Source: Humulus lupulus
Lineage: Eukaryota; Streptophyta; Magnoliopsida; Rosales; Cannabaceae
Assembly (NCBI RefSeq): GCF_963169125.1
Contig: NC_084795.1
Coordinates: 95,166,911 to 95,230,910 of the forward strand
Reading direction: 5' to 3'
Length of the DNA: 64,000 bases
Of this stretch, positions 1 to 64,000 are shown piece after piece. The position numbers and the translations under genes were made by a program. How positions within the stretch are numbered: the first letter of the stretch is position 1; every line of letters starts with the position of its first letter. The notes under the pieces are model-generated. The model ran no database searches, was not told the origin of the DNA, and saw only the letters and a program-made list of their open reading frames with translations.

Positions 1-148
1 TTAAATAAAATGACAAACAATCAAGTAAAACAAACAACAACTAAATAAAATAAACAACATTTAAATAAAACAATTCATCACACTTAACACTTAAATAAAA
101 TAAATCACAAAATTTTAATAATCTAAAAAAAAAAATTGGTGCACTACA
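1..148 (-). mobile_element. 5' edge of a B-family chromovirus LTR, continuing off the left of the window
   Basis: The reverse complement begins TGTAGTGCACCAATTTT, the same LTR start seen at 47983 and, with one change, at 52332. It continues into AT-rich LTR sequence. The TG terminus at 148 is clean, and the next bases resume element A's LTR (compare about 6545). This is therefore the 5' end of an element inserted into A's 3' LTR. Its far end, where a copy of the 5 bp CCTGG (149-153) is expected as target duplication, is not in the window. Confidence 0.75.
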
Positions 149-1919
149 CCTGGATTCGTGGTATACACTGTGAGGATATCCCAGGTATCCTATAGGGTCT
201 CTCCCTGGCAACTCGCACTCCGCGTGCTAAACGCTGCTCCCGACCCCTTGCCGTACTCGGCCTTGCCGTTCTTGGCCTTCGCCGTTCCCGACCTTCACCG
301 TTCTCGGCCCTCGCTGGTCTTGGCTCTTGCCGTTCATTCACATATACGCACATATAGCATAATTAAACAAATACTTAAACATGTATAAGCATAATCAATG
401 GGGCGACGCCCTGCAACACAATCATATAAGGTCGTAGCCTGCAACACAAACTATAGGGCCTCGCTCTACTCTACAGGTACAATAGTTTTCTTACCTGTGT
501 CCCGAGCTTTTCAAGCACCGATGCCCTGAGCACAGTCCCCTAGTCCGGGCCTCGTTGAAACCCTAGTCACAACTCATCAACAAAATCCATCCATCAAGGT
601 CTAATCCATAAAATAACTTTGGGTTACCATTCTAATCCTTGGAACCTTGAATTCTACCATTATGAGTGATAAAATCCATCCCGAGCCTTAATAATTAGGT
701 TCCCAAGCAAAAAACCCACAAGACACCCAGCATTTTGAACTAGGGTCGCAGCCCAACCCCTTAAGGGTTGCGACTTGCCTCAAAACAGAGGCAAAACACC
801 TCCCTAGAAAGACACACGGGTCGCGGCACGCTTAGCCAAGCACCGCGGTGCACCTCAAGATCAGAGGCCTCCCTAGGCCTCGCATGCACAAGGGCTGCGA
901 CATGCCCCTCCAAGGGTCGCGACTCGACCTGCAAACCCAGAAAACCCCATGCAAATTATGAGCTAACCTCCCTGAATTTCACCACTTCCGAGCCTAATTC
1001 CTAGAGTTCTGCCCATGACCCGATTCCAACCACATTATCAGTTAATATTCTCAGAAACTCCAACAACAAGTCTTCAAAACACTTCAATCCTACCACTTAG
1101 GTTCTATCTTCCAAATTCTAAAGGAAACACAGAAAAAAAACAATGCATAATTTTTATTGGATCCTTATCTCAGAATTGATCTTGGCCTGAGATTGGTGCT
1201 AGTTACCCCAACCTCTCTTCCTCCCAAACTCAGCCTTGAGTTCCCTCCTTTATCCCAGAGAATTTCAGCTCTTCCTCTTCTTTTCTTTCTTCTGGTTTTT
1301 CCCTAGACCTCCAAAGAAGATGATTATAGCATAAGCCTAAGTAATGAAACGTGAAGCATTTCCTTTCAGCCTCAAGTCTATCAACCCTTGATGCCAAATT
1401 ACCCTTTTGCCCCTTAAACCTACTCTTAACCCTTAAGAAATCCCAAGGGCAATTTCGTCATTTACCAAATCCCTTTAAGTCCCCGAGGGCAAAATGATAA
1501 ATTTCCTTGATATTCCTTCCTAAACATTCTATCTTCAAATATATCTCCAAATATTTATTTCCATAACCCGATAACCCCATAAAACGTCTAATGCCTGAAA
1601 TACCCCTCGACTCGCCCCAAGTCGAGTATTCGACCCTATTGTGACTTTCTAGCTAAACCGCTCCCTAGGACTATCTCAGATCATGCATCACAGATATATC
1701 ACAAGTATTACATTTATCACATCTATGCCCTCAACGGGCTAAAATTACAAACATGCCCCTAATAACCAAATGGAGCCCACATGCATATTTAATTCACCTA
1801 AACATGCATCTCTAGTCACATACTCATAAAAATTCACATATTATAATAATAAACCACTTATTTCCCTCTAGGAACGCTAATCAAGTCCCTAGCCATATTA
1901 GAAAATTTGGGACACTACA
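149..1919 (-). repeat. Element A 3' LTR (5' portion)
   Basis: On the minus strand it starts TGTAGTGTCCC at 1919, directly after the PPT. Positions about 489-715 align well with 6880-7105 of the 5' LTR (shared stretches around CTTACCTGTGTCCCGAGC and AATCCATCCCGAGCCTTA). Adding the roughly 505 bp present only at 6040-6544, the full LTR was about 2.3 kb. Near 255-335 there are about four imperfect 18-bp minirepeats containing GCCGTT. Confidence 0.8.
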
Positions 1920-1933
1920 GCTATCCCTTCCTT
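1920..1933 (-). other. Element A polypurine tract
   Basis: The reverse complement is AGGAAGGGATAGC, immediately upstream of the 3' LTR start at 1919 and downstream of the integrase tail. This is the plus-strand primer site expected in an LTR retrotransposon. Confidence 0.75.
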
Positions 1934-1939
1934 ACAGAA

Positions 1940-3440
1940 ATTTCGTCCTCGAAATTACCTAAACAACTCGTGATACCGCTCCCGGATCTCTGATTCAAGT
2001 TCCCATGTCGCCTCCTCAACTTTCCTGTTCCTCCACAGTACTTTCACCAAGGCGAAGGTCTTGTTCCGCAAGACCTTATCCTTTCGGTCGAGAATCTAAA
2101 CCGGCTTCTCCTCATAAGATAAATCCTGGTCTAGTTCCAGATTCTAATAACTCAGAACATGCGTCGAATCTGATACATACTTCCGGAGCATAGACACGTG
2201 AAAAACATCATGAACCCCTGATAAGGCTGGAGGCATCGCCAACCTGTAAGCTACCTCTCCAATCCATTCCAGAATCTCGAAGGGGCCAACAAACCTAGGG
2301 CTCAGCTTGCCCTGAACACCAAACCGTTTCACTATCCTCAAAGGTGAAACCCTAAGGAGCACCTGGTCACCGACCTGAAACTCTACGCTCCTGCGTCTCA
2401 AGTCCGAGTAACTCTTCTGGTGACTTTGGGAGGCAAGCATTCGAGCTCTAATCTTGTCAGTCGCCTCATTGGTCCTTTGAACCATCTCAGGACCCAAATA
2501 TCTCCTCTCACCCGTCTCATCCCAATGGATATGTGATTTGCACTTCCTCCCATAAATCATCTCATATGGAGCCACTCCGATAGTCACCTGATCACTGTTA
2601 TTGTAAAAGAACTCAATCAAAGGGAGATACTTGCTCCAAGATCCCCCAAAATCTAGCACACATGCTCGTAGCATGTCCTCCAGTAACTGAATCATCCTCT
2701 CAAACTGCCCATCTGTCTGAGGATGATAAGCGGTACTAAACCGTAACTGCGTGCCCATAGCCTTTTGCAGACTCTCCCAAAACTTGGAGGTTAAGGTGGG
2801 GTCCCTGTCGGATACTATCGACCTCGGAGCCCCATGAAGTCAAACAATTTCCTTCACATATAACTGAGCATTTTGCTCCACAGTATAAGTCGTCCAGATA
2901 GGTAAAAAGTGGGCGGACTTGGTATACCTATCCACAATTACCCACACCTAGTCATGCTGTCCCACAATCTTCGACAAACCAACCATGAAGTCCATGGTGA
3001 TATATTCCCACTTTTACCATGGAATCTCTATAGGCTACAGCAACCATGCTGGCCTCTGATGTTCAGCCTTAACCTGCTGACAAGTTAAGCACTTGGCCAT
3101 ATAATCCATCACATCCCTCTTCATGCCCGACCACCAATACAAAGCTCTTAAATCTTGGTACATCTTCATGGTACCTGGATGTAAGGAATAGGGAGTGGTA
3201 TGCAATTCATCCAAGATCTCCCGTCGGATATCAGAATCCGTTGGAACACAAATCTGACCCTTGTACTTCAGTAATCCCATCTCCAAGATAGGAAAGTCCT
3301 TAGCCGCTCTGACTAAGACATTCTCTCTGTGCCCTCTCAACTGAGAATCCTTCCCATGTGCCTCATTGATCCTCTCAAGGAGTGTATACTGAAGAGTGAT
3401 GTTGGCTAACCGACAACCACAAACTCTAACTTGCTCTAGT
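1940..3440 (-). pseudogene. Element A integrase with chromodomain-like C-terminus (broken)
   Basis: Transfers the cDNA into host chromatin. The zinc-binding part lies at about 3340-3035: HTTPYSLHPG with the two His, then CLTCQQVKAEHQRP with CxxC. The catalytic core follows, with DRYTKSAHF near 2920, SDRDPT near 2810 and the GQFER glutamate near 2690, so D,D,E are all recognisable. The C-terminal part contains the motif FHVSMLRKYV, and a chromodomain-like end (VKVLWRNRKVEEATWE) is readable through stops at about 2130-1950. Several in-frame stops (for example near 3018, 2950 and 2850) kill it. The homologous copy in element B (46873-47987) shows the same order. Family assignment is secure; lineage is inferred. 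Confidence 0.85.
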
Positions 3441-3464
3441 CATCTCCTCCGCTAGCATAGTAGA

Positions 3465-3603
3465 TAACATATGCATATTTATCATGCAACATATAACCAA
3501 ATCGCCAACATGCTAAACACATATGGCCATGCCGTCCCAGGCGCTTTACTAGGCCCTAGATTTGCGGTGTACACCGAGAGGATATCCCAGGTATCCTATA
3601 CGT
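3465..3603 (-). repeat. LTR fragment embedded in element A pol
   Basis: About 139 bp matches A's LTR at about 6452-6585, with shared blocks AACATATGCATATTTATCA, GGCCATGCCGTCCCAGGCGC and GAGGATATCCCA, in the same orientation. It sits exactly between the RT end (reading frame lost after TTPVLIL) and the linker before integrase. The whole RNase H domain is missing. It looks like a deletion repaired with, or bridged by, LTR sequence. Confidence 0.75.
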
Positions 3604-4600
3604 TCTCAGCAAAATCAATACTGGAGTGGTGATCAGTCGTCGCTTCAATTCCTTGAAACTGTTCTCACACTTGTTTGTCCACACATACTTAGTCTTCTTC
3701 CTTGTCAATTTAGTCAACAGTGTGGCTATCCTGGAGAACCCCTCAACGAACCGCCGATAATACCCTGCCAATCCAAGAAAACTCCTAACTTCATGAACAC
3801 TGCTTGGTCTTGGCCAATCTCTCACTGCCTCGATCTTATTTGGGTCAACCAGAATCCCCTCCTTACTGACAATATGGCCTAGAAACGTGACTTGCGGTAA
3901 CCAAAACTCGCACTTGCTAAACTTAGCATATAACATATGCTCTCTCAACCACTGCAATAGCAAACGTAGATGCTGCTAATGCTCTGTCTCTGACTGAGAG
4001 TATACTAGTATATCGTCAATAAACACAATCACGAACTTGTCCAAATAGACCTTGAAAACCCTATTCATCATGTCCATAAAAGTTGTTGGGGCATTGGTTA
4101 ATGCAAAAGACATAACCAAGAATTCATAATGTCCATATCTTGTACGGAAAGCGGTCTTTGGTATGTCCTCCTCTTTAATCCTTAGCTGATGGTAACCTTG
4201 CCGAAGATCAATCTTAGAAAACGCTGTCTATCCTTGTAGCTGGTCAAATAAAACATCGATCCTAGGCAGTGGGTACTTATTCTTAATGGTCAACTTGTTT
4301 AGCTCCCTGTAGTCAATATACATCCTAAGAGATCTGTCCTTCTTCTTGACAAACAACACTGGAGCACCCCATTGTGAGAAACTCAATTTGATGAACCCCA
4401 AATCCAGTAACTCCTACAACTGCATCTTCAATTCCTTCAACTCTGCCGGAGCCATTCTATAAGGTATCCTAGATACTGGCTCCGCCCTTGGCGCCAACTC
4501 TATAACAAACTCAATCTGCTGGAAATAAATCTGGAAAGTCACATACCAATCTGGTCTCACTCGGCCCAACCGACACAACCCTAGAGGTATCCACAATGTT
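3604..4600 (-). pseudogene. Element A reverse transcriptase (broken)
   Basis: RNA-dependent DNA polymerase of a Ty3/gypsy element. On the minus strand the N-terminal RT motif (EPVSRIPYRMAPAELKELK) is at about 4500-4430. The catalytic FIDD box is near 4015. The thumb and connection follow at 3963-3604, with [20 protein letters not shown] and [20 protein letters not shown], ending at TTPVLIL where RNase H should start. Several stops and frame changes separate the pieces. It is highly similar in layout to the RT of element B at 29300-30065. Confidence 0.85.
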
Positions 4601-5080
4601 TGCTAGGAATCCTATGCAACCTTTCTACATCAGGTCTCTGGCCTTTAGTGCTAAAATCAAAGGTACCTGCAGTCCACTAACTGTCCCCACAAATACAAAG
4701 GGTACCTCCCCTTCTGGTTCAAAAGTCACCATCATGCGCTTGCAGTCAATCGTCACCCCATTCTTCGATAACCAATCCATCCCTAGGATCATATCGAAGT
4801 CATCCATCACTAGCTCAATCAGATAACAGGAAATTCCCTACCGTCTATCTCTATTGGCAATGCTCTAATCGATCTCCTAGAGATTACCAGTTCCCTGTTT
4901 GGCAACAAAGTACAAAAATCCCTAGCATACAAATCACTAGGTCTACATAGATGATCTATCACTCTTGTAGACACAAATGAATGGGTAGCTCCCAAATAAA
5001 TCAATGCAGTATAAGAAAAACTAGCACTAGAAATCTGACCTGTCACGACTGAGGGGCTAGCCTCAGTCTGAGTAAAGGTG
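4600..5080 (-). pseudogene. Element A aspartic protease (active site lost)
   Basis: Retropepsin-type protease that would cleave Gag-Pol. The active-site region reads ALIYLGATHSFVS (codons at about 5010-4970), where the family has DSGATHS. The catalytic Asp and Ser are therefore replaced by Tyr and Leu. The downstream flap and core motif DMILGMDWLSKNGVTIDCK is conserved at 4800-4740. The frame is broken near 4815. The fold assignment is firm; catalytic inactivity is inferred from the missing Asp. Confidence 0.8.
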
Positions 5081-5084
5081 AATA

Positions 5085-5700
5085 CTATGGAAGGACCGAG
5101 GCTATCGCCTTGCTTCGGCTCCTCTTTCCTGGCCTGCAGGCAGTCCTTCTTCAGATGATTGACACTCCCACAGATAAAGCAGGCCCTGATCCAGCACTCT
5201 CCCTGATGTCGTCATCTGCATTGAGGACACACTGGAAAACTCCTCCAGTTGTCACCTACCCTTGACGGCCGCCAAAAACACCTCGTGCCCTCCTATCCGA
5301 CCTAGGAGGAACAAAAGAATCTGGGACCTTTATCTTCTGTTCAATGGGGCCACTACCCTAAGATGGAGGAAATCATATTCATCCACTGCTCTACCCGCAG
5401 TGGGTCTGGTCCACCCACGAAGGTGGGAGGATGATGCTTCATGAACCTCTCATACAAAGGTTCCCACCTATTCTCCATGACAGGCTGAACTGGCACTGGT
5501 GCCACAACCTACTGAACTGGCAACCCTGTGGCTTGAGGAGGGCCTGCTACCTCAGCTGTCGAAGTTCTTCCTCTATTCGATGCAGTCTAGCTTCCATTTC
5601 GGCAAACATCTGTTGCCAATTCTGTGGGGTAGGTGGAGGGTCCTGACCCTGGTTGTCATCCTCGGCCCTACTGCTGCGGGGTCTAGATGATTGTCAAGGC
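5085..5700 (-). pseudogene. Element A gag remnant with zinc knuckle
   Basis: The nucleocapsid knuckle CFICGSVNHLKKDC (CX2CX4HX4C) reads near 5185-5140. Upstream, at about 5690-5560, is an N-terminal Gag stretch containing QNWQQMFAEMEARLHRIEEE. The two are joined through stops and frame changes, and much of the capsid domain appears missing. No start codon can be assigned with confidence. Confidence 0.65.
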
Positions 5701-6019
5701 ATCTCAACAATATGCCTGCAATCAACAACGCGGCTCATCAGGCATGATAAAAACATCCAAAACCACCTCCCAATTTACATCCCCCAACCATAATAGCAAT
5801 CCACAATGCACAAATAACATACAACATCCAACGGGCCTTGACCTTGCATCATGCATATGTTAACTCATTCATCACGCTCTATATAAAATAATTAGGTAAA
5901 CAGGGCATCTAAACACATAGTCAAACAAATAATTCAGTCTTTAATAACCAACCCTGAGTCGATCTTGTCACTGACAGCGAGTGTACTTGTTTGGTCAATC
6001 TGCAGGAACCATAAACCTT
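5701..6019 (-). other. Element A untranslated leader
   Basis: Non-coding sequence between PBS and gag. It matches the leader of the LARD-type unit at 30453-30780 in its first part, sharing GACAAG followed by TCGACTCAGGGTT. No ORF or separate feature is seen. Confidence 0.6.
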
Positions 6020-6036
6020 GGCTCGCTCTAATACCA
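6020..6036 (-). other. Element A primer binding site (tRNA-Met type)
   Basis: The minus strand reads TGGTATTAGAGCGAGCC, four bases after the LTR terminus GGGCGTTACA. It matches the usual plant tRNA-iMet PBS (TGGTATCAGAGC) with one mismatch. Confidence 0.85.
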
Positions 6037-6039
6037 AGT

Positions 6040-7252
6040 TGTAACGCCCTACTTCCTTAGAGTCGTTACTAAGTGAGTTTAAAATGTGCAATTAACTCGC
6101 TAACCGAGGTTTTAGGTTAAAAGTGTAGCTAAAATGTAATTAAAGTCATATAATTTTAAAATGTAAACATTCACCAAAAATAATAAAATGATAAACATTT
6201 GGGATCCCAAAATAATGTTTGGGAATATTTACAACTCAAAAATATGATTAAAGTCGACTAAACAACAAAATTCGAACTAATACAAAACATCTCCCAAAAA
6301 TACCTATGGTCGTGCCAGCCAGGCAGACCAAACATGTACACGTCGCTTCACGCTCTCCGTACTCATGGTTGGTCGACCTTCACCTAGCCCTTACCTGCAC
6401 CATAGAGCACCCGTGAGCTGAAGCCCACCAAGAAAAATCCACACAAGCAATCAACATATGCATATTTATCAGTAAACATATAATAAAATTGCCAACAGGC
6501 TAAACACATAATGGCCATGCCGTCCCAGGCGCTTTACCAAGCCCTGGGCTCGCGGTCTACATCGTGAGGATATCCCAAGTATCCAATTGGGGTCTCACCT
6601 TGGCAACTCGCACTCCGCATGCTTAACGCTGCTCCCGACCCCTTGCCATACTCGGCCTTACCGCTCTAGGCCTTTGTCGTTCTCAACCCTCGCCGTTCCT
6701 GACCTTCGCCGTTCCCGGCCCTTGCCGTTCATTCACAAATATGCACACATAGCATAATTTTACAAATACTTAAACATACGTAAACATAAGCAATGGGGCT
6801 ACACCCTGCATCACAATCACATAGGGTCGTGCCCTGCAATACAAACTATAGGGCCACACCCTGCGCTATGGGTACAACAGTTTTCTTACCTGTGTCCCGA
6901 GCTTTCCGAGCACCAAAATACCGAGCACAGTCCCCTAGTCCGAGCCTCGCTGAAAACCTAGTCACAACGCATCAACAACATCCATCCATCAAGTTCTATT
7001 CCATTAAATAACTTTGGGTTATAATTCTCGTCTCCGGGACCTTGAATTATATCAATCCAGGTGATAAAATCCATCCCGAGCCTTAACTTTTAGATTCCCG
7101 AGCCTAAAACCTTCTTGGGGTCCAAAAAGCCACTAAGCACCATGGCCCCATAGCCCTATGCCACAGCCCGCCTCAACCAGAAACCCAACCCCCAAAATCA
7201 GCCTATGCGTGTCGCGGCCCAGCCTGTAGTGTGCTGCGGCCCGCCCCTCTTC
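6040..7252 (-). repeat. Element A 5' LTR, truncated at its 5' side
   Basis: The left edge (6040) is the LTR 3' terminus, GGCGTTACA on the minus strand. Homology with the 3' LTR runs to about 7245, after which the sequence switches abruptly to the truncated 3' LTR of element E. Roughly 1.1 kb of LTR present at 850-1919 is absent here. Confidence 0.8.
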
Positions 7253-7832
7253 CTTACAATCGACTCACAAATTATTCACCAATGGTTTCACATTTTCTCA
7301 ATGCCTTAAAGACCTATATATAGAGTGCATTTCATGCTCATAGAAGCTGAGAAAGAGTCTCCTAATAAAGACAATAATATTTGAAGATATTCTTGATTGA
7401 TGAAGAATTTCTTGTTTTAGAAGATTCAGATCCGACAGATACGATTTTGGTGGGGACAACTAATACCTGTGTCAGATCAAATTTCTCTAGATATAAATAA
7501 TGATTAATTACATCAAAGATTCAATTTTTTGAATTTTATTATCTTGAGCTGCACTAAAAAATAAAGACATATTCCAGAAACGATTTTGAGTAAGTATAGA
7601 ATATTTGCTTTATATAAACAAGATATATTGTCCCTTTATAATCATATTGTGATAAAATTAAGCTAAATATGGAATAATATGAAACTTAATATCACAATAA
7701 TAGGAAAGTAAAATTCCAAAAAATTACAATAATGGGAAAGTAATATTCTGAAAATTACAATAATGGGAAAATAAAAATTATCTTTTAAATAAAAAGATAT
7801 TTTTATAAAATATGTCAATTTTAGGATTTACA
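7253..7832 (-). repeat. Element E 3' LTR, truncated
   Basis: It matches 23358-23917. Shared blocks include CTTACAATC at the left limit, GACAGATACGATTTTGGTGGGGAC and TTTAGGATTTACA at the LTR start. The part equivalent to 22788-23357 is missing at the junction with element A. Confidence 0.85.
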
Positions 7833-7847
7833 ATCTCCCCCTTTGGC
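7833..7847 (-). other. Element E polypurine tract
   Basis: The minus strand reads CCAAAGGGGGAGATT directly before the LTR start TGTAAATCC. A second purine-rich block, GAGGGGGAGAG on the minus strand, lies at about 8038-8050. Confidence 0.8.
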
Positions 7848-8289
7848 AATTTTATAGACAAGGCATATCTATTTTTTAAAAGATCCCTACATAAAGCAAG
7901 TGAGTGCTTAAATTCACAAGAGTCACAAAATGACTCCCCTTGCCAAAAATAACCAAAGCACAAGACTAAAACAATTAAAAAAAACAAGGAGCAACTACAG
8001 GTTAAACAACATAATCGAAGCACCAAAAATAGAGCACTCTCTCCCCCTCATTGTCTAAGAAAATGCCAAAGAATAAAGGAAAAAAAACAAAAACAAAAAT
8101 ACATTTAGTGTTCTTTTACATTTATCAAAAGAAAATAAAAATAGATTGAATGGAACGGTAACCTTCATGGAGCTGGAGTGGTAGATGCATTGATGATTTC
8201 CAACGAAGCAAGAATTTGGCACTCGGAGAGACTTGCAATTCCCGTCTGGACAAAAGCGAGAGCAGTCAGGACAGCAGGGGTGTCAGGCT

Positions 8290-9880
8290 AGACATCGCTA
8301 GATCCAGAACCAGCCAAATTAATGCCTTTGATCTTTCGAGCTGTGGTCGGAGCATGGTCATCTTTGATAGTGTAGGTAGGTCCAACCAAAGGAGAAGTGA
8401 AGGTCTCGTGGGACTTCTTCAAAGGACACTGAGAGTCCAAGAGTTTGTAAATGACTTGCGGAAAGCTCAAGTGTTGACCCTTGCGTTTGGCACCACTCAA
8501 AGACATGGTTTGATAAAAAAATAAGAGCAACAAGATCGATAGTGACACCAGTCCCAATTTGAACAATAGAAAGGCCATATCTTGAGTGATGGTCGAGGAA
8601 TGAGTGGTAGGAATCCAATTGAACATTACAAATTTGAAAAGTGCTCCATAATAGTGAGTAAGGTCTGAGACCTAGAGAAATGCACTCGGTTCCCACTCCA
8701 TAGCTTGGCCAACCAATTCAGAAAAAACTTGATCCTTGGCAAACTCAATAGAATCATCAACCCCAATAGAAATGAGATTAAGGGCCTTAGCAATTTCAGC
8801 AGGACTAAATGTTTACTAATGTCCCCTAACATAAACCTTATGAAACATAAAAGAAGTCAGATCTAGCAACTTATCATTCAAATTTAGATAAAATTCCTTA
8901 ACTACCCGAGGCACAAACCCATTAAATCCAGACAAAGATCGTAACCAACCCCTTTGCTCTAAAGTAAGTAAAACCCCAAAACACATGATGAGGAGCAAAA
9001 ACAAAATTATGTTCACTAATAAAGTGACGATGCTCATAAAATTGCATATTTTTCTCATTACCATTAAAACAGAAAGTAAGAGAATGAGCTTTGAAAGAGG
9101 AACCTAAAGTACGGACATGGGCACCTTTTTGTTTAGAGACTTTGGTTGTTAATTCTGAAAATGCCAATGGCATTGCATCCTTTGGGTCAGATGCAATAGG
9201 AGTGGTTTCTGATGGGTCTTCTTCAGATTCAGTCTCCTCCTCCAAAATTTCATGAGGACCTTTAGGAATTGGCTTGGTCAAGGAGGGGTCCAACTCAAAC
9301 AGTGAGTCTTCCGTTTCAGGAGAAACATCCTCCGATGAGGTGCAAGGAGGTGGGTTGATTTTCGCCTTCAATTTGAATTTGGATAAACTAGATGAATCAA
9401 AGATGGAGCTAGTACCTTTTGCTGGAACCACTTTGGCCTTCTTGGTTCTCTTTGTTCCAACGACTTTGGATTTGCATTTTCCCTTTGCCTTGGGTGTCAA
9501 CACATCTGGGGATAACGACTATTCAGAGTCATGTTCAGATAGATCAGACATGGCTTCAGTGGAGACTGATTGTGTGGGACTTATAGTCAAGGCAGGTTTT
9601 GATTTTTCTTGACCTTTGGATGAGGCGAGTGGAAAGGTCGCGACTTGGTTTTCCTGAGCATAAAGGTTGGGAAAGATAGCCCCAATCAAGGTAGACCCCA
9701 CAGGACCCAGAAGAGCAATAACCTTCTTTCTGGCTGTGGTTTTGGGTCGACAGCCTGTAGGAGGTGAGACGGCAGGGATTGACGCTGGAATAGGTGGAGA
9801 GGCAAAGGGAACTATCTCAGGATCTGTCTCCTTCTAATACTTCAGAAATTTGGGGGTAGAACCACGACCTCAGGTTTTCA
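8290..9880 (-). pseudogene. Element E extra ORF after pol ('putative plant transposon protein'-like)
   Basis: Minus-strand reading frame of about 500 codons with several in-frame stops and at least two frameshifts (near 8960 and 8650), between RNase H and the 3' LTR. The N-terminal half (9880-9120) is Pro/Ser/Lys-rich and low-complexity, then acidic. The C-terminal half reads like the domain often annotated as putative plant transposon protein: HRHFISEHNF, then RGWLRSLSGFNGFVPRVVKEFY, VYVRGH, FSPAEIAKALNL, WIPTTHSSTITQDMAFLL and a Gly/Ser-rich end at 8290. The function of such ORFs is unknown. SIRE elements carry an env-like ORF at this place, but no signal peptide or clear membrane anchor is seen here. 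Confidence 0.6.
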
Positions 9881-9899
9881 TGGCTGCTAGGAGAGAAAC

Positions 9900-10990
9900 A
9901 AATGAAACACACAAAGAACGAAACCCTAAACACTTTGGTTACAAGTGAGAGAGAAAAAACAAGAAAACACTTAGAATGAAACAGCCCAAGTGAATTTGAA
10001 TATATAGAGTATTCGGTGCACAAAAGAGGCAATTTTGAAAATGGGTAACCGAATTTAATGTGATAAATGCCAAAATATCTCATTTTTTTTAAAAAAAAAT
10101 TCTTTCACATCTCGAAATTGGAAACTTTTTGCATGATTTTGAATATAATGAGATAAAACAAATAAATTGCATCAATTATTTTTCAAACTTGATTTTTTTT
10201 TTAAGTACACGGTCAAAGTACAAATTTTATTTTATTATTTTTTAATTTAAGAAAAATTGCCAAAAATAAAAGGTAAATTGCCATACCATATGTCTCCATG
10301 TAAATGCCAAGTCCTGTTCAAGAGAAACAAGATAACCATTTTTTTTTTACAAATTAGAAAAATGAGACCATAATTCGAAAAAGAATATACCAATCACTAA
10401 AAAATATTTTAATCAACAGGCATATGTGTGTGCATGTGTAATCAATTTCGCGTTTCTTTTTGGCCTTTTAAAGATAGGGTCATTGCCCATATTTGGCAAT
10501 TGTAGCCTTTTTTCAAATTGTAACCATAATGGAGGCTATAACTCTTATACTGATGGTATCCCTTTACACTGGTGGAGTATCCTCCAACATAATTGCTAAT
10601 TACCAGGTACCAACTTACTCAATGTCGGCTTTCACACATCAGTATAGGCAGCTCTTTTCCAAAATGGAGCCTGAAAAAGAAACTGGATTAAGGAATGCTC
10701 ATTCTAAAACAGACATAATGATTTGATCAAATATAAATTGGATGATCTATAATTTTTCAAATATGGTTTTTTATTACTCACAAAGTATAATAATTATAAC
10801 GTTCATTTTCTAAAAATTAAAAAAAAATGGTCATCAAATTTCTTCCAAATAGGACAAGAGATTTACACAAACACATATGCAAGGAAAGACAATTAATTTA
10901 TTGACAATTTCAAATAAAACAAACCCGCAAGGATTTCCTGAGGGAATCAAATTTGACCGTCTCTAAGGCTTTTGTAAAAATATCTGTAAT
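9900..10990 (-). other. Element E spacer between RNase H and the extra ORF
   Basis: AT-rich, no convincing coding sequence. A plus-strand open frame at 10493-10726 has no recognisable domain and sits in otherwise low-complexity sequence. Confidence 0.5.
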
Positions 10991-12480
10991 TTGTTAGTTA
11001 GTCTCAACATATTCTAAAATCAAAGTTTTGTTTTCAACAAATTCCCCAATAAAATGATGATGAATGTCAATATGTTTGGTGCGAGAGTGCTGAATATGAT
11101 TTTTGGAGATATTAATAGCACTTGTATTATCACATAAAATGGTTTTCGTTTTAATATCAAACCCATAGTCTGCCAACATTTGTTTCATCCACAAAAGTTA
11201 TGTACAACACTCCCTGCAGCTATGTACTCAGCTTCGACTGTTGACAAGGTGGTGAAGTTTTGTTTTCTACTATGCCAAGAGACCAAATTGTTTCCTAAGT
11301 AAAAACAACCACCACTTGTACTTTTGCGGTCATTAATTTTTCCTGCCGAGTATGCATCACTATAACACACAAGGTTAGAATTTTTTTCTTCGGAGTACCA
11401 AATGCCTAAATTAAGAGTATTATTAATGTAATGAATAATTCTTTTTACAACAGTCACATGAGACTCCATGGGGTTCCCTTGGAAATGTGCACACACTCCA
11501 ACACTATAACTGATGTCAGGACGACTAGCAGTTAAGTATAGGAGACTCCCAATCATACTCCTCTAAAGAGTTCGATCAACTTTCTTCCCATTCTCATCTT
11601 TAGATAGTTTGACAGTAGTACCCATGGAGTTTTAGCAGGTTTAGATGCATCGAGTCCAAGTCTCTTCACCAAATTTCTGGCATACTTGCTTTGTGAAATG
11701 AAAATTCCCTCGTCTAACTGCTTCACTTGGAGTCCTAAGAAAAAATTGAGTTCTACCACCATGCTCATCTCAAACTCTTCCTGCATTTGTTTCATAAATT
11801 CTGCACTAGAGAATCATTAGTAGAACCAAACACTATATCATCAACATATATTTGTGCAATCATAATATTTGTATCAACATTTTTGATAAAAAGTGTTTTG
11901 TCTACTCCCCCTCTCTTGTACCCCTTTGAGAGAAAAAAATGAGTTAGTCTCTCATACCAAGCCCGTGGGGCTTGTTTCAACCCATACGAAGCTTTTTGTA
12001 ATTTAAAAACATGATTAGGACTGTAAGGGTCCTCAAACCCTTTGGGTTGCTTCACCTAAGCTTCTTCATTCAAAAATCCATTTAAAAAAGTGGATTTGAC
12101 ATCCATTTGGAATAATTTAAAACCAAGAACACATGAAATAGCTAGCAATAATCTTATGGATTCAAGTCTTGCATCAGGAGAAAATGTCTTATCAAAATCA
12201 ATTCCTTCAACTTGAGTGTACCCCTATGCAACTAGTCTAGCTTTATTTCTTATTATGGTCCCGAATTCATCAGTTTTGTTTTTAAATATCCACTTTGTAC
12301 CTATAACATTAGTATGACTCGGTCTAAGGACAAGGATCCATACCGTATTCCTTATGAATTAATCTAGCTCTTATTGCATAGCATTGATCCATGATTCATC
12401 ATTTAAGGCTTCCTTCACATTTTTTGGTTCCAATGTAGAAGTAAAACAAACAAATTGAACAAAGTTTACATACCTCTTTC
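10990..12480 (-). pseudogene. Element E reverse transcriptase-RNase H (broken)
   Basis: Copia-type RT-RH on the minus strand. RT motifs: GTKWIFKNKTDEFG near 12290, FQMDVKSTFLNG near 12100, KQPKGFEDP near 12045, LKQAPRAWYERL near 11960 and the catalytic YVDD within IYVDDIVFGS near 11840. RNase H follows with RPDISYSVG near 11520, CYSDAYSAG, STSGGCFYLG, TVEAEYIAA near 11225, and LCDNTSAINISKNHIQHSRTK to the end near 10995. The catalytic acidic residues of RT and RH are present. Stops in place of Gln codons and frameshifts near 11790, 11555 and 11190 make it non-functional. Homology is unmistakable. Confidence 0.9.
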
Positions 12481-12489
12481 GAGTGACCA

Positions 12490-13632
12490 TACTCTCTTCA
12501 AGATTTCATAAAATGAGATCAGAAGGGTGATTGTTTTTTACTCTGGTTGATGGTTCTTTTTGAAAGGAGTCAAGAGAAATAATTGGATTTTCCTTCTCTC
12601 TTTGTCCAGTTGTTGACACGATAGAATCAGAGTCTGATACATCATCAATAGCTGTTGTTGCCTCTGAAGGTTTTGCTGTCAGAGCTGTCATCTCTTTATG
12701 ATGCTGAACATCAATGAACCTGACAATTTCCTCCTCATGGGAGTACTCAGAATAATCTTTTAGATCATCAACAACCACATTAGCAGATTCTATAATAGTA
12801 TGGGTTCTCATGTTATAAACACGATAGGCCCTAATATTGGTGGAATATCCAAGAAAAACTCCCAAATTGCGTTTGGCATCAAATATGCTCAGATTCTCAC
12901 GATCTCTAAGAATATAACACAGACACCCAAATACATAAAAATAATTGACATTGGGTTTTCTACCTTTCCAGATCTCATACGAAGTTTTATTTGTACTTGG
13001 ACGCAAAAAAACACGATTAATTGTGTAACAAGCAGTGTTAATTGCTTCAACCCACAATTTTTTTGTGAGTTTTTTGCTATTCAGCATAACTCTGGCCATT
13101 TCTTGCAAAGTACGATTTTTTTGTTCCACTACCCCAATTTGTTCTAGGGTTTTGGGTGCACAAAATTCATGCAAAATTCCAAAAGATTTACAATATTCAT
13201 CATAAACTGAATTTTGAAACTCCTTACCATGATCACTTCGTATTCTTACAATTTTTCCAATGTTACAATTTTTTCAACTCTTAGTCTTGTACAGAGTGTC
13301 TGAAAAGCTTCAAATGCATCTGATTTTCCTCTTAAGAAATCTACCCAAGTAAATCTAGAAAAATCATCCACACATACAAAAATGTATCTCTTACCATTAA
13401 TACTTTCAACCTGTATAGGACCCATGAGATCCAGATGCAATATTTCCAAGACATTTGAAGTATTAATATCATATAGTGCTTTATGGGAAATTTTCAACTG
13501 TTTTCCCAATTGACATGATTCACACTTACCAAGTGATTCTTTACCCAACTTGGGTATACCACAGATGAGACCTTCATTAGCAATCTTTTTCAAGTTTTTG
13601 AAATTTATATGTCCAAGTTTTTCATGCCACAA
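12490..13632 (-). pseudogene. Element E GAG_pre-integrase and integrase (broken)
   Basis: On the minus strand, the zinc-binding pre-integrase part is at 13632-13500 (MWHEKLGHINF ... CESCQLGK). The integrase core starts at DLMGPIQV. The first catalytic Asp is in CVDDFSRFTW, the second in RSDHGKEF (after a frameshift near 13255), and the Glu in GVVEQKNRTLQEMARVML near 13130. The remainder to about 12506 includes YEIWKGRKPNVNYFYVFGCLCY. D,D,E are all present; the frameshift and later stops are the visible lesions. Confidence 0.9.
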
Positions 13633-13633
13633 A

Positions 13634-14234
13634 TCAGTTTATTAAAACTTTATGATGACACATGACATGTGAATTTTGTGTGAGTGTGTGACAATTATCC
13701 AAAGAACGAGAACCTTTAAGAACAATGTCACCACTTTGATTTACAATATTACACTCATCATGCGAAAAATTAACAAGAAAACCTTGGTCACAAATTTGGC
13801 TTATGCTAATTAAGTTGGCTTTCAGCCGATCAACGAGAAGCGTATTTTTTTGTTTTGGTAACCCTTCAATATGTTTAGAGTACCTTTTCCTAAAATATTT
13901 CATGTCATTCCATCCCCGAATGTTACTTCTCTCCACTTCAAGGAATTGAAGTTGGTGAGTATGTTGGCATTACTTGTCATATGTCTTGAACAACCGCTAT
14001 GAAAGTACCATGAACTAGATGCATGTATTTTATGACAAGTAAAGGTAGCCAAGCAAACAGAGTTATTTTTCTTGACCCATATTGTCTTTTATTTTGAATT
14101 TATTTTGGTCAAGAATTGATTCATGCTACCAAAGTGTTTAACATAATTAATTTTAAACAAACTTAACAATGAAAAACACTTAGGTCTTATGTGTCCTTTC
14201 ATACCACAAAAATGACAAAATGGTACAAATTGTC
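13634..14234 (-). pseudogene. Element E second zinc knuckle and protease (Asp to His)
   Basis: Immediately after the element C insertion point the minus strand reads a knuckle CHFCGMKGHIRPKC (CX2CX4HX4C) near 14220-14180. The protease follows. Its active-site motif reads WYFHSGCSRHMT; the copia family has DSGCSRHM, so the catalytic Asp codon (plus-strand 13999-14001) is now His. Downstream are LVDRLKANLISISQICDQGF and a Ser/His-rich tail. Stop codons interrupt the frame upstream at about 14070 and 13915. Confidence 0.8.
14230..14234. repeat. Element C left target-site duplication (TTGTC)
   Basis: TTGTC precedes the LTR start TGTGGATGC and recurs at 21152-21156 after the LTR end GTCAACA. A 5-bp duplication is normal for Ty3/gypsy integration. 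Confidence 0.92.
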
Positions 14235-15324
14235 TGTGGATGCTCAATATTCCACGCTTATAAAAGACCCAAAGAACGCACTTAGACCCCCATACGCCTA
14301 CACTCTCGTTGGGTCCTCGGGTCGTCGCCCTCTCACGGGGCCATCAGGCGCCCCCAGCGAGGTCGTCATGCGCGCGCGCCCTCAGCGAGGCCGTCATGAG
14401 GGCGCGCCCCCAACGAGGCCCTCATGTGCGCGCGCCCCCAGCGAGGCCGTCATGCATGTTCTCCCCCAACGAGGCCGTCATGCGCGCGCGTCCCCAGCGA
14501 GGCCGTCATGCGCGCGCCCCCAGCGAGGCCCTCATGCGCGTGCGCCCCTAGCGAGGCCGTCATGCACGCGCCCCCAGCGAGGCCCTCATGCACGCGCGCC
14601 CCTGCCAAGGCCATCATGCGCGCACGCCCCCGCGAGGCCCTTGGGCCGTCACCTTCTCTGGAGGCCGTTGCACCATCACGTCACGAGTCTGGATCCGTAC
14701 CGCAAGGAGAAAAGTCTAGCTAGGCCCCTCGCCACTAGGAGCCTTGCAAGGCATGGCAAGTGAATGGGTCATTACCGACTCGCATCTATGCCTTGCAAAT
14801 GAGGGCCACATGGCATTGATCTCATGAGGTACGGAGTCCACTGACGAACTGAAAGGAGTTAGAGTACGGACATAGTACCCACGTCAAATAAGTAGTGGAG
14901 GTACGAATGAAGTACCTTCCGTTGTCCTCACCATCCACTCCTCTGACACCCGTACCAGGCAAGTAGTGGAAGCATAACCAGGTACAGAAGGTGAGGTGCT
15001 CCCATGATCTCTGACCTTGTACCAGAGCCGACACCACTACCCCTGGAACCACTCTCCTGTTAGTGTACTCATGTACCATCTGGTCCCATGGACCACCATG
15101 TACCCAGGGCCATTAGAGCCTACTATATAATGAACTCCACCTGGAAAGGGGTTGGAAAGTTTACTGTAGCAAGTGCTTGAGGGTGAATGAAAGATTGATT
15201 TCTCCATTGTTGTTCTGTCATTGTTCTTGAGTTATTACTTAAATTTCTACAACTTTTTTATTGACTATCTTTACTTGATAATTTTTTCCAACTCAACTTA
15301 GTTGACGAGTTTTCACCGTCAACA
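14235..15324 (+). repeat. Element C 5' LTR
   Basis: 1090 bp, TG...CA, from TGTGGATGCTC to CACCGTCAACA. It contains a GC-rich minisatellite at about 14345-14645 and a TATA-like box TATATAA at 15124-15130, about 195 bp before the LTR end, which is the likely promoter. It differs from the 3' LTR mostly inside the minisatellite; outside it only scattered substitutions are seen. Confidence 0.92.
14345..14645 (+). repeat. 26-28 bp GC-rich minisatellite in element C 5' LTR
   Basis: About 10-11 tandem units around a core CCCCAGCGAGGCCGTCATG, each preceded by an alternating CGCGCG stretch. The CG dinucleotide density is very high against the AT-rich surroundings. Units differ by small substitutions, and some are 26 bp instead of 28. 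It opens long artificial reading frames with Ala/Arg/Pro repeats that should not be taken as proteins. Confidence 0.9.
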
Positions 15325-15325
15325 G

Positions 15326-15343
15326 TTTGGCGCCGTCTGTGGG
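15326..15343 (+). other. Element C primer binding site
   Basis: TTTGGCGCCGTCTGTGGG follows the LTR end after one base. TGGCGCCGT matches the start of the tRNA-Asp-type PBS used by many Tat/Athila elements; the tRNA identity is inferred. Element D has the same sequence at 39961. Confidence 0.7.
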
Positions 15344-15391
15344 AACGTTAGTTCCAAGCTACTGTTCTATCATTATTTCTGGCAAGAAGAA

Positions 15392-17216
15392 ATGCCAAGA
15401 CGTTCGAAGCAACTCAGGGAGCCATGGGAGGTAGAGGTCCACTTGAGCGGAGTCCAGCTGAAGGCCTCAATGAAGGACCTCCTCCTCCACCCAGAGACGT
15501 GGAGCCCCCGAAGGACCCTGAGGTTCACGGAGGTGATAGAGTGGCCTCGTCACCAGCCGCTCCACCTGGAGAAAGTCCTCCAAGAGCACCACCAGGAAAT
15601 GCTAATGAGTTCCCTCTCCCAAAACCACTGCAGGTACCGAACTCCGCCCGGAAGGACCCGGGCCCCTCTACCCGTAGGCATGATAAGCATCTCCGGGTCC
15701 ATTCCGTGAGCTCGAGTTTGAAATCTCGATTCTATGAAGAGGAAATACGTGAGCTCCACCGTAAGAACCAAAGGTTGGAGACCACCCTGGAAAACATGCA
15801 AGAGGTGCTGAATGGCCTATTGCAGGGTAAGTCAAGCGTGACCTTGCCTAAGGGGAAGGAAAAAGGTCAGGAGGGGGTGGAGACCACTGTACCAGTAGAA
15901 GATGGGAGGACCCGGCACTCTACCAGTAACACCCCCCAAGCGAAGCGACGCGAACATCCTGAACCACCTAAGCAGGCCCAGAAACCAACACCAAGGACCA
16001 ACGCTGCCCCTCGCAATAAGGACGAGGTCACCTCTAAATGAGCACCTTCAGATTTACGGGAGGAGCTTAATAAAAAGAGGGCGGGTAAAGGGACCACGAC
16101 CCCTATGGTGCCTCGGGAGGGCAAGGGAAAGGCGGATCTTAGCCCGTCCGCTTTGAGGGACACTCTAAGCAAGAGGAGCCAGGACCTGGACACGGAGATG
16201 AGGATCCTGCGAAGCAAGATCGTCACCGCATCAGGCGGCCAGGTCTTTGAGGAAGAATTCGAACATGAGTTACCCTTCGTCAGGGAGATCTAGGCCATCA
16301 GGCTCCCTGCCAACTTTAAAGAGCCCCACATGACCCCCTACGAAGGAAACATGGATCCAAAATATCATCTAGATACATTTAATGACCTGATGAAGCTGAG
16401 GGGAATTGGCTGCAGGGCGCGATGTCATTGCTTCGCTGTCACCTTAAGAGGACCTGCCTACAAATGGTTCAGGAGGCTTAGACCGGGATCCATCCGATCT
16501 TGGCAGCAACTTTCTGATGAATTCCTCCAGCAGCACCACGCCGTGCGAGATTACACAATGCCAGGCACCAAGGAGAAAATGAGAATTTGAAGAGCTATAT
16601 CTGCCGGTTCAATATGGAGGCGGCTAAGGTAGGGAGCCTGACCCGCCGAGAGCTGAAAATGGCCATCACCGCTGGAGTACGCCCAGGGAGCAAGTTATGG
16701 GATAACATGCTCAAGAGAGAGGTCACGGACTTGGATGATTTCTACGAGCGGGCACAAAAGTACATTCGCGTGGAGGATGGTCACGAGAACCTTAAAGCTG
16801 GAAAAGACCCATCGCCCCCGAAACCTTCTGTCCAAGAAAACCAGAGCAGTGTCAAGAAGAAGGGTGTATATGAGAGAACGAGGGACGATTGACTCTGGAA
16901 GCACCAACGCTCTGGCAAGCGCATACAGAGCCCCAACACCTTTTACATAGACCTCACCCATGCGAGAGATGATATTTTCGTTACGAACGAAAACCGGGTC
17001 CCTTTTAAAAGGCCCCCGCCAATAAAAAAGGATCGGTCTAAAAGAGACCCGGGAAAGTATTGCCAATATCACAAGGATATCGGCCACACCACCGCGAAGT
17101 GCAATCATTTGAAGGTGGAAATCGAGGAGCTCATCCGCCGGGGACATTTGGGCAGATATGTGCGCAAGGAGAACCAAAGGCCAGAAGAAGGAGAGTCCCC
17201 TCCGCGGGCATGAGGG
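15392..17216 (+). pseudogene. Element C gag (full-length layout, mutated)
   Basis: Capsid-nucleocapsid precursor of a Tat element. The start ATG at 15392 begins MPRRSKQLREP, the same start as element D at 40026. A Pro-rich N-terminal region follows, then a coiled segment (IRELHRKNQRLETTLENMQEVLNGLL) at about 15745-15830. The conserved retrotransposon gag domain is at 16310-16600 (YHLDTFNDLMKLRG ... RGPAYKWFRRLRPGSI ... LSDEFLQQH), and a knuckle-like CQYHKDIGHTTAKC is near 17060. Lesions: a frameshift soon after the start (about 15420-15480), stops at 16039, 16291, 16588, 16890 and 17211, and a frameshift near 16588. The surviving core suggests it was active not long ago. Confidence 0.85.
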
Positions 17217-17930
17217 GTGGGCCCAGAAGTGCAAGGAGAGGTCCGGACCATCTTTGGAGGACTAGGATTCGGAGGCGATTCAAGGAAAGGGCGAGACAGG
17301 TATGCCAAGGAGGCCCGACGAAGTCCACCACCTTGTGTTTTAAGTTTAGAGCAACGCCCCCCGAAGAGCTTCAAGGGCGAGAATGACTCAATAACTTTCA
17401 CTGAAGAAGATGCACAGGGGGTGCATTTCCCTCATAATGACCCCCTGGTGCTATCCGCCCAGCTTGCTAACATGAGGGTACATCGGGTCATGGTGGATAA
17501 CAGGAGCTCTGTGGACATTTTGTATCGACCAACACTGGAAAAGATGGGATTGAGCCTCCGTCACCTAAAGCCTTGCACTACAACTTTGTATGGGTTTATG
17601 GGAGATTTGATGCAACCCCTAGGAACAATCGAATTAGCCCTCACCATGGGGGAGCAACCCAAGCAAACCACCGTAATGGCTAACTTTGTCGTGGTGGAGT
17701 GCACCTCAGCCTTCAATGCGGTATTAGGGAGACCCTCCCTGAGAGAATTGAAGGCGATAACTTCTATGTATCACCTAGCTATGAAATTCCCGACCCCTTG
17801 GGGGGTAGCATGCGTGAAAGGGGACCAGAAGGAAGCGAGGGAATGCTATAACATGTCCCTTCGCGCAGCCACCAAACCATCTATACCAATGACAATGGGT
17901 GTGTATGAAGGAGCGACCCACACAAGTTAA
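17217..17930 (+). pseudogene. Element C protease (DNG to DNR)
   Basis: Continuous 237-codon frame. The N-terminal linker (GEVRTIFGGLGFGGDSRKGRDRY) leads to the aspartic-protease core: VMVDNRSSVDILYRPTLEKMGL, then LYGFMGD and NFVVVECTSAFNAVLGRPSL. The active-site triad reads D-N-R where element D has D-N-G; the Gly is conserved in retropepsins, so activity is doubtful. It ends in FPTPWGVACVKGDQKEARECYN and a stop at 17928. No RT follows. Confidence 0.85.
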
Positions 17931-18270
17931 ATCCGCACAAGATTGGACCCACGGGTTACGGAGCCTCTCGAGAAGTGCTACCAGCAAGGCTTCGACTCTC
18001 AGTGCCAAAAGAACCTATGTTTATTTTGTTCTTCATTATTTTAGCTTAAGTAAGTAAGAATCAAAGAGGCTACCTAGGTAACCTCCTAGTTAGATGTAAC
18101 CCCCTTTTTATTTACAAAGTCGGCAGTAAACCGCATGTTATGAATGAAACTGTTTGCAACTTCATATCTACTTTTATTCGCTACGCCGGCATCAGCCAAA
18201 GTGCCTGCCGAAATAAATTTCACCAAGCACTTGGCGGGCAGGACAGGAGGCAAAAGCATGCAGCCCACAA
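17931..18270 (+). other. Element C pol deletion scar and 3' noncoding region
   Basis: A few codons after protease (LDPRVTEP, matching element D's LDPRVMDE at 41350) are still recognisable. The sequence then jumps to a 3' untranslated block, GAATCAAAGAGGCTACCTA at about 18057, whose counterpart in D lies at about 44700 after integrase. About 3.2 kb of RT-RH-integrase is therefore deleted. Confidence 0.75.
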
Positions 18271-18512
18271 GGGGAACCTAAAAAGGGCTCCTAAAAAGGA
18301 CCCTCTGACGAAGGATCCTAAAAAGGATCCCTTGCCCTCCTAAGGAGGAGACTCCTAAAAGGGATCCTCTACCAGGAACAACCCGCAAGGGGAACCCAAA
18401 AAGGGCTCCTAAAAAGGACCCTCTGACGGAGGATCCTAAAAAGGACCCCTTGCCCTCCTAAGAAGGAGACTCCTAAAAGGGACCCTCTACCAGGAGGATC
18501 CTAAAAACAACC
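18271..18512 (+). repeat. 118-bp tandem duplication in element C
   Basis: Two diverged copies start at 18271 and 18389 with GGGGAACC(T/C)(A)AAAAGGG. Both are built from shorter CTAAAAAGGACCC(T) motifs, giving a purine-rich, compound repeat that continues in degraded form to about 18600. Confidence 0.75.
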
Positions 18513-18692
18513 CTCCATGAGAAGGACCCAAAAGGGACCATGACCCTAAAAAGGACCCTTTAGCGGAGATCCCAGATGGGACCCCCTATATCAGGGCCTT
18601 AAGCGGAGTCCTTACAAGGCATCTCCTGGGATCACAAGGATTAGCTACCCTTGTGAACATCAAGGAGGCCATAAGGACTTAAAAAAATAAAA

Positions 18693-18830
18693 ATATATGG
18701 TAACGACAATAATAAGTCTAGAGCGGCCACCAAGCCGTCTAGCCAATAATAAGTCTAGCCAATATATGGTAACGACAATAATAAGTCTAGAACGGCCACC
18801 AAGCCGTCTAGCCAAAAAGGGTCCCAAAAG
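18693..18830 (+). repeat. 69-bp tandem duplication in element C
   Basis: Copies start at 18693 and 18762 with ATATATGGTAACGACAATAA and share CGGCCACCAAGCCGTCTAGCC. A related single copy (TAAGTCTAGATCGGCC) is in element D at about 45030. Confidence 0.8.
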
Positions 18831-18863
18831 AGACCCTTGCAAAAATAGTACTATGAATAACGA

Positions 18864-18881
18864 CGAGAAGGACGCTTCTCG
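18864..18881 (+). other. Hairpin conserved between elements C and D
   Basis: CGAGAAG-GACG-CTTCTCG forms 7-bp arms around a 4-nt loop. The same hairpin is at 45119-45136 in D, with the same flanks (AATAGTACTATG upstream, AATAAGCGCGC downstream). Confidence 0.7.
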
Positions 18882-19248
18882 CAACAAACAATAAGCGCGC
18901 GCAAGAATATATAAAAGGATAGTTAGGACCCAAGGGGTCAAAATATCCTCATAAGAGTATTCAAGAGGCACCAAAAGAGGTCCCAGTGAACCCTTTCACA
19001 TGGGCTCCAAAGGACCTCCAGCTTGGTAAATAAAAGAGGGGAACCAACCAAACCCCATCATACAGGCTTAAAAGGGCCTCAAATGCAGTAGAATAAGAGA
19101 TAAATAGCAACACATGTATACATACGTTGAAAAAGAAACTTTTGAAGATGGTACAAGAGTTACAAAAGAAAAGTAGTAGTGATAATGGTATTACAGCGTC
19201 AAAAAAAAAAGAGAGAGCGTACACCCATGGTGGGCTAACTAACAAAAG

Positions 19249-19813
19249 TTATGAAATGACTACTTCAGGGCCTCCTACCATGGGTGCTCCACATGGTCGC
19301 TCGAACGACGGCATACTCACCAAAAGAAGAGAAGTCAAAATTGGGATCTGCCTCCATACGTTGTAAAGGGTACGGTCTATGGACCTGTACTCAGTGGCAG
19401 TCTTTTCCGCCTCCAAGGAAGCATTTCTCTCCTGCAACGTAGTGACATTGGTCCTTGCAGTTTGGAGTTCGACCCTGATAGACTCGACTTCGGCCTCTAA
19501 ATAAGTAACCCTCTCCTGCGACACTGTCACGATATCCTTGGTCACCTGGAGTTTGCTCTTCAGGCTGGCAACTTGGTCCTTCAACTCCTTGGCCTTGGCA
19601 ACCGCCTTCAGCTTCCTTCCCGACGAGGTGGCAAGTTCGGCCTAATCCTTCTTCAGCTCAGACTGGGTTTTCTCAAGCTCTTTCTCGAGCTCCTGGACCC
19701 AGGCTGTAAGGCAGTCCATCTCAGCAGTAGATGTAGAGAGGTTACTAGACAGCGTTGTCGAGGTCGAAAGGTGGTCGAGGGCCAAAAGCACCAAATGGTC
19801 GAATTTACGCATC
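19249..19813 (-). pseudogene. Antisense coiled-coil ORF in element C
   Basis: On the strand opposite to gag, a frame opens at an ATG near 19811 and runs to 19249 with one in-frame TAG near 19645. Residues after the first 40 are strongly heptad-like: QELEKELEKTQSELKK, LKDQVASLKSKLQVTKD, RVTYLEAEVESIRVELQ, NVTTLQERNASLEAEK. This predicts a long coiled coil. A splice-acceptor-like TATTTTTGCAG precedes the ATG on that strand, so this may be an internal exon. Antisense extra ORFs between integrase and the 3' LTR are known in Tat-lineage elements such as Grande and Retand. The function is unknown and homology to those is untested. Confidence 0.6.
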
Positions 19814-20042
19814 TGCAAAAATAGACCAAAAGGATGTGTTAGCCTCTACATAGATACCCCAAGAAATTAGCCCATACTTAAAAAAAAAAAAAAAAAAACT
19901 AAGCTAATTTCTTGAAGGGAATATGGGTCTAGATACCCCTAAGCTAAGGAAGTGAGGTGTACATAATGAGCCTTGCATGGGGGCCTATTTATAAGAATCA
20001 AGGAGAATAGTCTACAAGAGCACCTAAAGGTCCTCTCCTAGA

Positions 20043-20054
20043 CTGGGGGGCAAG
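20043..20054 (+). other. Element C polypurine tract
   Basis: CTGGGGGGCAAG immediately precedes the 3' LTR start TGTGAATGC. Element D has CGGGGGGAAG at the equivalent place (45627-45636). Confidence 0.85.
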
Positions 20055-21151
20055 TGTGAATGCTCAATATTCCACGCTTATAAGAGACCCAAAGAATGCA
20101 CTCAGACCCCCATACGCCTACACTCTCATTGGGTCCTCGGGTCGTCTCCCTCTCGCGGGGCCATCAGGCGGCCCCAGCAAAGCCCTCATGTGCGCGCACC
20201 CCCAGCGAGGTCATCATGTGCACGCGCCCCCAGCGAGGATATCATGTGGCGCGCACCCCCAGCGAGGCCATCAGGTGCGCGCCCCCAGCGAGGCCCTCAT
20301 GTGCGCGCGGCCCTAGCGAGGACGTCATGCGCGCGCGCCCCCAGCGAGGTCGTCATGCGCGTGCGCCCCCAGCGAGGCCGTCATGCGCGCGCGCCCCCAG
20401 CGAGGCCGTCATGCGCGCGCCCCCAGCGAGGCCCTCATGCGCGCGCGCCCCCGCTAGGCCCTTGGGCCGTCATCTTCTCGGGAGGCCATTGTACCATCAC
20501 GTAATGAGTCAAGATCCTTACCGCAAGGAGACAAGTCTAGCTAGGCCCCTCGCCACTAGGAGCCTTGCAAGGCATGGCAAGTGCATGGGTCATTACCGCC
20601 TCGCATCTATGCCTTGCAAATGAGGGCCACATGGCATTGATCTCATGAGGTACGGAGTCCACTAACGAACCGAAAGGAGTTAGAGTACGGACATAGTACC
20701 CACGTCAGATAAGTAGTGGAGGTACGAATGAAGTACCTTCCATTGTCCTCACCAACCACTCCTCTGACACCCGTACCAGGCAGGTAGTGGAAGCATAACC
20801 AGGTACAGAAGGTGAGGTGCTTCCATGATCTCTAACCTTGTACCAGAGCCGACACCACTACCCCTGGAACCACTCTCTTGTTAGTGTACTCGTGTACCAT
20901 CTGGTCCCATGGACCACCATGTACCCAGGGCCATTAGAGCCTACTATATAATGAACTCTAACTCCACCTGAAAGGGGGTTGGAAAGTTTACTGTCGCAAG
21001 TGCTTGAGGGTGAATGAAAGATTGATTTCTCCATTGTTATTCTGTCATTGTTCTTGAGTTATTACTTAAATTTCTACAACTTTTTTATTGACTATCTTTA
21101 CTTGATAATTTTTTCCAACTCAACTTAGTTGACGAGTTCTCACCGTCAACA
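20055..21151 (+). repeat. Element C 3' LTR
   Basis: 1097 bp, starting TGTGAATGC and ending GTCAACA. The minisatellite spans about 20160-20462 and the TATA-like box lies at 20945-20951. Unit order and sequence within the minisatellite differ from the 5' LTR more than the rest does, which indicates repeat turnover or gene conversion after insertion. Confidence 0.92.
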
Positions 21152-21156
21152 TTGTC
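21152..21156. repeat. Element C right target-site duplication (TTGTC)
   Basis: Matches 14230-14234. Element E's reading frame resumes across the duplication with the codon phase kept. Confidence 0.92.
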
Positions 21157-22735
21157 CAATGTATTTCTTCGGAGAAATTTTCTTTAGTTGTAAATATGTT
21201 AGAACAGATGACAGTTGTGTGGCCTCTGAAGAGTTACTTGTTCCTGCAAAATGGTTAGTTGTCACAAGAGTCGGATAATTCATGGATCTTACAAAAATAG
21301 TTTTTCTTGAGGATTCAGATCCATTAGATCCTAATCCACTGCAATCACCTGCCTTTTTTCCTGCAGAAAGAATATTATCCAAAATTTCAGATCTTGGATT
21401 AAGCATTTTGACATCTTTTTGCATAAGATCAATTTCTTTACTCAAAGAATTAATTTCATCATTTTTTGAATCAATAATCATTTCAAGTTCTTCAATTTAT
21501 TCAACAGATTTTTTATTATTGCTAGCCCTTAATCGATTCTCAGAGCAAACTTTCAGCCATTGATCATACATAATTTTATAACACTCTTTCAATGACTACT
21601 CATCTAAGTCAGAATCATCAGAGTCAATATTAGATTTCTCATTATTCTGAACAACATTATTAAGGCATAACAAATCCTTGGAATCAACTGAAGAAAAAAC
21701 CATACCTTTGTGAACAGAGGTTAAGGCAACACTATTTTCCTCCTCATCATTCTGTTCAGAGTCTTGATCACTGCAAGTGACTGCCATGACTTTCTTTTTC
21801 TTTAAGGTATTTGCACACTCAGATTGAATGTGTCCAAATCCTTCACATTCCCTGCATTGAATACCCTTTTTACTAGTTTCAAAGGGATTAGAAAAATTAC
21901 CTTTTGGGTTTTTGGATATGTGCCTTTTGTTTCCCAATTTCTTTATGTACTTTTGAATTTTTTTTGTTAGCAAAGCCATCTCATCATCCTCATCATTTGA
22001 ACTTTCCTTCTTTTCTTTGGAAGATTTCAAGGCAATAGATTTCTCCTTGATTTCTTCTGTTTTACCTTTTTGTCTAATTTGTTGGTTTAGTTCAAAAGTT
22101 TGGAGTGAACCCATCCATTCTTCTACTTTTATTTTGTCCAAATATTTTGCTTCTTCAATTACAATTAGCTTAGTCTGAAACCTGTCAGGGAGAACTCTAA
22201 CAATTTTTCAAACCAAAACATTCTCTTCAAGTTTCTCACCAAGAGAAAAATACTCGTTAGCAATATCTGATAATTTCTCATAAAATTCAGTGAGGGTTTC
22301 ATTATCATTTATTTTCAAATTTTTAAATTTTGTTGTGAGCATAACAAGCCTAAAATGCTTGACATCAACAGTTCCTTCGAATTGAGTTTGAAGGATTTGC
22401 CAAGCATCTTTGGCCGAAACACATGAAGAAATCAATTTAATGTAACATTCACCAACACCATTAAAAATAGCATGTAATGCTTTATTATTGTAGCTGGACA
22501 GTTTATCTTTAGCATCAGTCCAATCAAGTTTAGATTTTATCTTAGTTACATCATTGCTTTCTGCTGGAGGAGTCCAACCACTCAAAACAACTTTTCAATC
22601 CTTTTCATCTTGAGATTTGATGAATGCTCTCATTCTAACTTTCCAATATGGATAGTTAGAATCATTGAGTAAATGGGGCGAGTTATGGAGCCTCCTTCTG
22701 TGAAAAAAGACATTGCAAGAACAAGGACAACAAAT
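21157..22735 (-). pseudogene. Element E gag (broken)
   Basis: SIRE-type Gag on the minus strand. It begins shortly after the PBS with NDSNYPYWKVRMRAFIKSQD near 22670. The gag core follows at 22585-22208 (WTPPAESNDV, ALHAIFNGVG, AKDAWQILQTQFEG, LTEFYEKLSDIANEY). After a stop at about 22207 it continues with VLPDRF and WMGSLQTFELNQQ, a Lys/Glu-rich stretch and a zinc knuckle CRECEGFGHIQSEC near 21860. An acidic region ends at 21596. A further segment, 21590-21157, is coiled-coil-like (EMIIDSKNDEINSLSKEIDL) and leads into the knuckle and protease beyond element C. Confidence 0.85.
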
Positions 22736-22770
22736 GGAATAAACCAAAATCATACTAAAAAATGAGTGAC

Positions 22771-22786
22771 GCACTCTAATACCAAT
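22771..22786 (-). other. Element E primer binding site
   Basis: The minus strand reads TTGGTATTAGAGTGCG one base after the LTR end GGGAATTTCA. It resembles the tRNA-iMet PBS TGGTATCAGAGC with mismatches. Confidence 0.75.
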
Positions 22787-22787
22787 T

Positions 22788-23917
22788 GAAATTCCCTTTT
22801 TAGTAATTACCAAATTAATTAAACCATGTGAATTGATTACAGTGTGGAATGGTAATTAAATGTATAAACAGATTTCAGTTATGTTGGGACCGAATCTGAA
22901 CTTGTCACGACAGAAACTGAACACAATAAAAAGACATTGCAAAATCAATAAAGAACACAACAAATTTTTACAAGGTTCAGAAACCCTTTCGAATAACCTA
23001 CTCCTTGGGGCCACACCCAGAGAATAAAATCAATTAATAAAGAATAATGAGTACAAAATATTGACTTAAACAAAACAAGACACCCTCTTGAGATTTGCCG
23101 CAACTTTGTTGTACTTCTCTTCACTATTCTGATTCTGATTGAAATGTTCAACCACTTGAACTCCCTTCAATGGCCAGCGAGTGCTTGCATCCCCCCGACG
23201 TAAGGCTTGTAAAATTCCTCTCTCGAAGACTATAAAAGTTGTGTTCAAATTACAATGTGTATTCACTCATGAACATGGTATAAACTCACCACAAAACTAA
23301 ACACTCATTTTTCTACAATACCACGTGAATACTATGATCTTGAATACAAATAAGGAACTCTCACAAATCTTACAATCCCCTCACAAATTATGCACCAATG
23401 AGTTCACTTTTTCCCAATGCCTTAGAGACTATATCTGGAGTCCATTTCGTGCTCATAAAGACTGAGAAAGAATCTCCTAATAAATGCAAGGATATTTGAA
23501 GATATTCTTGATTAATGAAGAATTTCATTTTATAGAAGATTCAGATCCGACAGATACGATTTTGGTGGGGACTGCTAATACCTTTGTCAGATCAAATTTC
23601 TCAATATTGAAATAATGATTAATTACATAAAAGATTCAGTTTCCTTAATTTTATTATCTTGAGCTGCACGAAAAAATAAAGACAAATATTCCATAAACGA
23701 TTTTGAGTAAGTGAAGAATATTTGCTTCATATAAACAAGATACATTTTCCGTTTATAATCATAGTGTGATAAAATTAAGCTAAATATGGTATAATATGAA
23801 ACTTAATATCACAATAATGGGAAAGTAAAATTCTAAAAATTACAATAATGGGAAAATAAAAATTATCTTTTAAATAAAAAGATATTTCTATAAAATATGC
23901 TAATTTTAGGATTTACA
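22788..23917 (-). repeat. Element E 5' LTR
   Basis: 1130 bp. On the minus strand it runs from TGTAAATCCTAAAATT (23917) to GGGAATTTCA (22788). The 5' half matches the truncated 3' LTR at 7253-7832. Flanking base 23918 begins non-element DNA; TTGTG at 23918-23922 is the expected target copy, but its partner was lost with the 3' LTR end. Confidence 0.85.
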
Positions 23918-24236
23918 TTGTGGAAGAGGAAAAATAAAATTGTATAGTACAATTAGAAATTTGTAGGAACATTTAAAAGCTGAAAATTAATAACCTCAAG
24001 AAATATGGATTTTATTCATTCATAACATAAGTTGGATACTTACAAACTGACAAACAACCAAACAAAAAGTGGTAGAAACAATCTAGAATATAACATTCAG
24101 TCTAGGATTTAAAAACAACACAAAAACTAAAAAAATACTGATTAAGAACACACAAAATAAGAAAATATACCAAAAGAATATATTCAAATAATAAAAGCTT
24201 AGATCTCTAAAAACTTGGTTGTTTCATTCCCTTGCT
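23918..24236 (-). other. AT-rich flank, possible 3' UTR of the exon at 24237-24455
   Basis: First sequence right of element E, without retrotransposon similarity. On the minus strand an AATAAA hexamer at 24011-24016 lies about 220 nt after the stop codon of the neighbouring open frame, where a plant poly(A) signal would be expected. Confidence 0.35.
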
Positions 24237-24455
24237 TCATGGTTTTGGTATATCCATCTTCTCATTTGTGTAAGTATATTCCTCTTGACCAGGAATTTTT
24301 ATCAGTGATGATTGGGATATTAGCATGGTTGATCCTTTGAGAGAGCTCTTAAAAAGGTTTTGAGGATTTTTGTCTACACCCAGTTTTGCATCCTGTTGCT
24401 TTTCGGTCATTCGGTTTGCCACAGTATTATCCTTAGGTAGAAGGTGAATCTTAAC
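24237..24455 (-). CDS. Possible terminal exon of an unrecognised host gene
   Basis: The minus-strand open frame ends TGA at 24237. It can be extended upstream to a splice-acceptor-like TTGTACATAGAATGTAG at 24456 and begins VKIHLLPKDNTVANRMTEKQ. The 72 residues are polar, without a recognised domain. An AATAAA lies downstream. No upstream exon in phase was found: the nearest donor-like site (AG/GTAAC near 24586) has a stop in the matching phase. It could equally be chance open sequence. Confidence 0.25.
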   Translation of the reverse strand, partial: VKIHLLPKDNTVANRMTEKQQDAKLGVDKNPQNLFKSSLKGSTMLISQSSLIKIPGQEEYTYTNEKMDIPKP

Positions 24456-24551
24456 CTACATTCTATGTACAAATATTTTTAAATAAGGAAAAGTGCTAGT
24501 TTAAAATATTATCAAATATGCATTCTAACTAACTATTTACATTCACTAGAT

Positions 24552-24995
24552 ATGAAGTATGAGAAATTAGACCAAGAATGGTTACCTGAATGTCCTATTT
24601 TTTTGCGCTTTGAGGGTGAATCTAAGAGTAAGACACTGGACCAAGATTGGGTGGCCTCCTTTGCAAGTTGAGCCAGTGATTTTTTGTTTGACCCACAATT
24701 GAATTAAGTAGATGAAAGTGCATATGAGATCATATTTGTCAAACCAACAGTTTTAGAGAGTCATTATATTAGAGGATTGGCCTATGGCCTACTTCCAATT
24801 CTTCAATTAAGGCCACATAATCCTTCTGAAAGTGGTCTAAACAATCACAATAATAATAGAAAGTGGAGAGCCTTTCATATCGAAAGGAAACTCATATGTT
24901 ATCTATTTTTTACAAGTCTAATAGTTTTCCTCGTAAAAATGTTGAGAAGGGTCAAGAAGAACCCTAATCTGCATGAAAGCGTGTTGCCTAGATGA
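24552..24995 (+). pseudogene. Protein-like plus-strand frame with two in-frame stops (unrecognised)
   Basis: A single plus-strand frame reads MKYEKLDQEWLPECPIFLRF and continues through a TGA (about 24670) and a TAA (about 24708) without losing protein-like character. It runs through VDESAYEIIFVKPTVLESHY, IRGLAYGLLPILQLRPHNPS and NNHNNNRKWRAFHIERKL, to a stop at 24993. The composition is that of a genuine protein rather than random AT-rich DNA. It resembles no retrotransposon domain, so it is probably a remnant of a host gene. No family could be assigned. Confidence 0.45.
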
Positions 24996-25011
24996 GTCAA
25001 ACTCTAACTTG

Positions 25012-25286
25012 CACCACAACAAATTCTACTTTCAATGACTCCCTACAATGTTTTACACCATTGGTGTAAGACATTAAAAATTAGGTGGGGTTTTTAATGT
25101 CTTATGTTGGGAGACATTGAAATTTTTTATTAATGACTAAAATTGGAAGACATTAAAACAGTAAGATGACATTGAAAAATGGGCGTCTAACACGTGTCCA
25201 GGGAGGACATCCAACGTCTCCCACTGGGAGACGTGCCAAGTGTCCCACGTCTCCTAGTGGGAGACGTTAGGAGTGCATGACTTCTG
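25012..25286 (+). mobile_element. Possible truncated CACTA-type transposon terminus
   Basis: It begins CACCACAACAAATT, close to the CACTACAA(C/G)AAA ends of plant CACTA elements. Several short subterminal repeats of AAGACATTAAAA type follow in both orientations. Two near-identical 21-bp palindromes lie 33 bp apart (25214-25234 and 25247-25267; arms ACGTCTCCCA/TGGGAGACGT in the first). It stops abruptly at about 25286, where the truncated LTR of element B starts. No transposase is seen. Confidence 0.4.
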
Positions 25287-26845
25287 AAGGAAACATGATA
25301 TTTATAAGTACTTTTAGATAATTTCAAGCTTTTGTTATTTTTATATGCAATTTAAAAATAATAAATGGAATTATTATTTTAAAATGGCTAAATAAATTAT
25401 TTTTTATGAAATAAAAATAATGTCTTGAGAGGTTTAATCAACTTAGGAATTTAAAGGAAATAAATAATGGTGAGGAAATTATGTTACTAAATCTTTATTT
25501 TTGAAAAGGTTAGAAATAAGTGTGTAGAAATTATCATTTTAACGTCACTTTTTAACAACGCTCTCACGTATGCATGTCGTGTGCAAATGTAGTTTTACGT
25601 TAAAAAAATATGTCTATTATTCAACCATATAATTTTTACTTAAAAACTATGCATGGATAATAGGTAGAATTGACGTTATTCTTTTGTGTTTCAATTTGGA
25701 AAATGTTCATGTTTGGAAATTATATGTAAATTGCACCATGTGTTCATGGCCCATGCACACATGGGGTATATGAGTTGGGCACAAGAAAAATCTTATGTGA
25801 TGCTAAAGAATGCTATTTGATTATGGTTATAGGCAAGTTTGTTCAATTTTTTCTTTGCTCGGACCTGAGGTAAGGAAGTTAGATAGAATTGTTTTTATTT
25901 ATGCTATGAAACGGTAAGATTGGCTATGTATGATGAGGTACCATGTGATATGAAGTATGAAATGCTATTGTGAGTTGATATGGTGAATTTTGATGAATCA
26001 TGTATATCCCTTTGTGTTGATACTACTGGATTGCATGTATTTTTGTATGTTGTATGAAATGCAAATGGTTGTTAGAGTGTTCAACACAAGACAACAAAGG
26101 CGTTACTAAGGATCTAAGACGTAATCGGAGTTACTAAGGTATGGCGTAACTCATAGGGCGGACACGTCGAGGTTATTCAAGGACCAGAGCCTTCTGTTTA
26201 CCTCAAGGTGTGACATGGACAAGAGAGGGGGCCATGTTCACAAGGATGTACTAATAATGTCTGATGTTGATGCTTGAAGATGCCATTGACGAATGATGTA
26301 CAATGTATGATGAAGATGTATAATGTATGATGATGATGATGTATGATGATCACGTTTAAGCATGATGCATTATGATGACGTTTAAGTATGATGTATAATG
26401 ATGTATGAATATGATTATGTTTTTGTTGTGTTTTCTTTGTATGTTGTTTGTACTTCCTTACTGGGCTTTTAGCTCACCCCCTTACTTTCCCCTTTTAGGA
26501 AATAAATAGGGTTTCTCTTTGGCACGCGTGGTGATGTGGGGAGTTCTGACGTCAAAGTGTGTATAGCGTGGGGGTATCCTATGGGCGAGTAAACGATAAG
26601 CATAAATGCCAATTTTAAAGAATGATGTTATGTTTTATTTTGGTTTCAAAACTTATCAGTGAGACTTGAACTATATTTATTTTTAAAAATGTTGTATGAG
26701 AACTTTTATTTTAATTTAAACTATTGGGCCAAACTTGTCTGTTTTCGCAAGGCCCCATTGGAATTTTCATATAATAAGAGGTTTTCTTCTATAAGTTTAT
26801 GAGCATGAAGATGCTTTACAAAGTATTAGTCTAGGGCATTTTACA
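25287..26845 (+). repeat. Element B 5' LTR, truncated at its start
   Basis: Matches the inverse of 49985-49194 and, in its last 400 bp, 48790-49190 (shared AATAAATAGGGTTTCTCTTT and GAGTAAACGAT). It ends GGGCATTTTACA. At 26285-26410 is an imperfect GATGATGTAT repeat block. Confidence 0.85.
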
Positions 26846-26847
26846 AA

Positions 26848-26857
26848 TGGTATCAGA
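26848..26857 (+). other. Element B primer binding site
   Basis: TGGTATCAGA follows the LTR end by two bases, matching the first ten bases of the tRNA-iMet PBS. Confidence 0.8.
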
Positions 26858-27573
26858 AATAGGTTGTCCATGTTTCCAAGGACCCTTCCCATACACGCTA
26901 AAGATGGGAAAATCTCACCTCACCGCGTCTTAAGTATTTGTTCTATATGTTATTGTTTATTTTGAATTTTATAGTTTTGTTACTGTAGTATAGTAAGATG
27001 CATCCCCTTATAAAAACCACGAAGAAATAACTACTTAAGGAAATCTGCGCGATACCCAAGGTCCAGCTTGAGGGAGACCCCTACGATTGGAGGATTGCGG
27101 TGTTGAAAATGATGACAGTGGTTTGCGATCGTATACAAGGAGTTATGAACAAAAGAGGGGCATTGTTATGGCCCATAGAACAATAATGGGTGTTAAGGGA
27201 AGCCTTGTCGGTGTATCCCAAGGCCCTTTTCCAGTTAGCCATGTCAGGGCACGTCTTCGACTACAACTCAGGGGACGAGTCCACAATTGAGGACTAGAGT
27301 CCGCCACATAGATCATTCAGTGAAACGTTAATGAATAAGATGGGATTTTTTTTAAAACCCTAAGGACTTATGTTTTGGTTATTGAACACTTTATGAGTTG
27401 TTTGAATTTTGGAATAATTTTGAACACACTTTGAATGATATGGTTTAATATTTTTTTCTCTTGCAAACTCTAAATGGTGTGGATTTGAAATGTATGATTT
27501 TCATGAATATCTATCAAACCATTATGTGATTATTCTCCCTTATGATTTTCTTTTGGTGCCTTAGAATCTCATA
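26858..27573 (+). other. Element B untranslated leader
   Basis: About 0.7 kb between PBS and the gag ATG. A short open frame at 27087-27290 has no recognisable domain. Nothing else is seen. Confidence 0.55.
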
Positions 27574-28760
27574 ATGTCGACCAGAGGAAGAGGAGGAGGC
27601 CGAGGAAAGGGTGTCTCCATAAGATCTAAAGCCACGGCAACTTCTGAAGTAGGAATGCCATCAGTCCAACCTGCAGCTCCAACAGCACCATCTATAGATC
27701 TGGCTGCAGAGGTAGCAAGGTAGAGGGAACCACTAGGGCTGAGAGATGAAGAACTGACATATGCTAGGAAAGTGCTACAAATGCCCCGAGAGCCCCAAAT
27801 GTCCCAAGTGCCTCATGTACTAGTGGCGCAGCCTCAGCCGCCAACACCACCATCTACACCACTACATGTGACTTATGGGTTTGAGCCAGTGTATGAACGT
27901 TTCAAAAAGCAAGCCCTACCAACCTTTGAAGGTAAAGTTGATCCCATGGTAGTGGAGGATTGGTTAAGATCAGTCGAGGCCATCTTCGATCATATGGAGG
28001 TAAATGATCGCCAAAGAATCTCATGTGCAGTCCACTTACTCAAGTTCGATGCACAGATATGGTGGGATGTAATTAAACAGACTCGTGACCTGAATACCAT
28101 GACTTGGGCAGATTTTTCTCAGGCTTTTAGGAAGAAGTATTACAGTGCGGCCGTGTTAGCAATCAAAGTAGATGAGTTCGTGACTTTGGTTCAGGGAAAC
28201 CTGTCTGTCACTAATTATGCACAGAAGTTCTAAAGGTTGGCAAAGTTTGCTCTGCAATTCCAAAGGTTCGTGAGGGGACTCAAGCCTATGATTGACAGGG
28301 ACGTTAAGATGACCAGTGCTAAAGTGATTAGTTATGTCGATGTACTAGATAGGGCACTTGAGGGCGAACACTTGGAGGATCAGATATGGAAGGACAATGT
28401 TACCAGAAGAAAGGCCCACCAAAACAAGGGCATCAATGAGGGTAATACGAGGAGAGCTAATGAAGGGCAGAATAGTGGTACTAACAAGAGATGGAGACCC
28501 CCGACCATGAATAACAACAGTCACAACACTCAGAACCACCCTAACAATCGCAACAGTCACTATAATGATCAAAACCGTGGGAATCACCAAAGCAACAGAG
28601 TAGAACACCCCACCCGTCCTAAATGCTTGAAAAGACACATGGCAGAATGTCAGGATAGCACCAAAAAATGTTTCAAGTGCGGTCAGGCAGGACATCTGCG
28701 AAAAGATTGCCCACAATGGAAAGCGGGACAAAATAGTAACAACAATCTGGTGCCAGCATG
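27574..28760 (+). pseudogene. Element B gag (two in-frame stops)
   Basis: ATG at 27574 opens a frame that stays in register through gag and protease, except for a TAG at 27721 and a TAA at 28231. The N-terminus is Arg/Gly-rich (MSTRGRGGGRGKG). The retrotransposon gag domain spans about 27880-28320: LPTFEGKVDPMVVEDWLRSV, WWDVIKQTRDLNTMTWADFS, FRKKYYSAAV. A basic Asn-rich linker leads to the knuckle CFKCGQAGHLRKDC at 28669-28710. Only point stops disable it. Confidence 0.88.
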
Positions 28761-29300
28761 GGTTTTTGCCTTAACTCAGAATGAAGCAGCCAACAGTAAC
28801 ACCATAGTCACAGGTCAGCTCCCTATTTTTGGTATGATGTGTAGAGTCCTTATTGATTATGGAGCGACTCACTCTTATGTTTCCATGAATATGATTGATA
28901 ATTTGGGTATGCCTTGTAAACTATTTGAGCATAGTTTTAGTACAATGTTACCGTCAGGAGACATGATGTTGTCAACTAGGTGGTTACAGTTAGCACCTAT
29001 AATAATAGAGGGCAGGGAGTGCTTGACAGACCTTATAGAACTAAATATACCAGATTATGATGCCATACTTGGCGTGGATTGGTTATCCAAACATGGAGTG
29101 ACGATTGACTGTCAAAAAAAGACTGTGGAGTTCAAACTAGAAGAAGGAGAAATCTTTTCTATTAAAGGACAAGTAGCAGGTTTTCGTACACCCATAATAT
29201 CGGCACTTGAAGCACGGAATATGGTGCAACATGGTTGTTCGACATTTTTTCTAGCTAGTGTGGTGGATAAATCCAAGGAAATAGAATTAATACCAGAAAA
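28761..29300 (+). pseudogene. Element B protease (DSG to DYG)
   Basis: Same frame as gag. The active site reads LIDYGATHSYVS (28849-28884) where the family has DSGATHS. Asp is kept, but Ser is Tyr at 28858-28860. The C-terminal motif YDAILGVDWLSKHGVTIDCQ is intact near 29060-29115. The Ser of this triad orients the catalytic Asp, so reduced activity is likely but not proven. Confidence 0.82.
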
Positions 29301-30065
29301 CATGCCTATTGTTTGTGAGTTCCCGGAAGTGTTTCTAGAGGAATCGCCACGATTACCCTCGGATAGAGAAATCACATTTGTGATCGAACTTGCACCAGAA
29401 ACAACACTGATCTCTAAAGCACCCAATCGAATGGCACCTACAGAGTTGAAGGAACTCAAGAACCAGCTACAAGAATTGTTGGATAAAGGGTTCATAAGAC
29501 CTAGTACTATTTGTGAAAAAGAAGGACAAAAGCATGAGAATGTGCATCAATTACCGAGAACTCAATAAAGTCACCATTAAGAACAAATATCCTTTGCCTA
29601 GGACAGATGACCTTTTTGATCAACTGCAAGGGGCAGCAGTTTTCTCAAAGATTGATCTACGATCCGAGTACCATCAGTTGAAGGTAAATGAGGGAGACAT
29701 TCCGAAGACGACTTTAAGAGCTCGCTATGGGCACTATGAGTTCCTAGTGATGTCTTTTGGACTCACTAATGCCTCAGTAGCATTCATGGACATGATGAAT
29801 AGGGTATTTAAGGACTATTTGGACAAGTTTGTAGTATTGTTCATTGACGATATCCTTATCTACTCGAAGATCAAGGAGGATCATGAGGAGCATTTGAGGT
29901 TGACCCTAAAAAGACTACGAGAACATCATTTATACACTAAGTTCTCTAAGTGTGAGTTTTGGCTGGAACAAGTAACTTACGTAAGGCATATAGTGTCCAA
30001 GAATGGGATAGTAGTAGATCCGTCCAAGATTGAGGCCATTAGGGACTGGCCCCAGCCAAAGAATG
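29300..30065 (+). pseudogene. Element B reverse transcriptase, interrupted
   Basis: N-terminal RT motifs FVIELAPETTLISKAPNRMA and [13 protein letters not shown], a +1 frameshift at about 29510, then [50 protein letters not shown] and the catalytic FIDD within [12 protein letters not shown] near 29840-29875. The thumb [20 protein letters not shown] ends at [11 protein letters not shown], where the composite element starts at 30066. The continuation ([20 protein letters not shown]) is at 37720. The polymerase core is otherwise well preserved. Confidence 0.9.
30061..30065. repeat. Left target-site duplication of the composite element (GAATG)
   Basis: GAATG before the LTR start TGTGACAG; repeated at 37715-37719. 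Confidence 0.92.
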
Positions 30066-30437
30066 TGTGACAGTCAGAATCCCGTGATCCGTAAGGGGAA
30101 AGACCGGGTAAGCTGTGCAATCCCACATCGCCTGGGGAAGGTCAAGTGTGATGATTCTAAGACTATGTAGGTATGGAACTACACAGTTGAAGAGGGCTTA
30201 AATGGATTGATGGGTACTACCTATATCAACAAGATGTATCTTCTTTTCGGGAGCCCATCACTTGAGAACTCAAAAGTTAAGCGTGCTTGACTTGGGGTAA
30301 TCTATGGATGGGTGACCTCCTGGGAAGTTTTCCTAGGAAGCATGGGAGTGAGGACAAAGCATGTTGAAAAGACTCGTGTTGGATTGTAGGGCTAGTCGTC
30401 ATTCCAGAAAGCAGCCATAGTGACGTGGGGCGTCACA
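30066..30437 (+). repeat. Cassandra-type 5' LTR
   Basis: 372 bp from TGTGACAGTCAG to GGGGCGTCACA. It resembles the 3' LTR at 37349-37714 apart from a small indel near 30100 and scattered substitutions. Confidence 0.88.
30250..30350 (+). other. 5S rRNA-like segment with Pol III internal promoter boxes
   Basis: Contains the 5S A-box region AGTTAAGCGTGCTTG (30275-30289) and the C-box GATGGGTGACCTCCTGGGAA (from 30307) at about the spacing of plant 5S rRNA, preceded by GAGCCCATCA. The segments between the boxes have diverged. The copy in the 3' LTR (37552-37605) has one C-to-T change in the C-box (GACTTCC). This is the Cassandra signature, not a functional 5S gene. Confidence 0.85.
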
Positions 30438-30440
30438 ACT

Positions 30441-30452
30441 TGGTATCAGAGC
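30441..30452 (+). other. Primer binding site after the Cassandra-type 5' LTR
   Basis: TGGTATCAGAGC is a perfect tRNA-iMet PBS. The next bases (GTCCTAGGTTTAAGGG) match the gypsy leader seen in element A rather than the Cassandra interior at 37293. Confidence 0.88.
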
Positions 30453-33400
30453 GTCCTAGGTTTAAGGGTTCCTGGAGATAGGCTGGACATGTACACTAGC
30501 CGCTAAAGACAAGCTCGACTCAGGGTTCTATAATTGGATATATGGGATGGTATGTTTAAGTTTTTGATTGAAATATGAATGTATTATGCTGTATGATCAT
30601 AGGGAGCATGAGAATTGATAGGGCCTGGCCCTTGACAATTGCATGATGAGATAGAGGCGTGCTGATCAGCATTGCTGTTGCATGTGAATGAATATTTGAA
30701 CAATGGTTTGCATATTGATTGCTTGTGGGTGATTACCCAAGCTAAATTTATATGTTATGCTTGTCTATTGATTTATAGGAAGCATGAGAAGGTGTGAATA
30801 AACGTGGCAGCAATAAATTTGGTAGCTAAGTGCATAGAAATGTGAATTAATGCCTATTATGTTCTCTGTGTGTGTGAATATTGTGATTACTTGGACCTGT
30901 ATATGGTTTGGTTCGGAGTGTGAACCTCAGGGTTGAGAAGTTTAGTCAGCAGTGGCAAATGAACTCAGATTATTTGCATCCAGGATGGCTTTGTAGACCT
31001 AGCAAAACCTCCATCTACCCTGAAAGTCGCAGAGATGTTTGTTAGCGTATGACCAATGGTATTTGTCCAGTACAGGGATACAGACTGATAAAGGATATTA
31101 AATGGAAGGCCTAAAAGGCGTTACCTTCTGGTTTGAAGAGGAAGGTTTGGGTTTGCTTACGAACTATTTAGTGGATGGGCAAAGTTAATTCCATTCTTGG
31201 TTATATAAAGGTGAGAGGTTATAACTAAGGGATTGTGCTAAGTACTTGTGGCAAGAGGATGCTAGGAAATGGTATCCAGATTGAGATATTGGCATGATGG
31301 GTTGGAAAGAACTCAAGTGGGGATTCGATAAAAGAAGTTATAAGGACACAGTCTGAGCTGCGGAGATTAATAAATCTATGAGCTTGATTTGAAATGATAA
31401 GACAGCGACAACATGTGTTAGTGAATGTTAGGAGTTGGATGCTTCATTTTGGAATTTATATAAGCAGTGGTAGTTGGGAATAATGACCCATGTAAAGGTT
31501 GAATCCTGGAATGGTCCAGGGTGACAGGGCCGCTCCAATGTTTTAGATTTTCGGTTGCATTTGAGTAGCAGAGAGGACCATTTTATTTGAGATCTGTGGA
31601 ATGAGGCATAGAGCATGAATGCTGCAGGGCAAGGGATGTAGAAGATTGTACTTCTATTGGTAGAATTCAGTAAGGACAGATTCTTGATTATTGAGGTAGG
31701 AGGACCCCAGATAGTGTTTGGGCACCTAGTTTGTGATAGGAAAGGGGTCCGGCTGAAAAGATAGTTGTCAAGATAGTGGCGGGAACCAGGGAGGTTATTT
31801 GGTAAGCATCTAGGGCAAAGGACATTACCTGAGAGGATGTCAGGTGAGGGCACGGCTTCTACATGAAATAATTCGATATGTTAGGATGGATTTCCTATGG
31901 TGAGGGAACGGAGGGCTAGAATGCCCCGTTACATTCAAAGTTCGAGGTTGGTTCCTCGAAGATGAAAATTTAACTGGATAGTCTGTGTTTTGGTCATGTA
32001 ACGAGCTGGAAGAATTCAATGTTGAGAATGTTCCGAGAAAGAGAGTTAGACATAGAGAGTATGCCTCAGGGGTACGATGCGAGAGGCTGGAGAAAGTAGT
32101 ATTTACTAAGGAGGAATTGGAAACTCCTGGCAGAAGATTTGGGATACAAGTAATCAAGAGATTTGTAGTGAGAACAATAGAGCTCGTTGTACGGAAGCTT
32201 CAACATGAGTCAGAGTGAGAGAGTTAATTTGTTAAGAGATAACCATGGATTGTAGGGGATATCACTTGGGAAAAAATATTAGTTTGACTGAGTGGAAACT
32301 AAGCCAACCAGTAGGCATTCAGATGGGTACAAAGAAGGAATGGGTATACTTCAGGACTGGACTATGAACAAGTTTGATATTAGAAACATTATGGAAGATG
32401 GTAATAACTTGACAGGAAGAATTACTTAAGCAGTCGAAGAAGTTTGATCTTGACTCAGATGGAGCATTGTATTGCAGAAATTGTTGGTATCGTCGGTTAA
32501 GAATGAAAAGTTTTAATGTTGGGTACAAGACGGGACAATGTCTCCAGGAATTGATCTATGATCTGGTTATTACCAGCTGGTGATCAAGGAAAGAGACATT
32601 TAAGGAATTACTACTTGTACTGAGTAGGGTGTGAGGAAATTGGTAAAAAGGGCTCTAAATTGATTCAAGCGTCAGCAACATAGGTAAGTTCTTTAAGTAG
32701 AGAATACAAGAATGGTGTGGACAAGTCCCCTTCAAGTTCACGAGCAGTATGTTGGACTACTTCCAGACAGAAGTGGAAAGCGAACGACTATTATGCCGAA
32801 GACGTTAATACCAAGGAAGCAAGGTCACAGGTAAGGTACTATGAAGTGTCAAATTGGGTTCCGCCAGGGATACTCAGAGAAGAGCTACAAGAAGAAGGGA
32901 CAAGTATGAGGAAATTTGATCTGAAGTCACAAAGAAGCTACTGAATAACATCTGAAGAACAGGAAGCACAACGAGACTGGCAAGCATGTCATTTATCACA
33001 TAAGTATCTTCGCAGATAACTACACTAGAGATTTGAGGAACGGTAAAACTTGAAGTTAGACTGAATGGATAGTGTCAAACCAGAGTTCAGAAGACATAGT
33101 AAGAATGGATTAGCATTTGGTGACGCAGGAATATACGTGTTATGGTTGGATATGGAAGAGTAGCATAAAGAAGCGAATTTTTGGTAAAGATATAAAATTG
33201 TGAGGGTATACCACGGGTTGGGTCATGCGCAAGCTCAGACTGACGTAAGGATGGATTAAGCCTCGCGGGAGGTAAAAGAATGGGAACATAGTCGATACAC
33301 ATGGAATGTTGAATTGACAGTTTATGCATAGTGTAAGGTACTTGAGTGTTTGGTCATTAGTAAGAAAGATGATTTTGAGACTAAAATTTGATGGAACGCA

Positions 33401-34789
33401 GTAGACGGCTGGTTGATGTTAGAAGTCCTCGACTGTATGAGGAGGGGATTTAATTAGAGGCGGATCTCTTATCTGAAAGGTACGTGTTAGTCAAAAGAAC
33501 GCCACAGATTACAATGGAATGGGCAAGGTAACGATTGTGATGGGTAAAGTAATAGTGTGTGGTGGTGATCATATACGTTTTCTTTGGGATAATGGAATCC
33601 AGAGTGATGATTCTGTGGAAACGGGGAAGAACCCTATGGGTATAATACAATATAAGGTTCAAGGACTGGATGAATGGTCCACATAGAATTTGTTGTGGAG
33701 ATGGGAACTATAAGTGGATGTCGTTTCATCTCCTAGGGTTTGTTGTACCGGGAGGTTTTAGCTGACGGTAGAATCTGGGATACACGAATAATGAAAGGTA
33801 AAATGATATGATGGTTGGCCATAGGAATGGACCACATTAGACTGTAAATAAGGAGATTGAACAGGGAAGAAGTTGTAACTCAGCTGAACGAGATGGCATA
33901 ATTTGGTTTGTTTATCTAGCAATGAAGTAAAGCATTGATAATGTTAAATTGAGACCCTATAACTTTCTGAGTTTTGGAAAGGGACCAGAGAACGAAGAAA
34001 ATAGAGTGGGAATCTAGAATTACTGATTAATTGTAGATAAGATAGGAACCTGAGGGCTTAACAATTATGTTAAGGGATTAGGCATTGAATGTGCAACATT
34101 TGGGATATCAAGGGAAGTGTATTCTTTGATATGACAGTCACGGTATTGGATGCTGGAGTATAACTAAAGTGACAGGGCATAGGACCTGGTAAGATAAAAG
34201 TAAAGAATTGGAAGTTAGTGGATACTGCGATTCAGTTTTGCTTCAGAGAACAACCAAAGAGGGTGTTGGAACTCTTAAGGCATGGATGTCTGCCTATCTG
34301 AAAGTATACGGGAACCTATAAACTGTTAACTTTAGAGTACGGGGTTCCAAGATGAGAGATTTATGTCTCTCCAAGTTAGACATGGAGAAATAGTATGATA
34401 GTTGGAAAAGAAAGGGGAGTCTTAACTCCCGATTCGACAAGAGTTTCAGGGTCGTAACGAAGGTTTGGCCGAGGGCCTATAAGCTGACTCACCCTGATAA
34501 GGGTGATGGTTCATAAGTATTTCTGGCAGCGAGAACAAATCAATGAAGAGATCGTTGGGAACTAACAGACACTGGAATTACAACGGATCTGGTGTGCAAG
34601 TAAAAGTTAAAGGAAGTACAGATATCAGTCAAGATCTTATGAAACGATATGGTTACTCAAGTTTGAGTATTATCGAAGATTAAGAGTAAAGGCATTGGAC
34701 CTTGGGAATTGTCGTCAAAGGTATGAGGTTTACCGTCTGATGTGTTCAAGTAAATTTCGAGGACGAAATTATTATAAGGAGGGGATAGT
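30453..34789 (+). other. LARD-like interior: long, no recognisable gag-pol
   Basis: 4.3 kb. The first 90 bp match element A's leader (GTACACT, GACAAG, TCGACTCAGGGTT). The end has the usual gypsy 3' motif AATTTCGAGGACGAAATT and a purine tract AAGGAGGGGATAG at 34776-34788. In between, no frame longer than about 140 codons and no gag, protease, RT or integrase motif was recognised on either strand. This fits a large retrotransposon derivative that depends on enzymes from other elements. Confidence 0.65.
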
Positions 34790-37276
34790 TGTAACGACCC
34801 AAAATTACTATTAAGGCTTGAGGGCCTTGATTAGTGTGCCGGGAGGGCATAATTGGTGGTTAAGAGAATTAATCATAAGAAAGTATGAATATGGATTTTG
34901 GATAAGTATGTGGGCCTCGTTTGGCTGGTAAGGGCATAATTGTTATTTTGGCCCGTTAGGGCATAAACGTGATTGTGTGTGATAAAATTGTTGAGACCAC
35001 ATTATTATGTGGATAGGTGGATATATATATACGCATATATGTGTGTTTGTAGCTTTCGGCACGAGGCGATCCTAGAGCTTGATAGCGGGAAAAGTCACAA
35101 AGGGGTTTAACAGTTGACTTTGGACAGGTCAGGGGTGTTTTTGGTGTCGGGTAGTTATTTAGACTATCAGGTTATGAAAATAAATATATGGAGATATATT
35201 TGAGATTAGGATGTCTAGGTGGGAATACTGGTGGATTTTACCATTTTTGCCTCGGGGACATTTTTGGCACCCTGAGCCTTGAGGTAACCTTAAAGCTTAA
35301 GTTAATAAAAAAAAACAAAGGAATTATTTAGAAACTTAGAGAAACCGACTTAGTCTCAGCCTTCCCTCTTGTCTTCTTCTTTTTCTCTTTCTCTCAAGAA
35401 GAACTACAGAAAATTAAGGGGAATTGATTGGAATTCAGAGAATTTGAAGCTATAATCTAGGAGCTTAACTCAAGGATTAGCTGAGGATTTCTAACAAGAG
35501 TAAAGGTAAGCTATAAGTTTGTTCATGATGGTTAAATTCTGTGATTATGCTGGGTTTTGAAGAGATTGTGGATTTTGACATTTAAGGGTTGAATTGAGGC
35601 TTGGAGCTTGGGAGTTAGCTCAGTTTTACTTGGGGGATTGATTTTGCAGCAAAGGTGAGTTTGAAATTAAAGTGTTTAATGTTTGAATCTCTGAGATTTT
35701 CTGACTGGTTTTGAAGTTCTTGGGTGTGAGAGTTTCATAAATTAAAATGATGTGTTGAGGGGTTTTTAGCCTAGATTTCTGCTGGGTTTTACTGTTGGAA
35801 GCATGCTAGAGTGTTGGGATAATTGAGTTGTGTTGTGGGGATTGTTTAAAATGGGTTTGGATGAGGTTTTGGATGTTAGAAATGGGGGAAATTCTGGGTT
35901 CGAAGGGAAGGGTCGCGGCTCTGTTCTAGAGCGCTACGGCCCTAGGATGAAGATGAGCCAGGAGGGCTCGGCCAAGGGGGAGCTCCGCGGCGCCCAAGGC
36001 AAGGGCAGCGACACGTGTCTTCTTTCAGGGAGGGCCTTGGCTCTGTTTTGAAGGCAGGGCTGCGGCTAAGCTTTAGGGGCCGCAACCCTTAGATGCATAC
36101 TTGAACGTTCAAGGTTTTTAAGTACGGGGATCGAGCCTAGGGTGCTTGGGATCAATCTCACCACCGTGCTTGGTGGGATTCGACTTCCCGGAAACTAGTT
36201 TTGTACATGAAAACCTATATGTGAATATTAATGGAATCCATTATCTTGGTTGTGACTAGGTGATAAGCTAGGGCTCGGGAATGGATTGTGCTCGGGGGTA
36301 ATCCTTTCTAAATAAAGCACTTGGAATCAAGGTAAGAAAACTGCACCTGTGTAGGTGGATAGGATGGGACTATGTGTTCCCTATATTTGAATGTATTGTT
36401 ATGTGAATATGTTGGGACTAAGAGTTCCCTATAATTGTATAAATGTCATGAGGTGGTATTATGCCACGGGGAAAAGAGATAAGCGGCCTAAGGGTGCCGA
36501 AATCAATATTTGCGCACATGGCACAGCTCGGACACTGGTATCTGAGGACAGCTTATTAATCACTGAGCTCAGTTAAGCTGGCCGGAGTCAGTGGGTATGT
36601 CACTGGGCTTGGCCTAAGTGAGCCAAAGGCAATGAATTAAATAGAGGGTGCAGCCTGTGGGCATTAACCCTAGTTATTGCTTGACATGTGTCTACTGTGG
36701 ATTATTGTCTGTGGTTTGATAAGTGAGATGGAGCTGAATTATTGGTTAATCACGAGTGTGCGGCCTTGAATGTATTTTATAGCTTGATGGAACTGATTAT
36801 TGCTTTGTGGTTATTGGATTATGATCTGCGAACTGTTTAGTTGCTATTATTATTATGTTATGATATTGTGTATTTTCGCTGGGCTTCGGCTCACGGATGC
36901 TACATGGTGCAGTTAAGGCAAGTTTACCATGGGTTGGAGAGCTCTGGGGGCGAGGTGTACATCGTCAGCTGCTCGGCCACCACGGTCAAGGATTTGCTCA
37001 GGGACAGGGACCTAAAACGTATATTTTTCCATTAGAGTGGCTGGGTTACTTATTTATGATTAAGAATTTTGTATTTACGTCATTTAAACCCTGATTTGGG
37101 ATCCCATGTATTAAACATCTGTTTTTAATAAAATTTAATTGTTTATGACCAAAATTATTTTTAACCTAATCTATTTGTGTCGTTAGAAACACATTTCGAG
37201 TCAAATGACTTGATTAGCAAGTCTTGCACTATTTCAAACACACAGTGTAGCGGTCTTGGTTATCCAGGGCGTTACA
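34790..37276 (+). repeat. LTR of the LARD-like gypsy unit
   Basis: 2487 bp from TGTAACGACCC to GGGCGTTACA, related to element A's LTR (TGTAGTGTCCC start, GGGCGTTACA end, a GC-rich CGCGGC block at about 35910-36090). It is preceded by a PPT and followed directly by a PBS-like site, so both borders are true LTR borders. It is the only copy of this LTR in the composite. Confidence 0.8.
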
Positions 37277-37348
37277 AAATGGTATAAGAGCCTTGACCCA
37301 GCCAGAAGTGTGGCCGACGGGGACGTCGGACCCGTAAGGGGGGGTGAT
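37277..37348 (+). other. Cassandra-type interior with PBS-like site and polypurine tract
   Basis: A PBS-like TGGTATAAGAGCC is at about 37280. About 45 bp of interior follows (GACCCAGCCAGAAGTGTGG, GACGGGGACGTC), then the tract AAGGGGGGGTGAT (37336-37348) adjoining the 3' LTR. This is the compact PBS-interior-PPT arrangement expected of a complete Cassandra element. Confidence 0.75.
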
Positions 37349-37714
37349 TGTGACAGTTAGAATCTCGTGATCCGTAAAGACCGGGTAAGCTGTGCAATCC
37401 CACACTGCCTGGGGAAGGTCAAGTGTGATGATTCTAAGACTGTGTAGGTATGGGACTACACAATTGAAGAGGGCTTAAATGGATTGATGGGTACTACCTA
37501 TATCAACAAGATGCATCTTCTTTTCGGGAGCCCATCACTTGAGAACTCCAAAGTTAAGCGTGCTTGACCTGGGGTAATCTAGGGATGGGTGACTTCCTGG
37601 GAAGTTTTCCTAGGAAGCATGGGAGTGAGGACAAAGCATGCTGAAAAGACTCGTGTTGGTTTGTAGGGCCAGTCGTCATTCCAGAAAGCAGCCATAGTGA
37701 CGTGGGGCGTCACA
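37349..37714 (+). repeat. Cassandra-type 3' LTR
   Basis: 366 bp, TGTGACAGTTAG to GGGGCGTCACA, with the 5S-like boxes at about 37552-37605. GAATG follows at 37715-37719. Confidence 0.88.
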
Positions 37715-38745
37715 GAATGCCTCAGAGGTTCGAAGCTTCTTAGGATTGACAGGTTGTTATAGGAAGTTTGTTGAGGGTTTCTCAAAGATCGCCACCCCTT
37801 TGACCAATTTGACCCTCAAACATCAGAAGTTTGCATGGACCAAGAAATGTGAAGAAAGCTTTTAGACCATGAAGGATAAGTTGATTTCTATGCCTATCCT
37901 TTGTGTTCCCACAGAGAGCAAGAATTTTGTGGTGTATTGTGACGCATCAAAGAATGATTTAGGGTATGTGTTGATGTAGGATGGGAAGGTGGTAGCTTAT
38001 GCTTCCAGACAACTCAAGGACTATGAGCAACGATACCCCACTCATGACCTTGAGTTGGCAGTAGTGGTGTTCACGCTAAAGATATGGAGACATCACCTAT
38101 ATGGGGACAAGTGCAGATCTACAGTGAACACAAAAGTTTGAAATAATTCTTTACCCAGAAGGAGCCGAATATGAGGCTGCGAAGGTGGTGGGAATTAGTG
38201 AAAGACTACGATTGTGAAATTCTATACAACCAAGGCAAGGCCAATGTGGTTGCAGATGCATTAAGTAGGTGGGGAGATGGGAGTGTCTCAGCACTGAATG
38301 CAATAGAGATGCCTCTACAGAAGGAGATAATAAACATTGGCATTGAGTTCGTGATAGGAGGCCTAGCGAACCTAACATTACAATCCTCCCTACTGGAACA
38401 AATTAGTGAAGGACAAAAAGTGGATGAAGCCCTAATGAAGCATGAGGCTTTTGTACAAGAAAGTGGTAGCAGTGACTTCACGATGTCCAACGGTGGATTG
38501 CTACGATATAAGGATAGGATTTGTGTGCCTGACAATGATGAGATTAAGGAAATTATTATGAAAGAGGCACATACAACACCCTATTCCTTACACCCAGGGT
38601 CCACGAAGATGTACCAAGACCTTAAGGTGTTGTATTGGTGGCCTGCAATGAAGAGGGATATTGCTATGTTTTTTGCCATATGCTTGACATGCCAGCAAGT
38701 TAAAGCAGAACACCAAAGGTCAGCGGGTTACTTCAACAACTTTAC
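37715..38745 (+). pseudogene. Element B RNase H and integrase zinc domain
   Basis: Continues element B's pol after the composite. The RT connection [20 protein letters not shown] leads to RNase H near 37930-38110 ([57 protein letters not shown]). A frameshift near 38140 precedes CEILYNQGKANVVADALSRW. The integrase zinc-binding part follows at 38560-38720 (HTTPYSLHPGSTKM ... CLTCQQVKAEHQRS). Stops occur near 37862 and 37975. The frame is cut by element D at 38746. Confidence 0.88.
38741..38745. repeat. Left target-site duplication of element D (TTTAC)
   Basis: TTTAC precedes the LTR start TGTAAATG and recurs at 46873-46877. Confidence 0.93.
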
Positions 38746-39958
38746 TGTAAATGTGGAAAATTTTCCTTTGTGAATTTTATTTCACCAGTGAAGCTCTATG
38801 CTACGAGGTATCCTACATGCTACTTGATGCACGTAAAAGGGGACGAGGATATCACACGGCGTTGAAGGAGTTGGGCTAAGAGAGCCACCCTCAGTATGCG
38901 AGGGCCCTTCACCACCCGCCAAACCAAACGCCACCCTCGCTATGCGAGAGTCCTCGGATGGCCATCAGCGTACGCCTTGACCCCTCAGGCATCGGACCTC
39001 ACCTCGCCTGCACGCGGGAGAAAAAGACCAGCCTCGCTACACGAGGCACCCTCGCTATGCGAGGGTGTGGCCTTGTCGCGGCGCCCATACCCCGAGCCAT
39101 GGCCACATCCGAGGGAAGAAGGCCAGCCTCGCTACGCGAGGAACCCTCGCTATGCGAGGGTGTGGCCTTGTCGCGGCACCCGCACCCCGAGCCACGCCTA
39201 CACCCGAGGGAAGAGGGCCAGCCTCGCTACGAGAGGAACCCTCGCTACGCAAGGGTATGGCTTTGTTGCGGGGCCCATGCTGCGAGCCTCGTGTCCATGT
39301 GACCGGCATAAGCCGGCCCCGACCCCTGGCACCTTGACTTCTCAGAACACGCATAGGTTGAAGCCTCCTTGACATAGGCGCGGGATCACTTGGAGGAACC
39401 TTTATGATATGCCAAACGAACATGGAGCATTGAACAGGGATCGATGAGGACGACCGAGTACGGAACACATGCGCTGACACGGGGCGTACGGTTATGGAAT
39501 GAACAGGGCACGACCCTATGATCTGCATCTGAGGAGTAGTGGCGGTACGGACTTGTACGAAGAGTAGTGGTACCACTTGGACACCCCCGACCATACGCCA
39601 GAGCCGACAGTACTATATCCTAGGCCACGACTCTGACACCATCAGGGTAGACACGACTATGCCCTGAACCACTACACTATCAGAGTACCTGTGTACGTCC
39701 CTGTGGTCTGGCACTTGTTTGTATCCAGGGTCAATAGAGCCCCCCCCCCCCCCTATAAATAGGCTCCAACCCCTCAGGCTAAGGGGTTGGAAAACTGAAT
39801 GTATGAAAGAGACTTAAGAAATATATGTTTCTGGTTTTCATTGTGGCCTGAGTTTCCTTCTGTTAATTAGAGTTCTTCCTATCTAATTCAAAGTTTTCTA
39901 TAGTATAGAGATTAAAGTTTTCTAACCATCAATCGTAGACGGGTTCTTACTGTCAACA
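38746..39958 (+). repeat. Element D 5' LTR
   Basis: 1213 bp from TGTAAATGTGG to GTCAACA. It has GC-rich hairpin repeats at about 38875-39260, a run of 14 C at 39740-39753 directly followed by the TATA box TATAAATAG (39754-39762), and about 200 bp of downstream R/U5-like sequence. Confidence 0.93.
38875..39260 (+). repeat. Dispersed hairpin motif (CTCGCTACGCGAGG) in element D 5' LTR
   Basis: The self-complementary motif CCTCGCTAYGCGAGG and variants recurs repeatedly, with spacers such as GTGTGGCCTTGTCGCGGC. Each copy can fold on itself (CTCGC/GCGAG arms). The 3' LTR (45775-46170) has a different number and order of copies, including three consecutive CTCGCTACGCGAGGCACC units. Confidence 0.85.
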
Positions 39959-39960
39959 GT

Positions 39961-39978
39961 TTGGCGCCGTCTGTGGGA
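39961..39978 (+). other. Element D primer binding site
   Basis: TTGGCGCCGTCTGTGGGA, two bases after the LTR, identical to that of element C. TGGCGCCGT suggests tRNA-Asp-type priming (inferred). Confidence 0.7.
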
Positions 39979-40025
39979 ACGTAAGCACCAAGCTACTATT
40001 CTTCCATTACTTCCGGCAAGGAGAA

Positions 40026-40868
40026 ATGCCAAGACGTTCGAAGCGACTCAGGGAGCCTCGAGAGGTGGAGGTCCACCTTACCGGAGTCCAGCTGAAGGCC
40101 TCCATGAAGGATCCACCTCCACCCCGAGATGTAGAGCCCCCAAGGAACCCTGAGGTTCACGATAATGACAGGGAGGCCTCGTCACCGGCCATCCCGCCCG
40201 GTGAGAATCCTCCAAGGACAACTACTGTACCACCCAGGAATGCCAACGAGTTCCCTCCTCCCAAACCACCACAGGTACCGAACTCCGGCCGGTAAGACCC
40301 AGGCCCCTCGATGCGTAGACATGATAAGCAACCCCGGGTCCATTCCGTGAGCTCAAGTTCTAAGTCTCGCTTCTATGAAGAGTAGATTCGTGAGCTGCAC
40401 CGTAAAAACCAAAGACTGGAGACTACCTTGCAGAACATGCAAGAGGTGTTGAATGGCCTGTTGCAAAGTATGTCAAATGTGACTCTGCCCAAGAGGAAAG
40501 AGAAGGGTCGGGAAACCACGGTCCCAGTAGACAACGGGAGGACCAGACACTCCACCAGTAACACCCCCAGGAGAGAAAGGCCGAAGTTGGAGGATGAGCC
40601 AGTGATATCTAAGGCGCAAAGAGATGCTCCAGAGATCCGGGGAGAAGTGAGAACTATTTTCGGAGGTCCGGGTTTTGGAGGGGACTCCCGCAGAGGACGA
40701 GATCGGTATGCTAGAGAAGTCAAGCGAAGTCCGCCACCCTGTGTCATGAGTTTGGAACAACGACCCCCGAAAAGCTTCAAGGGAGAAAACGATTCAATCA
40801 CCTTCACTGAGGAGGACACACGGGGGGTACACTTTCCCCACAATGATCCGCTGGTGTTGACAGTTTAA
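40026..40868 (+). pseudogene. Element D gag remnant with the capsid domain deleted
   Basis: Starts MPRRSKRLREPREVEVHLTG, collinear with element C's gag at 15392. It includes the Pro-rich region and the coiled segment IRELHRKNQRLETTLQNMQE. After TRHSTSNTP it jumps straight to the pre-protease linker EIRGEVRTIFGGPGFGGDSR. Relative to C, about 1.3 kb holding the retrotransposon gag domain and knuckle is gone, but the frame is kept. Stops at 40293, 40383 and 40866. This element could not make a capsid on its own. Confidence 0.85.
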
Positions 40869-41345
40869 CTGGCAAATATGCGTGTGCATCGAGTCCTAGT
40901 GGACAACGGGAGCTTGGTGGACATCCTATATCGCCCTGCTTTGGAAAAGATGGGGCTGGGCATTCGTCATCTGAAGCCCTGCCAGTCGTCCATATACGGA
41001 TTCACAGGGGACTCAGTACAACCCCTTGGAATGATCGAGTTGACACTTACCATGGGGGAGCGACCCCGGCAGACCACAGTCATGCCTAACTTTGTTGTAG
41101 TAGATTGTGCATCAGCTTTCAACGCGGTATTGGGGAGACCCTCCCTGAGAGAATTGAAAGCCATAACTTCAATATATCACTTGGTTGTCAAGTTCCCGAC
41201 TCCAGGAGGGGTCGCTAGTATGAAGGGAGAACAGAAAGAGGCAAGGGAATGCTACAACACCTCACTCCGTGCGCCTGTGAAACCGCGTGAGCCAATGGCC
41301 ATGGTGGTACACGAGGCGCTACGTATGCCCACGGGGGGTCCGTAG
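40869..41345 (+). pseudogene. Element D protease
   Basis: The aspartic-protease core LVDNGSLVDILYRPALEKMG (about 40896-40960) keeps the D-N-G triad, unlike element C. IYGFTGDSVQPLG and FVVVDCASAFNAVLGRPSLR follow. It ends at a TAG at 41343, after which the same frame continues into RT. Apart from flanking stops it looks intact. Confidence 0.85.
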
Positions 41346-42320
41346 GAACTGGACCCTCGGGTCATGGATGAGTCAAGAGCAGAACCAGTAGAAGAAGTAG
41401 AGGAGGTTACGGTGACGGAGGAACCCCTAAGGAAATTGAAGATAGGGAGGAACCTACAAGGTGATGTGAAGGAGGAGCTGATGAAATTTTTGAAAAATAA
41501 TCTAGACGTGTTCGCATGGAGTCATGAGGATATGGTGGGTATAGACCCCAGTGTGATGTGCCACCACCTGAACATCTCCCCAGAAGCAAGGCCCGTCAGG
41601 CAAAAGAGGCGGGCGCTAGACCCAACAAGATACACAGCATTAAAGGAGGAGGTTGACAAGTTGAAGGCCAACGGGTTCATCTGTGAGTCTTTCTACCCCG
41701 TGTGGGTATCGAACCCAGTACTCGTGCCGAAGACGAATGGGTAATGGAGAACTTGCGTCGATTTCACGAACTTGAATAAAGCTTGCCCTAAGGACAGCTT
41801 CCCACTTCCCAGGATAGATCAGCTAGTAGATGCGACGGCAGGACATGAGTTACTGAGTTTCATGGACGCCTACTCAGGATACAACCAAATCCCAATGAAT
41901 CCAGCAGATGAAGAGCACACGTCATTCATTACAGACAAAGGGCTCTACTGTTACAAGGTGATGCCCTTCAGGCTCAAAAACGCGGGAGCCACCTATCAGA
42001 GGTTGGTGAATAAAATGTTCGCCAACCAGATATGAAGGAATATGGAGGTGTATGTGGATGACATGCTAGTGAAGACCAAAGAAGCAGCAGAGCTCAACAA
42101 AGACCTTGGTGAGATGTTTGACACGCTCAGGAAATACCGGATGAAGTTGAATCCAGTCAAGTGCACCTTTGGGGTATCCTCAGGAAAATTCTTGGGCTTC
42201 ATGGTCAATTCCAGAGGTATAGAAGCCAATCCTGATAAGATAAAGGCACTAATAGAGATGAGCTCGCCAAAGAATAAGAAGGAGGTGCAGTGCCTAACGG
42301 GAAGGGTGGCGGCCCTTAAT
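41346..42320 (+). pseudogene. Element D reverse transcriptase (two in-frame stops)
   Basis: RT entry motifs NLDVFAWSHEDMVGIDPSVM and QKRRALDPTRYTALKEEVDK, then (after TAA 41742) CVDFTNLNKACPKDSFPLPR, FMDAYSGYNQIPM and CYKVMPFRLKNAGATYQRLV. After TGA 42033 comes the catalytic YVDD within MEVYVDDMLVKTK. The thumb CTFGVSSGKFLGFMVNSRGI follows. All catalytic aspartates are present. Confidence 0.9.
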
Positions 42321-42767
42321 AGGTTTATCTCGAGGTCCACCGACAAGTGTCTCCCATTCTTTGACATCCTCAAAGGGAGCAAAAAGTTCGCTTGGGATGA
42401 AAGATGTGAGGAAGCATTTGTCAAGCTGAAAGAGCACCTGGGGAAGCCACCCCTGTTGGCAAAGCCAGAGAAGGGCGAGAATCTGTACCTGTACTTAGCG
42501 GTGTCTGAGCATGCCATCAGCGCAGCCTTGGTTAAGGGAGAGAAGAAGCAGCAGCAACTCGTATACTACATCAGCAAGCGTTTGGTGGACTCGGAGAACC
42601 GGTATCCAGAGATCGAAAAATTGGCCTATGTACTAGTGGTGGCTTCGAGGAAGTTGAGGCCTTACTTCCACGCACATACAATTGAGGTCCTAACAGATAA
42701 TCCATTGAGGCAGGTCTTACATAAGCCTGAGACTTCGGGGAGACTAATGAAATGGTCATCGAGCTAA
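42320..42767 (+). pseudogene. Element D first (Ty3-type) RNase H, degenerate
   Basis: Continues the RT frame: FAWDERCEEAFVKLKEHLG, then LYLYLAVSEHAISAALV, where Ty3-type RNase H has a catalytic Asp that is not seen here; then YYISKRLVDSENRYPEIEKL and EVLTDNPLRQVLHKPETSGR. Loss of catalytic residues in this domain with gain of a second RNase H is known for Tat. A frameshift near 42750 ends the frame. Confidence 0.8.
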
Positions 42768-43330
42768 GTCAATTTGATATTGTATACACTCCAAGGGCTT
42801 CCATCAATGGACATGTGCTGGCAGATTTTATAGTAGAATTCACCCATCAGCCGAATAAAGGAAGGAATGAAGAAGGGGAGCAGCCTGTTATGAAGGAAGA
42901 GCTAGGAGGTTTGGAGGAGTGGAGTTTGCATGTTGACGGGGCGTCAAATGAAGGAGAATCAGGGGCGGGCATCATGATGACTGGGCCCGAGGGACACAGA
43001 ATGTATTGCGCAATCCGATTTGGGTTTGAGGCCTCCAATAATGAGGCAGAGTACGAGGCGCTCCTAGCTGGCCTGCGTTTGGCCCAGGAACTAAGAGTGA
43101 CGCGCCTTCATATCTTTAGTGACTCTCAATTGGTAGTATGCCAAGTAAAGGGGGAGTACCAGGCAAGGGGACCCAAGATGGCAGCCTACTTGGAGAAGGT
43201 GAAGGGCTATCTAGGACAGTTGGTGGCATATAATATAGAGCAAATCCCCAGAGAAAAGAATACCCATACCGATGCACTCGCAAAGCTGGCATCTACCAAG
43301 GATGGTGATATCCTGGAGTCAATACCCATG
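42752..43330 (+). pseudogene. Element D second, archaeal-type RNase H (aRNH)
   Basis: Starts IELSQFDIVYTPRASINGHV. The catalytic set is complete: Asp in LHVDGASNEGESGAG, Glu in ASNNEAEYEALLAGL, Asp in FSDSQLVVCQVKGEY and Asp in THTDALAKLAS. This is the plant/archaeal RNase HI form acquired by Tat elements and would degrade the RNA template during cDNA synthesis. The domain itself has no stops. Confidence 0.88.
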
Positions 43331-44632
43331 GAATACTTACCCAAGCCCAGCATCGAAGGCGCGGACGTGCACATGATTGGTGTCCCAAGGGAATCATGGA
43401 CCGAGCCAATCAAGAGGTACCTGGAAGAAGGAACCTTGCCTACAGATAAAAACGAGTCCCGGAGGTTGGTGTACAAGGCCGCAAGATACACCCTGGTAGA
43501 TGGGGTCCTTTACAAAAGAGGATTCTCAATGCCACTCCTGCGGTGTGTGGAAGAGGAGGAGGCGTTGAAAGTGTTGCATGAGATACATGAGGAAGAGTGT
43601 GGCAACCACGAGAGCGGACCCTCCACGACTAGGAAGGCCATGAGACAAGGATACTACTGGCCCTCCATGGAGAAAGATGTGCATGACTTTGCCATGAAAT
43701 GCGACAAATTCCAGAGGCACGCCAACTACCCTCGGAAACCCCCAAGCGAACTGACTAGCATGACCAGCCCCTGGCCCTTCGCTATCTAGGGGATAGACTT
43801 AATCGGTGCTCTTCGTACAGGCAGGGGTGGAGCGAAGTACGCAGTGGTGGCAGTGGACTATTTCACTAAGTGGGTAGAGGCAGAACCCCTTGTGAAGATA
43901 ACCGCCAAGCACATCACCTCTTTCGTCAACAAGTTCATTGTTTGTAGATATGGAATACCCTACAAGAGTATTTCCAACAATGGTACCCAGTTCAAGGGAG
44001 GAGCTTTCGATGAATATTGTAGGGAAAGGGGCATAAGGAGGAGTTTCTCCGCGGCTGTACACCCCCAGGCCAATGGGCAAGTGGAGGCCATAAACAGGGT
44101 CCTTAAGAAGAACCTGAAGACAAAGCTAGAAAAGATGAAGGGAGCCTGGGTGGATGAGCTACCAAATGTGTTGTGGGCTTATAGAACCACCCCACGCACG
44201 ACTACTGGGGAGTCCCCATTCTCCTTGGCCTATGGGTGCGAGGCCGTGCTCCCAATCGAGATGCAAGTCGAGTCCCACAGGGTACAGGCATATGGAGACG
44301 AAGCCAACCGCGTGGCCCTGACCGAAAGCTTAGACATGCTCGAAGAGAAGAGAGAAAAAGCACAAATGAGGGGGGCAGTATACCAGCAGCGTGCCGTAAG
44401 GTACTACAATTCGAGGGTGCGAGAGAGAACTTTCAGAGTTGGCGACCTGGTGCTAATGAAGGTACTCCCTATCACGCAAGACCCAGGCGCAGGAGTGCTG
44501 GGGGCGAATTGGGAAGGGCCCTACCAGGTGGCTCAGTGCATACCCCCGAACACTTACAAGCTGGCGCGCATGGACGACACCATCATACCCCGAGCATGGA
44601 ATGCGGAGCACCTGAGGAAGTACTACCAATAA
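43331..44632 (+). pseudogene. Element D integrase (Cys to Phe and Asp to Asn)
   Basis: The zinc-binding region has the His pair (ECGNHESG near 43600) but reads CDKFQRHA at 43700-43720, where the family has CDKCQRHA; Phe codon TTC at 43709-43711. A TAG at 43787 replaces the Trp codon in PWPFAI-GIDLIG. The core has the first Asp in VAVDYFTKWVEAEP, but the second motif is ISNNGTQF instead of SDNGTQF (AAC at 43976-43978). The Glu in ANGQVEAINRVLKK is kept. The C-terminal part runs to 44632 (NWEGPYQVAQ, EHLRKYYQ). Integrase activity is almost certainly lost. Confidence 0.9.
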
Positions 44633-45636
44633 GACTTCCACTCCCAGCACATGCAGTAGCTGTGTTTAGTTTGTCGCAGGATAGGCTATCTCAGTAGACG
44701 AGAATCAAAGAGGTTACCTACATAACCCCCAAGTAGATGTAAGCCTTCTATATGCATGTCGTTGTAATCTGACTTCTATAAATGAAAATGTTCACAACTT
44801 CACATGTGATTTTTTCTTTTTCATGCGAGCATCAACCGAACTGCCTGCTGAATTAAATCTCACCAAGCACTTAGGGGGCAGGACAGGAGGCATGAGCAAA
44901 AAAAAAAAATCTCTCTTATATTCAAAAGGAGTAGCTACCCTTATGAATATCAAGGGAGCAGTTTAAAAGGATGACCTCCAACGAAAGGCCGACACCCCAA
45001 AAGGTGAGGCTGTAAGGAGGGAATCACCCGATAAGTCTAGATCGGCCATTAAGCCGGCTAGCCCAAAAAGGGTCTTACAAGGGACCCTTGGAAAAAAAAA
45101 TAGTACTATGTATAAGGACGAGAAGGACGCTTCTCGTAAAAAAGTAATAAGCGCGCACAATGAATATAAAAGGACCTCAATAGCCCAACGGGTTAATGTG
45201 TCCTTACAAGTATAATCAAGGTGCACCGGAAAGGTTATCGTCATCAGATCAAAAAAAAAAAAAGGAAGAAAGGGCACCTCAAGAATGCTTTGGAGGAGGA
45301 TAGAACCCTTGAACTCGCGAAAATAAGTTGGAGAGCATGCCACTTGGCTAGGCAAGTCTTGGTGTGGACAAGTGGCTTCGAACCTTGGGATCCGCGATTG
45401 AGGATGATTAGTCCTTATGCAGCCTTAGGAACTTTCATGGATCCCCCAAGTGTTAGGTGGCTGTCGTGTTCCTTTAGACACTAAACACAAAACCAAACCT
45501 CACCTCGTACTTCTTCGAGCGACGTTGAAAAATTTCCAAGGCTAAGTCCCCCAAGGGTGGCCGTACCTGTCAAGCAAGAGAAATAGAGAGAGTCTACAAG
45601 CACACTCAAAAGTATACTTATAGACTCGGGGGGAAG
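44633..45636 (+). other. Element D 3' noncoding region, hairpin and polypurine tract
   Basis: About 1 kb between integrase and the 3' LTR. Shares blocks with element C: GAATCAAAGAGGTTACCTA (44702), CACCAAGCACTTAGGGGGCA (about 44861), the CGGCC/GGCTAGCC block (45040) and the hairpin CGAGAAG-CTTCTCG (45119-45136). No counterpart of C's antisense coiled-coil ORF is seen. The PPT is CGGGGGGAAG at 45627-45636. Confidence 0.75.
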
Positions 45637-46872
45637 TGTAAATGTGGAAAATTTTCCTTTGTGAATTTTATTTCACCAGTGAAGCTCTATGCTACGAGGT
45701 ATCCTACATGCTACTTGGTGCACGTACAAGGGGACGAGGATATCACACGGCGTTGAAGGAGTTGGGCTAAGAGAGCCACCCTCACTATGCGAGGGCCCTT
45801 GACCACCCGCCAAACCAAACGCCACCCTCGCTGTGCGAGAGTCCTCGGATGGCCATCAGCGTACGCCTTGACCCCTCAGGCATCGGACCTCACCTCGCCT
45901 GCACGCGGGAGAAGAAGACCAGCCTCGCTACGCGAGGCACCCTCGCTACGCGAGGCACCCTCGCTACGCGAGGCACCCTCGCTATGCGAGGGTGTGGCCT
46001 TGTCGCGGCGCCCATACCCCGAGCCATGGCCACATCCAAGGGAAGAAGGCCAGCCTCGCTATGCGAGGGTGTGGCCTTGTCGCGGCACCCGCACCCCGAG
46101 CCACGCCTACACCCGAGGGAAGAGGGCCAGCCTCGCTACGCGAGGAACCCTCACTATGCGAGGGTGTGGCTTTGTTGCGGGTCCCATGCTGCGAGCCTCG
46201 TGTCCATGTGACCGGCATAAGCCGGCCCCAACCCCTGGCACCTTGACTTCTCAGAACACGCATAGGTTGAAGCCTCCTTGACATAGGCACAGGATCACTT
46301 GGAGGAACCTTGTTGATATGCCAAACGAACATGGAGCATTGAACGGGGATCGATGAGGATGACCGAGTACGGAACACATGCGCTAACACGGGGCGTACGG
46401 TTATGGAAAGAACAGAGGCATGACCCTATGATCTGCATCTAAGGAGTAGTGGCGGTACGGACCTGTACGAAGAGTAGTGGTACCACTTGGACACCCCCGA
46501 CCATACGCCAGAGCCAACAGTACTATGTCCTAGGCCACGACTCTGACACCATCAGGGTAGACACCACTACGCCCTGAGCCACTACACTATCAGAGTACCT
46601 GTGTACGTCCCTGTGGTCTGGGACTTGTTTGTATCCAGGGTCAATAGAGCCCCCCCCCCCCCCCCTCTATAAATAGGCTCCAACCCCTCAGGCTAAGGGG
46701 TTGGAAAACTGAATGGATGAAAGAGACTTAAGAAAAATATGTTTCTGGTTTTCATTGTGGCCTGAGTTTCCTTCTGTTGATTAGAGTTCTTCCTATCTAA
46801 TTCAAAGCTTTCTATAGTATAGAGATTAAAGTTTTCTAACCATCAATCGTTGACGAGTTCTTACCGTCAACA
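45637..46872 (+). repeat. Element D 3' LTR
   Basis: 1236 bp. Same features as the 5' LTR: hairpin repeats at 45775-46170, a C run of 16 (46650-46665) and TATAAATA (46668-46675). The 23-bp length difference from the 5' LTR comes from hairpin-unit turnover and the C/CT tract. TTTAC follows at 46873-46877. Confidence 0.93.
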
Positions 46873-47982
46873 TTTACGTTCCGAAATGGAAATGGGAGGA
46901 TATAGCATTTTGTGGTAGGGTTACCCAGGACCACAAAGCAGCATGATTCTGTTTGGGTAATAGTGGATAGGATCACTAAGTCTGCCCATTTTCTGCAGTT
47001 AAGATCACCTACTCGATGGACCAATATGCAGTATTATATGTGAGTGAGATAGTGAGACTTCATGGGGTTCCAAAGTTGATAATTTCCGATCGAGGGTGAG
47101 TGTTCACATCAAACTTTTTGAAGGGACTACATAGAGCTATGGGAACAAGGCTAATGTTTAGCACCGCGTTTCATCCTCAGACTGATGGGCAGTTCGAGAG
47201 AACTATACAGATTTTAGAGGACATGTTGAGATGCTGTGCTTTGGACTTTTCAGAGTCTTGGAATCGATACCTACCCCTATTGGAGTTCTCCTATAATATC
47301 AGTTATCAATCCACTATTGGGATGGCTCCCTATGAGATGCTTTATGGGTGCAAGTGTAGATCTCCTTTGCACTGGGATGAGGTAGGGGAGAAATAGATTT
47401 TAGGTCCTGAGGCAGTTCGGGAAGCCAGTGAGGCAATTCAGAAAATTCGCCAAAGGATGCTTACCACGCAGAGTAGGCAAAAGAGTTACGCGAACCTTAA
47501 GAGAAGGGACATTGAGTTTTCAGTGGGCGAGTTTGTGTTCTTGGAAGTCTCGCCGATGAAGGGTGTTATGCGTTTTGGAAAGAAAGGGAAGTTGAGTCCT
47601 AGATATATAGGTCCATTTGAGATTTTGGACAGAGCAGGGAAAGTTGGGTACCGTTTAGCACTGCCCCCAGCACTAGCTGAAACACATAATGTCTTTCACA
47701 TCTCGATGTTGCGTAAGTACGTGTCAGATCCCTCTCATGTTTTGAGTTACGAACCATTACAGCTGAAGGAGGACCTAAGTTACGATGAACAACCAAAGCG
47801 TGTTATCGAAAAGGGAATCAAGGAAGTGAGATCCAAAAGGACTCTATTAGTTAAGGTTCTGTGGAAGAATAGTATGAAACGAGAAGCAACATGGGAGTTA
47901 GAGGAGGACATGAGAGAAAGATATCCTAAATTATTTGGTAAGAAAAAATTTCGGGACGAAAATCCTTTTAAGGAGGATATAT
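46873..47982 (+). pseudogene. Element B integrase core and chromodomain-like tail
   Basis: Resumes after element D with PKWKWEDIAF. A small deletion and stops disturb the stretch around the first catalytic Asp (VDRITKSAHF near 46965). After a TGA/TAG near 47099 the frame reads RAMGTRLMFSTAFHPQTDGQ with the catalytic Glu in GQFERTIQILEDML. A stop near 47396 is followed by VGEFVFLEVSPMKGVMRFGK and FHISMLRKYVSDPSHVLSYE. A chromodomain-like tail (LLVKVLWKNSMKREATWELE, RERYPKLF) ends in the usual CGGGACGAAAATCC 3' motif. Homologous to element A 1940-2758. Confidence 0.88.
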
Positions 47983-49192
47983 TGTAGTGCACCAATTTTT
48001 TTTTTATTTTGTGCTTTGTTTTATTTAATTGTTAATTGTTGTGAATTTTTTTTATTTGTTACAATTGTTGGTAGAAATTGTTTGAACTTAATTGTTAATT
48101 GTTTCGTTTATTAATTAATTTAATTTCTGAATAAAGGAATTTTGGTTGAATGCACCAAGGTGCATGATAGGTAGTGATGCATCCTAGAAATTAAGTGTGT
48201 GCATGTGCATGGTTGCATGGTGCACTTGCATAGAATTTTCTACACACTTTTATTTCCTTTTATTAGAATTATTTTAGTTATTTAAAATGAAAAAAATAAA
48301 AATATGGAAAGGGAAAAGAGTGGGTGTGTGAAGCATAGTGGGAAAGAGGCTACTTCTTTTCCTATTTTATTTGGCAATTAAAATAAATAAAATTGAAGAC
48401 AATAGCTAAAATGGGAAAGTGAGGTTTTCATCTTTTATCATATGGATTATTTTTCCTTTATTGAAGACAATCAAATAAAATAATTCGGGAAAAGGGATTT
48501 GAATGGGAAACTTACCCATTCCCATTAGGATTAGTGTGGCTAGATTAGATTAAAAGGAAGGAAAGAAAACAAAATAGCCTTTATGCTCTTAAGGTGCCAT
48601 CGACTAGGAGGTGAAGGAGAGAGAGAGTGTGCATGAGAGCTAGAGAGAGAAAGAGAGAAAGGAAGAAAGAAAGAAAGGAAGAAGGAGAGGAAGAAGGAGA
48701 AGGTTTTGGAAAAATATAGGTTGGTGTTCTTGATCCTTAAGTACGATGTATGACGATGTATGGATATATGATGTTGTATGAGTCTTACGATATGAGTATG
48801 CCTTTATTGTATTTTCTTTGTTTGTTGCTTGTACTTCCTTACTTAACTTTTAGCTCACCCCATTACTTTCCCCCTTTCAGGTAATAAATAGGGTTTCTCT
48901 TTGGCACACGTGGTGATATGAGGAGTTCCGACGTCAGAGTGTGAATGGCATGGGGGTATCCTATGGACGAGTAAACGATCAACTTAAACGCCAATTTTTT
49001 TAAGAACAATGTTATGTTTTATTTTGATATCATAACTTATCAGTGACTATATTTATTTTTAAAAATGTTGCATGAGAACTTCTATTTTATTTTAAACTAT
49101 TGGGCCCAACTTGCATGTTTTAGCAAGACCCCACTGAAATTTTCATAGAATAAGAGGTTTTCTTCTATAAGTTTATGAGCATGGAGGTGTTT
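47983..49192 (+). repeat. Element B 3' LTR with large internal deletion and lost end
   Basis: Starts TGTAGTGCACCAATTTT after the PPT AAGGAGGATATAT. The first 740 bp match the start of the inverted copy (52332 leftward), with GA-rich simple sequence at 48617-48705. The sequence then jumps at about 48725 to the final 450 bp as in the 5' LTR (26360-26800). The last 50 bp including the LTR terminus are missing, because homology stops at about 49190. Confidence 0.82.
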
Positions 49193-52100
49193 TATTTGCT
49201 TTTCATACAACATACAAAATACATGCAAACCAGTCATATCAATGCAAAGTAAATACATGATTCATCAAATTCATCATATCATCTCAAAATAGCATTTCAT
49301 ACTTCATATCACATTACATCATCATACATAACATTTAACCTCAAACAAACCCATTTTAATTACCGTTCATAGCATAAATAAATAGAATTTTATCTAACTT
49401 CCTTACCTCAGGTCCGAGCAAAGCAAAAATTGAACAAACTTCACAACGAGCCTATAATCATAATCAAATAGCATTCTTCAGCATCACATAAGATTTTTAT
49501 GCTCAACTCATATACCTCATGTGTGCATGGGTGCAATTTATACATAATTTCCAAACATGCACATTTTTCACATAGAATCTCACAAAAGAATAATGTCAAT
49601 TCTACCTATTATCCATGTATGGTTTTTAAGTCAAAATTATATGGTTGAATAATAGACATATTTTTTAACGTAAAAGTGTATTTGCATGCGACATGCATAC
49701 GTGGGAGCGTTGTTAAAAATTGACATTAAAAACGATAATTTCTATACACTTATTTCTAACCTTTTCAACATAAAGATTTAGTAACATAATTGCCTCATCA
49801 TTATTTATTTCCTTTAAATTCCTAAGTTGATTAAACCTCTTAAGATATTATTCTTATTTCATAAAAATAATTTATTTAGCCATTTTAAAAAAAAAAATAA
49901 TTCCATTTATTATTTTTAATTGCATAAAAAATAACAAAAATTTGAAATTATTTAAAAGTACTTATAAATATCATGTTTCCTTTAACAAATAACACTTTAT
50001 TTAAATTAATAAAATTACAAGATTTGATGTGTGAAAAATATAAAATATAATTTGAAGAGTGAGAAAAATATATTTTTGATTGTATTATTTAAGGCTTAAT
50101 TTATGTAGTGTAAACTCATATGTGATAACCAAAATAATTATTTTTAATTATTAAACTAAACTTTCAGCCACCATTTATTTTGCTTAAAATTCAAAAGTGA
50201 GTCTAAAGTCAACATTTTTCTTAATTAAAATAAAGAAAATCATACGTATTAAAATGTGAACATTCAAGGTTATATTTAAAATATAATTTTAATTTATATA
50301 TTGTTTAGGGTATTAATTTATTTCAACATACACACAAAATTCCTTTCATTTAAAAGGCAACTTCTTATTTTTACTCAAAACTTTCAGCAACATATTAAAC
50401 ACTCAAAAATCATAAACTTGAAATTAAAACTTATATTTTCTTTATAAAATATATAAAAAAAAAACTGTAGATATTTATTTGTGTAAAAATGTCATTTTAA
50501 TGTGAATTAAAATACCCTTTTAATTTCATAAAATCATCATAGTACTTGCAAAAATATTAATGCATGCAAATCTTTATTTCACCAAATTTCACACCAATCA
50601 TTCACAAAAATCAGCAAGCAATATTCATCATGAAATTCATCCTTTTTACACCATCCTTCACAAAACTCATACAATAATCATACATGTTTAATCAACTCAA
50701 AATTAAACACATAACCTAGCTTGCACCTATTATCATATTATCAATCTAGGAAGAATCCCTAACATCACATAGACATTCAAATCATAGGCATACTTCAAGA
50801 TCAATTATACATATACATGACACAAGAACCCTTGGCTGAAACTCTCTTCACTTAAACTTAAAATAAAACCAAAAATCTAATTTACATCCACATAGACCCT
50901 AACATGTTTCTACACCTCTTTTAAGTATTTAAATATTACCATTAGCATAAAATAATTAATCAAACTACCTTAAAACATACTCATAAGGCCGAAACATCCA
51001 AAGTACTATTTTCAAAATATATCACCAAATTTTCATGCCCTGTTTTAGAAAATAAATCATTAGGTCCACACAAGGACATACAACAAGATTCCTCATTTAA
51101 ACCCACCATGCTTCAAAAAATATCATAATCATAAAACATAACTACCTCATCAAAGTGACAAAACATTGAGATTTCCATAGATTATAATCCTCTTTTCAAA
51201 GAGTAATGATATGTGCACCCAAAATATACACTCAAATATTACACACAGTGATGTGGTAATTTGGCCTAGCCAATCACATTTATTAAAACTGGGACCCACT
51301 GTTTTAAAAAGCAGTGACACGTCACTGTGTGTAATATTTGGGTGCATATTTTAGGTGCACATATCATTACTCATTTTCAAAACAAAACCCAATCATGACC
51401 CAAGAGATTACAATCACCCAAACAACAAAAGATTGGGGACAAATTTCTATTACTTTCCTTAATTGTGTTGAAAAACACAAAAGCACAATGACCTTGGGCA
51501 CCCTAGGGTTTTCGAACCCACACAAAGAAAAAAAAAACAAGAGCATTAACATGAATACTAGAGATTAAAAGATGAGAGGGTCAAACAACCAAGAATCAAA
51601 GACACTCACCTAAGACCTTCAAAATTCTCCTCTTCCCTTCTCCTTCTTTCTCTTCTCTCTCTCTCTCTCTAGAATCCGTGCCTCTCCTTTCTCTCTCTCC
51701 TTCTCTTGAATTTGGCAGCCCAAGCAACAAAAAAAAAATGGCTCCCCTATTTTCTTTATTTCCCTTTTATCTAACCTAGGAAATAATAGCCTAATGGGAA
51801 AAATGGGTAAGTTTCCTTTATTTTTATTTTATTTGATTTTTCTCTTGATTGGTAGGAAAATAAAGATGGCAACATTTTCCCTATTTTAACCTCAATTTAC
51901 CAATCTATTTTATTTGATTAAAAAAATTAAATGGGAATAAAATCCTTCCCTTTTCCCACTATGCTACACGCCCACTCCTTTCCTTTTTTATTTTCTTTTT
52001 TTCTTTTTTCTTCATTTTAATTAGCTAAAGATAATTCTAATAAAAGGAAATAAAAGAGTGTAGAAAACTCTATGCAAGTGCACCATGCAACCATGCACAT

Positions 52101-52332
52101 GCAAACACTTAATATCTAGGGTGCATTACTACTTACCATGCACCTTAGTGCATTCAACCAAAACTCATTTATTCACAAATTAAATTAATAAATAAACAAA
52201 ACAAGTATCAATTAAATTCAAACAAATTTCTACCAACAATTCTAACAAATAATAAAAAAAATCTACAACACTTAACAATTAAATAAAACAAAGCACAAAA
52301 TTAATAAAGAGAAAAAAAATTTGTGCGCTACA
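49193..52332 (-). repeat. Inverted B-family LTR (5' four-fifths)
   Basis: On the minus strand it starts TGTAGCGCACAAATTTT at 52332 and matches the B 5' LTR from 49985 (AAGGAAACATGATATTTATAAG) to 49194 (TGTATGTTGTATGAAA). Its last 800 bp are absent; instead it abuts the 3' LTR of B head-on. It is the only copy showing the middle of this about 3.9-kb LTR. The right border is a true LTR end inside Tat fragment G (next bases CCCAT). Confidence 0.82.
51201..51372. mobile_element. 172-bp MITE, Mutator-like
   Basis: Long terminal inverted repeats of about 50 bp: the left end begins GAGTAATGATATGTGCACC and the right end is its inverse. TATTACACACAGTGA and its inverse form the inner arms. It is flanked by 9-bp near-duplications CTTTTCAAA (51192-51200) and ATTTTCAAA (51373-51381). 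The 9-bp duplication and the G-starting TIR suggest the Mutator superfamily. It has no coding capacity. Confidence 0.8.
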
Positions 52333-52439
52333 CCCATAGTGGCACCAGCCATTGAAGCGCAGCTAGACGCTTTTGACTCAGATGGTTAAGGAACTACACC
52401 CTTGAAACCCACTGATATTGACCTAGAGAGAAGAAAAGG

Positions 52440-53410
52440 ATCCCCCTTCTTTGATTGAATAAATGTCTTAGCAATTCCTCCTAAGTTTAAAATGCTAACT
52501 TGGAAGATGTATACTAGAAAAACAGATCCAATATCTTATGTAAACAAATTTGAGATACAAACTTACCTTCAAGGCATTAGAGATGATGTTTGGTGCAGGA
52601 TTTTCCTGCTACCTTGATTGACGTTGCCCAACAATGGTTATTTAAATTAGAAATCTGGAACCATTAATTCTTGGGATTCGTTTGTGAAACTCTTTTACTC
52701 GCAGTTCTTTACTGCTTGGACTTTACCTGTTGAACTCGATGACCTTGTAGATATCAAACAAGGACCTGATGAGCCTCTCAAAGATTATGTACAATGATTT
52801 ATGCAAGAAGTTGCTCATTCTAAAACTGTTAGCGATGATGGTAAGCTGATGGTCATTATGGATGGAATAAAAGTTAAGGGACCATTATGGTCTCATTTAA
52901 GAAGAAAAATTGTCTACTCAGCCAGGGAATTCCTTGACCGAGGAGATGAGTTTATCAAATTAGAAGAAGTCATCCAAAAATTCGACCATGCTAACCAGGT
53001 TGTAGTAGGAACCAGTAATGCTTAGAACAAAAATCAATGTGCAAACCCCAATCAAAACCAAAAAAATAATGGCAATGGGAATAAGAACAGTCAAAATAGT
53101 GGGAAGTGGAATAACAATTCAAATAGTGCCACTAATAACGATAACAATAAAAGGGCAAAGACTAGTGATAAGCCCCGGGAATATGTGCATCGGTTCACCA
53201 CTTATTCTACATTATTAGAGTCGTGAGTAGACATCTTTCTAGTCATCCAAGAAGAAGTCTCCTACGTGAAACACACAACTATCCAGAAGGATATTAGTAA
53301 AAGGGATACCAATAAGTTCTACAGATTCTATAACGATTATGGACACGACACTAATGAGTGTAACCAGTTCAAAGACGAGATTGAATTTCATATTCATGAA
53401 AACCATTAAG
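52440..53410 (+). pseudogene. Fragment G gag (broken)
   Basis: Gag core pieces: FYSQFFTAWTLPVELDDLVD near 52690, GPDEPLKDYVQ then a stop, and FMQEVAHSKTVSDDGKLMVI to DHANQVVVGTSNA at 52801-53023. An Asn-rich linker (NGNGNKNSQNSGKWNNNSNS) and a degenerate knuckle, NDYGHDTNECNQFKDEIE at about 53330-53385, follow. The first Cys and His of the knuckle seem replaced (FYRFYNDYGH). Several stops and frame changes. Confidence 0.75.
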
Positions 53411-53599
53411 AAATAAGGAGGTATGTTTGTCGATCACTCGACCAACAACCACATGTTGCGTGTGTTCCTGATACACCAGCCCAGTCGTTACTACATGTCC
53501 CTGTAGTAGGACGACTAGACATGATTTGTGGAGGACCATATTTGGCCGTGACAGTAAAAAGCCGTAGAAAAATATACTAAAAACTATGTTATGAGTCGA

Positions 53600-54270
53600 A
53601 TGACGATGTATTGACTGTCGAGGTGCGAACTCCCAAAATACCTCAGTACAAATGTAAGCCTAATACGTTCACCGAGGAATATGCCAATCATGTCAAGTTC
53701 TTTCACAATGACCCCTTAGTCATCGAAGCACATATTGCTAATATGACAGTTGCTAGAACAATGGTTAACCATGGCTCTTTTGTTAACATGTTGTTCAAAT
53801 CAACTTTAGAAAGAATGAAGTTGCCTATTCGAGACCTTGAACCCTGCACACAAACCCCTTATGGTTTCACTGGAGAAGGAATGTCCCCAGTAGGTATAAT
53901 CAAGCTTGTAGTCACTGTTGGAAATGCACAAACAAATAGTACTGTAATGATTACATTTTTAATTGTAAATCTTCCAACCGCATTCAATGCATTGCTTGGC
54001 AAACCCATCTCATTGATTTGCGAGCAATAACCTCTGTACTCCATCTCACTATGAAGTTCCCAGCCAATGCTGGAATAGGATGCGTTAAAGGAAATCAAAA
54101 AAAGGCAAGAGAATGCTATAATTCTTCCACAACCACGGCTAAAAAGGGTTTAGTCTCGACTAGCATGATCTTCGCTGGTCCAACAGTATGCGAGCAAGCT
54201 TTAATGGGGCACCCATCGACAACAATGGAGGTTAATAGCGTGGAGACCCCTAAGAAGGCTACCAAATAGA
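53600..54270 (+). pseudogene. Fragment G protease (Asp to Asn)
   Basis: VEVRTPKIPQYKCKPNTFTE precedes the active-site region RTMVNHGSFVNMLFKSTLER; the position of the catalytic Asp is Asn (AAC 53767-53769) and the next residue is His. YGFTGEGMSPVGIIKL and [15 protein letters not shown] follow. After a frameshift near 54010 the end reads [20 protein letters not shown], as in C and D. Catalysis should be lost. Confidence 0.8.
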
Positions 54271-54389
54271 CTTTGTTCCTCTCTTTGGGGAATATGATAC
54301 TGGAGTAGGAACAACTGAAGATCTTGAAGAAGTTCGCTCGATGAAGAAGAACCAACCAAGACAATCAAAATTGGATAAAACATAACATG

Positions 54390-54501
54390 AGAAGTCAAAA
54401 ATGAACCGATAGATTTTTTAAAAGACGATCATAAAGTGTTTGCTTAGTCGGATAAAGATATGATATGTATTAGCCCTTCCATAATTAGCCACGTACTCAA
54501 C
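54390..54501 (+). pseudogene. Fragment G RT start, cut by copia LTR H
   Basis: DDHKVFA, a stop where Trp is expected, then SDKDMICISPSIISHVLN aligns with element D's WSHEDMVGIDPSVMCHHLN. The sequence switches to LTR H at 54502. Confidence 0.7.
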
Positions 54502-55703
54502 TGTAGTAAAAACATATACAAGATCTTGCTTATTATCATCTGATTTCTAATTTAATCAAACATAAATAGAAATACTAGAACATGCATGTATTGAAATTAA
54601 ACTATAAACACAAAGATAAAATAAATTACTTACATATGTGCAGTGGAATTAATAAGACTTCACCCTTTCAGTTCTCTATCATTTTGTCATTTTCTAATTG
54701 CTAGGAATTCCCAAGAATTGAAACATAAACAAAACCTCAATCTTCCTTGCCAATCTTTGATCGAGCCTAACTAGTGTGGGAAATTTTCTCAACACATGAG
54801 ATCTAGAAGAGAATAAGAGATAGTGGCTAGAAGAGTGTAATCTAGGGTTTTCTTTAACTGAGCACTTACCAAAAACTTGTCTTCTGGAAACCCTAGCTAA
54901 AACATTTTATTTATAGACACAACTAATGGCCTCATGATGTGTGTCTTAAATTTAAGGCCCACTGGATTGAAATTCAAAACCCATTTATTTATCTATTTTA
55001 TAACTAATTGATTAAATTGATTAAATTAATTAAATAATTAAATCCTTATTCAAATTAATTATTTGTAATTTGAAACTTGATTTAATATTATTTATTGATA
55101 TTAAAATAAATTTGTCATTATTAATAAATATGTCCAATATTTTACAATAACACTATTCTTTTATCTAATTCATAATAATGTAAATATCAAAAAAATTGAC
55201 CTAGCCAATTTGATATTCTAAATTGATAATTAAATCAATCATTGGAGACATTTAGACTTGATTTATCAAAGACGACGTGGAGACCATGAATCCATAAATA
55301 CAAGCTACAATAAGTTCTCATGAGTTGATTTATAAAATAAATTATCTCACAACTTATTAATTCTTCGTGACTCTACTATAGACTCAAAATTCGACTCTTG
55401 AATTCATAGAATATATTTCCACTAATGTAAATACATTATCCATTACTATAATCATTACCATTAGTCAATCCTCTATCGATGACCTACTAATGAGGCGAGT
55501 GAATTTTATCGTTTTACCCCTCATTGGTATTTTATCCTTAACTTCCACTAAGTTCCTTATAAATGATAATTTCGTAAAATCAATTACAGAAATGAGTACT
55601 CAATCATTTAACCATTTGAACTAAGTTGTTAAGGAAATCATATTTTCACCACCATTACAAATGTTATAGATTTCAAATTTATGATAAATACTCTCATTCA
55701 ATT
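54502..55703 (-). repeat. Copia LTR H (minus strand), F-related, interrupted
   Basis: The left border TGTAGTAAAAAC is the LTR 3' end on the minus strand. Homology with F's LTR covers blocks such as CTCATGTGTTGAGAA, ATTCAAGAGT and GAGTCTATAG. The LTR continues beyond the insertion at 55704. TCAAC (54497-54501) is the expected target copy. Either a left-hand LTR of a minus-strand element or a solo LTR. Confidence 0.7.
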
Positions 55704-55871
55704 TGTAAAACGCCCTAAACTACTACTTTAAAAAACATCTTCATACTCATAAACTTATTTAATGAAAACCACTTAACATATGAAAATTTAGTGGGGCCTT
55801 GCTAAAACATGCAAGTTGGGCCAATAGTTTAAAAGAAAAATAAAAGTTCTCATGCATAAATATAGTTCAAG
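55704..55871 (-). repeat. B-family LTR 3' end (minus strand), interrupted by element F
   Basis: On the minus strand it ends GGGCGTTTTACA at 55704 and matches the end of B's 5' LTR (26680-26845: AACTATTGGGCC, CAAGGCCCCA, GAGTATGAAGATG). A clean terminus inside LTR H shows insertion; CAATT (55699-55703) is the expected target copy. Cut at 55871 by F. Confidence 0.75.
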
Positions 55872-57730
55872 TGTTGGGGTTTTATGCCCTAATTAAAACC
55901 CAAATTCTTTGTAATCTCATTTTATTATCAATAAAAGAATATAAATTATTTTTTTGACTTGGTTAATCACTTTGCTCACATGTTTTATTTTCATGATTAT
56001 TTTTTTAATATAAACTTCTATTAAATCCCGAGCATATAGCTAATCTTATTTATAGTGACGTAATCACAGTAGAATATAAATATGATTATATATTCAAAAT
56101 AAGTTAGTCCTAAGATTAGTCAGTGCACTGGATTTACACTGACTTGCCAATCTACGATATGATCTACTTACACATTACAGTGTTATGTTCTTTCCAGAAC
56201 ATTGGCAAAGTATATAAGATCGGATGTATTTGTTACATCGGACTAGACCGATATTGACAGTTGATAATACAAGTAAACATACCGTTATTATCTAGTCTAG
56301 TCATATCATATAGTTGGCCATAGGTCAAATCAATCTCAATTCTAAGTGGTTAGTATTCTAACTGATTGTATTATTTGAGTTCTTTGACTTGTTCGTTACC
56401 AGCTTACCCTAGGGACTAGCCCATACTTACACCTTGGGAACTCGATAGTATAATTGAGTGGGAGTGTTAATCATAGATATGAACATCTATAGCTTCTGAT
56501 GAAGAAGTGAAACGATGGTTTCCTTTTAGTTTGGTTCAAGGTGTTAAATGATAGAGATCTCATTTCAATAATTAAATTAGTTTACTGAAATGTCATTTAC
56601 AAGGAACTAAGTGTTTTAAGGATAAAATACAATGACGGGTAAAACGGTATTTTAGTCCTATCTCATTGTAGACCGTCTATAGAGGATTGAGTGACAATTA
56701 TGGTTGTAACAATGGATAATTAATAGCGTATCTATATTTTTTATAGAGCGTTCTATGAATTCAAGAGTGCAATTTCGAGTCTATAGTGGAGTCACGAGGA
56801 ATTAATACGTTAGTAAAATTATTTGTTAGATTTATGATAACTTATTGGAGCTTGATTTCATAGGCCCGTGGTCCCCATTGTACCTTGGATAAAATCATCT
56901 AGATAGTCTCAATTAATTGATTTAATCATCAATTAGAATTATCAAAGTTGACCAGGTCAATTTTGGATAGTTTCACAGAGTTGTGTAATTTTGAGAAGAA
57001 AAGAGAAATTATGGCAGATTTATTAATTAAGATAAATTGGTATCTAAATTAATAAATAAATTTAAATCAAGGTTCAAATTATAAATAATTAATTTGATAA
57101 AGGATTTAAATAATTATTTAATTAATTAAATCAATAAAAAATAATACAGGCCTTGATTTTAAGTCCAATGGGCTTATAATCAAATGGGAAATTTCACGGG
57201 CCTATAGCCCATGATAATTTCGACCTAGGGCTTCAAAATGGCTATTATTTTTTTGATTTTTTAATTAAAATAAATGGCCTAATTGAGTCTATAAAAGGAG
57301 TGCTTAGAGAGAAGTGAAAACATAAGTTTGATAAGTCACAAGTCAGATTTTCTTATAGTTTTAGATTCTCTCTAAACACAAGTCTTTTTCTAAGCCTCTT
57401 TGTTATTTTCTCTTCTTCTCTCTATATCTATCTCATGTGTTGAGAATTTCCCACACTGGTCTCGGTGGTTCTAAGGATACATTGCAAGATTGTGAAGAAA
57501 ATAGAAGATCATTTTAGTTTATTGATAATACTCTGCGACGAAAAGGATACGAGAGTTAGAGAAACTGAAGGAAGGACTCTTTAATTCTGCTGCGTATACT
57601 GTAAGTATTCTATTCTTTGTTTCTCTTTGAATTCAATTTTAGAAACATGTTTTAGGCTATCTCGTATTAATTTGTTTAATATTAGATTTACATGAAAATA
57701 AATAAAGATCCTGTATAAGCTAATCGAACA
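55872..57730 (+). repeat. Element F 5' LTR
   Basis: 1859 bp, starting TGTTGGGGTTTTATGCCC and ending about CGAACA, three bases before the PBS-like site. It contains a TATA-like CTATAAAAGG near 57290 and a CT-rich transcribed region after it. The end is set by the PBS and by comparison with LTR H; the 3' LTR is outside the window. Confidence 0.75.
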
Positions 57731-57732
57731 AC

Positions 57733-57745
57733 TGGCCTCAGAGCC
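57733..57745 (+). other. Element F primer binding site (degenerate)
   Basis: TGGCCTCAGAGCC resembles TGGTATCAGAGCC (tRNA-iMet) with two mismatches. Confidence 0.6.
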
Positions 57746-60090
57746 TTTGGTAATATTTATTTTCATGCATGAACATGTTTAAAATTGGATTATTTTATAT
57801 GTTTCAATAATTGGATGATTTTCATGTTTTTATGAAACATATTGATTTTATGTGAATTTTAGCAATTTTTAGGTTATTTTCTTGCGTTTTCTATGTTGTT
57901 AATTTTTATGTATGCTTTATTTTGTGTAAAACATGTTAAAAATTAATTAGAAAATGGTTTTGGTTTGAAAAATTGCTCAAAAAATTTTTTGGAAAAATTT
58001 GGCCTGTCTCCCACGCGTGTGCGCACAAGCGCGCGCACCACAGGCGCACCGCCCGCACACCCGCGCCCACGCACACCAGCACGATGAACAGTACCCCGTG
58101 AACAGTACCGTGGGTACTATTCATCCATTTTTTTAAAAAAATTGAAAATAAAATTTGTAGAAATAAATTATTTATAATCAAAACCAAAAATATCTTTTTT
58201 GTTTTATCATTTAATTTATTTTTAAAATAAGATATTGTTGTTTGTTGAGATTTAAATAATTAGATATTTTCTACAAACATTCAAATTCAAATTTAAAAAT
58301 AGACAAACAACTTAATTTTAAATCTTTTAATATATTAAAATATTAGAATTATGATATCAGATATTTAAGATATTTTCATTTAAATTCTTGATATTTTTAT
58401 TAAATCTTTATTTGAAAATATAAATATCTTTTTATTCTATAGTTTTTAATATTTAAATTATTTGAAATTTGAACATTGTTAGTTAGATATTTGTATGGAT
58501 ATTTGAATTTGTTTAACTATTTGAGATATTTTAGGGTTGTTATAACTGTTTGTATTTTATTATTTTTAAATGGTTAAAATATTAGATAATAGTTGTAACA
58601 AGACAAGATATTTTTGGAAAATAGTTTAGATATTGATTTTAAAATTAAAAATTGGTTAAAATTTGAAAAATATCATTTTTTTCAGCCAATTAATAAAATA
58701 TATTTTTTTAATGGAATTTATATTAACTTTGGTTAATTGTTGATAAATCCTATTTAAATTAAATTAATATTTTTTTATCAAATTAACCTAAAACCAAGTT
58801 GATTGTTGATAAATAAAATTTAAATTAACTATTGTTAATTGTTGATAAATTTCATTTAAATTGATTTGTTTTTTTGTAAAAATTTAATTAATTTGAATTT
58901 TTTTTGATAAATTCTAGATAATTAATTGTGGTATTTTTGCATAAATTCATAGAATTGCTCATATAGTAACATGATTATGCCCATCCAATTATAACATATT
59001 TGTTTGCACTATATGTGGTATTTTTGCAATCGGGCTTAGATGCATATAGTGGCCCATATGTTTGTTAGATATATGGTATTTTGCCAAATAAAATATTCAT
59101 AAAATGATAGGTTTTATTTTGGCTCATTAGAAAATGTAAAGTTTAAATTCCTCTCTTATGGCTGATTCCACTTGTGAAGGCCTATATGCTTTGCATGACT
59201 ATATTGGGCATAATCAATTAATAACAATTAATAAAACGAAGGTTTAAATTCCTGTCTTTCGGACCTTGTATGGAAGATGGGGGGCCTTTGTAGTGGGAAC
59301 GACATACTGGACCCAGCCCTCCTCCATACAAACCCAATTGTTAAGGCCCATTTACCTGAGTTGGACTTAATTGTATAGGTTCATTATATTAGTTAAACCT
59401 AAATATTGATTAACAACAAATTAATTGAATTTGTTTCAATGTGACACTTTAGAATTAATAAGAAATTATAGGGCTTTGGTTTTAAAAAAATTTAATCTGT
59501 TTAATTTTTTTGGGAAAACCATAGTCATTAATTTTCTAAAAATAAATAATAAAAATACTATTTTAATTTTATAATGAGCTTATTTTAAGGATTTTTTTCG
59601 ATCTCCACCGTTGGTTTAACATAGTCAATAGCTTAATGGGGCCTCGAGGCGCTTTGATTCGTCCCCCTAAGGATGGTGTTCATTAGTTATTTTGACAATG
59701 TTAGATTTCGAAAGATAGATAATTATATGTCAAATTCTACTAGACTCACCCCTACGGTGACTACTAGGACTAAATCTATGATTATTGAAACCGTGAGTCT
59801 AGCTCATAAAATAAGAGATTTTGTTTTATTCTTTTGATCGAATAGTAGGTTGTTAAGAGTGGTGTCCATTATTAAATGAGTTTACAACTCTATTTAACTA
59901 GTGGTATTTTTGACTCTCGCCAACCGAGACAAGGATATCATAGATTAGTTAAAACCTAAAGAAATAGAGATATGATTGTTTTTGGTATTTTTTTCTCATA
60001 TCTTACATATTTTTGGTATATGTTGTGCTATTTCTTGAAATTTGTGCGAATAGAAGTTTTATTGAGAAAATGTGACTGATTTCTATTTTA
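57746..60090 (+). other. Element F leader
   Basis: 2.3 kb, strongly AT-rich, with no coding sequence recognised. A short GC-rich island at 58008-58115 carries CGCGCGCACC-type runs and two copies of GTGAACAGTACC. It is longer than usual for a copia leader and may hide old insertions. Confidence 0.5.
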
Positions 60091-60258
60091 TTGATAATTT
60101 ATAGTTTTAAGCTAAGTAGTGTCTGTGTCTACTCCCATCCTTTCTCAACTTTCGATGGAGAAAACTTCCTTAATTGGAAGCAGAATATCAACATAGAGTT
60201 GATAGGTGACAACTCCGAATTCGTCATGATTGAGGAATCCCCAAAACGAGCATCGTCT

Positions 60259-60365
60259 CCGCATGCTCGTGATGGTACCGTAAATGCTTGGATAGCACCA
60301 TCTCTGCATGTTCGTGAAGGCACCGTAAATTCTCGGATGGCACCGTGTCTGCACGTTCGTGCTCA
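60259..60365 (+). repeat. In-frame 45-bp repeat in element F gag
   Basis: Units start at 60259, 60304 and 60349 (third partial). They encode PHARDGTVNAWIAPS, LHVREGTVNSRMAPC and LHVRAQ. The exact 45-bp spacing keeps the reading frame. Confidence 0.85.
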
Positions 60366-60572
60366 ACTCAACTATGGTTTGACGCAGCTCATGAACGAGC
60401 TTCAGATTATTGAACCTGTCATGGGTAGACCTAGTAAATGAGGTGAAAATAAGACTACTGATGTTGCTGCTGATCTAGCTAAGGTTGAAGTTCATCCAGC
60501 TTTGTCTTCGAAAGCTGGAAACAAGAGGAAAGGTGGACAAATAAACAACCCCAAGTCTTCAAAGGCTGCAAA

Positions 60573-60577
60573 GACGA
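60573..60577. repeat. Left target-site duplication of the solo LTR (GACGA)
   Basis: GACGA here and at 62502-62506. Confidence 0.93.
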
Positions 60578-61098
60578 TGTAATGACCCAACTACTCTAGA
60601 CTTTGGACCATTACTAACTTCTATACTAATCTTACGAAAACATATATTTGAAATAACATATCTTTATTTCAGAACTGTAAGGTAAAGGTTTAAAACTATA
60701 TAAAATTCATAAGTAGGACATTGGGATCCCATTGTTTGAAACAAAACATAACTTTGGCATAATGAAAACTTAATTAAAACTTATCACAACCAATTGCGGA
60801 AAAATACATAGAAAACCATAATTAAAGAGACTTCATCCTCCAATCGAACTCTCGGTCCATCGATTCCATCCCGCCTCAATACACATCCCCAAGCTTCCAA
60901 GAACCTTTCCCACCACCAAAGCTATTTTCCTGCACATATAAACATAAAAAGGAATGAGCCTAATGCCCAGCAAGGAAAATCTAACACATAAATCATATAC
61001 ATAAAATTCATAACGCAACATATAATAAAACATATCATAAACATATGTCACACATACTATAATGGCCATTATTACTTGGGGTCCTGTAAACTAAACAA

Positions 61099-61194
61099 GT
61101 CATATGCCCATTAGATTTGTGGGGCTTGCTTGCTAAGAAAGTCATATGCCCATAAATTTATTGGGGCTTGTTAGTTATACAGGTCATATGCCCA
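61099..61194. repeat. 42-bp tandem repeat in the solo LTR
   Basis: GTCATATGCCCA recurs at exactly 61099, 61141 and 61183, with partly conserved GGGGCTTG between copies. Confidence 0.8.
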
Positions 61195-61927
61195 AGTCTA
61201 CAAACATACATAACATAACACATAAATCATAAGTTAACAAAACACATGAATCATAAGATGGCATATAGCATAACATATAATATCCTATCCTATTTTCCTT
61301 ACCAAAAATACCGGGATATGTGAATAGGTTTGGGACATTGGGACACTCCTAAAATCCATCAAAGGAAGGTGAGTATACTTGAAGAAAAAGGGATGAAAAT
61401 AATGAAAGATCTATACCATCGAAATATACTTACCAAGAACCTTATGTTCAAGATCTTAGATTTTCAAACCAAGAATAAAGAATAAAGTTAGGATGTTGAG
61501 TAGAAAACTATAAGAACTTATAGAAAACAATACCAAAATGAACAAGAGTTTGGAATACCTTGAATGCTTCCATGACTGATCTAAACCTTGAACCGAAATG
61601 TGCTATAAACCTTACTTCCCAAGTGTTTGGTAAGCTTATAATCCCCAACCCAAGTGTTTACACTCTCAAGCACTCCTAGCAGCTTGTAGCCTCTGAACTT
61701 AGCTTGATGAATGAATAAATGACTGGGTACTAGGTCCTATTTATAGAGTTCAAGGTTGAAAATATCTTCATTTAACTTGAATAAAATAATGGCTTTTTAA
61801 GTGAAAAATATTTGAATTATCGTTCAGCAAAGGCTGAAGACTCGGTCAGAAAGATGCTGCACTTATCAAGAGGTTAAAGATTAAAATGAGAATGTTTTCA
61901 AAAACATTCAAAAATATACCAAAGGAG

Positions 61928-62062
61928 CCGATATATCGCCCCTAGTAGGCGATATATCGCCTGGGCCAGCATGCTCGAGGCTCGTCGAGGTGATTGTGCG
62001 AAGTTACGTGTTTTTCGTATCCCCGTACTGCGATATATCACCCCCTATAGCTACGATATATC
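61928..62062. repeat. GATATATCG palindrome cluster in the solo LTR
   Basis: Four copies of the CGATATATC core: two within the first 35 bp, including the 16-bp perfect palindrome AGGCGATATATCGCCT, then GCGATATATCACC and ACGATATATCGG about 80-110 bp further. Confidence 0.8.
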
Positions 62063-62501
62063 GGCATACGCTGAATATTTAAACATGAAATTGCACATTT
62101 TCAGCCTAATTTGAATTGAGTAAACAACCTTGACTAAGTCCTCTAACGATTTCAAAGCTGCTGACAGACCCTAGGATATTCAAATATTACTCTTAATAAA
62201 CTTATTCCTCAAAAATACTTAATTATCATTAAGCATACACAAGACAAGTGTTACTATCTAATTGGGTCTATCTAAACCTTATAATATAATAAATATCACC
62301 ATCAATATCAGTCATATTAATCAAACCTTAGGTTAAAATTAATATTCTTAAACTATAGGTTAAACTTAGAAAATCTACAAGTGTTACTAGAGTGTCCAAT
62401 TAAATCCCGGTCTGAACCAAAATCCACAGTCATAAAAATACGACTACTATTACTATTATTACTACTATCTAACTAGCTAAGTAAAGTTCTTGGACTCTAC
62501 A

Positions 62502-62506
62502 GACGA
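62502..62506. repeat. Right target-site duplication of the solo LTR (GACGA)
   Basis: Matches 60573-60577. Confidence 0.93.
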
Positions 62507-62924
62507 GTGCACAACCACGTGAACAGATGCCTAAGGGGAAGAACATGAAAAACAAGAAAGGTAAAGATAAATTTTTTCACTGCAAAGAGAAGGGGCATTG
62601 GAAACGAGATTGCCCCAAGTTTCTAGCAGCGAAAAATAAAGGTAATGATTATAGTTCATTTATCTTAGAAACATGTGTTTTAGAGAATGATAAATCCGTT
62701 TGGATTATTGATTCTGGATCTACCAACCATGTTTGTAACTTTTTACAGCCTCTTGAATTGTGGGAGAAAGTGGACGAAGGCGGCTTAAAGCTTAGAGTTG
62801 GAAACGGAGCGTTCGTTAAGGTCCAAACTAGAGGAATAACTCGTCTAAAGTTCGGAAATAAATTTTAATTTTAAAAGATGTATTTTTTATTTCGGATTTT
62901 AGTAGAAATTTAATTTCAGTTTCC
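62507..62924 (+). pseudogene. Element F gag knuckle and protease
   Basis: After a basic Lys-rich stretch the knuckle reads FHCKEKGHWKRDCPKFL at about 62577-62625 (CX2... pattern with His and second Cys present; the first Cys position is Phe in FFHC). The protease active site is VWIIDSGSTNHVCNF at 62698-62740, an intact D-S-G. LRVGNGAFVKVQTRGITRL follows. Stop at 62866; the frame shifts before the next segment. Confidence 0.82.
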
Positions 62925-64000
62925 ATGTTGCAATTAGAACGATTTGTTATGACTTTCACAAGTTTAAATATATCTATTTCTTTCAATGGATTACAATTGT
63001 GTATTGCATGTTTGGAAAATGGGCTTTATATTCTGCGACCTAACGAACCCCTCGCTCTTAATAATGATTTATTCAAAGTAGCTAAACCTAGGACCAATAA
63101 ACGTCAAAAGATCGATAACAATAATATGACATATTTATGGCACTTAAGACTAGCTCACATTGGCTATGGTAGGATTCAAAGACTTACAAAGGACAGACCT
63201 TTGAGGAAACTCACCTTAGGTGAATTACCTGTCTGTGAATCTTGTCTAGAAGGAAAACTGACCAAGCGTCCATTCTCTGCAAAGGGTGATAGGGTCAAAG
63301 AACCACTTGGTCTTGTGCATTCAGATGTTTATGGACCTTTGAATGTACAAGCCAGGGGTGGTTTTGAGTATTTCGTCACTTTCATTGACGATTACTCTAT
63401 ATACTCATGTCTTTACCTAATGCATAGGAAATCAGAAACATTTTCAAAGTTTCAGGAATTCCTAGCAATGGCTCAGAACTAATTAGGTAAAAGATTAAAG
63501 ATCTTGCGATCTGATAGGGGTGGAGAATATTTGGATATGCAGTTCCAAGATCATTTAACTGAACTTGGGATTTTATAACAACTTGCTGCCCCAAGTACTC
63601 CGCAACAAATTGGTGTAGCGGAACGCCGAAACAGAACTTTATTGGAAATGGTTAGATGCATGCTTAGTTACTCAACTCTACCAACTTTGATCTGGGGACA
63701 TGCAATTGAAACCGCGAATGACATTCTCAATGTCGTGCCATCAAAATCAATCCCCAAAACACCTTTAGAACGCTGGAATGGCCGTGAACCTAGTTTACGC
63801 CATTATAGAATCTGGGGGTGTCCCGCTCACGTCCTGAGGAAAAAGGAGGGAAAGCTAGAACCGCGAACTGAAGTTTTCATGCTTGTTGGCTATCCTAAAG
63901 GCACCCGGGGTGGACTTTTCTATAGTCTTTCAGAAAAGAAAGTGTTTACTTCTACAAATGCTACTTTTTTAGAAAATGACTATGTCCAGAACTTTAAACC
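62925..64000 (+). pseudogene. Element F GAG_pre-integrase and integrase (partial, window end)
   Basis: After FNGLQLCIACLENGLYILRP comes the zinc-binding part MTYLWHLRLAHIGYGRIQRL ... CESCLEGKLTKRPF near 63230-63275. The catalytic core has HSDVYGPLNVQARGGFEYFV, the first Asp in FIDDYSIYSCLYLM, the second in RSDRGGEYLDMQF (after TAA 63480) and the Glu in GVAERRNRTLLEMVRC (after TAA 63576). Downstream WNGREPSLRHYRIWGCPAHV and VGYPKGTRGGLFYSLSEKKV continue to the window edge, with RT outside. Only two stops are seen in the core. Confidence 0.88.

Follow-up and report, generated by a model that had tools for sequence, protein, structure and literature searches.

Cassandra elements lack coding capacity and measure 563-968 b (PMC10853983); they are found across many plants, ferns among them, and the available part of PMC7215508 calls their copying helper unknown. 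Several described systems resemble the locus reported here, in which a Cassandra of hop (Humulus lupulus) encloses part of a gypsy element. For the template-switching complexes of Sabot and Schulman (2007, PMC1950507), the authors foresaw the fusion of different co-packaged RNAs. As in these complexes, three LTRs, two interiors, similar outer LTRs and a 5-base duplication around the whole are found here; an inner LTR, two interiors, a flanking duplication and similar outer LTRs are also found at the hop loci L009, L011, L012, L016, L018, L074 and L075. In their model, related RNAs are joined through R, yielding chimeric LTRs, whereas here Cassandra and gypsy are joined between LTR end and primer-binding site (PBS), with many partners, and the LTRs of our locus, L009, L011 and L012 are complete and of one type.

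LTRs and interiors also alternate in the tandem LTR-retrotransposons of rice and other plants, where 10 of 28 clear cases have perfect 5-base duplications and Tekay gypsies are enriched (Morales-Diaz et al. 2025, PMC11899658). In the available part of that report the repeats are of similar units, and a fusion of a TRIM with a gypsy is not described. Cassandra LTRs and interiors are likewise repeated in Cassandra tandem arrays, for which template switching was proposed as one origin (Kalendar et al. 2020, PMC7215508); as far as that text was available, the arrays contain Cassandra units only, and the word gypsy is absent from its main text. RLG_Cereba and RLG_Quinta, an autonomous/non-autonomous pair, were matched to each other on the basis of identical PBS and LTR ends (PMC11302176), and the Cassandra and gypsies studied here similarly have a common PBS and the LTR end GGGCGTYACA; a physical fusion of the pair is not described in the portion available. 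Finally, the gypsy part has a long non-coding interior, like LARDs as defined in the available text of PMC4668562, but it has one LTR instead of two and sits within a Cassandra, and the corresponding unit of L074 is coding. A literature search by title returned nothing on Cassandra-gypsy fusions, which is not proof of their absence in print.

Layout of the composite

The window is a 64,000-nt stretch of hop DNA, in which the locus 30066-37714 is a complete Cassandra split at its LTR/PBS boundary by one gypsy unit consisting of PBS, interior, PPT and LTR (plus strand throughout, unless stated). The Cassandra-type 5′ LTR (TGTGACAG...GGCGTCACA, 30066-30437, 372 b) meets, at the left joint (30438-30452), the gypsy spacer ACT and PBS TGGTATCAGAGC. 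These open a non-coding gypsy interior of the LARD type with a PPT at its end (30438-34789), followed by a single gypsy LTR of 2,487 b (TGTAACGACC...GGGCGTTACA, 34790-37276). The right joint leads, through the spacer AAA and a PBS with one mismatch, into the whole Cassandra interior (37277-37348, 72 b, with PPT AAGGGGGGGTGAT) and then the Cassandra-type 3′ LTR (37349-37714, 366 b). Perfect copies of the target duplication GAATG lie at 30061-30065 and 37715-37719. The preliminary description had read the locus as such a composite, and its Cassandra LTRs, perfect duplication, gypsy unit without a 5′ LTR and two joints were all confirmed.

The composite interrupts a host gypsy whose left part (28234-30060) holds zinc knuckle, protease and RT. 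In the right part (37720-38745, as far as nested element A) the pol frame resumes, with two stops, and there is an integrase zinc domain; once the composite is removed, the pol frame runs on across the empty site. Element A is also nested in this host gypsy. A related gypsy on the minus strand (1-8500, outer limit approximate), with protease, integrase zinc and SH3_Tf2-1 domains, provided a native reference and contains an uninterrupted LTR-end/ACT/PBS at 6025-6049. L078 is a native gypsy from the inner unit's group, and in it the gypsy sides of the two window joints are contiguous, with the spacer ACT.

On its sequence features, namely a 5S-like promoter region, a methionine PBS with a PPT, and a small non-coding size, the outer element is a member of the Cassandra lineage. 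It measures 810 b without the gypsy unit (372+72+366), within the published size range, and 7,649 b with it, outside that range. The outer LTRs are 94.4% identical, with 15 substitutions in 363-366 sites (K2P 0.042-0.043). The A-box and C-box of 5S noticed in them were recovered: the two motifs published for Cassandra, box A and box C, taken from the available part of PMC7215508, occur in both LTRs (one mismatch in the left, none in the right), compared with 0 matches in 100 mononucleotide shuffles searched on one strand. When searched alone, the left LTR matched Rfam 5S_rRNA at 30234-30344, the stretch with both boxes, at 21.9 bits and E 0.031, below the gathering score of 38. When Rfam was run on the entire window at E 1, 5S was not listed, and the sole listing was mir-547, matched weakly at a palindrome. 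The methionine PBS matches at 12 of 12 positions on the gypsy side and at 11 of 12 on the Cassandra side.

As for the inner unit, no Pfam domain was found at E 0.01 in ten peptides from a subset of the open frames (nine interior, one LTR), and by blastn its interior resembles the related coding gypsy of the window at the ends only; the term LARD therefore fits. The LTR, PBS, PPT and long non-coding interior of a Ty3/gypsy LARD are all present, with a single LTR at the locus. A trace of a gypsy 5′ LTR or a second target duplication, together with joints confined to this locus, had been named beforehand as evidence for a simple nested insertion with a later deletion, and neither trace nor duplication was found in the window: there is no second gypsy LTR start in 30000-37800 at a tolerance of 5 mismatches in 18, and the 5 bases flanking the gypsy unit differ between its sides. 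The locus thus has neither the inner duplication nor the two inner LTRs of a simple nested insertion.

The joints lie exactly at the LTR-end/PBS boundary, as had been described, and the reading of recombination at the LTR-end/PBS sequence that the two families share also holds. One correction concerns the Cassandra-side primer site, TGGTATAAGAGC, which carries one mismatch. The LTR-end/PBS motif occurs three times in the window, with none expected. The sequence shared at the joints amounts to only 25 bases with 4 differences, and both breakpoints fall within the same four shared bases, ACAA.

Joints across the hop genome

Exact patterns identified 35 joints from Cassandra LTR to gypsy interior in the hop genome and 15 + 18 from gypsy LTR to Cassandra interior, against 528 and 1321 native joints; reversed-pattern controls gave 0. 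All 35, all 15 and two of the 18 were inspected individually; all of these hold, and every one of the 35 and the 15 (35/35 and 15/15) lies at the LTR-end/PBS boundary. Viral contigs (two patterns) and contigs of prokaryotic genomes (one pattern) gave 0 matches. The gypsy partners belong to many groups. Clustering placed 45 of 50 joints in 8 clusters at 80% identity and 25 at 90%, and spacers vary within one cluster (e.g., TAA in L013, ACT in L014).

Both permutations are found as complete composites. Gypsy lies inside Cassandra, between perfect duplications and complete outer LTRs, in the window (GAATG), L009 (CCTCC), L011 (TCAGC) and L012 (GCGCT), and the gypsy parts of these four are 64-78% alike in aligned pieces. 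The expectation that the same joints would recur elsewhere with other duplications was borne out for the architecture, with other gypsies in L009, L011 and L012, but not for this very composite. Among 40 scored places for each joint, the other left joint closest to that of the window is 91% identical and belongs to a different gypsy (L009), and the closest other right joint is 93% identical, with a gypsy LTR 78% identical (L030). L009-L036 were picked by similarity to the window's joints.

Cassandra lies inside gypsy, again between perfect duplications, in L016 (CTATT), L018 (TCAAG), L074 (GTTGC) and L075 (CTAAC). L074 and L075 are two 9.7-kb copies, with different duplications, of one gypsy that carries a Cassandra and has a long gag-pol frame. 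Their K2P distance is 0.025 for the Cassandra unit and 0.033 for the gypsy interior, and this similar divergence indicates that the two parts were inherited together. As for the proposal that Cassandra could mobilise foreign cargo, copying as a unit is seen in the opposite arrangement alone, where the gypsy carries Cassandra.

Some loci are less complete. In the short forms L022 and L020, the Cassandra edge is kept at the PBS and joined to internal gypsy sites which, judged in related gypsies, have ~8 bases in common with that edge; the duplication matches at 4 of 5 bases in L022 and is not perfect in L020. At L013, L014, L015, L023 and L027 the left joint is present, and neither a second Cassandra LTR at the expected position nor a matching duplication accompanies it. 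A one-ended form, with a Cassandra LTR at one end and a gypsy LTR at the other, was considered for L014 and L015 and did not hold up, the 5 bases being different between the two ends.

Probable template switching and its alternatives

The locus is probably a heterodimeric LTR retrotransposon produced by a recurrent process, template switching during reverse transcription of co-packaged RNAs. Cassandra RNA and gypsy RNA would be copied within one particle. Reverse transcriptase would copy the Cassandra interior up to the PBS, where the template ends, and the nascent strand, ending in primer-site sequence, would resume on the primer site of the gypsy RNA or on a primer-site-like 8-mer. The gypsy LTR and interior would then be copied back to the gypsy primer site, where Cassandra plus-strand strong-stop DNA would pair, allowing both outer LTRs to be completed. 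A single element with the structure LTR_C-int_G-LTR_G-int_C-LTR_C, or its gypsy-outside permutation, would then integrate. The shared particle, the order of the jumps and the run-off at the primer site are inferred. The PBS-edge joints of L020 and L022 to ~8-mers favour template switching, because they are expected from a run-off strand but not from a homologous DNA crossover. In its simplest version, with the spacer staying with the upstream LTR at both joints, the model fits 5 of 14 composites; in the window and L012 the spacer origin is opposite to this prediction at both joints. ACT stands at the left joint in all four gypsy-in-Cassandra composites inspected in full. The five loci with a left joint and no second Cassandra LTR, and the imperfect duplications of L020 and L022, also weigh against the model.

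A DNA crossover at the shared LTR-end/PBS, between a one-LTR gypsy circle or a gypsy tandem and a Cassandra copy, integrated or not, would also account for the window, and its reverse would place Cassandra inside gypsy; this route predicts both permutations. The available part of PMC11899658 discusses recombination among the origins of homotypic tandems, which are a known form. For the window's two breakpoints, both in ACAA as a single crossover with a one-LTR circle would leave them, this explanation fits better than the simplest switch model. Spacer origin agrees between the two joints in 7 of 14 composites, but a single crossover makes the joints alike and in the other 7 they differ; only ~25 bases are shared, and L020 and L022 join the Cassandra PBS edge to internal gypsy sites through ~8 matching bases. 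A single circle crossover as the general rule, initially favoured for the coinciding breakpoints of the window, was dropped on the 7 discordant composites, L020 and L022, and we regard crossover as a rather unlikely origin overall.

Nesting does occur here, as element A in the same host gypsy illustrates, and deletion of a 5′ LTR through ~10 shared bases is plausible. A complete gypsy inserted into Cassandra and then trimmed via the shared LTR-end sequence is nevertheless extremely improbable: a second gypsy LTR start and a second duplication are missing from the window, and insertion exactly at the LTR/PBS boundary would have to be repeated with different gypsies, and in reverse for Cassandra in gypsy. 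Recurrence makes this route unlikely as a general cause. Part of the census likely consists of copies, since all 40 scored places (of 2,234 candidates) match the L074 joint at 90-100%, as one or a few ancestral fusions would predict if their copies diverged and gained other gypsy parts by later recombination. That there were so few true fusion events is very unlikely, given both permutations, the differing spacers inside one cluster and the number of clusters. In addition, the start of the gypsy interior in L011 resembles three native gypsies at 94-96%, and the L011 gypsy part resembles those of the window and L009 at only 68-78% in aligned pieces. Among the three mechanisms offered in the preliminary description, template switching is favoured, circle crossover is unlikely as a general rule and insertion with deletion is disfavoured as a general cause.

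Cassandra and its gypsy partners

Repeated fusion of Cassandra and gypsy at one precise spot, together with unit copying, suggests a common copying machinery. Recurrent fusions in both permutations, with gypsies sharing PBS and LTR ends, hint at the group to which the helper belongs and open co-packaging to experimental test. Their joints would also document sites at which reverse transcriptase may naturally switch from one RNA to an unrelated one, and the fusions show that an autonomous-type element can take up a TRIM and be copied with it. It is possible, and we propose it tentatively, that hop has a lineage of autonomous-type gypsies (L074, L075 and perhaps tens more) in which a whole Cassandra unit, complete with its 5S/Pol III-type promoter and an additional primer site, lies between LTR and gag and has been copied along to recent times. 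The gypsy may gain from it an additional unit for transcription or priming, or Cassandra may use the gypsy as a vehicle. If such a lineage exists, Tekay-like gypsies would be Cassandra's helper.

A Cassandra element split by a gypsy unit

The element at 30066-37714 is built as the preliminary description had proposed: Cassandra LTRs (30066-30437 and 37349-37714) flank a gypsy unit with one LTR, the 5′ LTR being absent, and both joints lie at the boundary between LTR end and PBS. The Cassandra LTRs are 94.4% identical (K2P 0.042-0.043), which would represent about 1.6-3.1 million years under two assumed substitution rates. GAATG borders the composite at both ends, and the protein frame of the gypsy that carries it reads through across the empty site (14 residues spanning), with two stops further downstream. 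Boxes A and C were found in both Cassandra LTRs; the Rfam 5S model matched this Cassandra weakly, below its gathering score, and the 5S-like stretch was not among the matches of the Rfam scan of the whole window. The remaining Cassandra interior (37277-37348) comprises 72 b including PBS and PPT, and Cassandra minus the insert measures 810 b, within the published range of 563-968 b (PMC10853983). The 6,839-b insert separating the left Cassandra LTR from this interior contains, in order, gypsy spacer (the 2-3 bases between LTR end and PBS) and PBS, interior, PPT, and a 2,487-b LTR. Recognised domains were found in none of ten peptides from the gypsy part, nine of them from its interior.

The native state can be read from other gypsies. 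L078, a native gypsy of the same group, carries LTR end (90%), ACT, and interior (88-93%) contiguously; in the composite, these two sides stand 6.8 kb apart, each fused to Cassandra. L079, a second native gypsy, has only the ends in common with it. A related minus-strand gypsy in the window also has its LTR end directly joined to the PBS (...GGGCGTTACA-ACT-TGGTAT...); it matches 68 of 90 letters past the left joint and 23 of 72 past the right joint, where the sequence departs from it. This relative is little informative for the 40 letters preceding the joints (24/40 and 20/40).

The window holds two ordinary LTR elements, both with LTRs 92% alike: element A (38746-46872; TSD TTTAC), nested in the same host gypsy, with LTR ends (GTCAACA) and PBS differing from those of the composite, and element B (14235-21151; TSD TTGTC), with short tandem repeats within its LTRs. 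A palindrome at 25211-25270 weakly matches mir-547 (25.6 bits; gathering score 90).

Mixed joints and composites across the genome

Similarity searches of a 2.478-Gb genome, taken as hop, returned 4,065 candidates for the left joint (Cassandra LTR end to gypsy) and 3,067 for the right (gypsy LTR end to Cassandra). Among the best 40 of each, the left joint is covered on both sides at 37 places, one of them the window, and on the gypsy side only at the other three; the right joint is spanned in 40/40. The other 39 left-joint places were read over 10 kb in 20 cases, and some of the remaining 19 over 300 b. Within these scored lists, the window composite appears to be single copy. Exact patterns located 528 native Cassandra joints, 1321 native gypsy joints, 35 places leading from Cassandra LTR to gypsy interior, and 15 and 18 leading into Cassandra interior from gypsy LTRs ending TCCA... 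and TAGTA..., respectively; reversed-pattern controls gave no match for any of the five. Because only one base after the PBS separates them from native Cassandra joints, all 35 were read: gypsy interior follows in 28/28 newly fetched, the other seven being already established. The TCCA... class holds in 15/15 (six newly fetched, nine already established), and the TAGTA... class was read in L074 and L075. About 6% (35/563) of exact Cassandra LTR-end/PBS sites thus lead into gypsy. Among the matches listed by similarity and by exact pattern, one mixed joint occurs at no fewer than 86 separate places and the other at no fewer than 62; exact patterns undercount such joints. Within these lists, both joints occur in eight elements with Cassandra in gypsy and in eight with gypsy in Cassandra or in tandem. 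The 35 joints lie 8 forward and 27 reverse (binomial p 0.002; native joints 257 and 271), an imbalance for which chance or the search tool may be responsible. Native Cassandra joints 443-444 b apart (C1:277613290-277614206 in G000, the searched genome, and others) form homotypic tandem arrays.

Other loci with like joints and different target duplications, sought as the preliminary description had suggested, were found. Gypsy-in-Cassandra composites L009 (CCTCC), L011 (TCAGC) and L012 (GCGCT), picked by similarity to the window's two joints, have outer LTR K2P values of 0.008, 0.028 and 0.019, against 0.042 in the window (GAATG); no other fetched stretch contained two Cassandra LTRs and a gypsy LTR in the proper order. 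Their gypsy parts are 64-78% alike over aligned pieces of 1.5-6.2 kb, and L022 contains a native gypsy that is 87-94% identical to the gypsy part of L011. Five loci (L013, L014, L015, L023, L027) have the left joint, and neither a clear right end nor a matching duplication was found in them. The reverse permutation, Cassandra in gypsy, was checked for duplications in five loci: it is bordered by CTATT in L016, TCAAG in L018, GTTGC in L074 (first LTR base A for T) and CTAAC in L075, and no duplication was found in L021 (LTR divergence 11-12%). L010, L017, L019, L024, L025, L026 and L034 are also placed in this group. Over 1,400 b, the gypsy LTRs at ten joints show 52-82% identity, some pairs reaching 89-94% in the last 215 b, and the gypsy interiors at 45 of 50 mixed joints compared form 8, 18 and 25 clusters at 80%, 85% and 90% identity.

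Further arrangements were seen. L010 (1-6647) is a three-unit array of gypsy LTR, Cassandra unit and gypsy unit, followed by another gypsy interior; L028 (298-1677) is a short composite of Cassandra LTR, ~0.5 kb of gypsy interior and partial Cassandra LTR with a perfect TSD (ACGGG); and in L014 (280-310) a gypsy-like LTR end plus ACT abuts a Cassandra LTR, without Cassandra interior in between.

Spacers and the origin of the composites

The native spacer differs between the two families. It is ACT in 3/3 fetched native gypsy loci, and ACT or one-base variants, never TAA, in about 100 listed of the 1321; it is AA or TAA in 3/3 fetched native Cassandra loci, with ACT absent from about 100 listed of the 528. 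Mixed joints carry either: 13 ACT, 10 TAA, 10 AA and 2 other from Cassandra LTR to gypsy (n=35); 11 ACT, 1 ACA, 2 TAA and 1 AA from TCCA... LTRs to Cassandra (n=15); and 15 ACT, 1 AAA and 2 AA from TAGTA... LTRs (n=18). A single crossover predicts that spacer origin agrees at both joints of every composite. Among 14 composites with both joints seen, it follows the LTR at both in five and the interior at both in two (the window and L012), but is mixed in seven; the LTR group gains two more with L074 and L075, which belong to a single lineage. Two independent jumps would not require agreement.

Shorter forms bear on the same question. In L022 and L020, a Cassandra LTR is followed by a short piece of gypsy interior (0.65 or 0.8 kb) and then by Cassandra interior from its own spacer/PBS edge; the duplication is 4/5 in L022 and absent in L020. 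On the gypsy side of the joint, related copies bear primer-site-like letters: the gypsy interior of the window composite has GACCAATGGTATTTG where L022 has GAGCAAATGGTATCAG, and L015 has AACAATGGATGAG where L020 has AACAATGGTATCAG. A nascent strand ending at the Cassandra primer site would switch to such letters. Together, spacer discordance and the short forms favor template switching during reverse transcription, which is probably the best explanation of the composites from their sequences, although it does not account for the ACT left spacer in 4/4 fully read composites with gypsy in Cassandra. Template switching is known to give complex insertions (PMC1950507), and tandem LTR elements (PMC11899658) and Cassandra arrays (PMC7215508) have been described; our literature search, whose coverage took in the central Cassandra and recombination papers only partly, found no account of Cassandra-gypsy heterodimers.

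A composite lineage and a candidate helper

L074 and L075 share one architecture: gypsy LTR, ACT, Cassandra interior, Cassandra LTR, TAA/TAT, gypsy interior, gypsy LTR. They are 93.9% identical over 9.7 kb, with outer LTR K2P of 0.0055 and 0.0013 within each copy; between them, K2P is 0.025 for the Cassandra units, 0.033 for the interiors and 0.10 for the LTRs. This composite, with its gypsy LTRs outside, has been copied as one unit. With outer LTRs 10% apart and an interior and Cassandra unit ~3% apart, the pair forms a mosaic, perhaps from LTR exchange. The Cassandra-to-gypsy joint of L074 matches at 90-100% in 40/40 scored (best 40 of 2,234 candidates). By coordinates, five of the 18 TAGTA... 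places are followed by a listed Cassandra-to-gypsy joint at 442-454 b downstream, the layout of L074; for three, such a joint lies ~7.1-7.2 kb upstream, the predicted reverse arrangement or tandem.

A single 1453-aa frame in L074 carries gag, protease, RT, RNase H, integrase and SH3_Tf2-1 domains, and L075 has one frame of 1528 aa, counted from the first ATG. From the SH3_Tf2-1 domain and the LTR ends, we take the partner gypsies to be putatively Tekay-like. Equal PBS and LTR ends are listed among the criteria for an autonomous/non-autonomous pair (PMC11302176). Cassandra and the partner gypsies have both in common; elements A and B have PBS and LTR ends that are not those of Cassandra. These shared ends point indirectly to the partner gypsies as a candidate helper of Cassandra.
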